A program made the position numbers and the translations under genes. DNA of 64,000 nt, from contig NZ_JABTCF010000003.1 of the NCBI RefSeq assembly GCF_014596745.1, forward strand, positions 1 through 64,000. The letters run 5' to 3'. Under the pieces are notes generated by a model. The model saw nothing but the letters and a program-made list of their open reading frames with translations, was not told where the DNA came from and did not search any database. The DNA is from Maribacter aquimaris (GTDB lineage Bacteria > Bacteroidota > Bacteroidia > Flavobacteriales > Flavobacteriaceae). Below, in pieces: positions 1 to 64,000 of the stretch. Every line of letters begins with the position of its first letter. The first letter of the stretch is position 1.

Positions 1-75
1 GGAGAAATGGCCAAACCAGCTTATGGACTCCTCCTTAAATTTATTGATAAAAAGATGGAAAATATAAAAGGATGA
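1..75 (+). CDS. C-terminal end of an unidentified gene entering from the left edge
   Basis: From base 1 an open frame runs 24 codons to a TGA at 73-75. The residues end in KFIDKKMENIKG. Only the tail is visible, so the family cannot be named. It converges with the minus-strand CstA remnant, and a hairpin lies just downstream. It could be chance reading, because the start is outside the window. Confidence 0.35.
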   Translation, partial: GEMAKPAYGLLLKFIDKKMENIKG

Positions 76-92
76 TGTCCCTTAAACAAAAA

Positions 93-120
93 ACCGGACT
101 TCAAAAAAATGAAGTCCGGC
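93..120 (-). terminator. Rho-independent terminator hairpin
   Basis: A perfect 9-bp stem (ccggacttc at 94-102, gaagtccgg at 111-119) closes an 8-base A-rich loop. On the minus strand the stem is followed by a T-run (complement of the A-run at 88-93). It therefore best terminates minus-strand transcription, that is, the transcript that once came from the CstA gene at 126-308. It may also slow plus-strand transcripts. Confidence 0.75.
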
Positions 121-125
121 TCAAA

Positions 126-308
126 CTAACTAACAAACTCAAACGATATTTTCGGTTTCGGTAATTTGATGAACTTTTTGGTATAGGTTAAATAGGCTGT
201 AATAGCACATAGCACTACTGTTGCCAAGATTTGGTTGCTCCATGCAAAATAACGCCAAATGATACCAAAATCAACTTGTGTTAGAATACACATGATATAT
301 ATAATCAA
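126..308 (-). pseudogene. cstA: Remnant of carbon starvation protein A (CstA) C-terminal region
   Basis: About 35 residues are recognisable as CstA, a membrane peptide/pyruvate transporter family: the stretch VDFGIIWRYFAWSNQ followed by LATVVLCAITAYL is characteristic of its late transmembrane region. Intact CstA proteins have more than 450 residues. Here the match begins abruptly near 300, with no upstream coding sequence. It ends in an unrelated-looking tail (KKFIKLPKPKISFEFVS) before the stop. I read it as the decayed 3' end of a deleted gene that kept its terminator. The residues after YLTYTKKF may be random read-through. Confidence 0.7.
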
Positions 309-729
309 AAATGCCTACCCGACACCTACCCTATTGCCCCTACTCTTTAGTAAGCAAATTACCTACCCTAGCCTACCTAACAAACCATATCAACTACCCA
401 ATACGGCACTTTTACTACCCAAAAAACACATTCAGCTGTCAATAGACTACCCTAATGACCACCCAAGTCAACAATTCACCTACCCATGACAAGCTTACTT
501 ACTACCCCATAATCACCACATTGCCTACCCGAGGTTACCCTATTATCTATAAATGTTAATTGCTTAACCTTTACAAAGTATTTTAATCTATGATTTATAA
601 ATTTTTACTCCCCTATTCCTAACAGGTCTAACCATTATAAAGAACACTCTTCAATTTGAACAGGCTATAATTGTACCCATCTTTAAATTGAGTAGTCCAA
701 AGGGATGATTTCGATTAATTTTCTTCTAT
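309..729. repeat. Intergenic region with helically phased CTACCC direct repeats
   Basis: Nine exact CTACCC copies start at 315, 326, 363, 394, 415, 447, 480, 502 and 525, with near copies CTACCT at 373 and TTACCC at 535. All lie on the same strand. From 363 on, the steps are 10, 21, 21, 32, 33, 22, 23 and 10 bp, close to whole multiples of a DNA turn. A 6-mer would be expected about 0.06 times in this length by chance. No gene is supported here. The remainder (541-729) is AT-rich and holds nothing I can name. Confidence 0.8.
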
Positions 730-1917
730 TTAGTTACGGTTAAAGAATAAATCAGAAATCATTTTTGAATCAGCATTGAATCTTTTTGCACTAATCCCTG
801 ATTTATCAATAAAGAGATTTAATCGGGAATTGTGATCTAATACGATAATCGGGAAATTATTTTTATCGGGTACTGTAGGCATAAATGAATAGGCGTGTTT
901 ATGTCCACATACCATCAAATCAATATCCACCTTATTTAAAATAGGCATGAATTTTTTCCTAACCTCCAACTCGCCATGCCACTCATTTCCTTCTTTTTCA
1001 CTAAAAGGCGGAATATGCATGAATACAATCTTTTGTTTCGCATTCTTGAATGCATCTGATACCACCACCTCAGATAACCATTGAGCCTGATTACTACGGT
1101 ACAAATCAAAATCTGCCATACCACCATACTCAATATCCGAATCCGGTTTATCCTCCCCGGAATCCAACACAATAAAGAAAGTCGTTCCTGATGAAAATGT
1201 ATAATAGTATTCCTTTTGTGGAAAATGAAAGAAGGTATCCAATTCACTTGCCGCGGCTCCCCTTGTTTCATGATTTCCGCGTACAATATAGACCGGTTTT
1301 TCCTTTGCGAATATATCCACACAAGTATCCAGCACACTGTATATCGCCTCTTCGCCCGTAGCGTTGTTTACAAAGTCGCCGTTTAGCAATACAAAATCGG
1401 TTTTGTTCCATTCCACATTATTCAGGAGTTTTCCCACTTTAGCCCTGTTTTCGTGCATATCGCTTAAAACCACAAATGATGTTCGCTCTTTTTCCGAATC
1501 TAGCGTCGTAAAATACAATGGTCTTTTTTTATATACCTGTGTGGCTGCTATTTTGCCCAAATTGCCCTCTTTGGTTACTGCCTGCGAATAAATGCGATAG
1601 GCATATTTTATTCGTGGTTTAAGACCATCTATGGTGACCGACTGCCGTTTACTTATATTTTTTAATCCGCCGGTTGCACTATATACTTTTAAACGTTCTT
1701 TTTGGTAAAAATTAGAGCCGTCTTCCTCATAATATTCTACCCATGAAACGCCATCAACGGAAGTGCTCCAATTGATCACCACACTATTGGCCGTTAAATA
1801 TTGAATAAATGGGCCGTGTGTAATGGCTATATCTTGACCATATGTGAATTTCACAGCGCATACCAACACAATTATTATGTGAAGGAGACTCGATATCTTA
1901 TTTTGTTTTTTTATCAT
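730..1917 (-). CDS. Exported purple-acid-phosphatase-like metallophosphoesterase
   Basis: A 395-residue protein with an N-terminal signal peptide (cleavage near TYGQ-D, residue 28). A fibronectin-like purple acid phosphatase N-terminal domain (about 30-135) is followed by a calcineurin-type metallophosphoesterase domain (about 145-385). The metal-binding motifs are visible: D153-x-H155, G180-D181, G214-N-H216-E, H301 and the closing GHKH at 338-341. The family hydrolyses phosphomono- or diesters using two metal ions, presumably in the periplasm or at the cell surface. It lies 100 bp downstream of the nuclease/phosphatase-fold gene but behind that gene's terminator, so it is probably transcribed separately. 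The substrate is unknown. Confidence 0.88.
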   Translation of the reverse strand: MIKKQNKISSLLHIIIVLVCAVKFTYGQDIAITHGPFIQYLTANSVVINWSTSVDGVSWVEYYEEDGSNFYQKERLKVYSATGGLKNISKRQSVTIDGLKPRIKYAYRIYSQAVTKEGNLGKIAATQVYKKRPLYFTTLDSEKERTSFVVLSDMHENRAKVGKLLNNVEWNKTDFVLLNGDFVNNATGEEAIYSVLDTCVDIFAKEKPVYIVRGNHETRGAAASELDTFFHFPQKEYYYTFSSGTTFFIVLDSGEDKPDSDIEYGGMADFDLYRSNQAQWLSEVVVSDAFKNAKQKIVFMHIPPFSEKEGNEWHGELEVRKKFMPILNKVDIDLMVCGHKHAYSFMPTVPDKNNFPIIVLDHNSRLNLFIDKSGISAKRFNADSKMISDLFFNRN

Positions 1918-1976
1918 TCTTTATTTTTAATAACATTTGATTTTAATATTTATGGCCAGACCTGACTATAAAAAAA

Positions 1977-2007
1977 GTGCCGCCCATCTCATTATATAGG
2001 GCGGCAC
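1977..2007 (-). terminator. Terminator ending the ECF/SusCD operon
   Basis: A 9-bp GC-rich stem (gtgccgccc at 1977-1985, gggcggcac at 1999-2007) encloses a 13-base loop. On the minus strand it is followed by seven Ts (complement of the A-run at 1970-1976). It sits just past the stop of the endonuclease/exonuclease/phosphatase gene, so the SusCD operon ends here and the phosphatase gene below it is separate. Confidence 0.88.
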
Positions 2008-2017
2008 ATAAAAAATA

Positions 2018-2887
2018 TTATTGGAAACGTGCATCTACCAAAATGGGGAAATGGTCGGAGATATATTTACCTCCTCTTTGACCATCAATGGTATGGTGTT
2101 TCAAAATAGTCACATCCTCACTACTGAATATATAATCTATTCTCTCCCTTTCCTCATCCGGCTCTAATAAATACCCATTGAATGAATAAGAAGGCCCATA
2201 AATCTTTTTAGCCCGTAACTTGCTATCCAAGAGCTTGATATTGGCATCCTTTTGGTCAACAAGCTCTGAATAAGCCTCTGATGAAGGCGGTAGATTAAAA
2301 TCACCACTGATCAAGAATGACTCATTTTTTGCTATTTTCTTAACCATTTTCTTCAAAAGTTTTGCACTTTCCAAACGTGCGGTTACTCCTTTATGATCGA
2401 AATGTGCATTAAAAAAGTAAAACTCCTTACCGCTAATGAGATGTTTTAATTTAACCCATGTTATAATACGGGGTAATGCTGCATCCCAGCCTTTTGAATT
2501 TGTCACCGACGGTGTTTCTGATAACCAAAATGTACCACTGTCCAATAGGTCGAATGTTGTTTTTTTATAAAAAACGGGGCAAAACTCTCCTTCATTACCC
2601 CCATTCCTTCCTATGCCTATATGAGCGTATTCAGGTAATCTTTTGACCATGTCGTTCAATTGACTTTTTATTACCTCTTGCGCTCCAAAAACGTCCACAT
2701 CAAAAAAATCAATACTACTACATAGCCAATCACGTCTATTTTCCCAGATATTGATACCATCATTCGGGCTTGCATAACGAATATTAAAAGTCATTGCTTT
2801 TATATCGGTATGATTCTGTGCAAATGTGTTCAGTGAACCAACTATAAAAAACAAAACTATAAGTCTTGAAATCATCTTTTTTTCCAT
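2018..2887 (-). CDS. Exported endonuclease/exonuclease/phosphatase (EEP) family protein
   Basis: A 289-residue protein with a signal peptide (cleavage near TFAQ-N, residue 24) and a complete DNase-I-like EEP fold. Signature residues: N35 in MTFNIRY, E71 in GAQEV, N160-A-H162, D196-F-N198, D251 and the terminal SDH at 277-279. The family includes nucleases, sphingomyelinases, inositol polyphosphate phosphatases and other Mg-dependent phosphodiesterases, so the substrate is open. It is the last gene of the sigma/FecR/SusC/SusD operon, 13 bp after susD, and is followed by a strong terminator. As the only enzyme in that operon it probably processes the imported ligand. Confidence 0.88.
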   Translation of the reverse strand: MEKKMISRLIVLFFIVGSLNTFAQNHTDIKAMTFNIRYASPNDGINIWENRRDWLCSSIDFFDVDVFGAQEVIKSQLNDMVKRLPEYAHIGIGRNGGNEGEFCPVFYKKTTFDLLDSGTFWLSETPSVTNSKGWDAALPRIITWVKLKHLISGKEFYFFNAHFDHKGVTARLESAKLLKKMVKKIAKNESFLISGDFNLPPSSEAYSELVDQKDANIKLLDSKLRAKKIYGPSYSFNGYLLEPDEERERIDYIFSSEDVTILKHHTIDGQRGGKYISDHFPILVDARFQ

Positions 2888-2900
2888 TTTATTATTCGAA

Positions 2901-4634
2901 TTATTCCCAACCAGGGTTTTGCGTTAAATTTGGATTTAATTGTAATTCTACCCTAGGAATTGGATATAGATAATCTCTATCTTCATTAAAAGATCTGACA
3001 TTAAAATCTGGTTGAGGATTGATTAAGTTGTTTTCGTCGAAATACATATCAGAACCAACTTTTATATATTGAATACCTTCCATTTGCCCAGAAGGCTCAT
3101 CCCCTTCAAATAAAACAACATCAATGTTCCCATCTGCATCCATATCATAATCCCCGACTCCAGGAAAATATAATCCCCTTAGTGGTTGGGTCAATGTCTG
3201 TCCTGATTTCCAACGAACTACATCATCCCAACGAAGATTTTCCATATAAAGCTCAATTCTACGTTCTCTTCTAATCTCTAGAATTACACCTTTATTCGTT
3301 CCTTCTACCATAGGATACTGATCTTCCAAAAATGGATCAGAATCACCATTGGCATCGTTTAAGATCATTGCAGGCATGCCTACTCTTGCCCGCAATAATT
3401 GTATGGAGGCGTCCAAATCGGATTGTTCCAGTGTTCCCAATTCCGCTTTTGCCTCCGCATAGTTCAACAAGACCTCACCGAACCTTAATATAGGTAAATC
3501 ACCTATAGACTCATCATAAGTATCATATACAGGTTCTGTCACATATTTTGTTAATTGATAACCGGTCATGGTCGCCCCTAAATTAGGCACCAACTCCATA
3601 CTTTCTCCCTTTCTTGTATAACCGGGAGTTCTTATGGTCTGTGATAATCGGGGATCCCTATCCTGAACCTCATCGGTAAAGAACATTTGATCATAACCTG
3701 CATTATCGGTAAACCTAGACCCGTCTGTCATTAAATAGCTGTTCACCAAATCTTTGGGCATTCCAGGTCTACCATAGGAAGAAGTGGTGGTGTAGTAATT
3801 AACATTATGATCTATCGCTACCGTTTGTGAAAACTGTCTACTTAAGATAACTTCAGCGGTCTGCGCATCGTGGGAATTAAATAAGTTCATGTAGTCCGCT
3901 TCAATGTTTCCTGCACTATACACGGCATATGGTGAGTCTTCCATTAATTTCAAGGAGGCATCCACAGCGGCATTAAGGTAGGTCTCATACCCCGTAATAC
4001 CCCGATACTTCTCATAAGTCCCCTCATAAAGGCCTACCCTAGACTTTAGTGCAAGTGCACTGTATTTAGTGATACGATAAGCCTGAACCTCTTCGTTCAA
4101 ATTACTTATTGCCTTGTCCAAATCTTCCAAGATCTTATTTGCAATGAACTGTCTACTTTCTCTCGGAGCTTGAAGACTTTCTAGATCATCTGCCTCAATA
4201 GTACTTTCATAATAAGGAACTTCACCAAACCTTTTCAATTTTTCGAAATAAAAATAAGCCCTGAAAAAATAGGCCACTCCACTGTAGTGTAATTTAGCAG
4301 CTTCATCCTCACATTTTTCATAATTTTCAAGGAAGTAATTAATATCCCTAAGGTATTCCCAATCCCATCCACCTCCAGTGGTCGGTACAGTTCTGGCGCT
4401 ACGCATTTCTTCGCTCAAGGTAGTGGCTACAATATTATCCGCCCTTTCATCTCCGTCATATATAGCCTCACTGGGAAACATTCTATAGAATCCGTTAGTA
4501 TATAACAGTAAATCACTTGACTTTAAAAAGAAATTGGTTGGAGATACTTCCGACAATGGTTCTTTGTCTAAAAACTCATCACTACATCCGGTCAAGAAAA
4601 GGATGCAGGTTAATATTAAATATTTAAATTTCAT
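2901..4634 (-). CDS. SusD/RagB-family nutrient-binding lipoprotein
   Basis: A 577-residue protein with a lipoprotein signal peptide (FLTGC, lipid-modified Cys17 followed by SDE, an outer-surface export pattern). Typical SusD features follow: FLDKEP near the N-terminus, TPR-like helices, the LRFGEVLLNYAEA motif (about 384-396), IRRERRIEL (about 452-460) and a C-terminal PIPR...LNPNLTQNPGW segment. SusD proteins cap the SusC channel and bind the ligand at the cell surface. The gene starts 11 bp after susC, so the two are co-transcribed. The ligand cannot be read from the sequence. Confidence 0.95.
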   Translation of the reverse strand: MKFKYLILTCILFLTGCSDEFLDKEPLSEVSPTNFFLKSSDLLLYTNGFYRMFPSEAIYDGDERADNIVATTLSEEMRSARTVPTTGGGWDWEYLRDINYFLENYEKCEDEAAKLHYSGVAYFFRAYFYFEKLKRFGEVPYYESTIEADDLESLQAPRESRQFIANKILEDLDKAISNLNEEVQAYRITKYSALALKSRVGLYEGTYEKYRGITGYETYLNAAVDASLKLMEDSPYAVYSAGNIEADYMNLFNSHDAQTAEVILSRQFSQTVAIDHNVNYYTTTSSYGRPGMPKDLVNSYLMTDGSRFTDNAGYDQMFFTDEVQDRDPRLSQTIRTPGYTRKGESMELVPNLGATMTGYQLTKYVTEPVYDTYDESIGDLPILRFGEVLLNYAEAKAELGTLEQSDLDASIQLLRARVGMPAMILNDANGDSDPFLEDQYPMVEGTNKGVILEIRRERRIELYMENLRWDDVVRWKSGQTLTQPLRGLYFPGVGDYDMDADGNIDVVLFEGDEPSGQMEGIQYIKVGSDMYFDENNLINPQPDFNVRSFNEDRDYLYPIPRVELQLNPNLTQNPGWE

Positions 4635-4645
4635 AATGTGTGTTT

Positions 4646-7600
4646 TTAAAATTGTAATGAAATACCTAATGAATAAATCTTTGAAAATGGAACTGTCTGA
4701 GCCGTACTTCTATTTGTGGAAGTCGATGGGGAATTCAGGTTTACAGAGTTACCAGCAGCTTCAGGATCTATATAATCAGTTAGCTTGGTAAAGGTCAACA
4801 GATTTTCACCACTGAAATACACCCTTAACTTATTGAAAGGTAGACGGTCGGTTATTTTGGCAGGTAGTGTATACCCTAAAGTGATGTTCTTCATTCTTAG
4901 GTAAGATATATCCTGTAAATATCTATTGTTAACGGCACCTAGTGCATCGCTATCGGAAAGAGAAATATAGCCGAACATCCTAGGGAAGTATGCATCGGTA
5001 TTTTCAGGGGTCCAAATATCATTGGCCAAATCCTTTCGGATAAACGAATCATATGGTCTGTTGTACATGGCCCAAAACAACCTTGAATCACGATCCGGAT
5101 ACCAATCTTGTTTTCCAACTCCTTGAAAAAAGGCGGACAGATCAAAGCCTTTATATGCTGCGAACAACTTAAAACTATAGAGATATTGTGGCGCGGTATT
5201 ACCAATAACTCTACGGTCACCCGAATTATCCAATGTATTTTCGCCTTCATCTATTAACCCGTCATTATTTAAGTCACTATACTTAACATCCCCAGGTTGA
5301 AGTCCACCTGCGGCAACAATTCTATTGGAGACCCTTGTTTGATCCGCATGTCCGGCAACTTCCTCAGTTGTTTGAAAAAGACCATCAATATGATATCCCC
5401 ATAACTCACCTATGGTCATACCTTCGTAATAATCCAATAAGCTATTTGTAGGATTATCAAACCTTGTAATCTTGGTCTTTGAGTTGGATAAGGAACCTAC
5501 AATTGAATAAGTAAACCTGTCATTACCAATTTCAAAAGAATCATTATACCCTACAGACCATTCGAAACCTTTCGTGCGTAAATCCGCTGCATTTTCCTGT
5601 GGGGATGCTGCACCCAAAACACTTGGCAAAGTAGCTCCTTGAGTAAGCATGCCTTCCGTATCCCTTTGAAACCAATCAAAATTTGTCGTCAACCTATTTT
5701 TGAAAAACGAAAAATCCGCCCCTAGGTTTAAGGTTTTCACTTCCTCCCAAGTTATAGCCCTTGGGTTCAAGCTTGGCGACTCAATATAATCCAAGGTACT
5801 GCCATCAATAGCGTAACCGGTATCTATATCCTTGTTCAGGGTTGGGATATACGCATAATCATCAATGTTCTGATTACCTAAAGAACCATAAGATGCTCTC
5901 AGTTTAAACTGATTTATAATGTTGTTTTCTGTTAAGAATTCTTCGTTGGAAACAATCCATCCGGCAGAAACTGATGGAAAAAATCCCCATCGATAATCAG
6001 ATGGGAACCTTGAAGAACCATCATATCTCCCGTTAAACTCCAAAAGATATTTCTTCTTATAATCATAAGAAAGTCTATAGAAAAGACCTTGCAATCCCCA
6101 AGCTGAAGCACTTCCATTTGCCTCTGCATTAGAAGTGGCTAAGCCCAACGAATTTAGGTCATCCGATATACTGTTCAATTTACTAGCCTCTATATTCTTA
6201 ACATTATATGACTCTTGATTGAAACCTACCATACCACTTATAAAATGATCTGAAAGCTGTTTCCTATACTCCCCATAAATGTTAAAAGCATTGTAACTCG
6301 ATTGAGTATTAAACTCTGTCAATCTATCACTTCCCATAATACCGACTTCATCGGTAAATATCGAATAGGGTATTCTAGTAGATCTTTGATATCTATTGTA
6401 CGTCTTTTTTCGCAGGGCATAACTAGTTGTTATTTCCATACCCTCAAAAGGTGTAATAATCGCCGTTGCGATATTCGAAAACTCTTGATTATCCGTTTCT
6501 TGTTTTGATTTACCATGTAGAAGAGCGGCATAAATTCCATCACCTACGGTATAATTATTCAATTCGGTTCTCCAAAGTGCATTACCATCTGGATTAACTG
6601 GAACATAAGCCGGTAAGGCATGTACCCATATTAGGCTACTCCAAGGATTCGTATAATTACCGTATTGACTACCTCCATGCTGAATATCATTTGAGCGATT
6701 GTACTGCATGTTGTTGCTAAAGGTCAACCAGTCTTTCGCATCAACCTCTAGTTTCCCCCTAAGATTATATTGCTTATATATATCATCTTGCACTTTTAAT
6801 ATCCCTGTAGATTGAAAGTTTCTGTATGAGAAAAATGTTCTCACTTTTTCAGAACCACCAGAAAGGGAAACGTTTGTTATATTGGATGGTGAGTTTTTTC
6901 TAAAAAAAGTATTCCACCAATCCGTAGCCCCATAATGAACGTATTGCTCTCTTCCATTTCGTATATCGGTTATGACCCTAGCCTTTGATGGGTCTTGTGA
7001 AACTTCAAGAAGATTGGCATAATCTTGTTCGGTATACCCAGTATACGATCTTCCTACCGCAGTTCTAAACGCCTCGTCTACTAACATTGTAGACTTATAT
7101 GGGTCTGTTAAGAAATCCGTGTTCATCGTGGGTGAACTAAAGGCTGTTGTATGATTCACATTGATTGTAAAGTCTCCTTTCTTTGCTTTTTTAGTGGTTA
7201 CCAATACCACGCCAAACGCACCCCTGGCACCATAAACTGCAGATGCCCCAGCATCCTTAAGAACACTTATCGATTCAATATCATCAGGATTCAGGTTGTT
7301 GATATCTCCTTCAACTCCATCTACCATCACCAATGGAGAACCACCGTTTATAGTTGTAAACCCTCGAATATTAATTCTTGGTGCGTCTCCTGGTTTTCCA
7401 CTAGTCTGAACAATATTAAGCCCAGGACTTGCTCCTTGCAATGCTATTGCTGCATTCGACAATGGTCGATTTTCAATAGTAGAAATATCAACTTTCGTAA
7501 CGGCATCGATTAGCTTTTCCTTACTCTTCTTTCCATAACCGATAACAACTACCTCATCCAAAGTATTGGAACCCGATTTTAATTCAATGACGATATTTGA

Positions 7601-8143
7601 ACCCGCTGCTTCCGTTACCTCCTGCATTTCAAAACCTATGTAGGTAATCTGGATTGTGGCTACGGCACTTGAAATATCTAGAGAAAAATTTCCATCAAAA
7701 TCAGTAGTTGTACCATTATTGGTCCCTTTTTCAATAACAGTAGCTCCTGGCAAAGGATTACCATCACTGTCAACTACCAACCCTTTAATTACCCCTTCTT
7801 GTTCTGCACTGCCAATTATAGAACTTTGTGCGACCAAGACTTGATTTTTATTGATCCTATATATAAAATTGGCCTTTTTTGATAAATCCTCCAATATCCT
7901 TTCTAAAGGACTATTTTCTTGGGCAATTGAATATTTATTTTCATTATTTAGTACAAATTGACCATAATTGAATTCATATTCCGTTTTTTGTTCTAATTCG
8001 GAAAAAATCTCAACAAGCTTAGCACCTTTAAGTTTAATACTTATATTTGGACTGTTTGAACTACCGGAGGCATAGGCCCCTATAAAAAATAGGAATGCCA
8101 ATATTGGCAGTTTAGGTTTAAAGAAATTAAAATCTGTTTTCAT
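4646..8143 (-). CDS. SusC-family TonB-linked outer-membrane transporter with STN domain
   Basis: A 1165-residue protein. A signal peptide is followed by an STN (secretin/TonB short N-terminal) domain (about 33-105), a carboxypeptidase-regulatory-like beta-sandwich (about 115-195), a plug with the DEVVVIGYGKKSKE motif and ITTINGGSPLVMVDGVEG, and a beta-barrel ending in a C-terminal Phe. The STN domain is the part that talks to a FecR anti-sigma factor, consistent with the fecR and ECF sigma genes directly upstream. With SusD it forms a TonB-powered uptake complex in the outer membrane. Length is normal for the family. Confidence 0.95.
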   Translation of the reverse strand: MKTDFNFFKPKLPILAFLFFIGAYASGSSNSPNISIKLKGAKLVEIFSELEQKTEYEFNYGQFVLNNENKYSIAQENSPLERILEDLSKKANFIYRINKNQVLVAQSSIIGSAEQEGVIKGLVVDSDGNPLPGATVIEKGTNNGTTTDFDGNFSLDISSAVATIQITYIGFEMQEVTEAAGSNIVIELKSGSNTLDEVVVIGYGKKSKEKLIDAVTKVDISTIENRPLSNAAIALQGASPGLNIVQTSGKPGDAPRINIRGFTTINGGSPLVMVDGVEGDINNLNPDDIESISVLKDAGASAVYGARGAFGVVLVTTKKAKKGDFTINVNHTTAFSSPTMNTDFLTDPYKSTMLVDEAFRTAVGRSYTGYTEQDYANLLEVSQDPSKARVITDIRNGREQYVHYGATDWWNTFFRKNSPSNITNVSLSGGSEKVRTFFSYRNFQSTGILKVQDDIYKQYNLRGKLEVDAKDWLTFSNNMQYNRSNDIQHGGSQYGNYTNPWSSLIWVHALPAYVPVNPDGNALWRTELNNYTVGDGIYAALLHGKSKQETDNQEFSNIATAIITPFEGMEITTSYALRKKTYNRYQRSTRIPYSIFTDEVGIMGSDRLTEFNTQSSYNAFNIYGEYRKQLSDHFISGMVGFNQESYNVKNIEASKLNSISDDLNSLGLATSNAEANGSASAWGLQGLFYRLSYDYKKKYLLEFNGRYDGSSRFPSDYRWGFFPSVSAGWIVSNEEFLTENNIINQFKLRASYGSLGNQNIDDYAYIPTLNKDIDTGYAIDGSTLDYIESPSLNPRAITWEEVKTLNLGADFSFFKNRLTTNFDWFQRDTEGMLTQGATLPSVLGAASPQENAADLRTKGFEWSVGYNDSFEIGNDRFTYSIVGSLSNSKTKITRFDNPTNSLLDYYEGMTIGELWGYHIDGLFQTTEEVAGHADQTRVSNRIVAAGGLQPGDVKYSDLNNDGLIDEGENTLDNSGDRRVIGNTAPQYLYSFKLFAAYKGFDLSAFFQGVGKQDWYPDRDSRLFWAMYNRPYDSFIRKDLANDIWTPENTDAYFPRMFGYISLSDSDALGAVNNRYLQDISYLRMKNITLGYTLPAKITDRLPFNKLRVYFSGENLLTFTKLTDYIDPEAAGNSVNLNSPSTSTNRSTAQTVPFSKIYSLGISLQF

Positions 8144-8214
8144 ATTAAGTGTTGTTTATTTGACATTCGACGCTTGTAATGGAGGGGTCTGTAACAGCAG
8201 GCCCTTCTCCGTTT

Positions 8215-9141
8215 TTATTGGTTTTTAAAATTGGCTTCTATTTCATTGGTTTGGGTTTTGGTTAATGTTAATTCACTGATATAATTGATAGTATTCAATA
8301 CATCCTCCAAAGATTCCTCTTTAGAAATGGTCAATGTCATTTGAACATTTTTTGACTTTTCCTCCTTAAAATTGATGTTTACACTAAATTTAGATTCTAA
8401 ATATTTGGCCAAATCAACCATTCTAACTCCATTAAACTCAACCTTATTCTTATACCATGATGTGTACAGATTGTGATTTATTTCGGTAGTTTTAAAAGAT
8501 TTTGACGTTGAGCTGTATTTAACCCTCTGGTTAGGTTTTAATTTTACTGCATTGGTGCCATTGGAAACTTGAACTAGACCTGTAGCTACCGTAACATCAA
8601 TAACAGAATCAGTTTCCTTTATATTAAAACTAGTTCCCAAAACCTTTGTACTTATTGATCCTGTCTTAATGATGAAAGGCTTTTGTTCGTCCCTCGCTAT
8701 TTCAAAAAAGGCTTCACCATCTAACTCTGCAAGTCGTACCCCCTTATGATTATTGTCAAAACGTAATGAGCTGTATGCGTTGAGCGTAATTTGGCTTCCG
8801 TCTTCAAGTTTGGTGATTTTAAAGGTTTCGGAATTATTGGTAATCACTATGGCATTCGAGAAACCGGTATTATAAAAAAAGGTTCCTAAACCTATTAGGA
8901 TTGCAATCGAAGCCGCTATCCTTATCCATCCCCCTCTAGAAGCTTTCTTGCTTATATGATCTTCAATATTACCAAAGACATCTTCTTTGATTCTTTTCTT
9001 ATTGTCATCGGTTTTAAAAACACTTTCTGTTGAATGGGAAATTGCGAAGTCTTGAAAATCATTTAAGATTTTTTCCTCTTCCGGCGAAGTTTTTCCTTGC
9101 AGATATTTATCTATAAGTTCTTTGAATTTTTTTTCGGTCAT
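8215..9141 (-). CDS. FecR-family anti-sigma factor
   Basis: A 308-residue single-pass inner-membrane protein. The cytoplasmic N-terminal segment (about 1-85) should hold the sigma factor. A transmembrane helix lies around 93-110 (IRIAASIAILIGLGTFF). The periplasmic FecR domain (about 115-215) is followed by a DUF4974-type C-terminal domain (about 235-305) that senses the STN domain of the partner SusC. It lies between the sigma gene (94 bp upstream) and susC (71 bp downstream). The gap to susC contains an imperfect GC-rich hairpin near 8190-8218 that may tune the relative expression of susC. Confidence 0.93.
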   Translation of the reverse strand: MTEKKFKELIDKYLQGKTSPEEEKILNDFQDFAISHSTESVFKTDDNKKRIKEDVFGNIEDHISKKASRGGWIRIAASIAILIGLGTFFYNTGFSNAIVITNNSETFKITKLEDGSQITLNAYSSLRFDNNHKGVRLAELDGEAFFEIARDEQKPFIIKTGSISTKVLGTSFNIKETDSVIDVTVATGLVQVSNGTNAVKLKPNQRVKYSSTSKSFKTTEINHNLYTSWYKNKVEFNGVRMVDLAKYLESKFSVNINFKEEKSKNVQMTLTISKEESLEDVLNTINYISELTLTKTQTNEIEANFKNQ

Positions 9142-9235
9142 GACTTATGTTCTACTATTATATACCAGAACATTATCGTCACACGTAAAAAAAATCAATA
9201 AATTTTGAAAAAAAATAAAAACATGGGTTTAACAC

Positions 9236-9793
9236 CTATATAGAAAGTTCTCGTTTTATCCGAACTATTGCATTGGAAATATGGGTTTCTACAGTCCTTT
9301 GGGAAATATTCAACATCTTCGAAATCTCAGCGTTTTCCAACCCTTCCTGTCTACTCAAAAGAAATACCTGATTGCATTTTTTGGGTAGCTTTTCTACTGC
9401 TTTATGTATCTTAGACTCTGTTTCGTTAGCATATATTTTTTCCAATGCTCCTTCCGCTTCAGGTATTTTTAATTGCTCTAAAAACTTCATCGAAACTACA
9501 TTCATCTTCGAATCCCTCAAGGTTCTAAAAACCTTGAACCTTGTTGCTGTAATTATATAGGCTTCAATATTCTGATTAATAATCTTATTTCTTCTTTCCC
9601 ATAAATCTATCCATATCTCTTGAACAATATCCTTTGAAATCGCTTCGTCACGTAGTATGCCAAAAGCCAAGACATACATACGTTCCCAAAGCCTACTATA
9701 TAGGATTCGGAGGGCTAATTCATCAGAATTCTTTATCCTCTCCATCAGATCAAAAGAAGAAATTAGGTTAATATTGCTTTCTTTCATAGCCAC
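9236..9793 (-). CDS. ECF-type RNA polymerase sigma-70 factor (FecI-like)
   Basis: A 185-residue protein with sigma region 2 (about 25-90, including DIVQEIWIDLWERR) and region 4 with a helix-turn-helix (about 130-182, including AEISKMLNISQRTVETHISNAIVRIKREL cut into its two helices). Genes of this type sit directly upstream of FecR and SusC and activate that uptake locus when ligand binds the outer-membrane receptor. The start could be Met1 or Met3 (MKESN). About 630 bp of AT-rich DNA lies upstream, where the locus promoter must be. Confidence 0.93.
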   Translation of the reverse strand: MAMKESNINLISSFDLMERIKNSDELALRILYSRLWERMYVLAFGILRDEAISKDIVQEIWIDLWERRNKIINQNIEAYIITATRFKVFRTLRDSKMNVVSMKFLEQLKIPEAEGALEKIYANETESKIHKAVEKLPKKCNQVFLLSRQEGLENAEISKMLNISQRTVETHISNAIVRIKRELSI

Positions 9794-10253
9794 AAATAAA
9801 TTAAATATTCAAGTAGGAAGCATTAATTAAAAGTAAAGATTAAATTATAATATTATTATAAAAAGATTAAATCTATACAATAAATAATGTAATTCAATAA
9901 AGATTTTAGCAAATAATTGACAATATACTAAAAAAAACATGTATCAATAAGAGTAGGTTAATGAGGTGATTGATAATAGGCGGAATAAATCTAAATATAG
10001 TTTTTTTCGAATATTAACAATGAGTTATCCAATTTATAACTAATGATAGGTTTTTACGACTACTAAATAAAAAACCAAATTTAAAGCCTTGATCTATCAA
10101 CTATACCTGTCCTTTTCCAGAAAAGTTAACTGCAGCTTTTATTTATTAATTTTCGAAATTAATCAGCGTATACTCTACCTAATACGATTTTGTATAAAAA
10201 GCTTGAAAATAGCCTAAAACAGGGGGTCTTTGAAAATTCATAACCCGAAGGGC
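9794..10253. other. AT-rich intergenic region upstream of the sigma gene
   Basis: No coding sequence is supported. The part next to the sigma gene (9794-9960) is extremely AT-rich and probably contains the promoter for the ECF/FecR/SusCD operon. I could not assign a clear Bacteroidota -33/-7 pair. The right part leads into the hairpin and terminator structures described separately. Confidence 0.5.
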
Positions 10254-10282
10254 GGGGGATCGTGCCCCCCTCTCGCTACAAA
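10254..10282 (+). other. tRNA 3'-end-like sequence, possible attachment-site remnant
   Basis: Five Gs (10254-10258), a 7-base interval and five or six Cs (10265-10270) have the exact geometry of a tRNA T-arm. They are followed by CTCTCGC, which could be an acceptor 3' strand. The loop reads ATCGTGC instead of the canonical TTCGANN, and I find no matching 5' acceptor, D-arm or anticodon arm upstream. It is therefore not a functional tRNA. A tRNA tail without a head, directly followed by a terminator, is what an integration end looks like, but an ordinary hairpin is also possible. Confidence 0.25.
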
Positions 10283-10301
10283 GATCAATACCAGCAAAAT
10301 C

Positions 10302-10333
10302 AACGGTTTGTGTACGCACAAGCCGTTTTTTTA
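10302..10333 (+). terminator. Rho-independent terminator
   Basis: The stem aacggtttgtg (10302-10312) pairs with cacaagccgtt (10317-10327), with one G-T wobble and a stable TACG tetraloop. It is followed by a T-run through 10332. It points along the plus strand although no plus-strand gene lies directly upstream, which suggests an untranslated or lost transcript ending here. Confidence 0.88.
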
Positions 10334-10428
10334 TGTCTTTTATTTTCTTATTTTAACCTACCCTAGTACGACAAACTCCATGAAGGCCGAGGACACGCTT
10401 TAAAACCAAACGAGAACACTAGTTGTTC

Positions 10429-10737
10429 ATGACCCTCATTAAAAGGTCTCTCATTACCTATTTGGAACTGGGTTTGGTTCCAAGTGCCCATAATGCCGAA
10501 CTATTATCGAAATTAAGCGCATCTACGAGCATATCTAAAAAACGTACTGAAGTTCACGAATACTTTAGTTTACAGGATGTAAAAGTGCATGGCATGAATG
10601 ATAATATGGTCTTAGCGACCCTGAGATATGATGCTAAGGTAAAGGCAACCGGAAAGAGCTATAGCACACAAGCCGCACATCTATGGACGCTTAATGATGA
10701 AGGAAATTACCGCATTTCAGCAGTTTGTCGACACTAA
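10429..10737 (+). pseudogene. Remnant of an NTF2/SnoaL-like domain protein
   Basis: The second half (LQDVKVHGMNDNMVLATL then YDAKVKATGKSYSTQAAHLW) resembles the C-terminal half of nuclear-transport-factor-2-like (SnoaL/DUF4440) proteins: three antiparallel strands ending in a conserved aromatic and a final strand. The N-terminal 40 residues look unrelated, and the helical first half of the domain (normally another 60 residues or so) is missing. I read it as a truncated, probably non-functional gene. It could instead be a short hypothetical protein. A short reading frame of seven codons precedes it. Confidence 0.45.
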
Positions 10738-10882
10738 GAAGTTGGCGATTCCGAAAAGTGATTGATTGGAAATAAGGGAAGCAAACACCTTGTGAGATCA
10801 TGTTCCTTAAGGACGAAACTTATATAAAAACGAAAAAATCTGGATCCGATTAAATTCAGGTATAAAATAATAAATTGAATCC

Positions 10883-11401
10883 ATGAAAAAACCAACCCAT
10901 CAACCGACTTTGATTTTGATGCTTTTTGCATTGATTTTTACAATTCAAGGTTGTGACCCAAAGGAAAAAGAAGCAACCAAAGAAGTGGAAAAGGAAGTTG
11001 TTGTTGAATCTGAAAAACCTGAATACTTTTTACTTCGGCCAGAAGTGGAGAAGGCATACGGATACTCACACGCAGTCAAAATCGGAAATGATATTAAAAT
11101 ATCCGGTGCCGTGAGTATGGACGATGAAGGGAATCCAACTGCAATAGGGGATTTTGGACAACAAATGAAAAATTGTTATGCGGATTTGGATAAAATACTG
11201 AAACACTATGGTTGCACATTTGATGACGTCGTTGTGGAAAATGTTTTCACGACCGATATGGCATTGTTCATCGAAAACGCTGCCTACAGAAATGAAATAT
11301 ACACCAAACAATTTCCGACAGGTTCTTGGCTCGGCGTAACAGAATTGGCCGTACCGAAATTTATGATTGAAATTGAATTCGAAGTACATAAATCTGAATA
11401 A
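10883..11401 (+). CDS. RidA/YjgF-family lipoprotein
   Basis: A 172-residue protein. The lipoprotein signal (TIQGC, Cys24) is followed by a charged EKE-rich linker (about 25-47) and a Rid-family domain (about 48-170) with GYSHAVKIGNDIKISGAV, the FGQQM...DKILKHYGCTFDDVVVENVFTTD segment and the terminal PKFMIEIEFEVHK. Rid proteins bind or deaminate reactive enamines/imines. The Arg equivalent to RidA Arg105 is not obvious near TELAVPKFMIEIE, so deaminase activity is doubtful. Export as a lipoprotein is unusual compared with cytosolic RidA but occurs in Bacteroidota. It appears monocistronic. Confidence 0.85.
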   Translation: MKKPTHQPTLILMLFALIFTIQGCDPKEKEATKEVEKEVVVESEKPEYFLLRPEVEKAYGYSHAVKIGNDIKISGAVSMDDEGNPTAIGDFGQQMKNCYADLDKILKHYGCTFDDVVVENVFTTDMALFIENAAYRNEIYTKQFPTGSWLGVTELAVPKFMIEIEFEVHKSE

Positions 11402-11503
11402 AAGCGCGAACGTACAACACCGTGAACATAAACAGCTTGGTTCTATCCTACTTGCCATTGCTTGATCCTTGTGCTGTTGAAAAATACAATGGAGAGGATT
11501 CTA

Positions 11504-11722
11504 ATGAAAAGATTGATTAAGACAATAACCGTAGTTGTATTTAGCTTGAGTCTTATTAATTGCAACAGTAAAAAGCAAACATTTGAAAAAGGACAAACTC
11601 GAAAGCCTACCCTTTGGCAAGTATATAATTTACTTAACGTTAAACACTTTGGTTACCCAATAGCCGAAATTAAATTTTCCATTTCCCATGGGTACAAAAA
11701 AAAGCCTCTTGAAGAGGCTTGA
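11504..11722 (+). CDS. Small hypothetical lipoprotein, possibly truncated
   Basis: Seventy-two residues starting at MKRLIKTI. A GGAGAGG Shine-Dalgarno lies 7 bases upstream of the ATG, and the lipobox SLSLINC gives a lipid-modified Cys near residue 19. The mature part is basic and matches no family I recognise. Its last codons (KKKPLEEA) are encoded inside the terminator hairpin of the opposite-strand gene. The C-terminus may therefore be the product of truncation rather than selection. Confidence 0.4.
   Translation: MKRLIKTITVVVFSLSLINCNSKKQTFEKGQTRKPTLWQVYNLLNVKHFGYPIAEIKFSISHGYKKKPLEEA
11695..11720 (-). terminator. Terminator of the LacI-controlled catabolic operon
   Basis: aagcctct (11702-11709) pairs with agaggctt (11713-11720) across a 3-base loop. 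On the minus strand a run of about eight Ts follows. It lies 66 bp past the stop of the ChbG-like gene and marks the end of the long minus-strand operon. Confidence 0.85.
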
Positions 11723-11785
11723 TTCAATGGTATATAATGAAAACCAGTATGCTGTGGTAAGTTTGTTACGCTTATCACACATTTA

Positions 11786-12652
11786 CTATTTCCATTTCTT
11801 TATGTCGTTCCAAGTGATTAATTCGATATTGTTTTCTTGGAGTTTTGACCTGTTTTCCTCATTGGTGAAAAAGTCGAGGTCGATTTGCCGCCATTCGGAA
11901 CCGAAATTTGGATGGTTGACGGTTACGCCCTTCATTTCACGGTCATCAAATGCGGGATGGATTAGGATAAGGTTGATCCCACTTGATAAGTTTTCCAAAA
12001 TGTCGTTATAAAAGTCCCCCAATTTACCCGTCTCAAAATACTTGAATTCCCCAACATAGGTTCGGTCAATCAGGAAGTCGCCCTCTTCGATATGCTGTTC
12101 AGGATTTATTCCCACCATCTGCATCAATTGTTCATTGATCAAAACCGGAAGATTCAATTCCCTCCCCAAATCCTTATAGATCTTAAAAAATGCCGGATCG
12201 GCCCCGACACTGTACATGTGAGAATCAATATGGGTAGGTCGTAATCCGAATTCCAGGGCTTTCCCTATCTGTGCATGCAGCTCTTTTCGAACATCCTCTG
12301 GCGTCGCGTTTTTACCAAGATCTTTCCTGTTTTTATAGAAATGTCCATTACCATCCACTAAACTTGGTACTTCGGAAATGGGCAGGACAGGACCGAATTT
12401 GTAATTTTCCCATTCACAGGTCAGTGTTAGGTGTATTCCGTAGTCAAATTGGGGGTTGTCCTTGGCGAACAATACCATTTCATAAAACCACGGACAGGGT
12501 ACCATAAGGCTGTATGAATTTACAAATCCATTCTCCAAGGCTTGTATCGTTGCCATATTCTCGGAATGCGAAAGTCCGGCGTCATCTGCATGGATGATCA
12601 GTAATTTGGTTGTTTCGGAGAATCCCAATGTTTGTGCCGAATTCATTTTCAA
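11786..12652 (-). CDS. ChbG/HpnK (YdjC)-family carbohydrate deacetylase
   Basis: A 288-residue cytosolic protein without signal peptide. YdjC-fold metal residues are in place: HADDAG (D23, D24), H74 in YGIHLTLT and the H141-x3-H145 pair in [10 protein letters not shown], with a late HPAFDD segment. Characterised relatives (ChbG) remove an acetyl group from N-acetylated oligosaccharides such as chitobiose. Being next to a NagB-like deaminase and downstream of GH20, it fits intracellular deacetylation of HexNAc oligosaccharides. It is the last gene of the operon, about 90 bp after the NagB-like gene. Confidence 0.88.
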
Positions 12653-12742
12653 TCAGGTTTTTAAAGTTTTTGGTTGATTTTTTGAATAGTGTATTGTCCT
12701 TTCTAATTGATTACCTCTGCAAATAAGCCATATTCCGGTTAT

Positions 12743-13540
12743 CTAATTACCGTCTATTAAAGAAGAACTTTCTTGGTCCAAAAAAAGTGTTGCATCCATA
12801 TGTTCACGTAAACATGTGGCAGGATACTTCTCCCCTATGGGTGAAAGCAGCGTATGGTAAATCGCCTTTGCCTTGGTTTTCCCTGGTACGATACAAAATA
12901 TATGGGGTGCTTTCATAAGACAGGGAATGGTTAGGGTAAGTGCAAATTTTGGTACATCGTTGATGGATGTGAAACAACCATCATTGACCTGTTGGTTCCG
13001 ACAATCATTATCCAAGTCTACAACCTTAACTGTTTCCGAATCCTTAAAATCGGCAACATGGGGATCATTAAAAGCTATATGGGCATTTTCCCCTATACCC
13101 ATACATACGATATCCGGGGGATTTTTGTGCAATAAATAGGAATAAATGTCACACTCCATTTTAGGGGATGCATTTTTACCGTTGATCAGATGTACCTTTT
13201 TAAAGGGAACTCTGTCAAATATATGTTGTGATAAAAAACTACTGAAACTGCTGGCGTCTTTTTTATCCAACCCTACATATTCATCCATATGAAAGGCATT
13301 TATTCGCTCCCATGGAATTTCATCATGTAAAAGCAAGGAGTCTAGAAATTCGAGCTGTGAAGGTGCCGCTGCAAAAATCATGTTTATGGTTTCCTTATTA
13401 TCGAGAAGTTTTATTATACGTAGGGCCACCAACTGTGCCATCATTCTTCCAGCGTCTCGTTTATCCTGATGGAATTGCACTTTTAGTTTTCCGTATACTG
13501 TCTCCTTAATCATACTTACAATGGTTGTTTTAATAAACAT
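12743..13540 (-). CDS. Glucosamine-6-phosphate deaminase-like protein (NagB family, variant active site)
   Basis: A 265-residue protein of the NagB/phosphogluconolactonase fold. The substrate loop FHMDEYVGL (D86, E87) matches canonical NagB. The catalytic segment reads GIGENAHIAFNDP (149-161), where E. coli NagB has NDGHIAFNEP: the Asp that helps ring opening is Asn152 and the relay Glu is Asp159, while His154 is kept. It may act on another amino-sugar phosphate or work through a modified mechanism. Met10 (13513) is an equally plausible start. The gene sits 260 bp after the TonB receptor gene, behind a stem-loop. Confidence 0.85.
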   Translation of the reverse strand: MFIKTTIVSMIKETVYGKLKVQFHQDKRDAGRMMAQLVALRIIKLLDNKETINMIFAAAPSQLEFLDSLLLHDEIPWERINAFHMDEYVGLDKKDASSFSSFLSQHIFDRVPFKKVHLINGKNASPKMECDIYSYLLHKNPPDIVCMGIGENAHIAFNDPHVADFKDSETVKVVDLDNDCRNQQVNDGCFTSINDVPKFALTLTIPCLMKAPHIFCIVPGKTKAKAIYHTLLSPIGEKYPATCLREHMDATLFLDQESSSLIDGN

Positions 13541-13705
13541 GCAACCCTATGTTTTGCCCCAAATGAACACACACCAATAAGTATGTATTTAATCTGAAGA
13601 ATTTCTTGAGGCTCTACCGCATAGTTTATCCGATAGTTTGAAAACCATAGGTTTCCATCTAACTAAGTTTAACTTTCCTTTATTGATCTCGTTAATGGCT
13701 ACGTC

Positions 13706-13752
13706 TCGCGAAATACGTTCTTCCGTTTTAGGGAATGGAACATATTTCGCGA
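13706..13752 (-). other. Long intercistronic stem-loop
   Basis: tcgcgaaata (13706-13715) pairs perfectly with tatttcgcga (13743-13752). After one mismatch the stem continues with gttc/gaac (13717-13720 and 13738-13741). The loop is about 17 bases. No T-run follows on either strand, so it is probably not a simple terminator. Placed between the TonB receptor gene and the NagB-like gene, it could be an RNA processing or stabilising element that separates expression of the exported and cytosolic parts of the operon. Confidence 0.6.
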
Positions 13753-13800
13753 TTCATAGCACTGTTATTTTTATGGTCTTGAAATACCGTTTATTCTAGA

Positions 13801-16626
13801 TTAGAATCGATATTTAACACCCATTCTTGCCCACCAAGAATAAAACTCTTTTTGGTAGACCCTGGATTTATCACCATAATAATCGAATTGGGCGGCATTG
13901 GTAAGATTTAAGGCTTCCGTGTAGATTGTCCAGTGTTTCGATAGTTGATAAGCTGCATTTGCATCAAATTGCAATCTGTTATCACGTGTAATATCCTCAT
14001 CCTCATTTGCTCCCAAGCTCAAGACATAAGTGCCATTGTAATTGGCACTTCCCTTAATTGAGAACTTTTTATACGCAAAGGACAACGTTCCGTTAGCGGA
14101 ATGGGGTGCCTGTCCCGGTAAGTTTAAATCTTTTCTGTCTTGGGTGTCTGCACTAGAGTAGGTATAGGTGTAATTACCATAAAATGAAAGCCCTTTAAGT
14201 GCGCCAGGGAGAAAAGTCAGATTCTTTTGAAAATTCAATTCCATTCCATATACCTTTGCTGTTTCTCCGTTTAGGGTTTGATATAGTAACCAATCTTCAT
14301 AATTCGAGGCACCATCAAATTCATCACCGATTACAGAAGTTTGACTGGTATATTGGAACTTGTCTATATTTTTATAGAATAACCCTCCAGAAATAATTCC
14401 TAAGTCATCAAAGTATTTTTCATACATTAAATCCAAGTTGGTAGAAAAAGCGGGTTCTAAATCAGGATTTCCCATGGTTATTTGCTCACTATCTATGCCT
14501 ATAGATCTAGAGGGTACCAAATCGGAAAAATTAGGACGGGAATATCCAAAAGAAAGTGCTGCCCTAATCAATGAGGATTTATTCAGATTGTATTTAAACT
14601 GAAGATTTGGGAGTATTTTGGTATAGTCATTTTCAATGGTAATGGGTGTAGTAGATACCCAAGACTCACCGTTTTGTTCCACAATATTTGCGGTATAATC
14701 GACATCTGTACGCTCTATCCTTGCCCCTAAAAGTATCATAAGTTTGTCTAACTGAAGCTGGGTCATTACATATCCTGCAAATACATTTTCATTTGCTTCA
14801 TAGAAAAAAGTATCCGCTGAAATTCTACTTGCGTCTTCATTTGTAGTAAAACTATTTGGATTTGCATAATAATAATCAATAGCAGAAGTAGATACATTAG
14901 GACCGAAATTCAGATGGTTATCCATAAAATTGGCATCTAATTCGTTAGAACCTACAAAATCGGTTAACAAAACTGATGTATCTCCTGAAAACTCACTGTA
15001 AATAGAAGAACTAGGTCTGTATCTTTCGTTGAACAAGCTTTTACTTTTAAGTCCAGTTTTTATTTTCCCTGTTCCAGAACCCAAACGGTATGGAATTGAA
15101 AGATTCACTCTAAAAACAGTGTTATTACCATGGGTTACGACATCGTTAGACTCGAAATTATTTAATGAATAGATTGAAGAATCATTATAATCACCTTCTG
15201 TCTGTAGGTAACTCGTGTTAATGTCCCTATTCGTCATTGGAAATCTGCCAGAATTAAAACTAACGGCATCACTATTGTAATCTCTTTGGGAATCCGTGTA
15301 GAAAACAGCGGCATCCAAGGTAGAAGTTCCTATTTTAGTTTCTCCTTGTAAGCTGTAATTTGCGTTTTTTACATCTTGGGTTCTTGTCAGCACCTGATTA
15401 TATGCCCTGGCCCTATCGTCATAATAAGAACCGTCTTCCTGAATTTCTGGACCATCCATACGAAAACGTCTTCGATAACGCGTATCATCGTCATCCCTAT
15501 TGTTGAACATAGCATTGGCGATAACAAATGTAGATGGACTGAATTTATAATCCACGGTAGCGGAAAGTCCTGTACGGGTACGTACGGATTCCAAATAACG
15601 GTATCGGAAATCGGTCGGATAAATTATTTCACCCAAATCACCACCGACATCCTTGGTTTTCCAACTTTTGGCTTCAATACGGTCTCTACCGTTCTTTGTC
15701 CTAAAATAGCTTCCACTTGCTATGATACCTAATCGTCCCATGGGTACTTTTTCATCTGCTAAAAAACGCTGGCCATAACTAAAGTTGCCAATGGCATTGG
15801 GTTTTTCTCTCAAATCGTTGTATCCGACCCCTAAATTGGCGGATCCTTTTGCTTTTAGACTTGAGGCAGTAGGGGTCCTCATATTTACAACCCCAGCGAT
15901 GGCATCCCCATCCAAATCAGGGGTAAGTGTTTTTATAACTTCCATAGAGGAAAGAACATCGATTGGAATTACATCCAATTGCGCATTCCTATTTCCTTCT
16001 TCCTGGGTACCCATGATCTGTTCCCCATTTATATTGATATTCGTAAAGCTAGCTGGTGTACCCCTCAATTGCACATCCGCACCTTCTCCACGTTCCCTAC
16101 CTATGGTAACCCCAGGTAAACGTTGTAAGGCCTCCGCAACGTTAAGGTCAGGAAAACGGCCCATAAGATCTAAGGATACCACCTGTTTGATGTTATCAGC
16201 ATTACGTTGTTGGTTCAATGCTTTATATTGACCTTCACGAACCCCACTCACAACTACCTCTCCTAGCTCTGTAGAACTTTGGGTCATTGTATAATTCCTT
16301 AGCAGTTTATCGCCTGCTTGTACTGTCACATCATCTTCAATTGTCGTAAAACCTAAATAACTTACGACCAAAGTGTAATTACCTGCTGGTAAATTATCAA
16401 TAACATAATCCCCGGAAAGGCTTGTTGCGGCCCCCATGGTAGACCCCTTAATAAACACTTGGGCACCTGGGAGTGTACCAAATTCATCACTAATTTGGCC
16501 GTGAATGCTGGCAGGTGTGCCTTGTGCCGATGTTGTAAGGACTGCTATACAACTAAGAGCAAAAAAAAGCAACCATCTACTTCTTAAGAACCTAAATCTG
16601 AAACTTTCTTGTTTATTCATAATCAT
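13801..16626 (-). CDS. TonB-dependent receptor (non-SusC, oligosaccharide-receptor type)
   Basis: A 941-residue outer-membrane protein: signal peptide (cleavage near TTSAQ-G, residue 35), carboxypeptidase-regulatory-like domain (about 38-115), plug with VAEALQRLPGVTIGRERGEG and DALAG-type DLDGDAIAGVVNMRT, then a 22-strand-type barrel ending in MGVKYRF with C-terminal Phe. This is the class often found in carbohydrate loci without a SusD partner (Xanthomonas/Caulobacter-like receptors). No susD is present in this operon, so it should import the oligosaccharides released by the GH28/GH20 enzymes on its own. It follows the (alpha/alpha)6 gene by 33 bp. Confidence 0.93.
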   Translation of the reverse strand: MIMNKQESFRFRFLRSRWLLFFALSCIAVLTTSAQGTPASIHGQISDEFGTLPGAQVFIKGSTMGAATSLSGDYVIDNLPAGNYTLVVSYLGFTTIEDDVTVQAGDKLLRNYTMTQSSTELGEVVVSGVREGQYKALNQQRNADNIKQVVSLDLMGRFPDLNVAEALQRLPGVTIGRERGEGADVQLRGTPASFTNININGEQIMGTQEEGNRNAQLDVIPIDVLSSMEVIKTLTPDLDGDAIAGVVNMRTPTASSLKAKGSANLGVGYNDLREKPNAIGNFSYGQRFLADEKVPMGRLGIIASGSYFRTKNGRDRIEAKSWKTKDVGGDLGEIIYPTDFRYRYLESVRTRTGLSATVDYKFSPSTFVIANAMFNNRDDDDTRYRRRFRMDGPEIQEDGSYYDDRARAYNQVLTRTQDVKNANYSLQGETKIGTSTLDAAVFYTDSQRDYNSDAVSFNSGRFPMTNRDINTSYLQTEGDYNDSSIYSLNNFESNDVVTHGNNTVFRVNLSIPYRLGSGTGKIKTGLKSKSLFNERYRPSSSIYSEFSGDTSVLLTDFVGSNELDANFMDNHLNFGPNVSTSAIDYYYANPNSFTTNEDASRISADTFFYEANENVFAGYVMTQLQLDKLMILLGARIERTDVDYTANIVEQNGESWVSTTPITIENDYTKILPNLQFKYNLNKSSLIRAALSFGYSRPNFSDLVPSRSIGIDSEQITMGNPDLEPAFSTNLDLMYEKYFDDLGIISGGLFYKNIDKFQYTSQTSVIGDEFDGASNYEDWLLYQTLNGETAKVYGMELNFQKNLTFLPGALKGLSFYGNYTYTYSSADTQDRKDLNLPGQAPHSANGTLSFAYKKFSIKGSANYNGTYVLSLGANEDEDITRDNRLQFDANAAYQLSKHWTIYTEALNLTNAAQFDYYGDKSRVYQKEFYSWWARMGVKYRF

Positions 16627-16659
16627 AGTTTTGAGTTTATAAAATTTTGTTTGGGTATT

Positions 16660-17928
16660 CTAATATTTGTAATCCAGGTAATCGGCAAAGAATCGTAAAC
16701 CAAATGAAGTACCTATATCACGATTCACCATCCAGTTTTTTCCCTTTTTACTCCGAGTTCTTGTATTCACTATGGCACCCCTAAGGTTTGGGTCTGGGTG
16801 GTTTATGGAAAATCTATTTTTCAAAAGCCAGTTTAACGATAGTTCTATATGGCCTTCAAATTCGGTATATCCGTATTTGGCCAATTCCATCCATACAATA
16901 CCGGAAAATGCCACGGAAGAACCACAAATCGAACCTTTGTCGGGTTCTTTGCCATCTATGAAATTTTTGTAATAGATCGTTCCATTTTTGGTTTGAACTT
17001 TTGCATAGGCCCTAGCCGTTTTGGCTGCTCCCTCTAGATATTTTCTGTCACCGGTAAGTTCAAAGGCCTTTATCAACGATTCCGCATACCACAGGTTAAA
17101 TCTGGGATGAAAAGAACCTGCATCCATGAAATTGGGCATAAAATGCATCCAAAGTCCCTCTGGACCTTGCTTTTCCAATAAGCTATTGCATAAATTGATA
17201 TAGGCTTTCTTAAATTTTTCATCATGTGAATAGTGGTAAGCATCCAGAAAAAGCCATCCTTCGGTATTCGGTCTTGAAACGTCGAAAAGGTCTTGTTTTT
17301 CCTTATCCTTAGCTTCCCAGAATGGACTACTTTCTTTTTGAACCTCTCCCTTATTATTAACCACATCATAGCAAACCCCTTCTTTTTCGTTGTACATGTT
17401 AGCAAGCATCCAAGATGCCGCAGAGGTAGCCACTTCTGCATAATGTGGGTTATCGGTAACCCTTGAAAGTTCATAAATACCTGGGGTTCCATCGGAAATG
17501 GTGGCGAAAATAATCGATGAATCCCCAATAAAATCCCCATGAAGACCCTTTACCATTCCTTGAAGTTTCCCTTTGTCCTTGATTTCCAAACTCGTCCAAT
17601 AATTCCCGGCCGTAATTGCTCGATCGAGGTAATGCTGGTTTCCAGTAGCATGGTAGGCATGTAGGAGTGCATAAATCGCTTGTCCGGTATGCCAAGGAAC
17701 CTCATAGGGATACCACTTCCCCTCGGTCAAATTATAATCACATTGCGATTTCCCCTCTTCATCCAAAATAGTAGTGGAAATATAAGTTGCAGATTCTTCG
17801 ATTGCCTGTAAAATGCTATTCTTGACCTCTATATCTTCCTGGGCATAAGTTTCTTGGGAAATACCCACACATAAACAGAGCAGGAATAAGGGATACATGA
17901 TTTTGTAGGTAGTAGTATTGCTTTTCAT
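16660..17928 (-). CDS. Exported (alpha/alpha)6-barrel protein of the six-hairpin glycosidase type
   Basis: A 422-residue protein with a signal peptide (cleavage near TYAQ-E, residue 30). Repeated helical hairpins with WHTGQAIYALLHAY, ATGNQHYLDRA, NPHYAEVATSAASWML, FNLWYAESLIKAFELTGDRKYLEG-type and GSSVAFSGIVWMELAK segments are typical of (alpha/alpha)6 toroids (GH88/GH105-like hydrolases, uronate epimerases and polysaccharide lyases). I do not recognise the exact family. It starts 4 bp after the GH20 stop, so it is translationally close to it and likely works on the same glycan. A uronyl hydrolase would suit the GH28 partner, but this is inference. Confidence 0.7.
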   Translation of the reverse strand: MKSNTTTYKIMYPLFLLCLCVGISQETYAQEDIEVKNSILQAIEESATYISTTILDEEGKSQCDYNLTEGKWYPYEVPWHTGQAIYALLHAYHATGNQHYLDRAITAGNYWTSLEIKDKGKLQGMVKGLHGDFIGDSSIIFATISDGTPGIYELSRVTDNPHYAEVATSAASWMLANMYNEKEGVCYDVVNNKGEVQKESSPFWEAKDKEKQDLFDVSRPNTEGWLFLDAYHYSHDEKFKKAYINLCNSLLEKQGPEGLWMHFMPNFMDAGSFHPRFNLWYAESLIKAFELTGDRKYLEGAAKTARAYAKVQTKNGTIYYKNFIDGKEPDKGSICGSSVAFSGIVWMELAKYGYTEFEGHIELSLNWLLKNRFSINHPDPNLRGAIVNTRTRSKKGKNWMVNRDIGTSFGLRFFADYLDYKY

Positions 17929-17932
17929 AGGA

Positions 17933-20464
17933 TTAGTTTTTTAAAGTGAAATAGTTGTACTCACGGTATCGTACTTCTTCATCATCTAAACGAAACGAAA
18001 ACTGCCACTCGCCCTTCCATTGTGATATTCGTAAAAGAATATCATTGCGCCCATTCTTGAGTGGCAGTATAATTTCCGTTTCATCTATGATAAAAGGTTG
18101 TTTTATAATTTTGGAGTGAATCAATTTCCCATTCACGAATATTTCCATCCCGTCATTGCTTCCAATAAATGCCTTCACGTTTTTGGCTTGATCGGCATCT
18201 AAAGAACAGTACGCATAGGCTACACTTTTTTCATTGGAGGTAAACTGCTTTCGTAAATTAATGACAGAGCCATCGATGGATTGGAATTCCGTCCATTGGT
18301 ACTCCTTTCCCCTATAGTTTAATGTTGTTCCTTTAACAGGGGGAATATCCTTTTTGGGATTAGGATTATAGGTGAAATCGGGAAGTACTTCCAATGTATC
18401 CAACGGAATACTACCCAATAGTAACCAGTTTTTAAAATATATTTTGTTGTTTTCCTGCAGATCCAAACCTATTTGAAGTGGAGGGGCTAAAGACAGCCCT
18501 AAATCCAGATAGGTTAATTGTTTGTATAAGGCCTGCTCTAGTTTGTGCAGGGAACTTTCCTTATCCTTATAAAATTCCAGAGCATAATCAAGTCCGTAAA
18601 TCTGATTTTCCTTTAACCAAGCTTGACGGAATCTATTGGCCAAAAGACCATACATTTTATGGAGTTCCCCTACTTGAGCCATACAGGAAATAAGTATTGC
18701 CCTGGCTTTAGGGGTATGTGACAGTTGTATTTTTGAAGCCTCCTTATAATCTTCCGCAATGTTCAACAAGGATTCTTTGCTATGTAAAAGTAGGTGGTAT
18801 TGGTCTACGATCAATTCCAAGGATTGCATCTCCATTTGGTTCCTTGTGGCACAAGGTTCCTTTAAAATACTCTTGGCATTTTTTATATTTTCAAGTGCCT
18901 CTTTTAGACCAACGGTCTCCACGATCAAACTATGTCCTGCTTCCGGTAATAATTGCTGTTTCCAAATGGCATCGCCCATGGCAAACGTAAGGGGGTTATC
19001 CTTTAGCTTAAGTAATTGTTCAACGGCTTGGAAGTAGGTGTCGCTGCAACCAAAATTAACTTGACCATATCTTTCGTTGAATTTTGGGGTATCTCCAACA
19101 TTCCAGCTTTTTTCGGCAGCGAAGCCCACACCAGACCAATCGTTGGAGAAAAGATGTATTCCGCCATCATCCCAAATAGTAGTGAACACCCCCTTGGCCC
19201 CTGTTTTGTAACCCGCCTTTGAAAATTCGTCGATATTTGTCCTAGCCATAGTCAGGTCAGGGAACAGTCGATTGGAATTCAAGATTCCGGGAGTGACCAT
19301 AAAATCCAATTTTCTATCGGCGAAAGGTTTTATCCATGGGGAAAAATCTTTCTTGGCACCATATTCCCAAGTAAGATACATGATGTCCTTTGGCACCATA
19401 TCCAATATTTCCTCATATTTGAGAATGATATCACCCGCCATCATCATTTTTTTATTCTTCTTTGCGAGAATGCCATGTAAAAAATTGATATGTTCGGCAT
19501 AAAAGCGAGGAATTCCCACACTTTCTGCATAGGCTTTGGTTTTTCCACGTCCTATATCCCAGGTTTCATCACAGAAGACGTTAAAATAAGGTGAGTTAAA
19601 GGCATCGATATATTCTTCCAATATGGTTTGTAAAAATAATTTCGCTTTTGGGTCAATCGGTGAAATCATTGTACTGGTCGCTCCCATATCCTTATATTGG
19701 GGATATGCCAATATCTTTTCAAAGTGGCCAAAAGATTGGAAAGTCCCTATGAGGTGCATGTAATTCTGAGCTGCATATTCTGATAATTCCCTTATTTGAC
19801 TCAAGGTCAATTTGCCATCACCAGGGGCAAAATCGGGATAGGTTGGCGATTGTATGACTTTTTCCACATAGAAGGTCAGGGCATTTATTTTCAATGCCGA
19901 TAACCGATCGATCTGTTGTTTAATGTATTCAAATGTTGAAATTGGTCCCCGACTGATGTCATCCATGATTATCCTTTCAGGGAAATCGGGCCAGTCTATG
20001 ACCACAACTTCTTTCTCCCATTCCGAGGCAATCAATTGTCTCAATGTTTGTAATCCATAGAAAAGTCCAGCCTGACTATGGGCAGCCAACATGAATTGTT
20101 TTTTCCTTAGAACCAGAACATAACCTTCATTCCCAATCGTTGCTATTTGGTCTTCTTGGACCGCTTTCAAGAGCATGGCGTCAAAATCCGGGTTATCCCC
20201 GAGGATACCCAGTAACAATGGTTTCTTTGTGGTACCGGAATGGGATGGTTGTTCCTTGAAATATGAATTCCACAATTCGACTAGATTGCCAATATTGCTT
20301 CCCTTGGATACCTGTAATTGGATATGGTCCAAGTCCATATTATGACCACCCTCTTTCACTATCTGGGGTAAAGGGACTACAGGAAGATTTTGTGAAAAGG
20401 CGGAATGGCCCATGCACAGCTGTACGAACAAGAACAGAAAATATTTAGGATGCAACATCTTCAT
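17933..20464 (-). CDS. Exported GH20-like beta-N-acetylhexosaminidase
   Basis: An 843-residue protein: signal peptide (cleavage near AFSQ-N, residue 25), GH20 N-terminal alpha/beta domain (about 27-155, ending AGLFYGLQTLRQL), TIM-barrel (about 163-480) beginning PERIIMDDISRG, and a long C-terminal helical/beta extension. The catalytic Asp-Glu pair is seen as CDETWDIGRG (D299, E300), the variant of the GH20 HxGGDE motif used by a known Bacteroidota subgroup. It should release terminal GlcNAc or GalNAc by substrate-assisted catalysis. The start codon overlaps the GH28 stop by one base. A C-terminal galactose-binding-like module (about 690-835) may bind carbohydrate. Confidence 0.85.
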   Translation of the reverse strand: MKMLHPKYFLFLFVQLCMGHSAFSQNLPVVPLPQIVKEGGHNMDLDHIQLQVSKGSNIGNLVELWNSYFKEQPSHSGTTKKPLLLGILGDNPDFDAMLLKAVQEDQIATIGNEGYVLVLRKKQFMLAAHSQAGLFYGLQTLRQLIASEWEKEVVVIDWPDFPERIIMDDISRGPISTFEYIKQQIDRLSALKINALTFYVEKVIQSPTYPDFAPGDGKLTLSQIRELSEYAAQNYMHLIGTFQSFGHFEKILAYPQYKDMGATSTMISPIDPKAKLFLQTILEEYIDAFNSPYFNVFCDETWDIGRGKTKAYAESVGIPRFYAEHINFLHGILAKKNKKMMMAGDIILKYEEILDMVPKDIMYLTWEYGAKKDFSPWIKPFADRKLDFMVTPGILNSNRLFPDLTMARTNIDEFSKAGYKTGAKGVFTTIWDDGGIHLFSNDWSGVGFAAEKSWNVGDTPKFNERYGQVNFGCSDTYFQAVEQLLKLKDNPLTFAMGDAIWKQQLLPEAGHSLIVETVGLKEALENIKNAKSILKEPCATRNQMEMQSLELIVDQYHLLLHSKESLLNIAEDYKEASKIQLSHTPKARAILISCMAQVGELHKMYGLLANRFRQAWLKENQIYGLDYALEFYKDKESSLHKLEQALYKQLTYLDLGLSLAPPLQIGLDLQENNKIYFKNWLLLGSIPLDTLEVLPDFTYNPNPKKDIPPVKGTTLNYRGKEYQWTEFQSIDGSVINLRKQFTSNEKSVAYAYCSLDADQAKNVKAFIGSNDGMEIFVNGKLIHSKIIKQPFIIDETEIILPLKNGRNDILLRISQWKGEWQFSFRLDDEEVRYREYNYFTLKN

Positions 20465-22050
20465 CAGTTTTTGTTTTTTGACGTTAGAAAGGGAAAATCT
20501 CCTTCGAGTTCTATGTTTTTGGAATCTTTGTCCTTTACGAGGTAATGTAAGGCAGGATATTGATGGTTACTTTGAATCCAACCATTCGTGCTTTGTCGAA
20601 CGTCAACTACCTTTTTGGTGTTAATATCCGATTGTAGATTTAAACCGGAGAGGGAAAATACCTCTGTATTATCGATTCGGATACCCGGTCTTGGATCCTT
20701 ATTTGTATGCCGTATGTTCACATTCGACATTTGTAATTGTTTTACATTCCTAATAAAAAATCCATAGGCAGGAAGTTTTCCGAACATAGTAGCTTCTGGA
20801 TATGCGTTTTCCATTTCGGGAACTTGGTCGGCAGCCAATTCCGATTCTCCAGTTTTGGAAACCATTATATCGATATTATGCAAGGATACATTTTCAACGT
20901 TCGCCCCAATTATGCCGGTTATTGAAGACCCCGTTTCCCCTGCACCGGTAGCTGTGATATTGGAGATTCTGATATTCCTTATTTTTCCTAGTCCTGGAAT
21001 AGCTGCAGAAGGGTTGTGTTTTCTTGCTCGATTTCCCAATCGTATAAATAAAGGTACTTCCGGACCTTCCATAACCACATTGTTAATGGATATATTTTCC
21101 ATGATTCCCCCATCTACCACTTCCAATGAAATACCACTAATACCTTCGTCGAGGCCATAAATTTTTGTCTTACTTCTTGATGGACGTATGATACAATTGG
21201 AAATGACGACGTTTCTGAACCCTCCTGTGGATTCCGTTCCCATTTTAAGTCCATTGCAATGGCTGCTGATGATACAATTCGTGATCGTAATATATTCCGA
21301 AATCAATGGGGATGTACTTTTTAGCGTTATTCCGTCATCATCGGAATCCCCGATGATATTGGAAATAGTGACATTCTTACAACCATCAATGTCCATCATA
21401 TCATTATTTTTATTCGAATGGTTCCATATTCGCAATCCGTCAAGAGTCACATTTTCGCAACCTAAGTAGTGTTGCATCCAAAAAGCGGAATTTTTCAATT
21501 CGATATCCTTTACGGTTATGTTTTTGGAATTGGAAAACCAAAGCAGGTATGGTCGATTTTTATAACGTTCTGGTTTTTTATTCGTGGTGATTTTAAAAGT
21601 TTCCCCTTGTCCATTGATTGTCCCTTTACCCGAGATTTGGATATTGTTTACATCCTTAGCGAAAATTAAGGCTTGTTTTGCCCAACCTTCACCATAAAAA
21701 CTAATTCCCGCATTGAGTAAGGGGTAGTCTTTGGGGTTGGTGCTTCCCCGAAGTTCGCTTCCTTGACTGAGGTGTACATGGGTATTGTCCTTGAGAATTA
21801 AAGTACCGGTAAGAAAAACCCCTTTTGGAATTAGGACCGTACCACCGGAAGAGGAACAACGGTCAATAAGTTTTTGGATAATGGTCGTATTATCTTTTAT
21901 TCCATCCCCTATGGCACCGTATTCCGTAATATCATACGATTGGGCCAACAAGACATGGATCGACAAAAAGCATATTACCATTTGCAGATTTCTCAAAGTC
22001 ATATACCCTCTGTGTCTATTTCCTTTCATTTTAGCTAAAGTCATTACCAT
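20464..22050 (-). CDS. Exported GH28-family right-handed beta-helix hydrolase (polygalacturonase-like)
   Basis: A 528-residue parallel beta-helix with the leading YDITEYGAIGDGIKDNT pectinase motif (about 39-55). The GH28 catalytic strip is present: NNDMMDIDG (215-223), DDDGITLKS (237-245), SHCNGLKMGTES (263-274) and a basic RSKTKIYG. GH28 enzymes hydrolyse alpha-linked galacturonic acid and related residues by inversion. The His-Cys-Asn in place of Gly-His-Gly marks a divergent subgroup, so substrate may differ. Met17 (MTLRNLQMVICF) gives a cleaner signal peptide than Met1. It starts 12 bp after the isomerase gene. Confidence 0.85.
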   Translation of the reverse strand: MVMTLAKMKGNRHRGYMTLRNLQMVICFLSIHVLLAQSYDITEYGAIGDGIKDNTTIIQKLIDRCSSSGGTVLIPKGVFLTGTLILKDNTHVHLSQGSELRGSTNPKDYPLLNAGISFYGEGWAKQALIFAKDVNNIQISGKGTINGQGETFKITTNKKPERYKNRPYLLWFSNSKNITVKDIELKNSAFWMQHYLGCENVTLDGLRIWNHSNKNNDMMDIDGCKNVTISNIIGDSDDDGITLKSTSPLISEYITITNCIISSHCNGLKMGTESTGGFRNVVISNCIIRPSRSKTKIYGLDEGISGISLEVVDGGIMENISINNVVMEGPEVPLFIRLGNRARKHNPSAAIPGLGKIRNIRISNITATGAGETGSSITGIIGANVENVSLHNIDIMVSKTGESELAADQVPEMENAYPEATMFGKLPAYGFFIRNVKQLQMSNVNIRHTNKDPRPGIRIDNTEVFSLSGLNLQSDINTKKVVDVRQSTNGWIQSNHQYPALHYLVKDKDSKNIELEGDFPFLTSKNKN

Positions 22051-22062
22051 TTTATAACTTTT

Positions 22063-23001
22063 CTATTGGAATAACTGATGTTTTTCGATTTGCTTTTCCA
22101 ACCAAAGTGCTGTTTCACTATATGTCTTGTCCAAATTCCCCACATTGGATTCAGCACCACCTATATCTATTCCGAACCGACCGGAAAAACCGGTTTTTTT
22201 CAAGCTTTGAAAAAAACTATCCCAATGAACATCACCGGAACCAGGCATCAAGTGACCCAATTGGCTGCCCGTATTATCGGATATATGGATGTATGATATT
22301 TTATTGGCCAGCCTTAATGAACATAGGGCAAGGTTGTCTTTAAGAAAGAACTGATTGGCCGTATCCAAATTAAAAACAAGGTTTTTTCGATCAACAATAC
22401 GGGCGAAATTCTCAAAACCATCTGTGTTGGAGACGAGACTCCCTTCACAAGGATGTAAATGATATTTCAGGCCATATTTGTCGGCTATATCACATGCATC
22501 GCTATAGGTGGTAGCCAGTCCTTTCCAATAGGTTTCCCATTCTAAATTCTCAGGTAAGGGCAATCCGTAAAGTTGATCCCCCGTATAATGTCTCTGGATC
22601 GGCATATCGCTAGGATAGTTATAAGGAGGTAAAGGACCATTGTCCAAAACACCTTCTGCACCTAATGCTTTGGCAATTTCACATCCCTGCTCAAAATACC
22701 GTAACTGTTTTTGTCTCACTTCATGGTCGAAGGCACTCATTTCAGGAAGAACGATGCAAAAAACGGGGACTTCAAGTCCCAATTCCTCAACTTGTTGCAC
22801 AATATCCTTCTGATTTTGATATAAATATTCAATATTCGCATGCCCTATACCCTCCAATTCAATGGACGAAAAACCCAGACTTGCCATTTCCCTAATATGT
22901 GCCGTGGTATTCTCCACTTTTGGTGGATAACCATACTTACTGATTGTATATAAATAAGCACAAGTGATTTTTTGACTTATTCTTTTTGACTTTATTTCCA
23001 T
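22063..23001 (-). CDS. Sugar phosphate isomerase/epimerase-like TIM-barrel protein
   Basis: A 312-residue cytosolic protein of the AP-endonuclease-2/xylose-isomerase-like TIM-barrel superfamily. Visible metal-site candidates: E54 in SSIELEGIGH, YHLHPCEGSL (HxH, about 180-189), VFNLDTANQF (D about 207) and the terminal RFGIDIGG. Members isomerise or epimerise sugars or inosose and keto-acids. It sits between the transporter (17 bp upstream) and GH28 (12 bp downstream), so it should act on an imported monosaccharide or uronate. The exact reaction cannot be assigned. Confidence 0.82.
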   Translation of the reverse strand: MEIKSKRISQKITCAYLYTISKYGYPPKVENTTAHIREMASLGFSSIELEGIGHANIEYLYQNQKDIVQQVEELGLEVPVFCIVLPEMSAFDHEVRQKQLRYFEQGCEIAKALGAEGVLDNGPLPPYNYPSDMPIQRHYTGDQLYGLPLPENLEWETYWKGLATTYSDACDIADKYGLKYHLHPCEGSLVSNTDGFENFARIVDRKNLVFNLDTANQFFLKDNLALCSLRLANKISYIHISDNTGSQLGHLMPGSGDVHWDSFFQSLKKTGFSGRFGIDIGGAESNVGNLDKTYSETALWLEKQIEKHQLFQ

Positions 23002-23018
23002 ATAATTTTAAAATCAAT

Positions 23019-24299
23019 TTAAAAGAACAGACCCATATACCCCACTACAGCCATATATATGGTGAATAATAGGATAAGAATCATGGTTATATTTTGCCTT
23101 ATATTGAACTTGTATTTCCCCATTATTTTTTTGTCATTCAATAATATCAAGATGAGAAAAAGGATTAGTGGGGTTGCCATTATTGCGAGTGATTGGGAAG
23201 CGATCATTATAAAGATAGGCCTGCCCCCAAATAATGGAAAGGTAACACTTATCAAAATTCCTAAAATTATCAAACCGCGGGAAACGGGTGACTTTAAATT
23301 GGATTTGACCCCTTGAAAATCGGACCAAAGCCACGGTGCCAACAATAAGATTGGAAAAAGCGATGAGAGTCCGGCGCTTACAATACCAAAAACAAATATG
23401 GAGGATGCAAATTTCCCCGCCAAGGGCTCCATCAATTTAACCATATCAATAGCATTTTCTATATGTAAGCCTTTTGGGAATAAGGTACCCGCAGCACATC
23501 CCATAACCGCTAGGCTAAGTATGAACATAAGCCCCGATGAGATTGCCGCATCACGTTTTTCAATTTTCAAATCCTTTAGGGTCCATCCTTTTTCTGAGAC
23601 CAAAACCGATCGAACGACATAGAGTACACCTCCCATTGTGGTTCCCACCATACCTGAGATTATCAAAAAAGTGTGATTTTCCTTTGGCAATGTCGGAATC
23701 AAACCAATCAAGTAATCTACCGGTGGCGGACTTGTGACAAAAAGGGTCATTAAGAAACTTGCTGCCATCAGACCAACGAACACCGCCAATACTTTTTCAA
23801 AAAACCTATACCTACCCTGCCAAAGAAGAAAGACGAGTATGGCGCTAAAAAAAAGCCAAATCAGCATGGGATGAAATCCGCTACCATCCGAAGTGTATGG
23901 TCTGGACCATTCTTGTATTATCTGGGTCACAACCCCCATTATCCCTATACAAGAAGCAAATTCACTAAGAATCAAGGACAATAGGATAAACATGGCTATA
24001 CCATAACCAAAACGACTTCTAAAGCTTTGTAATACCGTTTTACCGGATACTATGGTAAATTTTCCAAAACTGATAATTAAAAAATAGGTAAACACGCAGG
24101 ACAATAAAAGCGCCCAACTCAGCCGCAATCCGTATTGGGCTCCTGAAGTGGCCATAGTGGTAACACTTCCTGTACCTATATTATATCCCAATAAAAATAA
24201 TCCAGGAGCTATAGAAGACACTAAAAGGGCTACCTTGCCTTTGAAAGCTCCTAATTTGCTTCGATATCCTGTATTACCCAATTTGTGTTTATCGCCCAT
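23019..24299 (-). CDS. Nramp-superfamily membrane transporter lacking metal-binding motifs
   Basis: A 426-residue protein with about eleven transmembrane helices and the Nramp (LeuT-like) fold. In true Nramp Mn/Fe transporters TM1 carries DPGN and TM6 carries MPH. Here the aligned positions read NIGT (40-43, within LGYNIGTGS) and MGG (222-224, within GTTMGGVLYVVRS). Both metal-coordinating motifs are therefore gone, and transport of divalent metals is unlikely. As the first gene of a sugar-catabolic operon, with the LacI regulator just upstream, it may carry the sugar or sugar acid into the cytosol. That substrate switch is inference. Confidence 0.82.
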   Translation of the reverse strand: MGDKHKLGNTGYRSKLGAFKGKVALLVSSIAPGLFLLGYNIGTGSVTTMATSGAQYGLRLSWALLLSCVFTYFLIISFGKFTIVSGKTVLQSFRSRFGYGIAMFILLSLILSEFASCIGIMGVVTQIIQEWSRPYTSDGSGFHPMLIWLFFSAILVFLLWQGRYRFFEKVLAVFVGLMAASFLMTLFVTSPPPVDYLIGLIPTLPKENHTFLIISGMVGTTMGGVLYVVRSVLVSEKGWTLKDLKIEKRDAAISSGLMFILSLAVMGCAAGTLFPKGLHIENAIDMVKLMEPLAGKFASSIFVFGIVSAGLSSLFPILLLAPWLWSDFQGVKSNLKSPVSRGLIILGILISVTFPLFGGRPIFIMIASQSLAIMATPLILFLILILLNDKKIMGKYKFNIRQNITMILILLFTIYMAVVGYMGLFF

Positions 24300-24315
24300 T
24301 CCGTTATTCGTATTT

Positions 24316-24360
24316 CGTGTACGTTAACGCAATATAATAATAAAAACGTGGGCGTACACG
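24316..24360. promoter_or_regulatory. Operator/promoter region of the LacI-controlled operon
   Basis: Between the regulator and the transporter start lies an inverted repeat: cgtgtacg (24316-24323) and cgtacacg (24353-24360), with a TATAATAATAA-like stretch between the arms. A LacI-type palindrome core, acgttaacg, sits at 24321-24329, about 20 bp before the transporter ATG. The 8-bp core CGTTAACG recurs at 33167-33180 in front of the DUF1080 cluster. Confidence 0.6.
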
Positions 24361-24382
24361 TAAATTGTTTATTTTTTTTTAA

Positions 24383-25441
24383 TTATAGTTCATTACTCAT
24401 TTGATAATACTGGTAATTCTGGTTGGTCAAGATGTCTATGGGCATATATTGCATTTCTTTGACATCAGCGCCTAGGACCAAATATTGATAGAGGGTCATT
24501 ATTCCCTGATAGCCCTGAAACTCCGGTTTATGGCAAATCAAGAAATGAATGGTCCCATTCTTAAGATATTTCAGGTTCTCCTCGGTCATATCATACCCAA
24601 TAATAAAAATATCCTTCCGACCGATATCCTCCATAAACTTGGCCACAATATTCACTCTGGAATTGGTGACGAATATGCCTTTTATATCCGTATGGTCCTT
24701 TAAAAGATTTTGTAAACTATCCTTTATGTAGGCATAATCCGTATGTCGGATATCCACTTTAATAACAGGTCTAGTACTCCCTTTATCAATTAAATAAGAC
24801 CTAAACCCTTGTTCTATGTGAAAATCATCAATCTTCCAGGATATGTTTGCGACAAGGATCTTGTCTTTCCCATCTAAACAGTAATCAAATAATTGGGCCA
24901 CCTGCCGACCACTATCATTTAAATTAAAACCGATATAACTAAGTGCTTTTTGGTCTTCAAGATAGCTATCAATATAAACTAAAGGTAACTTCTGCTTATT
25001 ACAATCCGCCACAAACTGTCGGGCATCTTCCTTAAAAAGTGGCGATAGAATAACCCCATGTACTTCCTTCTTCCATAGATTATCTATTTGGGTAAGGAAA
25101 GAATCCCTGGAATGAAGTTGAAAAAAGCAGTAATATATTTCAACCCCATATTGTTTAATTTCCTCTGCTGCCCTTTTCATTCCATTAATAGGGGCATTCC
25201 AAAAATCCGTTTCTTTCGAAGCCGATGGCACCAATACCCCTATCCTGTATATTTTTTTTGAAGCCAATCTACTGGCAAGAACATTGGGTTGGTAATCCAG
25301 TTCTTCAATAATCTTTAGAATTTTCAATCGGGTCTTTTCGGAAACCCCTTTTCGCTTGTGTATCACCCTATCCACTGTTCCTATGGACACATTGGCTCTC
25401 TTGGCGATTTCCTTAATACCGTAGTTCTGTTGTTTTCCCAT
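24383..25441 (-). CDS. LacI-family transcriptional regulator
   Basis: A 352-residue protein from MGKQQNYG. A LacI helix-turn-helix (about 6-30, GIKEIAKRANVSIGTVDRVI) and hinge helix (NVLASRLASKK) are followed by a periplasmic-binding-protein-like sensor domain (about 62-345). An in-frame extension of 24 codons upstream (to 25513) looks unlike protein and I exclude it. The gene is co-directional with and directly upstream of the transporter-to-ChbG operon, so it most likely controls it in response to an imported sugar. A decayed close paralogue lies at 28141-28557. Its sensor has SYIGFNLNDSGRQVAQL, typical of sugar-binding members. Confidence 0.93.
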   Translation of the reverse strand: MGKQQNYGIKEIAKRANVSIGTVDRVIHKRKGVSEKTRLKILKIIEELDYQPNVLASRLASKKIYRIGVLVPSASKETDFWNAPINGMKRAAEEIKQYGVEIYYCFFQLHSRDSFLTQIDNLWKKEVHGVILSPLFKEDARQFVADCNKQKLPLVYIDSYLEDQKALSYIGFNLNDSGRQVAQLFDYCLDGKDKILVANISWKIDDFHIEQGFRSYLIDKGSTRPVIKVDIRHTDYAYIKDSLQNLLKDHTDIKGIFVTNSRVNIVAKFMEDIGRKDIFIIGYDMTEENLKYLKNGTIHFLICHKPEFQGYQGIMTLYQYLVLGADVKEMQYMPIDILTNQNYQYYQMSNEL

Positions 25442-25885
25442 TATATAATTTTCATGGACCTCAATATGGTAGTAATTTGAATAATAGCAATTAGAACGTA
25501 TATCGTAGATCATCCTTTGCTCCCTGCAATATTACGAAATCCTTACAAGTTGTTTGGAATATCTTGTTTTAACTACTTATTCCTGTCCGTTTCATACTAA
25601 TTCAACTTTTTTATTTAAGAGCTTCTACAAAGCATCGAAAATTGGGGTTGTACTTCTAGGTTGATTCGGAAAAAGCCTATTGTAGATCCTTGTATCAATC
25701 TATTTTGCAATTGATGAACCGCATGCCACGGTTCCTCTTGCTTGCTACTGTTATTTTAAAGCTTTGGCTCCATTTAAATGGAGGAAAATCAGGGGCATCA
25801 ACTGTTCCCCTATAATTCTATAAGGGTTTTTCATTTGGATAAATGTTTGTTCACGGTTTGTCGTTTAATTAAAACCCTTTGCCCG
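25442..25885. other. Intergenic region with a 16-bp perfect palindrome
   Basis: No coding sequence is supported between the regulator start and the acylase stop. A perfect palindrome ctccatttaaatggag lies at 25768-25783, about 330 bp upstream of the LacI gene. It could be an operator or a weak hairpin. I see no T-run next to it. Confidence 0.5.
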
Positions 25886-27979
25886 TCATTCTTGGTTCTT
25901 TTCATCAAACCCATTTTCCGTTCGCACTTCCATTTTTGTGGTATGGGCTTTTACCGCTTCCTTGGTAAACCAAGCATCACGCATTTCCTTTTTGGAGAAT
26001 AATTCCAACTGATCACCATTATGGGGAGAATCTTTTTGGGTTGCATTTCCATAAGACAATAGTACTTTGGCTTTTACTGCTTCACCAAACTCTATGATAC
26101 CTACCCAAGAATCACCCCCACCAACGAACATATTATTTTCATCATTCCCCTCGGGCCAAGCCACGCGAAAGACGCCCATAGAACCATCGATGCCATTTGC
26201 GGGCAGGTCTTTACCGTTATAGTGAATCCTATAGTAATCTCCCCAAGGGATATCCAAACGACCAAATTTGGATTCAACCTCAAGGGCCGCCTCTGCCAAT
26301 AGTTGAACGGCTACATTTTGGTCAGCAAGGCCATCCGGGGTTGTATTTGGTTTATCCATACTCCATGGCTCCGTATAATTGGATTTTTTCCGAACATTGA
26401 ATTTTTTTGCCCAATTATAGAACAGGAGCATTCCTTTACTATCTGCATCCGCTTCACGATCCCAATTTTCCAAAACTATTTTGGCCTCCTTTGCCTTTTC
26501 TGAACCTGAGGCCTCAACCGCCAAAAACAAATCATCCAAAATCCTATCTGCGAATTCGAGCCGTGTAGACAGTTTGTAGTCCACTAACTCATCAAAGGTA
26601 ATCGATTCGTCTTCCATCAACATCCTTGCCGCACGTTGTGGTCGAAATCCCATATTTTGTGGGGACATATAACCAGGATAATCATTGGGGTCCAAGGCCA
26701 TGGGTATTGTGCTTGTCCACGGTGGATCGTTGGCATTTTGAAGCCAGCCATTTACAGGGTCTTTTACTTTAGGCAAATCGGCATAATCATGAACCGCTGT
26801 CCATATATCAGCAGATTTTCCTCCGGGAATTATACGGTCCCAATACGACCAAGAATCTTCATTTCGTTTGGGTACCAGTCCATTGAATAGATAGAAAATT
26901 CCACCTGATTTATCGGCATACATGACATTCCAAAACGGAATTTGTGCCATCTTCAAGGCTGTTTCAAACTCGTCAAAATTAGAGCTGTTGATCATTTTCC
27001 ACCACTGTAAAACCAATTCGGGCCTATCCTGTCCAACCATACGCAAAGCCAAAACCTTACCGTCTTTTTGATTGACCACTGGCCCATGGACGGTCCTAAG
27101 CACAGGTATTTCCTTTTCGACCAGGGAGCCATCCTCCTGTTTTATTTTAATTGTTCTTTTAGTCTTTTCAAATGCCTTTACTTCCCCATCCAACACGTAG
27201 CCATTATCCTTTACTTCCAATTCATACGTATCAGCATTATCAATGGTATTGTTGGTGTGGCTCCAACCTAAATGTTCATTGAACCCTATGGCAATTCCTG
27301 GAAGCCCCACCAAGGTACTACCATACATGTTTTTACCTTTTAGGTTTAGGTGTGATTCGAAAAAAAGGAATTCACGCCACCAGGGTAAGTGTGGATTCTG
27401 TACCAGCATGGCATTTCCTGAAGCCGATCGTTTGGGGGCAATCGCATAGGCATTACTACCCATGTCCGGCCATCGTTGTACACGTCCCAAATCGTTGCCT
27501 CCGATGAAACGTGTAAAAACGACATACATAAGGTGCATGTTTAGATCCTTTGTGGTTATGGGCAGAACTATTTTATTCTTCTCATCCAAGGCTTCTGGAT
27601 GGGCTTTTGCATAGGCATTTAAACCTTCAACAAAGGATTTGTAAATTACCTTGGTTTCCGGGTTTTGTTCCCTTTCCCATTTATCCGCCAAGTCTTCAAA
27701 CCCTAGGGTATGGATCAGTATATCGTTTTCAAGTTTTGTTTTACCCCAATATTCAGAAGCTTTACCTCGAGAACTACCATAGAGCTCCAGAATCAGATTG
27801 GCGTGATTGTGCATCTGTGCCCAACCCTGTGCAAAAAATAAATCCTCAATAGTATCAGCTGTAATATGTGGTACACCCCAAGTATCCCATGCAATCCGTG
27901 TTGCTGTATTCTCCGTTTGGGCGTAGGAGATATTAAATAAAGAAAGGACAAAAAAAGCAATAATTAAATGGATTTTCAT
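25886..27979 (-). CDS. Exported penicillin-acylase-family (Ntn) amidohydrolase
   Basis: A 697-residue protein with a signal peptide (cleavage near SYAQ-T, residue 21). An alpha-chain (about 22-174) carries DTWGVPHITADTIEDLFFAQGWAQMHN. The self-processing site follows: Gly174-Ser175-Asn176, in which Ser175 becomes the N-terminal nucleophile of the beta-chain. The family hydrolyses amides such as beta-lactam side chains, acyl-homoserine lactones or fatty-acyl amides. Here it is probably periplasmic. It is on the same strand as its neighbours but separated by 445 bp and a pseudogene, so it may be monocistronic. Acyl-homoserine-lactone degradation or lipid-amide cleavage are both possible. Confidence 0.9.
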   Translation of the reverse strand: MKIHLIIAFFVLSLFNISYAQTENTATRIAWDTWGVPHITADTIEDLFFAQGWAQMHNHANLILELYGSSRGKASEYWGKTKLENDILIHTLGFEDLADKWEREQNPETKVIYKSFVEGLNAYAKAHPEALDEKNKIVLPITTKDLNMHLMYVVFTRFIGGNDLGRVQRWPDMGSNAYAIAPKRSASGNAMLVQNPHLPWWREFLFFESHLNLKGKNMYGSTLVGLPGIAIGFNEHLGWSHTNNTIDNADTYELEVKDNGYVLDGEVKAFEKTKRTIKIKQEDGSLVEKEIPVLRTVHGPVVNQKDGKVLALRMVGQDRPELVLQWWKMINSSNFDEFETALKMAQIPFWNVMYADKSGGIFYLFNGLVPKRNEDSWSYWDRIIPGGKSADIWTAVHDYADLPKVKDPVNGWLQNANDPPWTSTIPMALDPNDYPGYMSPQNMGFRPQRAARMLMEDESITFDELVDYKLSTRLEFADRILDDLFLAVEASGSEKAKEAKIVLENWDREADADSKGMLLFYNWAKKFNVRKKSNYTEPWSMDKPNTTPDGLADQNVAVQLLAEAALEVESKFGRLDIPWGDYYRIHYNGKDLPANGIDGSMGVFRVAWPEGNDENNMFVGGGDSWVGIIEFGEAVKAKVLLSYGNATQKDSPHNGDQLELFSKKEMRDAWFTKEAVKAHTTKMEVRTENGFDEKNQE

Positions 27980-28140
27980 GATTTATGGTTGGTTTAGAAG
28001 TGGTAAATTAAATTTCAAAACAAAGGTTGTCAATGGATTACAGTAACAAGTTAATATTTTTCTGTTTTATATTCCCAACAAAATCAATCAAAGATCCTAC
28101 CGTTTATTTGAACTTTTCAGAAATTAGAGCATTCAAATAA

Positions 28141-28557
28141 TAGCGAGTTCATTACTTCCTTTCTTAAAAAAGGATACCGTTACAATACCATCATAATTTT
28201 CCTTGAGAATTTCATTACTTTGCCTTGAGAATGAAATGGAATCCTAAAAATCATAAAAATTAGCTTCGATACCCAATTCGGCAATCCCTTCAACAGCCTT
28301 TCTGATTCCATTTTTTGAAAGTTTCCAATAATTCCATCCCCATGGATTTCCCTCTTTAGGAATTAGAATTCAAACTTTATTTTTTTACGGAAGCCAATCT
28401 AAGCCTATTAGCGGTTGTATGCTTTACATGGCCCGTTTCCTTAATAATCTTAAGGATTTTTTTCTGTTTCCTTTGATACACCTGCCCGCTTATGCAATAC
28501 CCAATCTACAGTGCCAATGGAAACATTGGCCAATTTTGCTATTAATTTTATTCCCAG
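28141..28557 (-). pseudogene. Decayed LacI-family regulator
   Basis: Reading the minus strand from 28557 gives LGIKLIAKLANVSIGTVDWV then LHKRAGVSKETEKNP and a stop. A one-base shift restores KKILKIIKETGHVKH and NRLRLASVKK, followed by another stop. Further down, WKLSKNGIRKAVEGIAELGIE and ENYDGIVTVSFF are recognisable. These pieces line up in order with the intact regulator at 24383-25441 (GIKEIAKRANVSIGTVDRVI...). There is no start codon, at least two frame changes, and the C-terminal half is missing. It was probably the local regulator of the acylase or DUF1080 genes. Confidence 0.88.
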
Positions 28558-28611
28558 TGATAAATCAAAAGTTCTACATAGAATTTAAAAATAATATATA
28601 CCCAATACCAA

Positions 28612-29226
28612 TTACAAACGGGCTACAAATATATTCTTGAATTGTATGGACATTTCCCTATTCGGGTGAAGCTGAATACCTATCGGTCCTTTTAAATTGG
28701 CATTTTCAAGGGTATAGTTCATGACTTCCTTTCCATTGAGCCAAACTTTATAGGTGTTTCCCCTGGCCATCGCTTTTATGGTGTTCCAATCATCCAATTT
28801 CAATAATTCCTGGATCCCATGTGCCTCAACAGGATATCCTGACTTAGGAACGTAGGGTGATGCTGTCATGTCGCGCTTTAAGGAACCCGATTCCCCGATT
28901 TGTATTTGCGCATTTTTTTCATCGTCCCCACGCATAAAAATACCCGAATCAATGGTACCTTCTCCAAATTTGAAGTCCATTTGAACCACAAAATCTTTGT
29001 AATTTTTCTTTGTCCATAAAATCGATCCTTGTTTTTCCAGATCACTTTTTGCCCAAAGCACACCAGCATCCACAGACCACCAAATATTACCTTCAGGAGT
29101 GTTCCATTGTTTTAAATCCTTTCCATTGAAAATAGATTTCATTTTAGGCTGCTTGGTTTGCCCAAAACTATTCAATGTCATCACAACTGTGAGAATTAAT
29201 ACACAAAGTAGTCTCATTTTTTCCAT
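28612..29226 (-). CDS. Exported DUF1080 protein (3-keto-disaccharide hydrolase/lyase type)
   Basis: A 204-residue protein with a signal peptide (NSFGQ-T, residue 23) and one DUF1080 concanavalin-like beta-sandwich. SIFNGKDLKQWNTPEG at the start, a GIFMRGDD metal/sugar-site segment, LDDWNTIKAMARGNTYKVWLNGK and LKGPIGIQLHPN near the end are family hallmarks. DUF1080 proteins cleave glycosides that have been oxidised at C3 of the sugar, by a beta-elimination-like step. It is the last gene of a tight four-gene operon (12-bp gap from the DUF6807 gene) that also encodes the candidate C3-oxidase. Confidence 0.88.
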   Translation of the reverse strand: MEKMRLLCVLILTVVMTLNSFGQTKQPKMKSIFNGKDLKQWNTPEGNIWWSVDAGVLWAKSDLEKQGSILWTKKNYKDFVVQMDFKFGEGTIDSGIFMRGDDEKNAQIQIGESGSLKRDMTASPYVPKSGYPVEAHGIQELLKLDDWNTIKAMARGNTYKVWLNGKEVMNYTLENANLKGPIGIQLHPNREMSIQFKNIFVARL

Positions 29227-29238
29227 CTTAAATTCAAA

Positions 29239-30327
29239 TTACTTTCCATTGAAATCGGCAGCGGATTCATTGATGGCTTCTTTGGAAAGTGTTGATCCAT
29301 TATGTATAAGGATACGATAGTTAAAGGTAACCGACTCGCCTTGGTTCAATTTTAAATTCAGTGTATCCTTTCCTTCTGAAAAAACGGCCTGTCCTAAGGG
29401 GTTTGCCGCAAATAGCCCATATCCCCTAGCATGCCAATACGTTGGGTATCCAATATTCTTTTCGTGATCGATTATGGTTACCGATACCGTTTCGTCCTCC
29501 ATGTCGCCCTCTAATTTCACCCATTTATTTCGGGTACCCCAAACATCATCGCCCGTTAAACCTTCGCTTCCAAAATAATTTCCATTCACTCCGGTATTGT
29601 TTAGGGCTTTTATCTCGGTTACATTACCTTCTGCATCGGTATAAACTGCTGGTTTGTCAGAAGAAATTTCCAACTCACGCGTAACCCGCATCCCTAACAT
29701 ACCTTCTTTATTATCCTTAAATAAAACATCTTGTAAGGCTTTTAAGGTGGTTTTCCTATCAATACTTCTTGAATTTCCTTTTTCGCTAAAAACAAACTGG
29801 GTCGTTTCCTCCAAAAGATCAACAGCATCCGGTGAACGCCAAAAAGACCTGATACTAAGTATGCCTTTTTCTTCGTCCATATTTGTGATTTCCTGATGGA
29901 ATATAGTTCCATATTTGTGCTTATCTTCTGCGGGAATGGCATAGGAATTATTCCAAAAATCCAATCCATTGACATCACCATAATTGAACCAAAGTCCAGC
30001 ATGATGTGGATGATCAACACGTTCGTTGGGTCTTGGTGTAAATGGAAAACCCCTAGTGACCGTTTTTCCACTTTTGGTACGAATGGGGTATAAAATTGGC
30101 TTTGGGGTTTGCCCATCATACACATAACTTGTGAACAGGTCACCATTTATCAAGACGTCGACTTTTTTATTCAGTTCATCACTAGCGAAACTTATCTTCG
30201 ATGATTGTACCATTTTACTTTCTTTGGAAGCATCCGACTCGGACCCTTCCTTTTTCTCCTTACAGGATGCTAGCAACAAAATAAGAATAAAGCCATATCC
30301 AACAATCTTTCTAGGAATCTTTACCAT
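29239..30327 (-). CDS. DUF6807 (PmoA-like) lipoprotein
   Basis: A 362-residue protein with a lipobox (LLLASC, Cys22) and an acidic spacer, then a beta-rich domain containing TRGFPFTPRPNERVDHPHHAGLWFNYGDVNG (split here by function: the HPHHAGLWF core is diagnostic) and FGIRVTREL-like GMRVTRELEI. This domain has been annotated as methane oxygenase PmoA-like and later as DUF6807. It resembles aldose-epimerase/galactose-mutarotase sandwiches and is repeatedly linked to DUF1080 and Gfo/Idh/MocA genes. The conserved His residues suggest metal or sugar binding. Its role in the keto-sugar pathway is not established to my knowledge. Confidence 0.82.
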   Translation of the reverse strand: MVKIPRKIVGYGFILILLLASCKEKKEGSESDASKESKMVQSSKISFASDELNKKVDVLINGDLFTSYVYDGQTPKPILYPIRTKSGKTVTRGFPFTPRPNERVDHPHHAGLWFNYGDVNGLDFWNNSYAIPAEDKHKYGTIFHQEITNMDEEKGILSIRSFWRSPDAVDLLEETTQFVFSEKGNSRSIDRKTTLKALQDVLFKDNKEGMLGMRVTRELEISSDKPAVYTDAEGNVTEIKALNNTGVNGNYFGSEGLTGDDVWGTRNKWVKLEGDMEDETVSVTIIDHEKNIGYPTYWHARGYGLFAANPLGQAVFSEGKDTLNLKLNQGESVTFNYRILIHNGSTLSKEAINESAADFNGK

Positions 30328-30336
30328 ACCTTATTT

Positions 30337-31695
30337 TTAATATTGGAATATTTTTCCACCAGCCATAACATTTTGGGTTGCCTCATCAAAAGTAGCTTTG
30401 AGTCCAGTTCTCATGGCTGCAGTAGTCATGATATTGGCAATTGAATGATTATATGCGGCCTCAATCGGACCATTTGTCGTTTTACGACTTCGGACACATT
30501 CCATCCAATTCAACATATGCAATGATGTCATATCATCGACGCCCGTGTTGGCGGAAGTAACTGCTTTTGGGGCATTGTCAGCAAGATCAAAAGCTTCTAA
30601 TTTATTGGGTAGCATATCCATAGCTTTTGCGTGCCTCTCAGATAAACCTCCATTATCACTTACTTTGTTGGTATCCAAGTTGAGCTCTCCTCCATTTGAA
30701 TAATATATTTCCTTCGTCCCACCTGCTGAGTTTGTAAAGCGTGAAGAATACGTCACTTGAAAGCCAGAACCCATATCATCAGAAGGGCCATAATCAAAAA
30801 CAGCGGACATGGTATCGAAGTTTTTTCGTCCGTCCTTCCATAAATAAATACCACCATTGGCAGCTACACTTCTTGGGTGGTTTAAACCAGAGAACCAATG
30901 TACGGTATCAATTTGGTGCGACATCCATTGGCCTGGGATACCTGAAGAATAGGGCCAGAACAACCTATATTCCAAATACTTTCTTGGGTCCCAAGCTGCT
31001 TCCGGCCGATTCATTTGATAGCGTTTCCAATCCGTATCCGATTCCCTGATTTCCCGTATTAATTTAGGTAAACGCCATCTGCCAGGTTGATTGACATTCC
31101 ATGTCATTTCTACCATCACAATATCGCCGAACTTACCTGATTTAATGAAATCGTTGGCGGTATGATAATTGGCCCCACTTCTTCTTTGAGAACCGATTTG
31201 GAAAATAATACCCGAATCATTAACGGCTTTCATTCCAATACGGGCATCGGCCATTGTTTCCGCAAATGGTTTTTCACAATACACATCTTTCTTAGCAGTA
31301 GCCGCTTCTACGGTATGGAGGGCGTGTTGAAAATCGGCAGTTGAAATGATTACGGCATCAATCTTATCTTTCGCATACATCTCTTCATTGTTCTCCCATT
31401 TTTTAACTTTATTCCCGGTCATCTCCTGAATAAAAGCAACTCCTTCATCCCTTCTGCGGTTCCAAATATCGGAGACCCCTACGATTTCGAAATTCTGGAT
31501 TTTTGAATGACCATTGAATGCTGGGATCAAAGCCCCTTTCGCACGATTGGAAAACCCTGAGATTCCCACGCGAACACGATCATTGGAACCTATAATCTTT
31601 CTGTAGCTACTTGCACTCATAGCGTTTGCCCCTAAAACGATACCGCCAGTAGCCAAAGCTGATTTCTTTATAAAATTGCGTCTGTCTTTTTTCAT
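30337..31695 (-). CDS. Tat-exported Gfo/Idh/MocA-family oxidoreductase
   Basis: A 452-residue protein with a twin-arginine-like signal (KKDRRNFIKKSALATGGIVLGA). A Rossmann domain (about 38-175) carries VRVGISGFSNRAKG, IISTADFQHALH and the catalytic-lysine motif YCEKPFAET (K137 by my count). A C-terminal alpha/beta domain follows. Tat export implies the NAD-type cofactor is bound before export and recycled in the enzyme. Exported relatives oxidise or reduce glycosides at C3. Flanked by two DUF1080 genes (10-bp gap upstream, 9-bp gap downstream), it is the likely generator of 3-keto-glycosides for them. Confidence 0.9.
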   Translation of the reverse strand: MKKDRRNFIKKSALATGGIVLGANAMSASSYRKIIGSNDRVRVGISGFSNRAKGALIPAFNGHSKIQNFEIVGVSDIWNRRRDEGVAFIQEMTGNKVKKWENNEEMYAKDKIDAVIISTADFQHALHTVEAATAKKDVYCEKPFAETMADARIGMKAVNDSGIIFQIGSQRRSGANYHTANDFIKSGKFGDIVMVEMTWNVNQPGRWRLPKLIREIRESDTDWKRYQMNRPEAAWDPRKYLEYRLFWPYSSGIPGQWMSHQIDTVHWFSGLNHPRSVAANGGIYLWKDGRKNFDTMSAVFDYGPSDDMGSGFQVTYSSRFTNSAGGTKEIYYSNGGELNLDTNKVSDNGGLSERHAKAMDMLPNKLEAFDLADNAPKAVTSANTGVDDMTSLHMLNWMECVRSRKTTNGPIEAAYNHSIANIMTTAAMRTGLKATFDEATQNVMAGGKIFQY

Positions 31696-31705
31696 AATAA
31701 ATAGT

Positions 31706-33085
31706 TTAAAACTCCCTTATTTTAATATTTTTGAAGGATACCTTATCCCCATGATCCTGTAATAAGATCAAGCCATTGGGCAACTGCCCAAAATTCCCCC
31801 ATTTTTCGTATTTGCTATGCTCGACCAAGGCCCTGAAAACTTGACTGAACCTATCGAACTCGACAACTTTAACCTGATTCAGCCAATGCTCTACATGGCC
31901 ATCTTTTACAACAATTCGGGCATTATTCCAGTTATTTATACCCTTGAAATTTTTACCTCTGGAACTTTCATTATTTTCAGCTCTGATCAGATCATATAAA
32001 GATCCTACCGTTCTATTGCCATTCTTACCCTTTTTGGCATCTGGGTGTTTCTCGTCATCCAATATTTGAAACTCCAACCCGATTGCCGAACCTTCACCTT
32101 TGTTCAATTCAGAATCCACGAAATATTTGATACCGCTATTGGCACCTTCAGTTAATTTAAAATCAACACATAATTCAAAGTTACTGAATACATTGGTTGT
32201 TACGATATCACCACCATTTCTGGACTCTGCCCCTCCTGAAGACAATACACTAAGGATACCATCTTTAATTTCCCAACCTTTTTCAGGGAATTTATCCAAT
32301 TTCGCCCCTCTCCATCCATCGGTGGTTTTTCCATCCCACAATAAGCGCCAGCCTTTTCTGGTTTCATCAGCAGTTAACTGGTTTTTTAAATAACTGATTT
32401 CAGGAACTTCATTATCCACCTGCTTTCTTGAGCTTTCCAAGTCGGTTGTCTTGATCTTTATATTTTTCCATTTCACGATTTTACCTTCCAAGGTATTATC
32501 ATGAATACTATGCACCTGAAAGGCAATAAAGCCTTCAGCAGTGGTATCGTCAACCAAATTGGCACATTGTATACCATTTATCCATGTGCGGATCGATGAA
32601 CCTACCGCTTCAATACGATAGTGGTTCCATTCTCCAGGTTTGAAGGCATTTTGACCTTTTGGATTTCTTGTCAATGGATACAACCAACCGTTTCGCGCTT
32701 CATCGTACACACCACCGGCCCATTTTCTAGCACTAGTTTCTATTTCACATTGGTACCCATGTACTCTCCCGTCCATGATGTCGGGATTGCTCAAACTTCT
32801 GAACTGTACGCCAGAGTTCAATCCATTTTCAACAAATACATCAAACTCCAAAATAAAATCACCATACGTTTTTTTTGTGGCCATAAAACTATTGGGAACC
32901 CCGATTTTTGAAGTTCCGATCAGTTCTTGGTTCACAACTTTGTAGTCGGCTTCCCCATTTAGTTGTTGAAAGTTGGTAAGATCTTTCCCGTTAAAAAGGA
33001 ATTCCCAGTTTTCTTGTGCAGATACAGAATAACAGGATATAAGGAGAAGTAATAAGAATTCAATTTTTACTTTTTTCATCATCAC
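31706..33085 (-). CDS. Exported protein with two tandem DUF1080 domains
   Basis: A 459-residue protein: signal peptide (SVSAQ-E, residue 24), then two DUF1080 beta-sandwich domains, the first about 25-215 ([17 protein letters not shown] ... [17 protein letters not shown]) and the second about 240-455 ([17 protein letters not shown] ... [25 protein letters not shown]). Tandem DUF1080 proteins may carry one lyase and one hydratase/hydrolase-like domain acting successively on 3-keto-glycosides. It is the first gene of the operon. A CGTTAACG-type palindrome sits about 85 bp upstream. Confidence 0.9.
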
Positions 33086-33166
33086 TTAAAGTTCTTTGTT
33101 TTATATGGTTTTACCCGATTAAAATAGGGATTGTTAGATATTTTAACTAAAAATAATAAATTTAGT

Positions 33167-33180
33167 CGTTAACGTTAACG
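33167..33180. promoter_or_regulatory. LacI-type palindromic operator candidate
   Basis: The sequence cgttaacgttaacg is a perfect 14-bp palindrome made of two overlapping CGTTAACG boxes, 82 bp upstream of the tandem-DUF1080 gene start. CG-centred palindromes of this kind are typical LacI-family sites. The same 8-bp box lies in front of the LacI-linked transporter (24322-24329). Confidence 0.55.
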
Positions 33181-33555
33181 AAATATGATTTTATTTCTAA
33201 ATCCTAAGAATTAGTTACAGATTAAAACAATAAACATCAATTCATTCCATAAAAGCATTTGGATCCTATTTGGGAAAGGATCATAAAGAAAGTCATACTC
33301 ACAAATGGCCTTTGCTATGCTCCCCCCACTAAGCCTCCAACCAAGGACACGCTGATTAAAAGGTTGGATTAAGGATTCATTGAAATTTAAAATACTACTT
33401 AATTGATTATTCATATAATTTCATATACACTCGTTTGATACCATCTATTGATGTGCACATTTCTAGCTATCTTTAAAATATGCAGACAGGCCTAGACGTT
33501 AGCCTGAATAAAATTTGAAGTTCAGACAAAGGATTATTAAACACATAAATTAGAA
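33181..33555. other. Intergenic region between divergent genes
   Basis: No coding sequence is supported. The region must contain the plus-strand promoter for the acyltransferase-like gene. I see no repeat, hairpin terminator or RNA in it that I can defend. Confidence 0.4.
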
Positions 33556-34164
33556 ATGGATTTATCAGAGTTCATCAAAGACATTTACCATGACCTACCG
33601 TTTTTACCTAGGGACTTACCTCCTTGGGAGATTATCAATAACTTGGAAAAAACGATAAAACATTTGCTGTCTAATTTGGAAACAACGAATTATAAGATAG
33701 TAAACCAAGTCGCTATTCATGAAACCGCTTTGGTTGAAAATGGTGTAACAATTAAACCAAATACGATAATTGGACCCCGATGTACAATAAAGGCCGGCTC
33801 ATATCTTCGAAATGGCGTCTATTTGGTAAGTGATGTGGTAATAGGAGCAAACTGTGAGATTAAGCAGAGTATCCTATTTAAAAATTCAAGAGCGGCACAT
33901 TTAAACTATATCGGGAACTCCCTGATTGGGGAAGATGTGAATTTGGAGGCTGGGTCTATTCTTGCCAACCACTTTAATGAACGGGAAGATAAGACTATTC
34001 GAATATTCCTTGAAGATAAGATTGTCGAAACCAATGCAATTAAGTTCGGTTCATTAATAGGTGATCATTCTAGAATAGGGGCAAATTCCGTTCTTAATCC
34101 AGGAACCATTTTATATGTTAAATCTGTTGTTCCTCGCCTAACACATGTAGATCAATTAGGGTAA
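33556..34164 (+). CDS. Left-handed beta-helix (hexapeptide-repeat) acyl/nucleotidyl-transferase-like protein
   Basis: A 202-residue protein. A helical N-terminal part (1-50) is followed by hexapeptide repeats (about 55-150; KPNTIIGPRCTIKAGSYLRNG, GANCEI, IGNSLIGEDVNLEAGS, IGDHSRIGANSVLNPGT) forming a left-handed beta-helix like the C-terminal half of GlmU or glucose-1-phosphate thymidylyltransferase-type proteins. No nucleotidyltransferase N-domain is present. It may acetylate a sugar, or only bind. It lies 140 bp before the IlvD-type gene on the same strand, with an inverted repeat between them. Confidence 0.8.
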   Translation: MDLSEFIKDIYHDLPFLPRDLPPWEIINNLEKTIKHLLSNLETTNYKIVNQVAIHETALVENGVTIKPNTIIGPRCTIKAGSYLRNGVYLVSDVVIGANCEIKQSILFKNSRAAHLNYIGNSLIGEDVNLEAGSILANHFNEREDKTIRIFLEDKIVETNAIKFGSLIGDHSRIGANSVLNPGTILYVKSVVPRLTHVDQLG

Positions 34165-34209
34165 AATTAAAAGTTCAAAAAAAGGATGATTAACTTTGAC
34201 ACTTAGGTA

Positions 34210-34232
34210 GTATAAAAGTATTTATTTTATAC
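34210..34232. promoter_or_regulatory. Inverted repeat in the ilvD-type gene leader
   Basis: gtataaaa (34210-34217) and ttttatac (34225-34232) are perfect arms with a 7-base spacer. A related GTAGTATA motif recurs at about 34274. The site lies about 75 bp upstream of the ATG at 34305 and could be an operator or part of a very AT-rich promoter. Confidence 0.4.
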
Positions 34233-34304
34233 TGTTTTTAGTGATTCGATAAAAATATATGCATTTTATATTTAAGTAGTATAGAAAATAAAAATCCAAA
34301 TATT

Positions 34305-35996
34305 ATGAGAAGTGATGAAGTGAAAAAAGGACATCAAAGAGCCCCACATAGATCATTGTTTAGGGCAACGGGATTAGTTGATGAAGATTTTGACAAACCC
34401 TTTATAGGGGTTGCAAACTCCTTTATTGAAATTATTCCAGGGCACTTTTTTTTGGACAGGGTATCAAAAGTAATAAAAGAAGAAATTAAGGCTAATGGTT
34501 GTGTTCCTTTTGAATTTAATACCATTGGTGTTGATGATGGTATTGCCATGGGGCATGATGGCATGCTTTTTTCCCTCCCTTCAAGAGAAATTATAGCGAA
34601 CTCTATAGAGACGGTCATGAATGCCCATAAGTTAGATGCCATGATCGCTATTCCAAACTGCGATAAAATAGTTCCGGGAATGATTATGGGCGCCTTACGG
34701 GTAGATGTACCTACCATTTTCGTGAGTGGTGGCCCCATGAAGAAAGGATATACAAAAGATGGTACTCCCATTGATCTTGCTACCGCATTTGAAGCTGTTG
34801 GTAAATACGAGGCTGGTGAAATGACCGATGATGAACTACATGATATAGAGTGTAATGCCTGTCCTAGTGGAGGTAGTTGCTCTGGAATGTTCACGGCAAA
34901 CTCAATGAACACTCTAATGGAGGCTATGGGAATAGCCCTTCCTGGGAATGGTACCATCGTTGCATTAACCAAAGAACGTGAAGCACTATATAGAAAAGCA
35001 GCAAGAAGGATTTGTGAAATAGCAAAGAACAAAGCGGCGACCAAAAAATTTAAACTTACTAATATATTGAATGAAAATGCTGTCAGAAATGCATTCGCGG
35101 TAGATATGGCCATGGGTGGTAGTTCTAACACGGTGTTACATATGTTGGCCATAGCCAAAGAAGCACATGTTGATTTTAATCTTGAAGATATAAACCATAT
35201 TTCTAAAAAAGTTTCACATATCGCTAAAATTTCCCCTAGCTTGTCAACAGTTCATATGGAAGATATTAATAGCGCTGGGGGTGTAAATGCCGTAATGAAA
35301 GAAATGACCAAAAGAGGGGATGATGTTTTAAAGGATAACTTAACAATAACCGGCGAAACAGTTTATGAAAAAATTAAAGATGCACATATAAAAGACACCT
35401 CAATTATTCACACGATAGACAATCCATATTCAAAAGTAGGTGGACTTGCTATTTTATACGGAAATTTAGCTGAACAAGGGGCTGTTATAAAAACAGCAGG
35501 AATTATCGGAGCTAGGGCTTTAACTGGTACAGCAGTATGTTTTAATGGTCAGCCAGAAGCTATTGAAGGAATTATCGGAGGAAAAGTTAAAGCAGGTAAT
35601 GTTGTTGTTATAAGATACGAAGGCCCTAAAGGAGGACCGGGTATGCAAGAAATGTTAGCGCCTACTTCATTAATTATGGGAATGGGACTTGGTGATAAAG
35701 TAGCCTTAATTACCGATGGTAGATTTAGTGGGGCTACTAGGGGAGCTAGTATAGGACATGTAAGTCCGGAAGCTGCAGAAGGTGGTATGATTGGTTTACT
35801 GAAAGATGGTGATGAAATTCATATTGATGTTGATAAGTATATTTTATCGGTAAATTTAAGTGATGAAGAAATTGCACGAAGAAAATCAGAATTCGTTCCA
35901 ATTAAAAAAGAACTAAAGTCTAGTTGGCTTAAACAATATAGGGCATTAGTGACAAATGCAAGTAGTGGGGCTATTTTAAAAACGGATTTATTTTAA
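34305..35996 (+). CDS. ilvD: Dihydroxy-acid dehydratase (IlvD/EDD family)
   Basis: A 563-residue full-length protein. Fe-S ligands are in place: NCDK (C119) and [15 protein letters not shown] (C186, C192), plus the C-terminal GRFSGATRG substrate loop. DHAD converts 2,3-dihydroxy-isovalerate to 2-keto-isovalerate in branched-chain amino acid synthesis; close relatives dehydrate sugar acids. The N-terminus ([19 protein letters not shown]) and the CPSGGSCSG cluster resemble clostridial/archaeal-type DHADs. The codon choice is more AT-rich than in neighbours, and no ilvB/N/C follow. It may therefore be a transferred second copy, or a sugar-acid dehydratase in this catabolic setting. A strong terminator follows. 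Confidence 0.88.
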
Positions 35997-36053
35997 ATAA
36001 TAATACCATATACTCTGGTTCATAATTATAAATATGGACTTCAGTCTTATTTC

Positions 36054-36089
36054 AAAGGTTTGTGACTTATCAAGTCACAAACCTTTTTT
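36054..36089 (+). terminator. Terminator of the ilvD-type gene
   Basis: A perfect 15-bp stem (36054-36068 with 36072-36086) closes a 3-base loop and is followed by TTT. The A-tract on the other side makes it able to act on both strands. It lies 58 bp after the dehydratase stop. Confidence 0.92.
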
Positions 36090-36378
36090 GTTCAATAACG
36101 GAAATATTGAGTTTGCCGTTTAAAAAACTTTACTGTCAGAATCCTTACATACGAATAGGTAAACAAAATTATATTGATTTAATTTCGCCTTGGATAAGTA
36201 ATGAAGAAGAGATAAGTTAGGACACCATGTCGGCGAACCAAATTAAAAGATCAAATAAAAAATCGTTATTGAACTATTATTGATTATCCTACATCCCAAT
36301 TGCCCCATTGATTAGTTTGGGGCCTTGATCAATTGTCCCCCTGCCCCTTCGTTAAAAAGTAGAGACCAATAGTACCAT
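36090..36378. other. Convergent intergenic region with GC-rich inverted repeats
   Basis: No gene is supported. gcccca (36302-36307) and tggggc (36318-36323) form a 6-bp stem. The same ggggc (36319-36323) can alternatively pair with gcccc at 36342-36346. The structures lie downstream of the minus-strand DUF1080 gene and could form its transcript end, although no clear T-run follows. Confidence 0.45.
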
Positions 36379-37065
36379 TCATAATTTTTTCAATATCAAT
36401 TCCTTATAAAATACTGCCATCGACGGACCTGCATGAACCTGCAATGCCAACACTCCTGAAGATGCCGATTTCTTGGTTTCATTATCCACAACATCCATTG
36501 TCAATTGCCCATTGATGTAATGCTGTAAATGACTCCCCTTGGCCACAATGCGGTAGTCATTCCAATCCTCTTGTTTTATAACGGCCTGAATCCCTTCAGT
36601 GGTGTTAAATCGTTCCACTGTTTTCTGTCCATCTTTCGAAACAACCACCTTTTCACCCCGCTGAGCGATAATTCCCCTTCCTTTTTCTTCGTACAATATC
36701 CCGGAATATTGAATGCCCGCTTCCATATCCGCTTGGTAGCCACCAACAATGAATTTATCTTGATCTACTACCCTAGCCCTATATTGGACACCGCTATTCC
36801 CTCCTATAATTTTGTATTTGAATGTCAACTCAAAATCCGACACAATCATATCGTGAATTAAAAAAGTATTATGCCCAATAACCCGTTCATCGGTGGTTTC
36901 CCCCTTAATGCAACCATCTTCCACCGACCAAACCTGGCTATCACCCCGCCAATGGCTAAGATCTTTGCCATTGAACAATTGCTCTGTTTCATTTGCTTTC
37001 TGACCTGCTAAATTGCAACTCATCACCATGGCCATAAGCGCCGTGTAAATTACTTTATAATTCAT
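36379..37065 (-). CDS. Exported DUF1080 protein
   Basis: A 228-residue protein. The N-terminal hydrophobic signal contains MAMVMSCNLAG, compatible with a lipobox at Cys17. A single DUF1080 domain follows: QLFNGKDLSHWRGDSQVW, SGVQYRARVVD, KQEDWNDYRIVAKGSHLQHYINGQ, GVLALQVHAGPSM. The start codon overlaps the stop of the upstream propeller/cytochrome gene by 4 bp (ATGA type), so translation is coupled. In the keto-sugar pathway it would be the lyase that cleaves the C3-oxidised glycoside. Confidence 0.9.
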   Translation of the reverse strand: MNYKVIYTALMAMVMSCNLAGQKANETEQLFNGKDLSHWRGDSQVWSVEDGCIKGETTDERVIGHNTFLIHDMIVSDFELTFKYKIIGGNSGVQYRARVVDQDKFIVGGYQADMEAGIQYSGILYEEKGRGIIAQRGEKVVVSKDGQKTVERFNTTEGIQAVIKQEDWNDYRIVAKGSHLQHYINGQLTMDVVDNETKKSASSGVLALQVHAGPSMAVFYKELILKKL

Positions 37066-39668
37066 TTTTTTATTTTATCTTGGTTTCCGCCTGACAACAT
37101 ATACGCTATCAAATCTGTAATTTCCTGTTCATTCAATCTATTGACCAAGCCTGCTGGCATTGGTGATATTTTGGACAGCTCAACGCTTTCCAGTCTATCC
37201 TTTCTCACTTTTGCGGTAACATCGGGAGCAAAAGCACTTATAGCCACTTCAATAGTATTGTCATCTTCATTGATTTCGATTCCTGTGATTACAGAACCAT
37301 CCTCCATATGATAATCTGAATATTGATACCTATCCCCAATGGTTCCAGAAGGATTAACAATGGCTTCGGCGATTGCCCCAACCGTGAATCTTGAACCTAT
37401 TTGGGTTAATTCTGGCCCCGTGCTACCTCCTTCCCCATTCATACTATGACAAGAAATACATAATGAAGCCTTAAACATATTCCTGCCATTTTCAAAATCT
37501 GCGTTTTTGTAATTCTTTTCGTAAGCGGACATTAACAACTCTACCGAATAAGCCATACCGGGACCTTGAGGTTGCTTTACATCCTCCATATAATCCGGCC
37601 TGCGTGCCGCTGCGATTTCAGTCAATTCAGAAAGGTAATCCTGTTCTTCTTCAGGAACATTGGCCAAAGCCTCTTTTTGGATTGCCCTAATAAAATTCAA
37701 ATACTGTTTCCCCCCAGCTTTTTGCATCGCATCGCCAAACCATTTAAAATAACGCTCCCTTGTAGATGTTGACCATCCCTTTTGAAGGTAACTCAAACTC
37801 TTGGCATAACTAATATTGCGTTGATTTGGCATATTTGCCAGCATATTCTCAACATCCTTTCCGTATTGCTCACTTCTATTGGAAATATCACCGGATATGT
37901 ACAACGCTTTCATACCCTCCGTAGAAGTATTCGTCTCCATTTCATCCAATGTCAACCCAACAATTTCCGCTACCTGCAAATAACTTAGGATCTTACACAA
38001 TTCCATATTCACAGCCTCGGAACTTGCCAAATAGGCAGGTAAGAACAGCTTTTTGATTTTTTTATGCATATCGTTTGGCAAGCTTCCTTCCATTCTTGTT
38101 AAAAGCAAATCAACTGCTCTTATAAAATCCAGTTTTTTAGATTCCTCCAAACTTTGCCATTCAATTCCCACTAAGATTTTCAAGGCTTCCACCCTAGCGG
38201 CATCATCACCATGACGCGCAATGGCCAAGGCCAGACCAACAGCAACTTCCGGCGGATTATCTTTCTTGATTTCATCTTTCCAATGTGCGTAATCCAAATG
38301 CTCCAAAGCCACCCGGGCCGAATATCGAATGGCTCGATCTTCATGATTTAAATGCTTCATGATCAACGGAATTTGGTCCGCTGAGGGACTCACGTGCAAC
38401 ACTTCCAGTTCCCGTCTTAAATCCCGTTGTCTTTTTCCATCGGAGCGCTCTTCCAAGGCCAATACTTCAAAGGGCAAATCACCTTCATAGGTTACGCGGT
38501 ACAGTCCGGATTCCAAACGTCTTCCTCCTGTTAAGAAGTATAAGGCCCCATCATCACCCACGACACCATTGGTAAGGGGTAAGGGAACACCGGAAAGAAA
38601 CTCTGTGACCTCTGCATCAAACGAACTGCCTTTGGGTGTTAGCTTTGCATGGTACATCGTTCCATAACTCCAATCAAACAAGTACAATCCCTTTTGATAA
38701 TAGGCCGGGAATTTCAATTCCCTTCCATCTAAAAGACCTGTTGGTGATCCTTGCCCCAAATTGGCAATACCTGAAAGGTTATCTGGATAAAAGTCCTTAA
38801 ATTTTCCTGTTCCTGTCCTCCATCCAAAATCGGCACCGCTCGTCATATGGATCAAACGGATGGGTCGGTACCACGGCATGCCTAGATCATACTCCATATC
38901 AGAATCAAAACCAAACAATTCATTATCACGATTAAAGGCTATATCATAAGTGTTTCTAGTCCCAACCGTTATCAGCGTCCATTTTTTACCTTCAAAATCC
39001 GTTTGGGCTACCCAACCACCCGGTGCCTTTCTTGAATTGGCATGTCCACTGGGGTCTTTAATGACCGGTAATAAATTATCCTCTCCCCATACTTCTGGAA
39101 CCCTACCATGGACGTCGCTGGGAATATCCGTATGGTTTCCAAAAACCATATACATGGATTGACCATCCGGGGCCAATACAATATTGTGTGGTCCGTGCTC
39201 CCCATTCCCGTTTAGGGTCTTTAACGTTTTAACCTTATCCAATTCCCCATCCCCATTGGAATCGATGATTTTATACAATCCACTTTGGATCTTTTCATCA
39301 TTTGAGTTTACCAAGGCGAACAATTCTTTATTGTGGTATAACAACCCTTGGGCCAATCCAATATTTACCTCTAATTTCCGTACTTCAAAAACATCCTTTT
39401 CCCCTGATTTGGTAAGTCTGGATTTATAAATGCTTCCGTATTGGTCGGAAGTATAGAAATTTCCTTGATCATCCTTGGCTATACTTACCCAGGAGCCTTG
39501 TTCCTTATCGGTAGGTTCATACAATTTAGAGATAACAAAACCTTTTGGAAGTGTAATACCATCGATTGTGACCGTTTCAACAATAGGTGTTTCGTTATCC
39601 GAGTCCAGATTACAGGAATAAAACAGAATGCTCGCGAGGCTTAATAATAATAGCGTAATTCTTTTCAT
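37062..39668 (-). CDS. Beta-propeller/HEAT/cytochrome c lipoprotein (glucose/sorbosone-dehydrogenase-like)
   Basis: An 868-residue protein with a lipobox (LFYSC, Cys19). A six-bladed-type propeller (about 35-395) contains LYEPTDKEQGSWVSIAKDD, GPHNIVLAPDGQSMYMVFG, YDIAFNRDNELFGFDSDME and an IHMTSGADFGWR segment. HEAT-like helices follow (about 410-720). A C-terminal cytochrome c domain has C737-I-S-C740-H741 and a candidate axial Met837 in SPMPAG. Such large proteins are frequent in Planctomycetes and in Bacteroidota loci with DUF1080. The cytochrome could pass electrons from sugar oxidation to the respiratory chain. It starts the two-gene operon with the DUF1080 gene. Confidence 0.88.
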   Translation of the reverse strand: MKRITLLLLSLASILFYSCNLDSDNETPIVETVTIDGITLPKGFVISKLYEPTDKEQGSWVSIAKDDQGNFYTSDQYGSIYKSRLTKSGEKDVFEVRKLEVNIGLAQGLLYHNKELFALVNSNDEKIQSGLYKIIDSNGDGELDKVKTLKTLNGNGEHGPHNIVLAPDGQSMYMVFGNHTDIPSDVHGRVPEVWGEDNLLPVIKDPSGHANSRKAPGGWVAQTDFEGKKWTLITVGTRNTYDIAFNRDNELFGFDSDMEYDLGMPWYRPIRLIHMTSGADFGWRTGTGKFKDFYPDNLSGIANLGQGSPTGLLDGRELKFPAYYQKGLYLFDWSYGTMYHAKLTPKGSSFDAEVTEFLSGVPLPLTNGVVGDDGALYFLTGGRRLESGLYRVTYEGDLPFEVLALEERSDGKRQRDLRRELEVLHVSPSADQIPLIMKHLNHEDRAIRYSARVALEHLDYAHWKDEIKKDNPPEVAVGLALAIARHGDDAARVEALKILVGIEWQSLEESKKLDFIRAVDLLLTRMEGSLPNDMHKKIKKLFLPAYLASSEAVNMELCKILSYLQVAEIVGLTLDEMETNTSTEGMKALYISGDISNRSEQYGKDVENMLANMPNQRNISYAKSLSYLQKGWSTSTRERYFKWFGDAMQKAGGKQYLNFIRAIQKEALANVPEEEQDYLSELTEIAAARRPDYMEDVKQPQGPGMAYSVELLMSAYEKNYKNADFENGRNMFKASLCISCHSMNGEGGSTGPELTQIGSRFTVGAIAEAIVNPSGTIGDRYQYSDYHMEDGSVITGIEINEDDNTIEVAISAFAPDVTAKVRKDRLESVELSKISPMPAGLVNRLNEQEITDLIAYMLSGGNQDKIKK

Positions 39669-40307
39669 AAAATAATTAGTGGTTGGTTGATCCTAATATA
39701 CCGGTAAATATCCCGAACGTGGATATTCTGGCATCTGTTAAAAATAGACATAAAGTTTTAGATTTTTTGTTTTTAAGAAATGGACCCGTCATAAATTAGG
39801 TTTGCAAAGACTTAAATATCCTGATTTAACCCTTCCAGATTTTGCCCCTTGTCGAAATATGGGAACATGGGAAAACCCCTTATCCGTAAACCAATCGAAT
39901 TATCGGCTTTTTGATTTCCACAATTATGACGTAATCTAAAGGATTGCGTATCTTTATGATGTCGCAAAATACATATCCCGATTTATGGGTGAATGCTTTG
40001 GACAAAAAAGAAAAAAACAAGACAAAAGGCTTCGGCCCGGTGTGAAGTCGGAAGCAAAAAGCTTCTGTACTCCCGCCCTATCCTAAGCCCAGACATTGTA
40101 CACTATTTACAAAATTTAATCGGATGTAGTTCAAACAATCAATAGATCGATCTTCTTTTTTTACTTTACCGTTCGGGAATTGAAGCCTTTATTAAATCCA
40201 CGTATGCAGCCATTGGAATCCATGCCATACCCGTTGTCTTGCTTATTCTAATATAAAACGCCTATCATGTATTACATCCATCGCTGAAAAATCATATAGC
40301 CCATAAA
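39669..40307. other. Large divergent intergenic region
   Basis: The region separates the propeller/cytochrome gene (minus) from mnmH (plus) and should hold promoters for both. The only short reading frame of note is 39956-40045 (29 codons, starting MMSQNTYPDLWVNA), with no clear ribosome site. I would not call it a gene. No terminator, tRNA or repeat was recognised. Confidence 0.4.
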
Positions 40308-41342
40308 ATGAAACAATACATTACCATTGACTTTTATTTTAACAATTTAGAGCATATTCCGATTATCGATGTCCGGTCACCGGGAGAGTTTGCGAAAGGG
40401 CATATCCCCGGGGCCAATACTATTGGATTATTTACCAATGAAGAACGGGCAATCGTTGGCACCGCCTATAAAAAAGAATCAAAAGAAAGGGCCATTGAAC
40501 TTGGGTATGGATTTGTAAAACCCAAACTAAATGACTTTATAACCCAATCTATTGGGGTTGCCCCTGAAAAAGAGGTTGTAGTTCATTGTTGGCGTGGAGG
40601 GATGAGGAGTAGTGCCTTTGCGGATCATCTAATCGAGAATGGGTTTAAAAAGGTTTACGTCATTGAAAAAGGGTACAAAGCTTATAGAAACTATGTGTTG
40701 CGGTTTTTTGAACAACCCTTTAATCTTAAAATCTTAGGAGGATATACAGGTACAGGGAAAACTGAAATACTGCATTTTTTAGAAAAGAAAGGGCAACAGG
40801 TTATTGATTTGGAAGGATTGGCCAACCATAGAGGTTCTGCTTTTGGAGGGATCGATCTACCGCCACAACCCACAACGGAGCAATTTGAAAACAACCTTTT
40901 TACAAAAGTTCGGAGTTTACATCCTGAAACGCCAATATGGATCGAGGACGAAAGTAAGGCAATAGGGAAAGTAGCGATTCCCGATCGATTATATTTTAAA
41001 ATGAGGGATATGCCCGTATATTTCCTGGATATTCCTATTCAGGAAAGAATAAAACACCTTGTGGATACCTACGCCCAACTCAGTCAGGATAAATTGGCGG
41101 AAGCCATTGGTAGAATAACCAAAAGGCTTGGGAATGAGAAAGCTAAATTGGCCTTGAATGCGCTAGAAAATAATAATTACGATAAGGTTGTAGCGCTTAT
41201 CCTTTCCTATTACGACAAATACTATTTAAAAGGATTACAAAAACGTCAGGAATCTGCAATTTTAAAATTTGAGATCACTTCCGTGAACCATGAGGAAACG
41301 GCAGATTTTTTAATAAATTTAATAAATCAGAAAAATGGATGA
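40308..41342 (+). CDS. mnmH: tRNA 2-selenouridine synthase (MnmH/SelU)
   Basis: A 344-residue protein with an N-terminal rhodanese domain (about 10-135; active-site Cys94 in [12 protein letters not shown]) and a C-terminal P-loop domain (Walker [10 protein letters not shown] at 144-152). MnmH replaces sulfur with selenium at the wobble 2-thiouridine of tRNA-Lys/Glu/Gln using selenophosphate, passing through a geranylated intermediate. Its partner SelD is encoded directly after it with an 8-bp overlap. Length and motifs are normal for the family. Confidence 0.95.
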
Positions 41343-42375
41343 ACCTATAAAAATGACAAGTTTTAGCCACGGTGCAGGTTGTGGCTGCAAAATATCGCCC
41401 AAGGTATTAACGACAATATTGGAATCATGTTCCCCTAAAATTGAAGACCCACATCTTTTAGTGGGTAACGATACTCGGGATGATGCTGCTGTATATGACA
41501 TGGGAGATGGAACGGCCATCATCAGTACTACTGATTTTTTCCTACCCATAGTGGACGACCCTTTCACTTTTGGAAGGATTGCCGCTACCAATGCCATTAG
41601 CGATATCTATGCCATGGGAGGGAAACCATTAATGGCGATTGCCATCTTGGGGTGGCCCATTGATAAAATAGACCCCACAGTGGCAGCCCAGGTTATGGAA
41701 GGCGGAAGAAAAGCCTGCTCCGACGCGAAAATCATACTTGCTGGAGGGCATAGTATCGATAATCCAGAACCTATTTTTGGACTTGCAGTTACTGGATCGG
41801 TAGCCATCCCTAATTTAAAATGCAATGATAAAGCGGAATCAGGAAGCATTCTTTATCTCACCAAACCTTTGGGTATCGGTATTTTGGCTACCGCACAAAA
41901 GAAAGGGGTTTTGGAAGAAGAACATAAGGATATTGCCGCTAATTCAATGGTCATATTAAATGATGTCGGATTGGAACTATCTGAAATAGAAGGAATTACA
42001 GCCCTAACCGATGTTACTGGGTTTGGACTTATGGGCCATTTATTGGAAGTGTGTGAAGGAAGCAATGTATCTGCCGTTATTAATTATGACAACGTTCCCG
42101 TTTTCGAAGAGATCCATGGCTATATCGATAAAAAATGTATCCCTGGGGGAACGCTGAGAAACTGGGACAGTTATGGTCATAAGCTTCATATTGAGAATGA
42201 AAAGCAACGATATATCCTATGTGATCCACAAACCAGTGGAGGGTTATTAATTGCTGTTAAAAAAGAAGCCTCCCAAAAAGTTGAATCCATCCTAAAAAGC
42301 AAGGGGCTTTTTGCCAAACCCATAGGGGAACTCATAGAACGATCGGAATTGCCTATATATATTAATGAAAAATAA
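41335..42375 (+). CDS. selD: Selenide, water dikinase (SelD)
   Basis: A 346-residue protein making selenophosphate from selenide and ATP. The N-terminal [12 protein letters not shown] motif supplies the catalytic Cys16 and Lys19 (E. coli Cys17 and Lys20). There is no in-frame TGA, so this is the Cys form, not a selenoprotein. The AIR-synthase-like core follows ([31 protein letters not shown], cut here; [16 protein letters not shown]). It overlaps mnmH by 8 bp, so the two are translationally coupled. Together they suffice for tRNA selenation. No SelA/SelB or Sec tRNA gene is visible in the window. Confidence 0.96.
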
Positions 42376-42520
42376 TAGTGGAAAGAACGATTTGAAGAAG
42401 AACAAGCAAAACATACTACAAGGGATTTATCAACTACAGGTCGAAGAAGACCATACCATAACCAAGCCTATAGCCCTTACGACCTTCTGGCTTATTTGTC
42501 AAGTTTTTATATTTTTATGA
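42365..42520 (+). CDS. Small hypothetical protein overlapping selD
   Basis: A 51-codon frame begins at an ATG overlapping the end of selD by 11 bp and stops at 42518-42520. The N-terminal half is very basic ([12 protein letters not shown]) and the end is hydrophobic ([11 protein letters not shown]). I recognise no family. It could be a translationally coupled small protein or the truncated start of a lost gene; the GC-rich segment right after it (42522-42660) supports truncation. Confidence 0.35.
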
Positions 42521-42521
42521 A

Positions 42522-42660
42522 GTTCCCCCCTGAGGTGGCATACGGCTTTGCGTTCATCCAGCGAATTAAAAACGCCACCGCGGCAACTCTGCTCTCCCAA
42601 TGCCTGCGCAGAAATGATAGGCTAGGTTTCATAGGACGACCGCTATGGCTTAGAAGGACG
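42522..42660. repeat. GC-rich intergenic element with inverted repeats
   Basis: A segment clearly richer in G+C than its surroundings lies between selD and the RibD-like gene. ggtggc (42534-42539) pairs with gccacc (42574-42579), and a tgcgca palindrome and other short inverted repeats follow. Short open frames on both strands lack protein character. It looks like a dispersed repeat or mobile remnant, which sequence search would decide. Confidence 0.35.
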
Positions 42661-42677
42661 CCTAAAAAAACGAAGAC

Positions 42678-43229
42678 ATGCAAAGAATAATTTATTACGT
42701 AGCCAGTTCCCTTGACGGATTTATTGCAGGAGTGGATGACGACATTAGCAAGTTCATTCCCCAAGGCAATGGGGTACAAAAGTATTTATCCGATTTAAAA
42801 AATTTCGAGACGGTAATCATGGGGCGTCGAACCTATGAATTTGGTTATCAATATGGACTGGAACCGGGACAACCGGCGTATCCTCATATGGAACATCATA
42901 TATTCTCTGAAACCTTAACCATGGATACCCTCGCGAAAAATGTCCATATTGAAAAAATTTCAACAGATCGGATCAACGAAATCAAGAGGAACTCGATAAC
43001 GGATATTTATCTCTGCGGTGGCGGACAATTTGCCGGCTGGCTTCTCGACAATGGATTGATCGACCAATTGAAACTAAAATTGAATCCGATCATACTCGGG
43101 GAAGGCATACCCCTTTTCGGAAATTCAAAAGCCTCATTGGTCGGAAAATTGATTGACAAAGAATGGTTTGATGAAGGATTGCAAATTTTGACCTACGATT
43201 TGAAAGATATAAACGCCCAAGGTAGCTAA
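42678..43229 (+). CDS. Dihydrofolate-reductase-like (RibD C-terminal) protein
   Basis: A 183-residue protein. The start MQRIIYYVASSLDGFIAG, ETVIMGRRTYEFGYQYG, ITDIYLCGGGQFAGWLLDNGLIDQLKLKLNPIILGEGIPLF (segments quoted shortened) are hallmarks of the RibD C-terminal/DHFR-like NADPH-dependent reductase fold (YwjB/YyaP type). Its physiological substrate is unknown in this subgroup. It appears monocistronic on the plus strand. Confidence 0.88.
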   Translation: MQRIIYYVASSLDGFIAGVDDDISKFIPQGNGVQKYLSDLKNFETVIMGRRTYEFGYQYGLEPGQPAYPHMEHHIFSETLTMDTLAKNVHIEKISTDRINEIKRNSITDIYLCGGGQFAGWLLDNGLIDQLKLKLNPIILGEGIPLFGNSKASLVGKLIDKEWFDEGLQILTYDLKDINAQGS

Positions 43230-43435
43230 TAATAAAATTTTATTGGTCCACTACCCTATCTGAAAATGTAATGAAGTTCCCATATTAGAAACAATCAGTA
43301 TCCGTAGAAATACGTTCATTTCCTAAGACCTGCCAAGAAGGATTTTGGGTACAAAATGGAACAAATACTTTTATACTCATTTAGGAAATAAAATGTCCTA
43401 CCTAGGCTTATTAAGGCTACCTTCGGCAAAAAACA

Positions 43436-44044
43436 ATGTCGATAGAGGAAAGAGTACAATTGGTAGAAAACCTTTTTCTTCAATTGGAGCAAGAAACCAC
43501 CGTGTTTCAACAAACATCAGGGCTCGGCTGTGTTTCCGGCTGTGGAAAATGTTGTACATATCCCGATATAGAAGCTTCCCCTCTCGAATTCTTGCCTTGG
43601 GCCTTTCATCTATTTTTAAATGGGGAAGCCGAAAAAACACTCCTTTTGTTAAATAAGTCCACCAGTTTAACCTGTTTGATTTACAAGCCATTATCCATTA
43701 TTGGTCAAGGTCGTTGCAGCGATTATAAATACCGTGGATTGATTTGTAGGCTATTTGGATTTGCAGCCAATACCGATAAATATGGAAAATTGCGATTGGC
43801 TACTTGTAAGATCATCAAGGAAGGTCAGTCGGATAACTATAATAAAACGGCAGAAGCAATTACAAAAGATTTGAATATCCCAGTATTCACGGAATATTAC
43901 ATGCAATTAAACCAAATAGATTTCCATTTGGGAAATATCATATTACCTGTTAATAAAGCCCTGAAAATGGCCTTGGAAGAAGTCTTACAATATTATGCCT
44001 ACAGGCCTATGCCCAGCATAGGAAAAAATGCGCTACCTGCCTAA
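43436..44044 (+). CDS. YkgJ-family cysteine-cluster protein
   Basis: A 202-residue protein with a Cys cluster typical of the UPF0153/YkgJ zinc- or iron-binding family: CVSGCGKCC (about 32-40), then C80, GRCSDYKYRGLICRLFGF (about 91-108) and ATCK near 122. The family is thought to bind a metal or Fe-S centre, but its function is unknown. It stands alone on the plus strand. Confidence 0.85.
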   Translation: MSIEERVQLVENLFLQLEQETTVFQQTSGLGCVSGCGKCCTYPDIEASPLEFLPWAFHLFLNGEAEKTLLLLNKSTSLTCLIYKPLSIIGQGRCSDYKYRGLICRLFGFAANTDKYGKLRLATCKIIKEGQSDNYNKTAEAITKDLNIPVFTEYYMQLNQIDFHLGNIILPVNKALKMALEEVLQYYAYRPMPSIGKNALPA

Positions 44045-44109
44045 TGTTTCATCTTACCATTAGTTGTATCTCGCCGTAGCCTTACCTGATTACATTGAAT
44101 TCTTTAAAA

Positions 44110-44143
44110 AACACCCCTGACATCATTTGTCATCAGGTGTGTT
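44110..44143. terminator. Imperfect bidirectional hairpin terminator
   Basis: aacacccctgacatcat (44110 onward) folds back on gtcatcaggtgtgtt (to 44143) with small internal mismatches. An A-run precedes it and a short T-run (GTTTAAATTT) follows it. It separates the YkgJ-like gene from the GyrI-like gene. Confidence 0.55.
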
Positions 44144-44175
44144 TAAATTTGCATGAAATCAAAAAATAGAATTGG

Positions 44176-44634
44176 ATGCAAAGAGTACGCATAGCGCCTT
44201 TCGATAGTATCGGGATTTCGATACGCACAACAAACGAAAAAGGGCAAGCCAACAAGGAAATCGTTGCATTATGGGGTAGGTTTATGGCTGAGGGCATTCT
44301 GAATACAATTCCGAACAAAGTGGATCATACGATTTACGGTATCTACACAGACTATGAAAGTGACCATACCCAACCGTATACGGTAATACTTGGGTGCAAG
44401 GTTAACGCATTGGATGTAATCCCAAAGGGAATGATAGGTAGGTCAATTGAAGGCGGTACCTATTGTAAGACCAAGGCGTATGGGGACTTAACCAAGGGCC
44501 TAATGGTAAACCACTGGTCGGAAATTTGGAAAATGGATTTGGATAGACGTTATACGGCAGACTTTGAGGTTTATGGAGAAAAGGCCATTGAACCTACAGC
44601 TGCGGAAATTGATATATTTGTCAGTGTAAAATAG
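44176..44634 (+). CDS. GyrI-like/AraC effector-binding domain protein
   Basis: A 152-residue stand-alone SOUL/GyrI-like small-molecule binding domain. The order of elements is typical: IGISIRTTNEKGQA, IVALWGRFMAEGI, YGIYTDYESDHTQPYTVILGCKV, GGTYCKTKAYGDL, VNHWSEIW and a terminal DFEVYGEKAIEPTAAEIDIFVSVK-like strand. No DNA-binding domain is attached, so it probably binds or hydrolyses a small amphipathic ligand. It is 9 bp before the DUF1801 gene and probably co-transcribed with it. Confidence 0.85.
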   Translation: MQRVRIAPFDSIGISIRTTNEKGQANKEIVALWGRFMAEGILNTIPNKVDHTIYGIYTDYESDHTQPYTVILGCKVNALDVIPKGMIGRSIEGGTYCKTKAYGDLTKGLMVNHWSEIWKMDLDRRYTADFEVYGEKAIEPTAAEIDIFVSVK

Positions 44635-44643
44635 TCCTTGGAA

Positions 44644-45012
44644 ATGATACGGGAAATAGACAATTATTATTTAAACAAAGATGAGCCGAACAAAAGCTGC
44701 CTGCTTGCCTTACGACAATTTATTCTGAAGCCGGATGCACATATCAGTGAAACCCGTAAATACGGAATGCCGTGCTTTACCTACAAAAACAAAATGTTCT
44801 GTTATTTATGGACCGATAGAAAAACTGATATGCCCTATATACTCTGGGTAGAGGGGAAACATCTAAACCATCCTGAATTGGTAGCAGGAAACCGTTCACG
44901 AATGAAGATCCTCACCATTGACCCTACCATCGATTTACCCATTGAAACCATTGGATCGATCTTAAACCAAGCTTTGGATTTATACAGGAACGGTACGATA
45001 CAGATAAAATAA
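44644..45012 (+). CDS. DUF1801-family small protein
   Basis: A 122-residue protein. I start at the ATG at 44644 rather than a TTG two codons earlier. The pattern FILKPDAHISETRKYGMPCFTY, MFCYLWTDRK, PYILWVEGKHLNHPEL and a C-terminal helix is the YdhG-like DUF1801 fold. Some members chaperone iron or act near transcriptional regulators; function here is unknown. It pairs with the GyrI-like gene. Confidence 0.82.
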   Translation: MIREIDNYYLNKDEPNKSCLLALRQFILKPDAHISETRKYGMPCFTYKNKMFCYLWTDRKTDMPYILWVEGKHLNHPELVAGNRSRMKILTIDPTIDLPIETIGSILNQALDLYRNGTIQIK

Positions 45013-45121
45013 GCAATGATCATCACGTGTGGGCTTTTGGCGTGACATGAGTCAATCCCTTAGGCCGCTACACTTCCTTAAAAATATTCCAGATCAACCC
45101 TGTCCATTTAAGGGTAAAACT

Positions 45122-47545
45122 TTACAATACCAATTCTGCCATTTGTCGGATATTCCTTGATGAGGAACCGATATGTATCCTATAGGCTCCTTTTTCAAGT
45201 GCCCACCCCCCACTTTCCCCATCCCAATAACGCAACTCTGAAACAGGGATTTTCAGGGTTAGGCGTTCAAAATCCCCTGGCTCCAAAAGCCTGGTTTTAG
45301 CAAATGCCTTTAATTCCTGGATGGGACGATCAATGGTGGATTCTAATTTTTCGGTATACACCTGAACGACTTCCTTGCCTGCAACCAGACCGGTATTTTG
45401 AACACGCACAACCGCAGTGATCATGTTATCCTCTAAGCTTACCGCTACCTCTGAAAATTCAAAATCGGTATAGGAAAGACCATAACCAAAAGGGTAGGAA
45501 ACCTCTAAGTTGGCTTGATCAAAATGCCTGTAACCTACATAAATACCTTCATCATACTTCGTATAGTCCCTATTTTGGACCTTTTCTGCTTCCGGTCGAT
45601 CCTCCTTCCCAAATATAAACCCCGAAATTAAATCGGTATAGGAAAGGTGTCCCCCTTCCTGGGGGAAATTGGTATTCGAAGCATGGTCATCCAAATTCAT
45701 TGGGAATGTCATCGGTAATTTACCACTAGGATTCACTTTTCCACTTAAAATATCGGCAACGGAATTCCCGCCTTCCTGACCGCCTTGCCAGGCAAGAAAA
45801 ATAGCATCGGGTATATCTTTCCAAGAGGCTGTTTCGATGACGCCCCCAATATTGAGAACAACGATAAGTTTTTTATCGGCAGCCTGAAAAGCCTTGGCCG
45901 TATTGGAAATCATTTCTTTTTCTGATTGTTTCAATAAAAAGTCATCCTCTTCTACCCTATCTCCCCCTTCACCTGCATTTCTACCTATGGTTAAAATCCC
46001 GACGTCTGAACTTTGCACTATTTCTTTTAGTTGTTCTGCCGTAAATGCCATTTCAATTGGTGCATACGGATCGAACATGGCATCTATCCCTTCCGCCTGT
46101 TGAAACGCCTCCTGGTTGTCCTCCCTGTGGGACATATACACACGCTTGGCCGTTTCATTAATTTCAAAACCGGCATCCATCAAACCTTGCTCAAGGGAAA
46201 TCGTATAAGCCTCGTTTACATCCCCCGAACCTGTACCACCCGCAATAAAATTATAGGAGGTAATTCCTAAAAGGGCAATATGCTTTGTGTCCTGCAACGG
46301 TAACGAATTGTTGTTCTTTAGTAAGACCATACCTTCAGAGGCCGATTGGCGCGTAGTTTTGGCATGTGCTTCAAGGTCAGGATTGTTTCCGTACCCTTGA
46401 TTCCCCATCTTTTTGGTTTTTAGGACCAACCTTAGAATCCTACTGACGGATCTGTCAATCGTTTCTTCAGTCAATTCACCCTTTTCATGCGCTTCCAGTA
46501 AGGCATCCCATTGTTTTTTGGTTCCCGGTTCCAAAAGGTCGTTCCCTGCACTGATCTGGGCGGCCGCATTCCTTCCCCCAAACCAATCGGTCATCACCAG
46601 TCCTTCGAATCCCCAGTCGTTCCTTAACACATCGGTGAGTAAATATTCACTTTCTGAAGCGTAGGTACCATTGACTTTATTGTAAGAAGACATAATCGTC
46701 CAAGGTTGCGATTTTTTCACAACAATCTCAAAGCCCTTTAAATAGATTTCACGTAAGGCCCTTTCGGAAATGATCACATTGTTCAAATTGCGTTCCGTTT
46801 CCTGATTGTTGGCTACATAATGTTTCAAGGAAGTGCCAATCCCGTTCCTTTCTATTCCATTGACCATGGCCGCACCAATATTCCCTGTCAGCACCGGATC
46901 TTCGGAATAATACTCGAAATTACGTCCACATAAGGGATTACGCTGAATATTTGCACCAGGGGCCAATATCACATCTATGCCATATTCCAATGCCTCGTTA
47001 CCCATGGCATTTCCAACCTCTTGGACAAGGGTTTCGTTCCATGTAGATGCGAGCAGGGTGGCAATGGGGAAAGCCGTGCAATAATACGTTCTATCCTCCC
47101 CTTCCCGTGTTGGCTGGATTCGGAGTCCGGCCGGACCATCTGATAAATATACCGTCGGAAGCCCCAATCTTGGTGTTGGCACAATGGTACCCACGGCGCC
47201 TGGTATTCCCTGTCCGGGTTCATTCATTCCAACCCCGGAAGCCATCCCTGAACCTTTGAGCAAATGTATCTTTTCTTCCATAGTCATTTGCGAGAGCAAA
47301 TCGGCCACCCGTACATCAATTGACTTGCGATCATCTTCAAAATCATCCAATTGGTTATTTCCATTACGATCTAAAAAGGTATACCCCTCAATGGTTAGTT
47401 CCCCAATCGTTCGATTTTCGACATAGTCCTTTTCAAAAGTCAAAAAACTTGATTTTATATAGGACCAACCGATAAATGCGATAATGGCTATAAGAACGGC
47501 TAGGGATGATACTATGATCAAAAATCTTTTCAAAAACTTTTTCAT
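45122..47545 (-). CDS. GH3 family beta-glycosidase with N-terminal membrane anchor
   Basis: An 807-residue protein. A basic start plus one hydrophobic helix (7-28) suggests a signal anchor. A short segment with an EF-hand-like loop (DRNGNNQLDDFE, 59-70) precedes the GH3 TIM-barrel (about 75-390), with the KHYVANNQE pocket (241-249) and nucleophile Asp320 in VMTDWFGG. An alpha/beta sandwich (about 405-640) and a fibronectin-III-like domain (about 690-800) follow. Members hydrolyse beta-glucosides, xylosides and related bonds. It is divergently transcribed from the Nudix-type regulator at 47626, with a palindrome between them. Confidence 0.92.
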   Translation of the reverse strand: MKKFLKRFLIIVSSLAVLIAIIAFIGWSYIKSSFLTFEKDYVENRTIGELTIEGYTFLDRNGNNQLDDFEDDRKSIDVRVADLLSQMTMEEKIHLLKGSGMASGVGMNEPGQGIPGAVGTIVPTPRLGLPTVYLSDGPAGLRIQPTREGEDRTYYCTAFPIATLLASTWNETLVQEVGNAMGNEALEYGIDVILAPGANIQRNPLCGRNFEYYSEDPVLTGNIGAAMVNGIERNGIGTSLKHYVANNQETERNLNNVIISERALREIYLKGFEIVVKKSQPWTIMSSYNKVNGTYASESEYLLTDVLRNDWGFEGLVMTDWFGGRNAAAQISAGNDLLEPGTKKQWDALLEAHEKGELTEETIDRSVSRILRLVLKTKKMGNQGYGNNPDLEAHAKTTRQSASEGMVLLKNNNSLPLQDTKHIALLGITSYNFIAGGTGSGDVNEAYTISLEQGLMDAGFEINETAKRVYMSHREDNQEAFQQAEGIDAMFDPYAPIEMAFTAEQLKEIVQSSDVGILTIGRNAGEGGDRVEEDDFLLKQSEKEMISNTAKAFQAADKKLIVVLNIGGVIETASWKDIPDAIFLAWQGGQEGGNSVADILSGKVNPSGKLPMTFPMNLDDHASNTNFPQEGGHLSYTDLISGFIFGKEDRPEAEKVQNRDYTKYDEGIYVGYRHFDQANLEVSYPFGYGLSYTDFEFSEVAVSLEDNMITAVVRVQNTGLVAGKEVVQVYTEKLESTIDRPIQELKAFAKTRLLEPGDFERLTLKIPVSELRYWDGESGGWALEKGAYRIHIGSSSRNIRQMAELVL

Positions 47546-47553
47546 GCGCTTCT

Positions 47554-47576
47554 ATTTGTGACAATACGACACAAAT
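47554..47576. promoter_or_regulatory. Palindromic operator between GH3 and the Nudix-type regulator
   Basis: atttgtg (47554-47560) and cacaaat (47570-47576) are perfect inverted arms around a 9-base spacer, 9 bp upstream of the GH3 start. A second TTGTGACA half-site is at about 47591-47598, upstream of the regulator start. This divergent arrangement fits autoregulation plus control of the GH3 gene. Confidence 0.6.
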
Positions 47577-47625
47577 ATAATTATTTTATTTTGTGACAAA
47601 GCGCCCCAAATGTTATTTTTGTAAT

Positions 47626-48345
47626 ATGAATGTACATGATATCATTAAACATGGATCGGATTATTTCTTACCCAATTTGTCTATCGATTTGGTAATAATC
47701 GGATATCATGAGCATAAACTGAAGTGTCTATTACTTAAAATTGGGGATAAATGGATATTGCCAGGAGGCCATATAAAGATTGATGAGTCCTTGGATGTTG
47801 CTGTGAAAAGGATCTTAAAATTCCGTACCGGTCTGGAAGAACCTTATATGAAATTTCTAGCGATATTCGGTGACAAGGATCGTAAGTTTGACAAAGAGTT
47901 TAAACAGTTCTTTGAAGATAAGGGAATCCCATGGGAGGAAGACTACTGGATAAACAACAGGTTCATCACACTGACTTTTTACTCCCTAGTAAACATTGAC
48001 AGCACCCAACCGGTACTTGGGGAATTCGATGAGGCTTTCGAATGGTTCGCCTTTGATGATTTGCCCGATATGTGGTTAGACCATAAGTCGATTGTCAACT
48101 CCGCCCGTACCAGGTTAAAGGAGGATGTGAAATACGAACAGATTACTTACAATCTATTACCTGAACAATTTACCATGCCCCAGCTACATCAACTTCACCA
48201 AACCATTCTTGAGGAAAAAGTAGACCGTAGCAGGTTTCAAAAGAAAATTCTTGCTACAGGACTACTAGAACGTCTTTCACTACTGAATAAGGATTCACCT
48301 GGAAGAAATCCATATCAATATACGTTAAGGAAAAGGGATAGTTGA
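47626..48345 (+). CDS. Nudix-domain transcriptional regulator (NrtR/AraR-like)
   Basis: A 239-residue protein from MNVHDIIKHG. I reject an 11-codon upstream extension because it runs through the operator half-site. A Nudix-like domain (about 15-150) has a broken Nudix box: GGHIKIDESLDVAVKRILKFRTG lacks the usual REExxEE glutamates, as in ligand-sensing NrtR-type regulators. A winged-helix DNA-binding domain follows (about 160-235, ending NPYQYTLRKRDS). Bacteroidota relatives control pentose or other sugar genes by sensing a sugar-derived ligand. The adjacent GH3 and GH9 genes are the likely targets. Confidence 0.88.
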   Translation: MNVHDIIKHGSDYFLPNLSIDLVIIGYHEHKLKCLLLKIGDKWILPGGHIKIDESLDVAVKRILKFRTGLEEPYMKFLAIFGDKDRKFDKEFKQFFEDKGIPWEEDYWINNRFITLTFYSLVNIDSTQPVLGEFDEAFEWFAFDDLPDMWLDHKSIVNSARTRLKEDVKYEQITYNLLPEQFTMPQLHQLHQTILEEKVDRSRFQKKILATGLLERLSLLNKDSPGRNPYQYTLRKRDS

Positions 48346-48541
48346 TCATATAACGAATACAGGAATAAAGAATATTGAATACTGAAGATGGTTCATCCAT
48401 AAATATCCCTTCTTTTTGATTAATTTTAATTGCAATCGATAAAACAGACATCACTATTCCCTATTTATAGTTAAAAAACCCGTTGGAGCTAACCATGCCA
48501 ATTTACAGTTTAGCATATACGAACCCAATAAAGCGCATTTT

Positions 48542-50320
48542 ATGAAGAACAGCCTAATCTTAACCCTTTTGCTTTTTTATAGCTGTGCCTCGCTGTTACA
48601 TGCCCAGTCCCCCATAGAGATTAGGGTAAATCTTAGAGGCTACCCAGGTGATATGCCTAAAGAAGTACTCATTCTAAGTAAAGGCGCTTTGGACAATCCC
48701 GTTTTGAAATTAAAGAATGAAAAAGGAGTAACATTAAAGGAATACCAATGCATACCCAGTGAAAACCCTTGGCCTCCCTTCCCCTATTATTACAAAGCCG
48801 ATTTTTCCGGTTTTAAAGAACGAGGGAAGTATTACTTTGAATTAGGGGAGAATAATATTGTAAGTCCGGTTTTTACGGTCGGATCCTATCCTAATTGGCA
48901 GGAGGATGTCATTGGTTTCATACGCACGCAACGTTGTGGATTTAATCCGTATACCAAAGCATTCTGCCATCAAAAAGACGGATTAAGTTTTTTTGGTAAA
49001 AGACCGGATTCAACCCGGATTGATGCAACGGGTGGATGGCATGATGCCGGTGACCAATTGAAATATCTTATTACGGGGAGCAATACCACTGCCCGATTGC
49101 TCATGGCCTATCAAATGAAACCCCATAGTTTTAAGGATGTGGTTGATGCCAGGGGATTAAAAGGTGCGAATAACCTGCCCGATGTATTGGACGAAGCAAA
49201 GTGGGGACTCGAATGGATCTTGAAACTTCACCCGAGTCCAGATGAACTCTACCATCAAGTTGCTGACGATAGGGACCACCGTGGATTTAAACTTCCCCAT
49301 GAAGAAAACGCTGATTATGGATGGGGTCCCAATAGTTTTCGTCCTGTCTATTTTGCAACAGGGAAACCCCAAGGCCTTTCAAAATATAAAAGCAAGGCAA
49401 CGGGAATAGCCAATCTGGCGGGTCGTTCGTCTGCCACCCTTGCTTTAGGGTATCAGGTCTTTATTAATTTTGAAGAATATAAGGTATTTGCCCAAACCTG
49501 TCTGAAGGCCGCTAAGGAACTATATCAAATGGGAAAATCACAAGAGGGATATCAGCAAGGCAATAGTTTTGGAGCCCCTTATCGTTATGAAGAAAACACC
49601 TGGGCCGATGATATGGAGTGGGCAGCGGCCTGCCTTTACAAAATCACCAAAAAGAAAGAATTTCTAAGAGATGCCCGAGGTTACGCCAAAATCATTGGCA
49701 ACTGGTCATGGATGGAGAGGGATACCGCCAGCCATTATGAAATGTACCCTTTTATAAACATGGGACATTATGCCTTGTGGCAAGTTGGTTCTTCCAAAGA
49801 CAAAAAAGAAATGAGTGCCTATTACAAGCACAATTTAGAACAGGTAAAAAAACGATCGAGGGAAAATCCGTATGGCATTGGCCATCTGTTTATATGGTGT
49901 TCCAATAATTTGGCTGCAGCAGTAGCTACACAAGCCATGCTATATGAAGAGATGACCGGATCAACAGAATATCGCCCCCTTATGCAAAACCATATCAATT
50001 GGCTATTAGGCCTGAACCCATGGAGTTCGAGTATGATCACGGAAATTCCAGAGAACTCCGATACACCGGTTGATGTGCATATGCCATTTTGGAGGATCTA
50101 TAAAAAATCCATTAAAGGAAGCCTGGTTGATGGCCCCTTGTGGTCTACCATACATGATAAAATGCTGGGGATAGCATTGTCCAAACCTGACGAATATGCC
50201 CATTTACAACCCGATCACATTAAGTATATGGATGACTGGGCCGATTATAGTACCAATGAGCCTACGTTGGATGGGTCGGCGGAATTACTCCTTATTTTAA
50301 CAAGATTGAGTAATGACTAG
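48542..50320 (+). CDS. Exported GH9 family glycoside hydrolase
   Basis: A 592-residue protein: signal peptide with a possible lipobox (FYSC, Cys15), an Ig-like CelD_N domain (about 24-115) and an (alpha/alpha)6 GH9 catalytic domain. The base/nucleophile-water motif GGWHDAGDQLKY places Asp168 and Asp171. The acid lies in YSTNE (Glu573). GH9 holds endoglucanases but also exo-beta-glucosaminidases. Here the next gene, overlapping by 8 bp, is a deacetylase-like protein. This makes an amino-sugar substrate plausible, though not shown. Confidence 0.92.
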   Translation: MKNSLILTLLLFYSCASLLHAQSPIEIRVNLRGYPGDMPKEVLILSKGALDNPVLKLKNEKGVTLKEYQCIPSENPWPPFPYYYKADFSGFKERGKYYFELGENNIVSPVFTVGSYPNWQEDVIGFIRTQRCGFNPYTKAFCHQKDGLSFFGKRPDSTRIDATGGWHDAGDQLKYLITGSNTTARLLMAYQMKPHSFKDVVDARGLKGANNLPDVLDEAKWGLEWILKLHPSPDELYHQVADDRDHRGFKLPHEENADYGWGPNSFRPVYFATGKPQGLSKYKSKATGIANLAGRSSATLALGYQVFINFEEYKVFAQTCLKAAKELYQMGKSQEGYQQGNSFGAPYRYEENTWADDMEWAAACLYKITKKKEFLRDARGYAKIIGNWSWMERDTASHYEMYPFINMGHYALWQVGSSKDKKEMSAYYKHNLEQVKKRSRENPYGIGHLFIWCSNNLAAAVATQAMLYEEMTGSTEYRPLMQNHINWLLGLNPWSSSMITEIPENSDTPVDVHMPFWRIYKKSIKGSLVDGPLWSTIHDKMLGIALSKPDEYAHLQPDHIKYMDDWADYSTNEPTLDGSAELLLILTRLSND

Positions 50321-51038
50321 GACAACGTTATGTATTTTATGCTTATTGATCAACCTATCGCTTTCTGCCCAAAATATGGTGGATAAGGAAGGGGCCATTG
50401 TTAGGTCGGATACGCTATATAAAAATATTAAACTCTGTTTTACGGGCCACGATTATGACGAAGGTTTTGACTATGTGCTGCGTATACTGAAAAAGCATAA
50501 GGTAGAAGGATCATTCTTTCTGACCGGCGATTTTGTACGAAGTCATAAACGTTTAGTGAAAGCCATTGCCAAGCAAGGACACTTTATCGGTGCCCATTCC
50601 GATAAGCATCTTTTATACTGTGACTGGACGAATAGGGACAGTCTGCTACATTCCACGGAAAAAATCAAGAACGATATTCTTCAGAATCTATTGGCATTGA
50701 AGCAACTTGGGATTCATCCCAAGTATTTTATGCCACCCTATGAATGGCATAATAAAAAAGTTGTGGAAATCGCTTCCGGATTAAACCAAACGACCATCAA
50801 TTTTTCACCCGGAACCCGTTCCAATGCCGACTATACCACTCCAGACATGCCTAACTATACATCCAGTAAGGCTATTTTAAAAAGCATCTATGATTATGAA
50901 TCCTTAAAGGGCTTGAATGGATTCCACTTACTGATCCATCCAGGTACGAGTCCAAAGAGGAAAGATAAATTCTATTTCCATTTGGATACACTTATTGCCA
51001 CTTTAAAGGAAAAAGGATATCAATTCTCCAAGTTTTGA
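50313..51038 (+). CDS. Exported polysaccharide-deacetylase-like protein (CE4/NodB fold, variant motif 1)
   Basis: A 241-residue protein with a signal peptide (LSLSAQ-N, residue 21) and the NodB-type barrel. The metal His pair is present as GAHSDKH, and MPPYEWHN matches motif 3. Motif 1, normally TFDDG, reads CFTGHDYDEG, so the usual Asp-Asp is replaced by a His-Asp arrangement. ASFFLTGDF-like GSFFLTGDFV follows. The activity may be altered, or the metal may be held differently. It overlaps GH9 by 8 bp and likely acts on the same glycan. Confidence 0.85.
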   Translation: MTRTTLCILCLLINLSLSAQNMVDKEGAIVRSDTLYKNIKLCFTGHDYDEGFDYVLRILKKHKVEGSFFLTGDFVRSHKRLVKAIAKQGHFIGAHSDKHLLYCDWTNRDSLLHSTEKIKNDILQNLLALKQLGIHPKYFMPPYEWHNKKVVEIASGLNQTTINFSPGTRSNADYTTPDMPNYTSSKAILKSIYDYESLKGLNGFHLLIHPGTSPKRKDKFYFHLDTLIATLKEKGYQFSKF

Positions 51039-51082
51039 CCGGCTATATCAATCTCTTTTAGCTTGCTTTCCTATCAAACAAA

Positions 51083-54000
51083 CTATTTGATCAATTGGCT
51101 TGGGGAATGGCCAAATTGCTTTTTAAAACACCTGCTAAAATACAAGGGGTCGTTAAAGCCAACCATATGGGCTACTTCGGAGACATTATAATTTTTGGTT
51201 TTAAGGAAGGTGGCCGATTTCTTCAAGCGAATGGTCCGAATGAATTCATTGGGGGACATATCGGTCAGTTGTGTTATTTTACGATACAATTTAGAGGAGC
51301 TCATTGCCATTTCGGTACATAACATGTTCGATGTCAATTCTGGATTACTTATGTTCTCCTCTACGATTTTCTTGATTTTTGAAATTAAGTCAATATCGAT
51401 TTGTGAATGGGCCAAACTAATGACATCACTTTCCACATCTCCTGAAAATTTTTGTTTTAAATCGAAATGGATCTTAATGATATTATCGATACGGGTTTTA
51501 AGCAGGGCAGGGTCAAACGGTTTCACCAAATACCCATCGACTCCAATTTTATACCCTTTGATCCTATTTTCACTTTCGGCCAATGCCGTAAGGAGCACAA
51601 CGGCGATATGGCTTATGTTTTCATCAGATTTCAACACTTCAACAAACTCAAAACCATCCATAACGGGCATCATAACGTCTGCCACACACAATACTGGTTT
51701 TACCTTTTTACAAAGTTCTAAGCCTTCTTTCCCATTTTCCGCTTCATACACCTTATAAAAACTCGATAAATACTCTACAATATATTTTCTGAGTTCGGCA
51801 TTGTCATCTATAATTACGATTTTCTGCTTGATATCCGTATTGGTCTTAACCGGCTTTACAGTATTGGGAGCACTTACACCCGTGATAATGGGTTGTACCT
51901 TATTATCTTCTATCTTAACAGGAATCGTATTGAATTTTTCTTCCATGGAATAGGCTTCCCCATAAATGGGCAACTTAACGGTGAAAATACTACCCGATCC
52001 AGGTGAACTAACCACATCGATATTTCCTTTATGTATTTCAACCAACGCTTTTACCAAAGACAATCCTATTCCCGTACCCGTTGTATTCTCCTTACTGTTT
52101 TTGGCCTGGTAGAATCTTACAAAAATCTTCTCCCTACTTTCCTTGGGTATCCCTATTCCATCGTCGCTGACCTCTAATATCAATTGCCTATGTTCCTCCT
52201 GTGTCACACCCAGATACAAATCTATATTCCCATTCACGTTGGTGAATTTCATGGCATTCGACAATAAATTGTACAATATCTTACTGTACTTGTCTACGTC
52301 TATAAGGCACTCTTCCGGAACATCCTCAATAGTTAAATTAAAGTTGATGCTTTTGGACTGTGCCAATTCGTGGAAAGAATTGAAAATGTCCTTTGTCGTG
52401 TTCAGTATGTTGGTATTTGAAACCTTTAATTTCAACTCACCTGTCTCTGCCCTTCTAAAGTCTAAGATCTGATTCACCAAACGCAGTAATCTATTGGCAT
52501 TTTGATGGATCAAATCTACCCTGCTTCGACTGTATGAGCCTAAGCCCTCTTGTTCCAGAAGCTGTTTTACAGGCCCTAGAATAAGGGTTAAAGGGGTCCG
52601 GAGTTCATGTGAGATATTCGTAAAAAACCGGAGTTTCTCATTATTCAGTTTTTCGTCCCGCTCCCTTTTTACCTTTTCCAGAAGAAGTTCCTGTTTCAAT
52701 TTAAGTCGTATCTTAAGTTGTCTTCTAGATAAATAAAGTAACAAGGCCATTATGATGAGAATGATTAAAATACCCTTATAACTTAACCAAAATGGAGGTA
52801 AAATCTTTATATGATAGGAAGAGGTAGCACTCCAAATCCCGTCACTGTTACTCGATTTGATCTTAAAAACATAATCATTGGCATATAGGTTCGTATACTG
52901 GACTGTTCTGGAATCACTATCGGTTTCTATCCAATCGTCATCAAAACCCTCAAGCATATATTGATACTTGTTGAGCCTTTGATTGGTAAAGGATGGTGTG
53001 GAAAATTCGATGGAGAAATTTCGATTGGCGAAGTCGAGCTCAAGATTTTTGCCATAGTTCAGGTCCTTGTCAAAAGGTATTTGCCCATTGATTTCCATTC
53101 CCGGCAACAATTCCTTGTTCTGTACCTTAAATTCGGTAATCAAAGGAGCAGGTGACCAATTATTCCCTTCTATCTGTAAGGGTGAAAATTGAATGATTCC
53201 GTTTTTGGCCCCTAAATATATTTTGGAATTGTCAAAACTATAAAAACCACTAGAACTAAAGACATCCAAGCGATTACCACTTTTTACTTGGTAAATTTGT
53301 GCGGTTTTATTGGGCACGTCGTATTTGGCGATACTATTGTTCATGTTCAACCATAGGTAGCCATTTAAATCCAATGCCATTTCGGTAATCCATTTACCCT
53401 GAAGTCCCTTGGGTTCTTTTATCGCCATAAAATCATCTTTTTCAGGCTCATAAACGGCTAACCCCATACGTGTGGCGGACAAAACATTCCCTGAAAAATC
53501 AATGGTGATATCACTTACATTGTTATGGGGCAAACCAAATTCGGAACCTACCCCCTGTTCATACATTTTTATCAGCCTTAAATCATTGTCGAATTTTGCT
53601 ATTCCCCCTTCTGTGGCAAACCAAAAATCATTATTGGTATCCGCTACCACTTTATTGATTTGATACCCCGATAGCAACGTACCAATGTCTTCCCTTACCT
53701 CCATGGTTTTGGTATCCAAACAAACTGCCCCTTCGCCAAAGGAAGTTGCTATGAGGCCATTCTCCTTGTATTTTCCAAAATCAAAAATCGGGGAATTCTG
53801 AAAGCCCACATCAATAATCCGGGATATCCGTTTTACATAGTCATAAACCAGGACCTTACCATTCCATAGGCCACAGTAGAATTTTTTTCCATCATATGAA
53901 AATATACTGGCTATATCACTATTGTCATTAAACAGGGGGGAAATTTTATCTTCCTTAAGAATAAATAGTCCGTTATGACGTGTTGCGACGACAATCTTAT

Positions 54001-55129
54001 TGTCATAGGTCTTTGAAAACCCTCTGATCCTAGGAGCCTGATTATCGATTAAAGAAGAAATACCCTTGTTTAATTTGAACTGATTTTCGAAAGGATCATA
54101 TTTATCCAGTCCCTCTTCGGTACCAATCCATAATACGCCTGAAGCGTCAAAGTACAATGCGGCGATTAAATTATCGACCAATGATGTATCATCTGATAAT
54201 ATGGAATAATGCCATTCATAATCACCTGTTTTTATATCCTCTAAATTATCACAGACCAAAAGCCCCCCCAAAGTACCTACCCAATATTTATCATCGGGAG
54301 CCCTTGCGACAGACAAAAAGTAAGGTCCAAGTTTATCCCTTACAATTTCATTTTCAATATAAAGATTCTCAAAATTGTCCGATACGGTATCCAATTTATA
54401 AAGTCCTTCCCGTGTCCCTGCAAAAATGTCCGATTTATGGTCCTCATAAATAAAGTTCAAATAGGGATTGACCTCTTCTGAATTTGGGATTTTTAGGGTA
54501 TACCGTTTGATCTTTTCGATATCCCCCCGTTCATCAAGCACTATTCTAGCTACCGAACCTGTTTCATAGCTACCTACCCAAATCTGTCCTTTTTTATCCT
54601 CGAAGATTTCCTTTATATAGGTAAACCCCTCGATATTTATTTTTGTAAAACGCTCCTCCTCTGGATAAAACAGGTATACCCCTTTGCTCTTTGTCCCAAC
54701 CCATACCCTGTCGAATCGATCGACATACACTGAACGTATTTCTTCATCGGGTAAACTGTTGGGATTGTTTTCGTCAGGTAAATAGGTGGTAAATGTATCT
54801 GTCTCCGTTCTGTAGCGGGTTAATCCCTTTCTTGTCCCAATCCATAGATTATTGGAAGGCTTATCGTACAACAATACCGTAATATCATCATTATATATGG
54901 TATTGGTATCCCCTTTTGAACTCTTAAATGATTTAAACTGGTAACCATCGAATCTGTTTAATCCCGAAAAAGTACCCATCCATAAGAATCCTTTATCATC
55001 CTGAACAATATGACGAATTGAGTTATGGGAAAGACCATCCTTATCATTATAGTGCTCGAACTTAATATCCTGAGCACAAAGATGGACTTGCATGCCAATC
55101 AAAAGGAATAAGAATATATATCTAAACAT
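51083..55129 (-). CDS. Hybrid two-component system regulator (HTCS)
   Basis: A 1348-residue one-protein sensor/regulator: signal peptide, two seven-bladed-type propellers built of Reg_prop repeats (about 22-650; LSHNSIRHIVQDDKGFLWMG, LWIGTRKGLTRY, VWVGTKSKGVYLF), a Y_Y_Y domain (about 690-785), one transmembrane helix (about 790-810), HisKA with His841 in NISHELRTPL, HATPase_c (DDGIGIP, GTGIGLS), a receiver with Asp1151 in CVADVMMPVMDG, and an AraC-type DNA-binding domain (about 1245-1348). HTCSs sense oligosaccharides in the periplasm and activate the adjacent locus. The adjacent genes are the co-directional GH92/PI-PLC/GH115/phosphatase genes upstream. Confidence 0.95.
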   Translation of the reverse strand: MFRYIFLFLLIGMQVHLCAQDIKFEHYNDKDGLSHNSIRHIVQDDKGFLWMGTFSGLNRFDGYQFKSFKSSKGDTNTIYNDDITVLLYDKPSNNLWIGTRKGLTRYRTETDTFTTYLPDENNPNSLPDEEIRSVYVDRFDRVWVGTKSKGVYLFYPEEERFTKINIEGFTYIKEIFEDKKGQIWVGSYETGSVARIVLDERGDIEKIKRYTLKIPNSEEVNPYLNFIYEDHKSDIFAGTREGLYKLDTVSDNFENLYIENEIVRDKLGPYFLSVARAPDDKYWVGTLGGLLVCDNLEDIKTGDYEWHYSILSDDTSLVDNLIAALYFDASGVLWIGTEEGLDKYDPFENQFKLNKGISSLIDNQAPRIRGFSKTYDNKIVVATRHNGLFILKEDKISPLFNDNSDIASIFSYDGKKFYCGLWNGKVLVYDYVKRISRIIDVGFQNSPIFDFGKYKENGLIATSFGEGAVCLDTKTMEVREDIGTLLSGYQINKVVADTNNDFWFATEGGIAKFDNDLRLIKMYEQGVGSEFGLPHNNVSDITIDFSGNVLSATRMGLAVYEPEKDDFMAIKEPKGLQGKWITEMALDLNGYLWLNMNNSIAKYDVPNKTAQIYQVKSGNRLDVFSSSGFYSFDNSKIYLGAKNGIIQFSPLQIEGNNWSPAPLITEFKVQNKELLPGMEINGQIPFDKDLNYGKNLELDFANRNFSIEFSTPSFTNQRLNKYQYMLEGFDDDWIETDSDSRTVQYTNLYANDYVFKIKSSNSDGIWSATSSYHIKILPPFWLSYKGILIILIIMALLLYLSRRQLKIRLKLKQELLLEKVKRERDEKLNNEKLRFFTNISHELRTPLTLILGPVKQLLEQEGLGSYSRSRVDLIHQNANRLLRLVNQILDFRRAETGELKLKVSNTNILNTTKDIFNSFHELAQSKSINFNLTIEDVPEECLIDVDKYSKILYNLLSNAMKFTNVNGNIDLYLGVTQEEHRQLILEVSDDGIGIPKESREKIFVRFYQAKNSKENTTGTGIGLSLVKALVEIHKGNIDVVSSPGSGSIFTVKLPIYGEAYSMEEKFNTIPVKIEDNKVQPIITGVSAPNTVKPVKTNTDIKQKIVIIDDNAELRKYIVEYLSSFYKVYEAENGKEGLELCKKVKPVLCVADVMMPVMDGFEFVEVLKSDENISHIAVVLLTALAESENRIKGYKIGVDGYLVKPFDPALLKTRIDNIIKIHFDLKQKFSGDVESDVISLAHSQIDIDLISKIKKIVEENISNPELTSNMLCTEMAMSSSKLYRKITQLTDMSPNEFIRTIRLKKSATFLKTKNYNVSEVAHMVGFNDPLYFSRCFKKQFGHSPSQLIK

Positions 55130-55187
55130 AATTGAATTTAACCCTTACATAAGGCAACAACATTCGAGAAGTGGCAAGGTACAAATG

Positions 55188-57032
55188 TTATGGAACAACT
55201 CGCTCTATCTTACCGGTCTTCAAATCGATCTTAAAATGGTCCGAAGGTTCCCCACTGCAAACTTTCATAAAAATACTGGCCCATAGCCGTAAATTCTTAT
55301 AATCGGATTTCCTCAATTGTTGACATACAACTTTATATCCTTCAAGCCTTTTTTCGTCGATATCGGAAAATGCCAATTCATCGGCATTTCTGATTTTATA
55401 AAAATCATGTATCATATGCAAGCCTGTCCAGCTATCCAATGGTGCCATTTCCGTATTTTTTTCCTGCAATCGTTTGTAGAAAGCATTATATTCTTCTTCT
55501 TGGTCAAATCCTAACTTTAGTAGGTCCTCTCCCGAAGATCGTATAAGTAAGAATTTCAAATTTTCGGGCCAATCCTCCTCTAAAAATCGAAGACGGACCA
55601 ATTCATTTAAATGCCACGTTGTAAATTCCTTATAGGTTTTGGCATCCAATATGCCCTTGTCCCAAATAGCACTATCCTTAACCTGTTTGAGATAATCATA
55701 TTCCTTTTCATACAATGGGAACAAACTATCAAAATCAGGAACATTATCGATGACAACGGTCTCTATTTCAAAAACATCATTGTCTTTTAACGTCAGTAAT
55801 TTATAACCTGGCACATAGGCAGCCATGGAGGGTATCTGTACATTGACCAAGCTTCCTGATTCCAAATGCCTTTGTCCGGTATCGTTCATATGCATATGTC
55901 CCCCAAAATGGACCTTCACCCCGGCTTCTATCAACATTTGGGACACACTATCCTTAGGCACACGATGCAATTGCATTTTTTTTGCCCCAAAAAGGGCTTT
56001 GATTTCTGGGACAGCCCCATCATAAAAATCCAATGTAGGGTAATGACTGAATACAATCAGGGTCTTTCCTAATTCCTCTGCCCTAGTAGTGACCGATTTT
56101 ATCCAATCCAATAAATGTGCCTTATGCAAGAGTATATTATTATACCCTATGCTCGCACTACTAAAAAGTTTAGGATCCCCAGTGTCTGCATCTGCTTCTG
56201 GCTTAGGTACATAAACGTTGGCATCTATGGCTAAAAACCATACTTCGTCCAACGGTTCTACAAGGTAACTAACGTCGGGGATCATTGGTGTATCCTTATT
56301 GGACCTATACATCCTATTTTCAAAAACGGCCTGTTTTTCGGCTTCATTAAAATCATAGTTTCCATAGTCATAGGAAGAAAATGGGGATTCCCAATACCTA
56401 TCCTGTGGTTTGGGGAAAAAACCGAAATCCTGCAATTCATCCAATATTCCTACATATCCTAATTTGGCAATATCCTGGGTTATAATAACGGGCAAATCAT
56501 CATCGTTTTTGGGTGAAAACAGCCCTTTTTCACTAAAAATAGCTTGGGATTGGCCATTTTCACCTAAAAAGTCCGTTTTCCCCGCAGCCATTCGAAAAGG
56601 GCGTACAGGGTCATGATTACCCGTCGTCAGGATAAAACGAATGCCGTATTTTTCGGTGTAGTTGTCTAAAATCTGCTTTAACCCCCGAATATTGAAAGCT
56701 TGACCATCATCACTAAAATCACCTGGTAAAACCACCAGTTTCACGCCCTTTTTAACCACATCATCCAAAGCGGCCAGAAAGGCAAAATAATTCTCATTGA
56801 ACAATCGCGTAGATTGCAATTGGGATTGCATGGTTCTGGCCAAGGTATATTTTCCTGTTTGTGGATTTAGTACACCTTTAAATTCGTTGTCGGTAAACTC
56901 TCCATAAATATCAGATAAATGGACATCTGACATAAAGGCAATTTGAAGCGGCTGTACAGCGTGTTCCGGGTCTTGTGTACAACCAAGAAAAGTGATTCCA
57001 ACCAATAAGATAATTACCTTGCGCAACATCAT
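55188..57032 (-). CDS. Metallophosphoesterase lipoprotein
   Basis: A 614-residue protein with a lipobox (TFLGC, Cys18). The calcineurin-type metallophosphoesterase domain (about 28-410) has MSDVHLSD (D36, H38), LPGDFSDDG, TTGNHDP, VFSHYPT and FGGHMHMND. A C-terminal helical extension of about 190 residues is unassigned. It would hydrolyse phosphoesters at the outer membrane or in the periplasm. It is 15 bp after GH115 and 58 bp before the HTCS gene, so it belongs to the same transcription unit. In an operon with a PI-PLC it is a natural candidate for removing the remaining phosphate, as inference. Confidence 0.88.
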   Translation of the reverse strand: MMLRKVIILLVGITFLGCTQDPEHAVQPLQIAFMSDVHLSDIYGEFTDNEFKGVLNPQTGKYTLARTMQSQLQSTRLFNENYFAFLAALDDVVKKGVKLVVLPGDFSDDGQAFNIRGLKQILDNYTEKYGIRFILTTGNHDPVRPFRMAAGKTDFLGENGQSQAIFSEKGLFSPKNDDDLPVIITQDIAKLGYVGILDELQDFGFFPKPQDRYWESPFSSYDYGNYDFNEAEKQAVFENRMYRSNKDTPMIPDVSYLVEPLDEVWFLAIDANVYVPKPEADADTGDPKLFSSASIGYNNILLHKAHLLDWIKSVTTRAEELGKTLIVFSHYPTLDFYDGAVPEIKALFGAKKMQLHRVPKDSVSQMLIEAGVKVHFGGHMHMNDTGQRHLESGSLVNVQIPSMAAYVPGYKLLTLKDNDVFEIETVVIDNVPDFDSLFPLYEKEYDYLKQVKDSAIWDKGILDAKTYKEFTTWHLNELVRLRFLEEDWPENLKFLLIRSSGEDLLKLGFDQEEEYNAFYKRLQEKNTEMAPLDSWTGLHMIHDFYKIRNADELAFSDIDEKRLEGYKVVCQQLRKSDYKNLRLWASIFMKVCSGEPSDHFKIDLKTGKIERVVP

Positions 57033-57047
57033 TTGTTCAGCTTAAAA

Positions 57048-60005
57048 CTACATTTTTGTTTCTGATGGAAATGCATATGAGTCTTTCCATCCTCCAAGAT
57101 CGATCAATACCTGATCTAGCATCACCCCTGGATCTACCATCCAGATTTTCAAGGTATGCTTTCCCGCTTTGTCAACAATTTGTTTGGCGGATTTTACCGA
57201 GGCATTCTTCAAAACATTCCGTTTCCATTCATCACTTCGACCCAAAGTCTGAAAATCAACCAATACAGGTGCTGCATCATCAATGGCAATAGCACACCTA
57301 ACCCCTCTTCCCTCAAAAAAAGAGTGCGTTGGTATCGCTTGCACATTTACATTCACCTCCCCAAAATTAAAGGTATAAAAATCATATTCCAAAGACGGAC
57401 TGTCCTTTAATATATCGGATATATTTACAATGGACGCCACGTTTCTTGGCAAAGCAGCACTAACGGCATTGGAATATCCCAGTCCGTCGATTGTTTCCCA
57501 AGAAGCTTCCTTACCGTCTTTTTTCCTTGTGAAATTTTCTGCGTTTATAGAGACGAAGCCTTTATCCTCCACAAAGCCTTTATAATTCTCCAACGCTTTG
57601 AATTTAGGATTGAATACCGATACACCAATTGTCGTTTTTTCCCCATTGGCCACAAAACCAATGGCGGAGTTCACCTTATAACTCGGTGGAATCAATTGGT
57701 AGTCATGCCCTAACGGGGCTTCTTTTTTGTTCTCCCCCTTGGGTACCCGATCCCAATCAATGGTTACCCAAAGCCGATCTTCCGGGTGGTCTTCATCGAG
57801 GTTTCCTAATGTTTTTGATATCCGTATCCAATCTGCCATCGGTTTGGCTTCCCACTCAATAGTACCATTACCCTTAAGAAATACATCTATATAATAGGTG
57901 TTTTTGGTATAAGCGTTAAAAACGGGGAGTACATCGGCATAACTGTTAATGACCTCATTATTGACCTCCATCTGATAACTTTCCAACGCCAATCCCAATG
58001 ATGGAGCTTCCGATTCGGGTACTGCAGAAACCGATGGTTGTGAAAATACAGGCAAATGTCTAGGGGCCATGGTCATAATATGGTTCCATTTACCACCCTT
58101 TAGGGCGGTGTTGTAATACTCGGTCTCCGCTTTAATGGTTTGAAAAGCTTCTTGGGATTTGTCGGCAAAATAGGAAGTACTTTCCCTTCCTTGATCTGCT
58201 ACAAACTGATTTTTATAAGCATATAACCATTTTTGGTTTAAGAGGGAAGCTCCGGCCACAGGATAATAGACCAATTCATAAAAAGCGTCTTGTTGTGCTT
58301 TTGAAATCCTGGGTTGCAAGCCCTTTACTTTAATCAATAACGCCTCGTAAGCCTTAATCCTATCCATTACTTCATCGCCATAGTGATATTGGGTTAGTTC
58401 GGTTTTACCAGCTTTCGTTACCGGTTCTACTTGACTCCACCCCATAAATTCAGGTCTTCGTTGGAAGGCCAAATTGTAATAATCATTCATGATCTTGGTA
58501 ATGGCAGCGGCATTTTCCTTTCCGAATTCCCTTGCGGCCCATTGTTGATGATGCACTTCCACAGCATTGTTGTTTTCAAATTCCCCCATGTTCCAGGCCA
58601 TATCCAAAAACAGTTCAATATTGTATTCATGGGGTTTAATATCCCCGCAATTCAAAATCCATAAGTCCCTCGATTTGAATCCGTAGGCCTTTGACATCTC
58701 TTCCCACATCAAAACCGGGTTGGTGGAGTTCAACCACAGATAATCGTGTGGCCTACCCCAATATGAGGTATGGTAATACACTCCGGCCCCACCAGAACGT
58801 TCTTGTTCTTCTGGATTACTTAATTGGCGAATGTATCCATAATTATCATCGGTCCATACCAAGGTAATATCCTCAGGGAGTTCCAATCCGCTTTGATAGT
58901 AGTGTAACACCTCTTTGTACGGTACAAAGGCTTGGGGCTTAGGAATCCCTTTCTTTGCGTATTTACCTAATATTTCCCGTTGGTCCGTAATAACCTGTTC
59001 CAACAATTCTACTTGGGCCTCGGTATTATCTTCACCCATGATCATTGGCGAATCGTGTTCCCCACGCATACCTACCGTGTAAATACCTTCAAAATCCTTT
59101 GTTTCCTTGGCTCTTTTTTTAAAAAGGTTCTTTATAGAGGTTGCATTCGTATCATAACGATACTCGCCCATACGGTCATGATCCCATTCGGCATTAATAT
59201 TGCACAACATAGGTTCGGCATGTGAGCTACCCACGACTATCGCATACGCATCCGCAACTTCCTTGTTTTTAGGATAATGATAAAAGGCTTTGGTGCATTT
59301 ATGCATGGCAGGCCAAATCGTATTTGCCCTTAAACGCAGTAACAGTTCAAAAACCTTGGCATAGGTTTTTGGACCAATATCCCCCGTTTCCGGTTCATAG
59401 TTTAAAGCAGCCCAACGCTGTAGTCCCCAATCCTCATCATTAAGGAAGATTCCACGATACTTTACCGATGGTGATCCATAGGTTTTATCCGCTATGGAAA
59501 GTACCATATTTTCTTTTTGTACAGGAGTGGAATCTGCCCACCACTCCCATGGAGAAACACCAATTTTCCTACTTAGCTCTAGTAACCCATAGGCCGTGGC
59601 CCTTCTATCGGACCCCACAATGACCAAGGCTTTTTCAATATCCTTTGATGGGTTTTCCAAAACCTCGATATGGTAGGTTTCCCATTTTCCTTCTAGGTCT
59701 GAAACATCGATTTTCCTTTGTTTCACCAAATCATCAATGACCTTGCTTTTACCCAATGTACCTGCGATAATCCGGAATTTGGAAGATGCACCCGAACGGA
59801 TTTTTTGCCCTGTGACCTTATGAATATCATCAATCAACATTTGAGCGGCGATCTGTACAACCTCTGCATCATTTTTATCAATATGCAAAGCGGTTTGGAT
59901 CGTACCTGAGACGATAGGGAAATCCGTCACTTTTTGAGCATTCACTTGAACACACAACAGCACCAGTACCCATGTGTTTTTCATTGAAAATGTTTTTAAA
60001 AACAT
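57048..60005 (-). CDS. GH115 family alpha-glucuronidase
   Basis: About 985 residues from MFLKTFSMKNTW; MKNTW at 59984 would also work and gives a cleaner signal peptide (VNAQ-K). The open frame extends further upstream to 60230, but that part overlaps the PI-PLC gene and is not protein-like. GH115 hallmarks: VKYRGIFLNDEDWGLQRW, LLRLRANTIWPAMHKCTKAF, VGSSHAEPMLCNINAEWDHD (short segments), GMRGEHDSPM and NCGDIKPHEYNIELFLDMAWN. A C-terminal beta-domain binds sugars in known members. The family removes alpha-1,2-linked (4-O-methyl-)glucuronic acid from glycans, classically xylan. No other xylan enzyme is in this operon, so another GlcA-containing glycan is possible. Confidence 0.93.
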   Translation of the reverse strand: MFLKTFSMKNTWVLVLLCVQVNAQKVTDFPIVSGTIQTALHIDKNDAEVVQIAAQMLIDDIHKVTGQKIRSGASSKFRIIAGTLGKSKVIDDLVKQRKIDVSDLEGKWETYHIEVLENPSKDIEKALVIVGSDRRATAYGLLELSRKIGVSPWEWWADSTPVQKENMVLSIADKTYGSPSVKYRGIFLNDEDWGLQRWAALNYEPETGDIGPKTYAKVFELLLRLRANTIWPAMHKCTKAFYHYPKNKEVADAYAIVVGSSHAEPMLCNINAEWDHDRMGEYRYDTNATSIKNLFKKRAKETKDFEGIYTVGMRGEHDSPMIMGEDNTEAQVELLEQVITDQREILGKYAKKGIPKPQAFVPYKEVLHYYQSGLELPEDITLVWTDDNYGYIRQLSNPEEQERSGGAGVYYHTSYWGRPHDYLWLNSTNPVLMWEEMSKAYGFKSRDLWILNCGDIKPHEYNIELFLDMAWNMGEFENNNAVEVHHQQWAAREFGKENAAAITKIMNDYYNLAFQRRPEFMGWSQVEPVTKAGKTELTQYHYGDEVMDRIKAYEALLIKVKGLQPRISKAQQDAFYELVYYPVAGASLLNQKWLYAYKNQFVADQGRESTSYFADKSQEAFQTIKAETEYYNTALKGGKWNHIMTMAPRHLPVFSQPSVSAVPESEAPSLGLALESYQMEVNNEVINSYADVLPVFNAYTKNTYYIDVFLKGNGTIEWEAKPMADWIRISKTLGNLDEDHPEDRLWVTIDWDRVPKGENKKEAPLGHDYQLIPPSYKVNSAIGFVANGEKTTIGVSVFNPKFKALENYKGFVEDKGFVSINAENFTRKKDGKEASWETIDGLGYSNAVSAALPRNVASIVNISDILKDSPSLEYDFYTFNFGEVNVNVQAIPTHSFFEGRGVRCAIAIDDAAPVLVDFQTLGRSDEWKRNVLKNASVKSAKQIVDKAGKHTLKIWMVDPGVMLDQVLIDLGGWKDSYAFPSETKM

Positions 60006-60006
60006 A

Positions 60007-61074
60007 CTATTGGATTTTAATGTTTTCATAAGTACCATCCTTAAAAATGACTTTATAGTCCGATTTGAACAATTGGGAAGGGATATAATAATCGGTTGAG
60101 ATAACCTGGGCACCCGAAGCCTTGGCTTTTTCGAATTTCGAATAGTCATTGTTACGCGCCTCCTTGGTCGCTGCATCTGCCCGGGTACGTACCATATACC
60201 CTTTGGCAACGAGTTCTTGAATGTAGTCAAAATCCCTGATTGGGTTATTGATGATTCGAAAGGCTGCCTCCGGATTCCCTTCCTTACTATTCACAAAAAG
60301 CACGCGGTTCTTTAAACTTGGGTGTCCTTCCAAATACCTGTTTATTTTCGCTTCTTTTTCATCCAAGACAAACAAAAAACGCCCTTTAACTTCATTTAAG
60401 CTAGGCCAACCTTGTGTTAAAACAGCCTCTTCCAGAGAATCAAATTTACCTCTCACCCTATCTGGTGTTATTAGTTGATCATTAGGGAAAACAGCCCTGA
60501 TTTCATCATCAACCGTATCCAATGCTTCTTTTGAAAATGGCAGAGGGTCTCTCGTCCCTGCTACTTTTTGATCCTTGGTGTTCATCAGAATAAAAACTGG
60601 AGAATGATCGGGATGTATATCCGACCAAGCCTTAAGTGCTTCCAATCCCTCTTTAAACAAGAGATGGTGACTTCTAAAATCAACATCTTGAATATGGAAC
60701 ATTTTCAATCCAGGTTTTGCCAATATATTTTCTGTATCGAAGGGTAAGGGTTCGTGTCCTTTTGTTTTTTCAATTTCCAAACCCTTTGGATTCGAAAAAT
60801 GCCCGCCTTTAGGGTCATAGAAGATATCAAGTTCCAAATTACGCAAACCCAGATCCAATTGTTCCGTCAAGGGGATATGGCCGTATTGCAAGGATATGGC
60901 CTTAGCCGAATCCAATTCATAAAGATAGTCCCACAGAGAAGGGTCAATTGGGATTTTGTATGAATTATGGCTTCCAATGACTTGGACTTCATTCAGCCCT
61001 ACCACCATGCTTTTATTACAAGAAAACAGTATTAATCCAAGCAGAAAAAGACAACTTTTAATTTTCATATTCAA
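60007..61074 (-). CDS. Ca-dependent PI-phospholipase-C-like lipoprotein (PI-PLC-C1)
   Basis: A 355-residue protein with a lipobox (LFSC, Cys19) and a PLC-like TIM-barrel of the PI-PLC-C1 type. Catalytic-site motifs: GSHNSYK (His36), RNLELDIFYDPKGG (Glu81, Asp83) and MFHIQDVDF (His127, Asp130), with a late STDYYIP strand. Family members cleave phosphatidylinositol or related phosphodiesters using Ca2+. It is directly between GH92 (no gap) and GH115 (1-bp gap), so it is co-translated with glycosidases. This suggests that the target carries both sugar and a phosphodiester, such as a glycosyl-inositol-phospholipid or anchor. Confidence 0.88.
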   Translation of the reverse strand: MNMKIKSCLFLLGLILFSCNKSMVVGLNEVQVIGSHNSYKIPIDPSLWDYLYELDSAKAISLQYGHIPLTEQLDLGLRNLELDIFYDPKGGHFSNPKGLEIEKTKGHEPLPFDTENILAKPGLKMFHIQDVDFRSHHLLFKEGLEALKAWSDIHPDHSPVFILMNTKDQKVAGTRDPLPFSKEALDTVDDEIRAVFPNDQLITPDRVRGKFDSLEEAVLTQGWPSLNEVKGRFLFVLDEKEAKINRYLEGHPSLKNRVLFVNSKEGNPEAAFRIINNPIRDFDYIQELVAKGYMVRTRADAATKEARNNDYSKFEKAKASGAQVISTDYYIPSQLFKSDYKVIFKDGTYENIKIQ

Positions 61075-63321
61075 CTATTTAATTGTCCAGCTTTTATTAG
61101 GTTCCTTACTTAAGGTCAACTCAAGTTTTCCTCCTTTTGCAATTTCAGCATAACTTAACCAGCTTCTTTTTAAATCTTCCCCATTTAGTTTTGCTGATTG
61201 AATATAAATGTTGTCCTCTGAAAAATTGGCACAAACAATGTGAAAAGGAACATTAAATGCATCTAAGGTTATTTCTTCAAATATGGGAGTGGATATCTGA
61301 AATTTAGTATCGCCTGGACAGGTTTGATAAAGGCCGATGGCCGCCAGATTGTACCAAGCAGACATGCAACCAAAGTCGCCATCCATTTCTTCCAAAAACC
61401 CGTCTGGAGTATCTTTATAAACATAATCCAAAATAGGTTCTTTAAAAAAACCATGCGTACCATAAAGCTGGGTCGTTCTTTTTTTCACCAATTGGTTCAC
61501 CCATTTTTGGGTTAACCAAGGTGCTCCTGCTTCATTGAAAAGAAAGGGAGCGTGTAAATCGATCTGATTGCCGGCAGTATATAAATCATTCTCGAAAAAA
61601 TAATCAAGGGCTTCCACAAAGGCTTTATTTCCTCCTAAGGCTTCAATCATACCGTTCATATTATGCAGGGCATTCCATCGCCAATGCCATTTAGAGCCTT
61701 CATAGGTGTATTTTTCACGATTATCCCTTGGGTCCTCCGGAAAGTCGAGCCATTTGCCATCTGCACTCCGTGCCCGAAAAAACTTAATTTCAGGGTCCCA
61801 ACTATTTTTCCAATAATTTGCCCTTTTTGTAAAGTAACTGTAATCATCATTCTTATTGAGAGTTTTTGCAAGTGCTGCAACACACCAATTATCCCAACTA
61901 TATTCACCGGTTTGATCTGGACGGGCCGGAATGAAACCTATCGAATCATAACTTTTAGGCATTTGCAATAGTGTTTCTTCTTTCAAATAAGGATACACAT
62001 CCTTAATATCGAGTTCATCATGAAACAGGCCTTTATAATACGCATCGGTCATTACCATAAGCATATGTTCATGTCTGCAGGTGCTAAAAGCCGTACTGCC
62101 ATCTTTTCCATGGGCACTGAACAAGGGGGATTTGTGGGGCTTATGGTCACTATTGGGAAATGGGTCCCAATTATTGGCATATTTGTACACATCGTAAATT
62201 GAACTCGTGATATCCGAATATACATCAGGGCAAAACAAACTATACAAAGGGTATTTGGTACGAAATGAATCCCAGAAAGCGAATCCATTATAGTGTTTAT
62301 AGTTTTCGGCCATGTGTAATTGGGCGTCAAACCCTAAAAAGGTTCCATCATAATCGGATTGCACAATAGGTAAAAAGCAGGAATGGTATAGGGCTGTATA
62401 AAAAATTCGTTTATCCCTTGTGTTATTTCCTCTTATCTTGATACCCGAAAGCCTATCCCTCCAAAGCTTTTCAGCTTCCAATTTAACATTCTCGAAATCC
62501 CATGTTGTACATGTAGCCTTCAAATTCTTATTGGCGCTGTTTATACTGGTAAAAGAAACACCGACCTTAACAAGCAATGGTTCGGTTAATTTCCCAAAAT
62601 CACAAATGAAATTCCCTACGGATTTATCATGTTTGCCTTGTTCTTCATTCTTAATGAGGGGTTTATTAAAGACAATAGTGAAATAAGGACCATTTATTTT
62701 ATCAAAATATCCTTCAATGGTGTGTTCATCCACAACATTATAGTGTAAATCATTCGTTAAACTACTATTCCCTGATGACAATAGAACTTTTGCGTCTTCT
62801 GTTTTTTTAAAGCTATATCGATGCATACCAACATAGGAAGTTGCCGTTAATTCTGCCTGGATACCCTGCTCTTCGAGAAGTACGGAATAATAACCAGGGC
62901 TAGCCTGTTCAGTTGCCTTGTCTATTTCGGAGGTAGGATTCTTTATCCAATCGTCATTGGTTATTGTATGAAATGGCAAAAGTGATAATAACCCAGCACG
63001 ATCATGTATACTCCCACCACCGGAACTACCAGTTCTAAAGTGACTAAAACCCCTAACGATGGAATCTGAATAATTATACCCCGAATGTGCCCAGTCCCCA
63101 TCTCCAGTGAGACTACTCGGGAATGTATCCGGACCTAGTTTTACCATGCCAAAAGGAACTAATGCTGATGGATGCCAGTGCCCATGATCTCCCTCTGTAC
63201 TTATAAATGGATCAACAAAACTTAATACATCTATCGCTTTGACTTTTTCCTGTTCTTTCTCTTTACACGATAGAACAATTAAAAAAGAAAATAAAACGGT
63301 TAAAATTTTAAATGTTTTCAT
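61075..63321 (-). CDS. GH92 family alpha-mannosidase-like lipoprotein
   Basis: A 748-residue protein with a lipobox (IVLSC, Cys19). The GH92 N-terminal sandwich starts FVDPFISTEGDHGHWHPSAL (split) and GYNYSDSIVRGFSHFR. The (alpha/alpha)6 domain ends with the family signature, here MDGDFGCMSAWY (646-657), where most members have GNDDxGQMSAWY. GH92 enzymes are Ca-dependent exo-alpha-mannosidases. The changed signature (Gly-Asp-Phe) sets it apart and may shift specificity toward another axial-OH sugar or a phosphorylated mannose. It leads the GH92/PI-PLC/GH115/phosphatase/HTCS series and follows the GH3 gene by 150 bp. Confidence 0.9.
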   Translation of the reverse strand: MKTFKILTVLFSFLIVLSCKEKEQEKVKAIDVLSFVDPFISTEGDHGHWHPSALVPFGMVKLGPDTFPSSLTGDGDWAHSGYNYSDSIVRGFSHFRTGSSGGGSIHDRAGLLSLLPFHTITNDDWIKNPTSEIDKATEQASPGYYSVLLEEQGIQAELTATSYVGMHRYSFKKTEDAKVLLSSGNSSLTNDLHYNVVDEHTIEGYFDKINGPYFTIVFNKPLIKNEEQGKHDKSVGNFICDFGKLTEPLLVKVGVSFTSINSANKNLKATCTTWDFENVKLEAEKLWRDRLSGIKIRGNNTRDKRIFYTALYHSCFLPIVQSDYDGTFLGFDAQLHMAENYKHYNGFAFWDSFRTKYPLYSLFCPDVYSDITSSIYDVYKYANNWDPFPNSDHKPHKSPLFSAHGKDGSTAFSTCRHEHMLMVMTDAYYKGLFHDELDIKDVYPYLKEETLLQMPKSYDSIGFIPARPDQTGEYSWDNWCVAALAKTLNKNDDYSYFTKRANYWKNSWDPEIKFFRARSADGKWLDFPEDPRDNREKYTYEGSKWHWRWNALHNMNGMIEALGGNKAFVEALDYFFENDLYTAGNQIDLHAPFLFNEAGAPWLTQKWVNQLVKKRTTQLYGTHGFFKEPILDYVYKDTPDGFLEEMDGDFGCMSAWYNLAAIGLYQTCPGDTKFQISTPIFEEITLDAFNVPFHIVCANFSEDNIYIQSAKLNGEDLKRSWLSYAEIAKGGKLELTLSKEPNKSWTIK

Positions 63322-63471
63322 TTAGGCTTACTATTTAAATATGATAATCTTGATTTATTAAAACCCAAATCCTTTACAACGCATCTTGATCTGGAAGGGA
63401 ATAGAAGAACATTGTATTGAATATTGAATAGATATTGTTAAGTAAAAAACCAATGTTTTTTGACTTTACTA

Positions 63472-64000
63472 TTATCTCAATTTTATCGATTTCTTTAAAC
63501 GAATATCCTGGGAGGAGGCTCCGATCATAAATGTATACTTACCCTTTACAAAAGTCCATTCCTTATTTTGATCATCCCAAAACCGCAAATCCTTTTTGGA
63601 TACCTTTAACTGTATGGTTTTCGATTCCCCTTTATTTAAGGATATCCTTTTAAAACCTATGAGTTTTTTCAAAGGCCGTACAACGGATGATTCCTTGATA
63701 TTATAGTACAATTGTACCACTTCATCACCATCGAATTCCCCTGTATTCTTTATAGTAGAGGAAAGCATTAAAACATCGTTTTCCTTTTCGATTTTTATGC
63801 CCCCATAATCAAATTCCGTATAACTTAACCCATACCCAAAAGGATACAGTACATCGCCCTTAAAGTACATATAGGTTCTGCCATTGGTGATTTCGTAATT
63901 GTCCATGGATGGTAAGTCGGAAACCGATTTATAAAATGTAAATGGTAATCTGCCAGCAGGATTATAATCTCCGAACAAAACATCGGCAATGGCGGTTCCC
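63472..64000 (-). CDS. GH3 family glycosidase, C-terminal part (cut by window edge)
   Basis: The open frame continues through the right edge. The visible 176 or so residues begin GTAIADVLFGDYNPAGRLPFTFYKS, quoted in part, which is the end of the GH3 alpha/beta sandwich. A fibronectin-III-like domain follows, with YPFGYGLSYTEFDYGG and NTGEFDGDEVVQLYYN. The catalytic barrel lies outside the window, so specificity cannot be judged. It is the most upstream visible gene of the PI-PLC/GH92 cluster. Confidence 0.92.
   Translation of the reverse strand, partial: GTAIADVLFGDYNPAGRLPFTFYKSVSDLPSMDNYEITNGRTYMYFKGDVLYPFGYGLSYTEFDYGGIKIEKENDVLMLSSTIKNTGEFDGDEVVQLYYNIKESSVVRPLKKLIGFKRISLNKGESKTIQLKVSKKDLRFWDDQNKEWTFVKGKYTFMIGASSQDIRLKKSIKLR

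Follow-up and report, generated by a model that had tools for sequence, protein, structure and literature searches.

The six gene families that a sequence-only reading had named near the end of the window, which is the whole stretch of 64,000 bases analysed here, were found to be the tail of a complete 29-kb PUL that reached past the window edge. This PUL is likely dedicated to glycosyl-inositol-phospho(sphingo)lipid heads, most likely those of plant or algal GIPCs. The gene content was shown directly, while the substrate was inferred from gene content and conservation. The gene-content criterion for a GIPC system, namely genes for the removal of alpha-Man or GlcN(Ac), of alpha-GlcA and of inositol phosphate together with the use of inositol, was met. 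The window was the first part of contig C21 (459,863 bases) in a genome of 4.86 Mb, and contig and window numbering are identical. The closest relatives of this genome in genome_contigs were Maribacter polysiphoniae and M. luteus, and the locus is also present in M. polysiphoniae DSM 23514 and in M. luteus.

Organisation of the locus and the divergent operon

The genes of the PUL were arranged on the minus strand in the order SusC-SusD-GH92-GH28-GH115-like-GH92-GH29-GH3-GH92-PI-PLC-GH115-metallophosphoesterase-HTCS. The genes located on contig C21 beyond the window were SusC (77353-80439), SusD (75661-77334), the first of three GH92 genes (73418-75490), GH28 (71786-73414), a GH115-like gene (69671-71749), the second GH92 (67359-69674) and GH29 (66051-67355). 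The GH3 gene with a PA14 domain (63472-66024; PF01915/PF14310) had its C-terminus inside the window (63472-63999) and was beta-xylosidase/arabinosidase-like, the nearest NCBIfam model being Xyl3A with a score far under the cut-off. These were followed by the third GH92, a lipoprotein of the alpha-mannosidase type (61075-63321; PF07971, 3e-109), a Ca-dependent PI-PLC-C1 predicted to be a lipoprotein (60007-61074; PF16670, 6e-127), a GH115 alpha-glucuronidase (57048-60005; PF15979, 4e-132, with GH115_C), a metallophosphoesterase lipoprotein (55188-57032; PF00149, 1e-11) and an HTCS with Reg_prop, Y_Y_Y, HisKA, HATPase, RR and HTH_18 domains (51083-55129). SusC, SusD, eight GH genes and an HTCS in a single run met the criterion for membership of a PUL. 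The metallophosphoesterase showed weak PDB similarity to Lmo2642 and no other match, and its specificity was not narrowed by the search.

The presence of the six families (GH3, GH92, PI-PLC, GH115, metallophosphoesterase and HTCS) was confirmed, all on the minus strand, as were the gaps of 0-58 bp claimed after GH92 (0, about 1-20, 15 and 58 bp). The claim that the HTCS lay within 55188-64000 failed, as its gene is just outside this interval. The rest of the locus had been left out, both the part up to susC at 80439 and the divergent operon up to 85283.

The divergent operon was located beside susC in the opposite direction, began approximately 340 bp from it and comprised four genes: a mannonate oxidoreductase of the SDR type (80777-81589; NF006132, 368.9 bits against a cut-off of 281), UxuA (81607-82794), myo-inositol oxygenase (MIOX; 82812-83684; PF05153, 7e-111) and an SSS symporter (83712-85283). 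MIOX is better known from eukaryotes. The MIOX found here was the only copy in the genome and aligned over most of its length with mouse MIOX (2huo) at an E-value of 4e-87. The iron-binding His/Asp positions and the substrate-site motifs were conserved, which met the criterion for membership of this family. The glucuronate isomerase UxaC, needed to connect the steps of the operon, was encoded elsewhere in the genome. From its gene content, the operon was inferred to be a route burning inositol via glucuronate. UxuA is not independent evidence for the release of GlcA because glucuronate made by MIOX alone could be its supply. The nearest solved structure to the SSS symporter was the sodium/glucose cotransporter vSGLT, so its cargo was not fixed by the match and is only inferred.

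The phospholipase and the glycosidases

The PI-PLC was the only copy in the genome, with a likely ATG start at 61068 and an LFSC lipobox read from the sequence. Its AlphaFold model (pLDDT 93.9) gave the best match with the Pseudomonas Ca-PI-PLC structures (5fyo/5fyp/5fyr) at a Z score of 25 (25.2 for 5fyr), followed by Streptomyces antibioticus PI-PLC 3h4w (Z 23.7) and eukaryotic PLCs (Z 16-17). Residues H36, N37, E81, D83 and H127 were invariant in 45 homologues and were carried by the conserved segments GSHNSY, RNLELD and FHIQD. By analogy with PLC-delta1 and without superposition, we take these residues to be the catalytic His pair and the Asn, Glu and Asp ligands of Ca. The profile match and the TIM-barrel fold, the latter predicted by the model, showed at the family level that the protein belongs to the Ca-dependent PF16670 family, and hydrolysis of an inositol phosphodiester was inferred.

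Classical PI-PLCs attack via the inositol 2-OH, which must be free. Because the glucuronate of GIPCs occupies inositol O-2, the PI-PLC would have to act after GH115 or to use another hydroxyl. Streptomyces antibioticus PI-PLC1 reportedly uses the inositol 6-OH, and no paper supporting this mechanism was found in the open-access literature searched. If the mechanism holds here, the PI-PLC would accept 2-O-glycosylated inositol and refuse the 6-O-glycosylated inositol of GPI, and it would therefore separate the GIPC from the GPI reading.

For GH115, the start of the open reading frame at 60230 was corrected to an ATG at 60005 or 59984, because the former overlaps the PI-PLC gene. A signal peptide follows the revised start and the protein looks periplasmic, a location that is inferred. 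Its closest solved structure was BtGH115A (5by3, E-value 3e-179), followed by SdeAgu115A and BoAgu115A. Counterparts of BoAgu115A R328, D332 and E375, whose importance was demonstrated by mutagenesis (PMC3879575), were kept in the protein, and these three were the only positions mapped. The profile match and the three tested catalytic positions showed that GH115 meets the criteria of the alpha-glucuronidase family; its activity and aglycone were inferred. The family and the mapped catalytic positions are shared with BtGH115A and the xylan GH115 enzymes, while the genomic setting differs and inositol, in place of arabinogalactan or xylan, is the predicted aglycone.

The GH92 at 61075-63321 matched PDB 6f8z at an E-value of 1e-91. 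GH92 enzymes of the mannosyl-phosphate hydrolase type have Gln instead of Glu as the acid. In all three GH92 proteins the acid position of the EG-W motif, as aligned with solved GH92 alpha-mannosidases, was occupied by Glu, and the mannosyl-phosphate hydrolase type was rejected for them.

Conserved linkage and interchangeable modules

In a survey of 299 genomes sampled from the family, a full-length PI-PLC was found in 21 genomes, GH115 in 46 and GH89 in 20. Two types of MIOX were present, the type of the window in 20 genomes and the other type in 26. Co-location was counted within 30 kb in genomes where both genes of a pair were present. The window-type MIOX was located near GH115 in 14 of 17 genomes (0.46 expected), near PI-PLC in 10 of 13 (0.20 expected) and near GH89 in all seven (0.11 expected), and PI-PLC was near GH115 in 10 of 16 (0.42 expected). 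The second MIOX type served as an internal control in the same genome set and was near GH115 in 0 of 7, near GH89 in 0 of 3 and near PI-PLC in 1 of 4 genomes. The P values of the survey (down to 7e-20) overstate independence because the genomes are related, though mostly of different genera. Chance pairing was rejected from the survey, with the second MIOX type as the control. Window-type MIOX without GH115, GH89 or PI-PLC nearby was found in three genomes (G160, G162 and G274).

Eighty loci were retrieved from genome_contigs in a scan, 49 with a glycan context (L013-L061) and 31 without. The 49 loci kept the PI-PLC-(GH115)-phosphoesterase-HTCS arrangement, with PI-PLC in all of them, phosphoesterase and HTCS each in 48, GH115 in 38 and either GH115 or a GH115-like gene in 44. 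In most related loci, the gene directly after PI-PLC or PI-PLC-GH115 was the phosphoesterase, which in turn was nearly always followed directly by the HTCS. MIOX was found in 22 of the 49 within a limited flank of 10 kb only. These loci were from Maribacter, Flavobacterium, Cellulophaga, Algibacter, Wenyingzhuangia, Seonamhaeicola, Ancylomarina, Prolixibacteraceae and others. The remaining 31 loci, mostly from Algoriphagus and also from Zobellia and others, all had PI-PLC, with phosphoesterase in 18 and SusC in 23, and lacked both MIOX and all of these glycosidases. In the PI-PLC tree the two contexts were largely separate, needing three label changes against approximately 25 in shuffles. Branches in this tree are long, and it does not establish that the glycan context arose only once. 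A lack of the pairing among relatives had been set out beforehand as a refutation; when this was checked, the pairing was present in related genomes.

The enzymes for the outer sugar differed between related loci. In Flavobacterium loci (e.g. L038, L043 and L045), the genes directly upstream of PI-PLC were those of a GH89 alpha-N-acetylglucosaminidase and of an HGSNAT homologue (E-value 9e-19 with human HGSNAT), and loci of Algibacter, Seonamhaeicola and Hyunsoonleella had a GH125 alpha-mannosidase in this place. In other families of Bacteroidia, the neighbours of MIOX were GH89, HGSNAT, GH28 and UxuA (G434), HGSNAT, GH89, GH28 and GH92 (G493), or GH115-like and GH92 (G638); MIOX of the window type was also found without such genes nearby (G585, G560, G608 and G667). 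This swap of the outer-sugar enzyme is the most telling point for the GIPC reading and matches the known GIPC heads. The natural head in cabbage is Man-alpha1,4-GlcA-alpha1,2-myo-Ins (PMC12498067), and heads with HexN/HexNAc (GlcN or GlcNAc) at the same position are found in rice and tobacco (PMC9113257). With GH92/GH125 or HGSNAT-GH89, then GH115, PI-PLC and MIOX, every unit of the head would therefore be accounted for.

Proposed route, rival readings and known systems

In the proposed route, in which the order of steps, the location of the enzymes and the cargo of the transporters are inferred, SusCD would capture the head-group glycan or lipid. Outer alpha-Man, GlcN(Ac), Fuc and other sugars would be removed by GH92, or in the sister loci by GH125 or by HGSNAT-type acetylation and GH89, together with GH29 and GH3. 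The alpha-1,2-linked glucuronic acid on inositol would then be taken off by GH115, possibly also by the GH115-like protein or GH28; the Ca-PI-PLC would cut inositol phosphate from the lipid and the metallophosphoesterase would free phosphate from inositol phosphate. The SSS symporter may import inositol (or GlcA), and MIOX would oxidise inositol to D-glucuronate, joining the released GlcA. Glucuronate would pass through UxaC to the mannonate oxidoreductase and UxuA and end as KDG, and the HTCS would sense a breakdown product. The suggestion of glycosyl-inositol-phosphate breakdown in the sequence-only reading was supported by the MIOX/UxuA/mannonate oxidoreductase/SSS operon, the co-location statistics, the 49 loci and the sister modules, with enzyme functions remaining inferred. 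Its choice of either GIPC or GPI was not settled, although GIPC is favoured.

Several points stand against the GIPC reading. The simplest GIPC heads give no reason to expect GH28, GH29 or GH3, and the PI-PLC may need prior action of GH115, yet GH115 looks periplasmic. The closest characterised GH115, BtGH115A, is linked to arabinogalactan, several loci had no PI-PLC, and no ceramidase was found in the locus, with weak ceramidase-like matches elsewhere in the genome.

GPI anchors or GPI-anchored glycoproteins, e.g. arabinogalactan proteins, are the main rival substrate but an unlikely one. Here GH92/GH125 would strip the alpha-mannose core, HGSNAT and GH89 the alpha-glucosamine and PI-PLC the phosphatidylinositol, and MIOX would burn the inositol. 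This explains GH92/GH125, GH89 with HGSNAT, PI-PLC and MIOX, and decorations of arabinogalactan could be attacked by a GH115 that resembles BtGH115A, an enzyme reported to work on decorated arabinogalactans according to a title cited in PMC11036162. HGSNAT and GH89 could equally serve the GlcN of GPI, which keeps GPI in place as the leading alternative. However, GPI anchors are without glucuronic acid, which leaves unexplained the GH115 or GH115-like gene of 44 of the 49 loci, and typical arabinogalactan-backbone enzymes were not found in the PUL of the window. The 6-OH that the related Streptomyces enzyme is reported to use is a position substituted in GPI. A locus for mannosylated or fucosylated fungal inositol-phosphoceramides or other algal inositol lipids, instead of plant-type GlcA-GIPC, was judged very unlikely. 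The relatives of the host are marine and alga-associated, the set in the window has GH92 and GH29 without GH89, and mannosyl-IPC occurs in fungi (PMC9113257); however, a GlcA-bearing IPC is stated to be specific to plants (PMC9113257) and GH115 was nearly universal across related loci.

Phosphate scavenging was considered highly improbable; in that reading, phosphate would be obtained from phosphodiesters by PI-PLC, phosphoesterase and SusCD, and the role of the glycosidases would be limited to giving access. The closest known system, PUSI of Flavobacterium johnsoniae (Fjoh_4168-4173; Lidbury et al., PMC8115612), has an adjoining PF16670 PI-PLC and PF00149 phosphoesterase beside PusCD, a likeness that the present locus shares with its own SusCD, and is induced by phosphate depletion. 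The 31 further loci with PI-PLC, mostly with phosphoesterase and SusC and without these glycosidases, would also agree. PUSI, however, includes in its cluster a gene for an ECF sigma factor and has no glycosidases, HTCS or MIOX/UxuA, whereas the window locus has eight GH genes, an HTCS and inositol/glucuronate carbon catabolism and fails the PUSI criterion of an ECF sigma regulator without CAZymes; on the tree, too, the PI-PLCs of the two contexts were largely separate. There is likewise very little to favour a PUL for a glucuronate or mannose polysaccharide (glucuronomannan, arabinogalactan or xylan side chains) with PI-PLC and MIOX as accessory or accidental members. Polysaccharide PULs commonly contain GH92, GH115, GH3, GH29 and GH28, and BtGH115A is directed at arabinogalactan, but no endo-acting backbone enzyme was found in the locus, and the linkage of MIOX to GH115, GH89 and PI-PLC was far above chance across genera and extended to other families of Bacteroidia. 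A xylan PUL was rejected because the strong GH10 xylanase matches were on another contig (C25), in a separate xylan cluster from which GH115 was absent; weaker matches were on C22 and none on C21, so the endo-xylanase criterion was not met. Both GH115-family genes of the genome were in the present PUL.

For the GIPC reading, a bolder form is that a widespread family of Bacteroidota loci is dedicated to glycosyl-inositol-phospholipid heads, from which sugar, glucuronate, inositol and phosphate are all recovered, and that the enzymes for the outer sugar come as exchangeable modules (GH92/GH125 or HGSNAT-GH89) suited to the head chemistry of the plants or algae used as food. We lean towards this form with some reserve. 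No PUL for GIPCs or inositol lipids and no dedicated bacterial GIPC degradation was found in the literature searched, which is weak evidence because the search was limited to open access without preprints. Few plant sphingolipids are as abundant as GIPCs, which make up approximately 64% of the sphingolipid pool (review PMC9113257), and GIPC breakdown is therefore a sizeable flow of carbon and phosphate. No suitable alpha-1,4-mannosidase for Man-GlcA was found among several tested by the chemists who studied the cabbage head (PMC12498067). The locus names a candidate enzyme for each bond, including a putative alpha-1,4-mannosidase trimming Man-GlcA, and ties a bacterial MIOX to a predicted substrate. 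If the reading is true, the enzymes could serve as reagents for analysing GIPCs, and the locus as a genomic marker by which GIPC-feeding bacteria of the rhizosphere and the sea are recognised.

Like a classical HTCS PUL, the locus has SusC, SusD, lipoprotein and periplasmic GHs and an HTCS; unlike it, the locus has a phospholipase, a phosphoesterase and MIOX, and its predicted substrate is a phospholipid head. A phospholipase C cutting plant GIPCs, as proposed for the PI-PLC of the window, is GIPC-PLC1 of Botrytis cinerea (PMC11496612). That enzyme is fungal, was cloned as a putative sphingomyelinase and has no linked head-group catabolic operon described, whereas the window enzyme is a bacterial TIM-barrel Ca-PI-PLC. 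The sister loci resemble the lysosomal HGSNAT and NAGLU step on heparan in that an HGSNAT-like acetyltransferase adjoins GH89, but they are bacterial, sit beside PI-PLC, GH115 and MIOX and have GlcN-GlcA-Ins as the predicted target. As a separate observation, the names or histories of several of the Flavobacterium species with GH89-HGSNAT loci point to soil or plant roots.

A diverged GH115-like clade

The GH115-like lipoprotein encoded within the PUL of the source genome (G000:C21:69671-71749, corresponding to L002:7671-9749) was diverged from GH115, with a PF15979 score of 62 bits in the profile search, and the domain search showed no match to the GH115_C domain. YAD was present where the YKE motif, which holds E375 of the characterised BoAgu115A, was expected. 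The clade of this protein had at least 17 members (identity 53-84%), located almost always within PI-PLC/GH115-type loci, and could possibly represent a distinct uronidase family.

MIOX types and associated genes

The 299-genome survey showed two well-separated MIOX types in Flavobacteriaceae (about 362-379 vs 313-327 bits), the second of which had no linkage there to GH115 or GH89. At G017:C3:79025-86866, a second-type MIOX was found 7 kb from PI-PLC; its frame contained two TGA codons. Compact loci of SusCD, GH89, HGSNAT homologue, GH28 and MIOX were identified in two genomes of other Bacteroidia families, G434 (L188) and G493 (L198-L199), with neither GH115 nor PI-PLC found nearby; GH28 may act as the uronidase in these loci. 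In the source genome, genes encoding GH78-like, GFO/IDH oxidoreductase and 3-keto-disaccharide hydrolase (DUF1080) proteins were located downstream of the SSS symporter (G000:C21:85293-90305, L008:7293-12305). Homologues of the latter two adjoin the related locus in G254 and MIOX in G162.

Other loci of the window and genome

A purple-acid-phosphatase-like metallophosphoesterase (window:730-1917) beside SusD (2901-4634) and SusC (4646-8143) suggested by gene content that 730-8143 is likely one more phosphate-type SusCD locus. Consecutive TonB receptor, GH20-like (weak catalytic-domain match) and GH28 genes (13801-22050) form a tentative second glycan locus. A NUDIX/NrtR-type regulator (47593-48345) adjoins a plus-strand GH9 gene and, after it, a polysaccharide deacetylase gene (48542-51038). 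Elsewhere, five GH10 matches within 14 kb (G000:C25:175657-189535), one with an in-frame TAA, constitute the genome's xylan cluster, separate from the PUL on C21.
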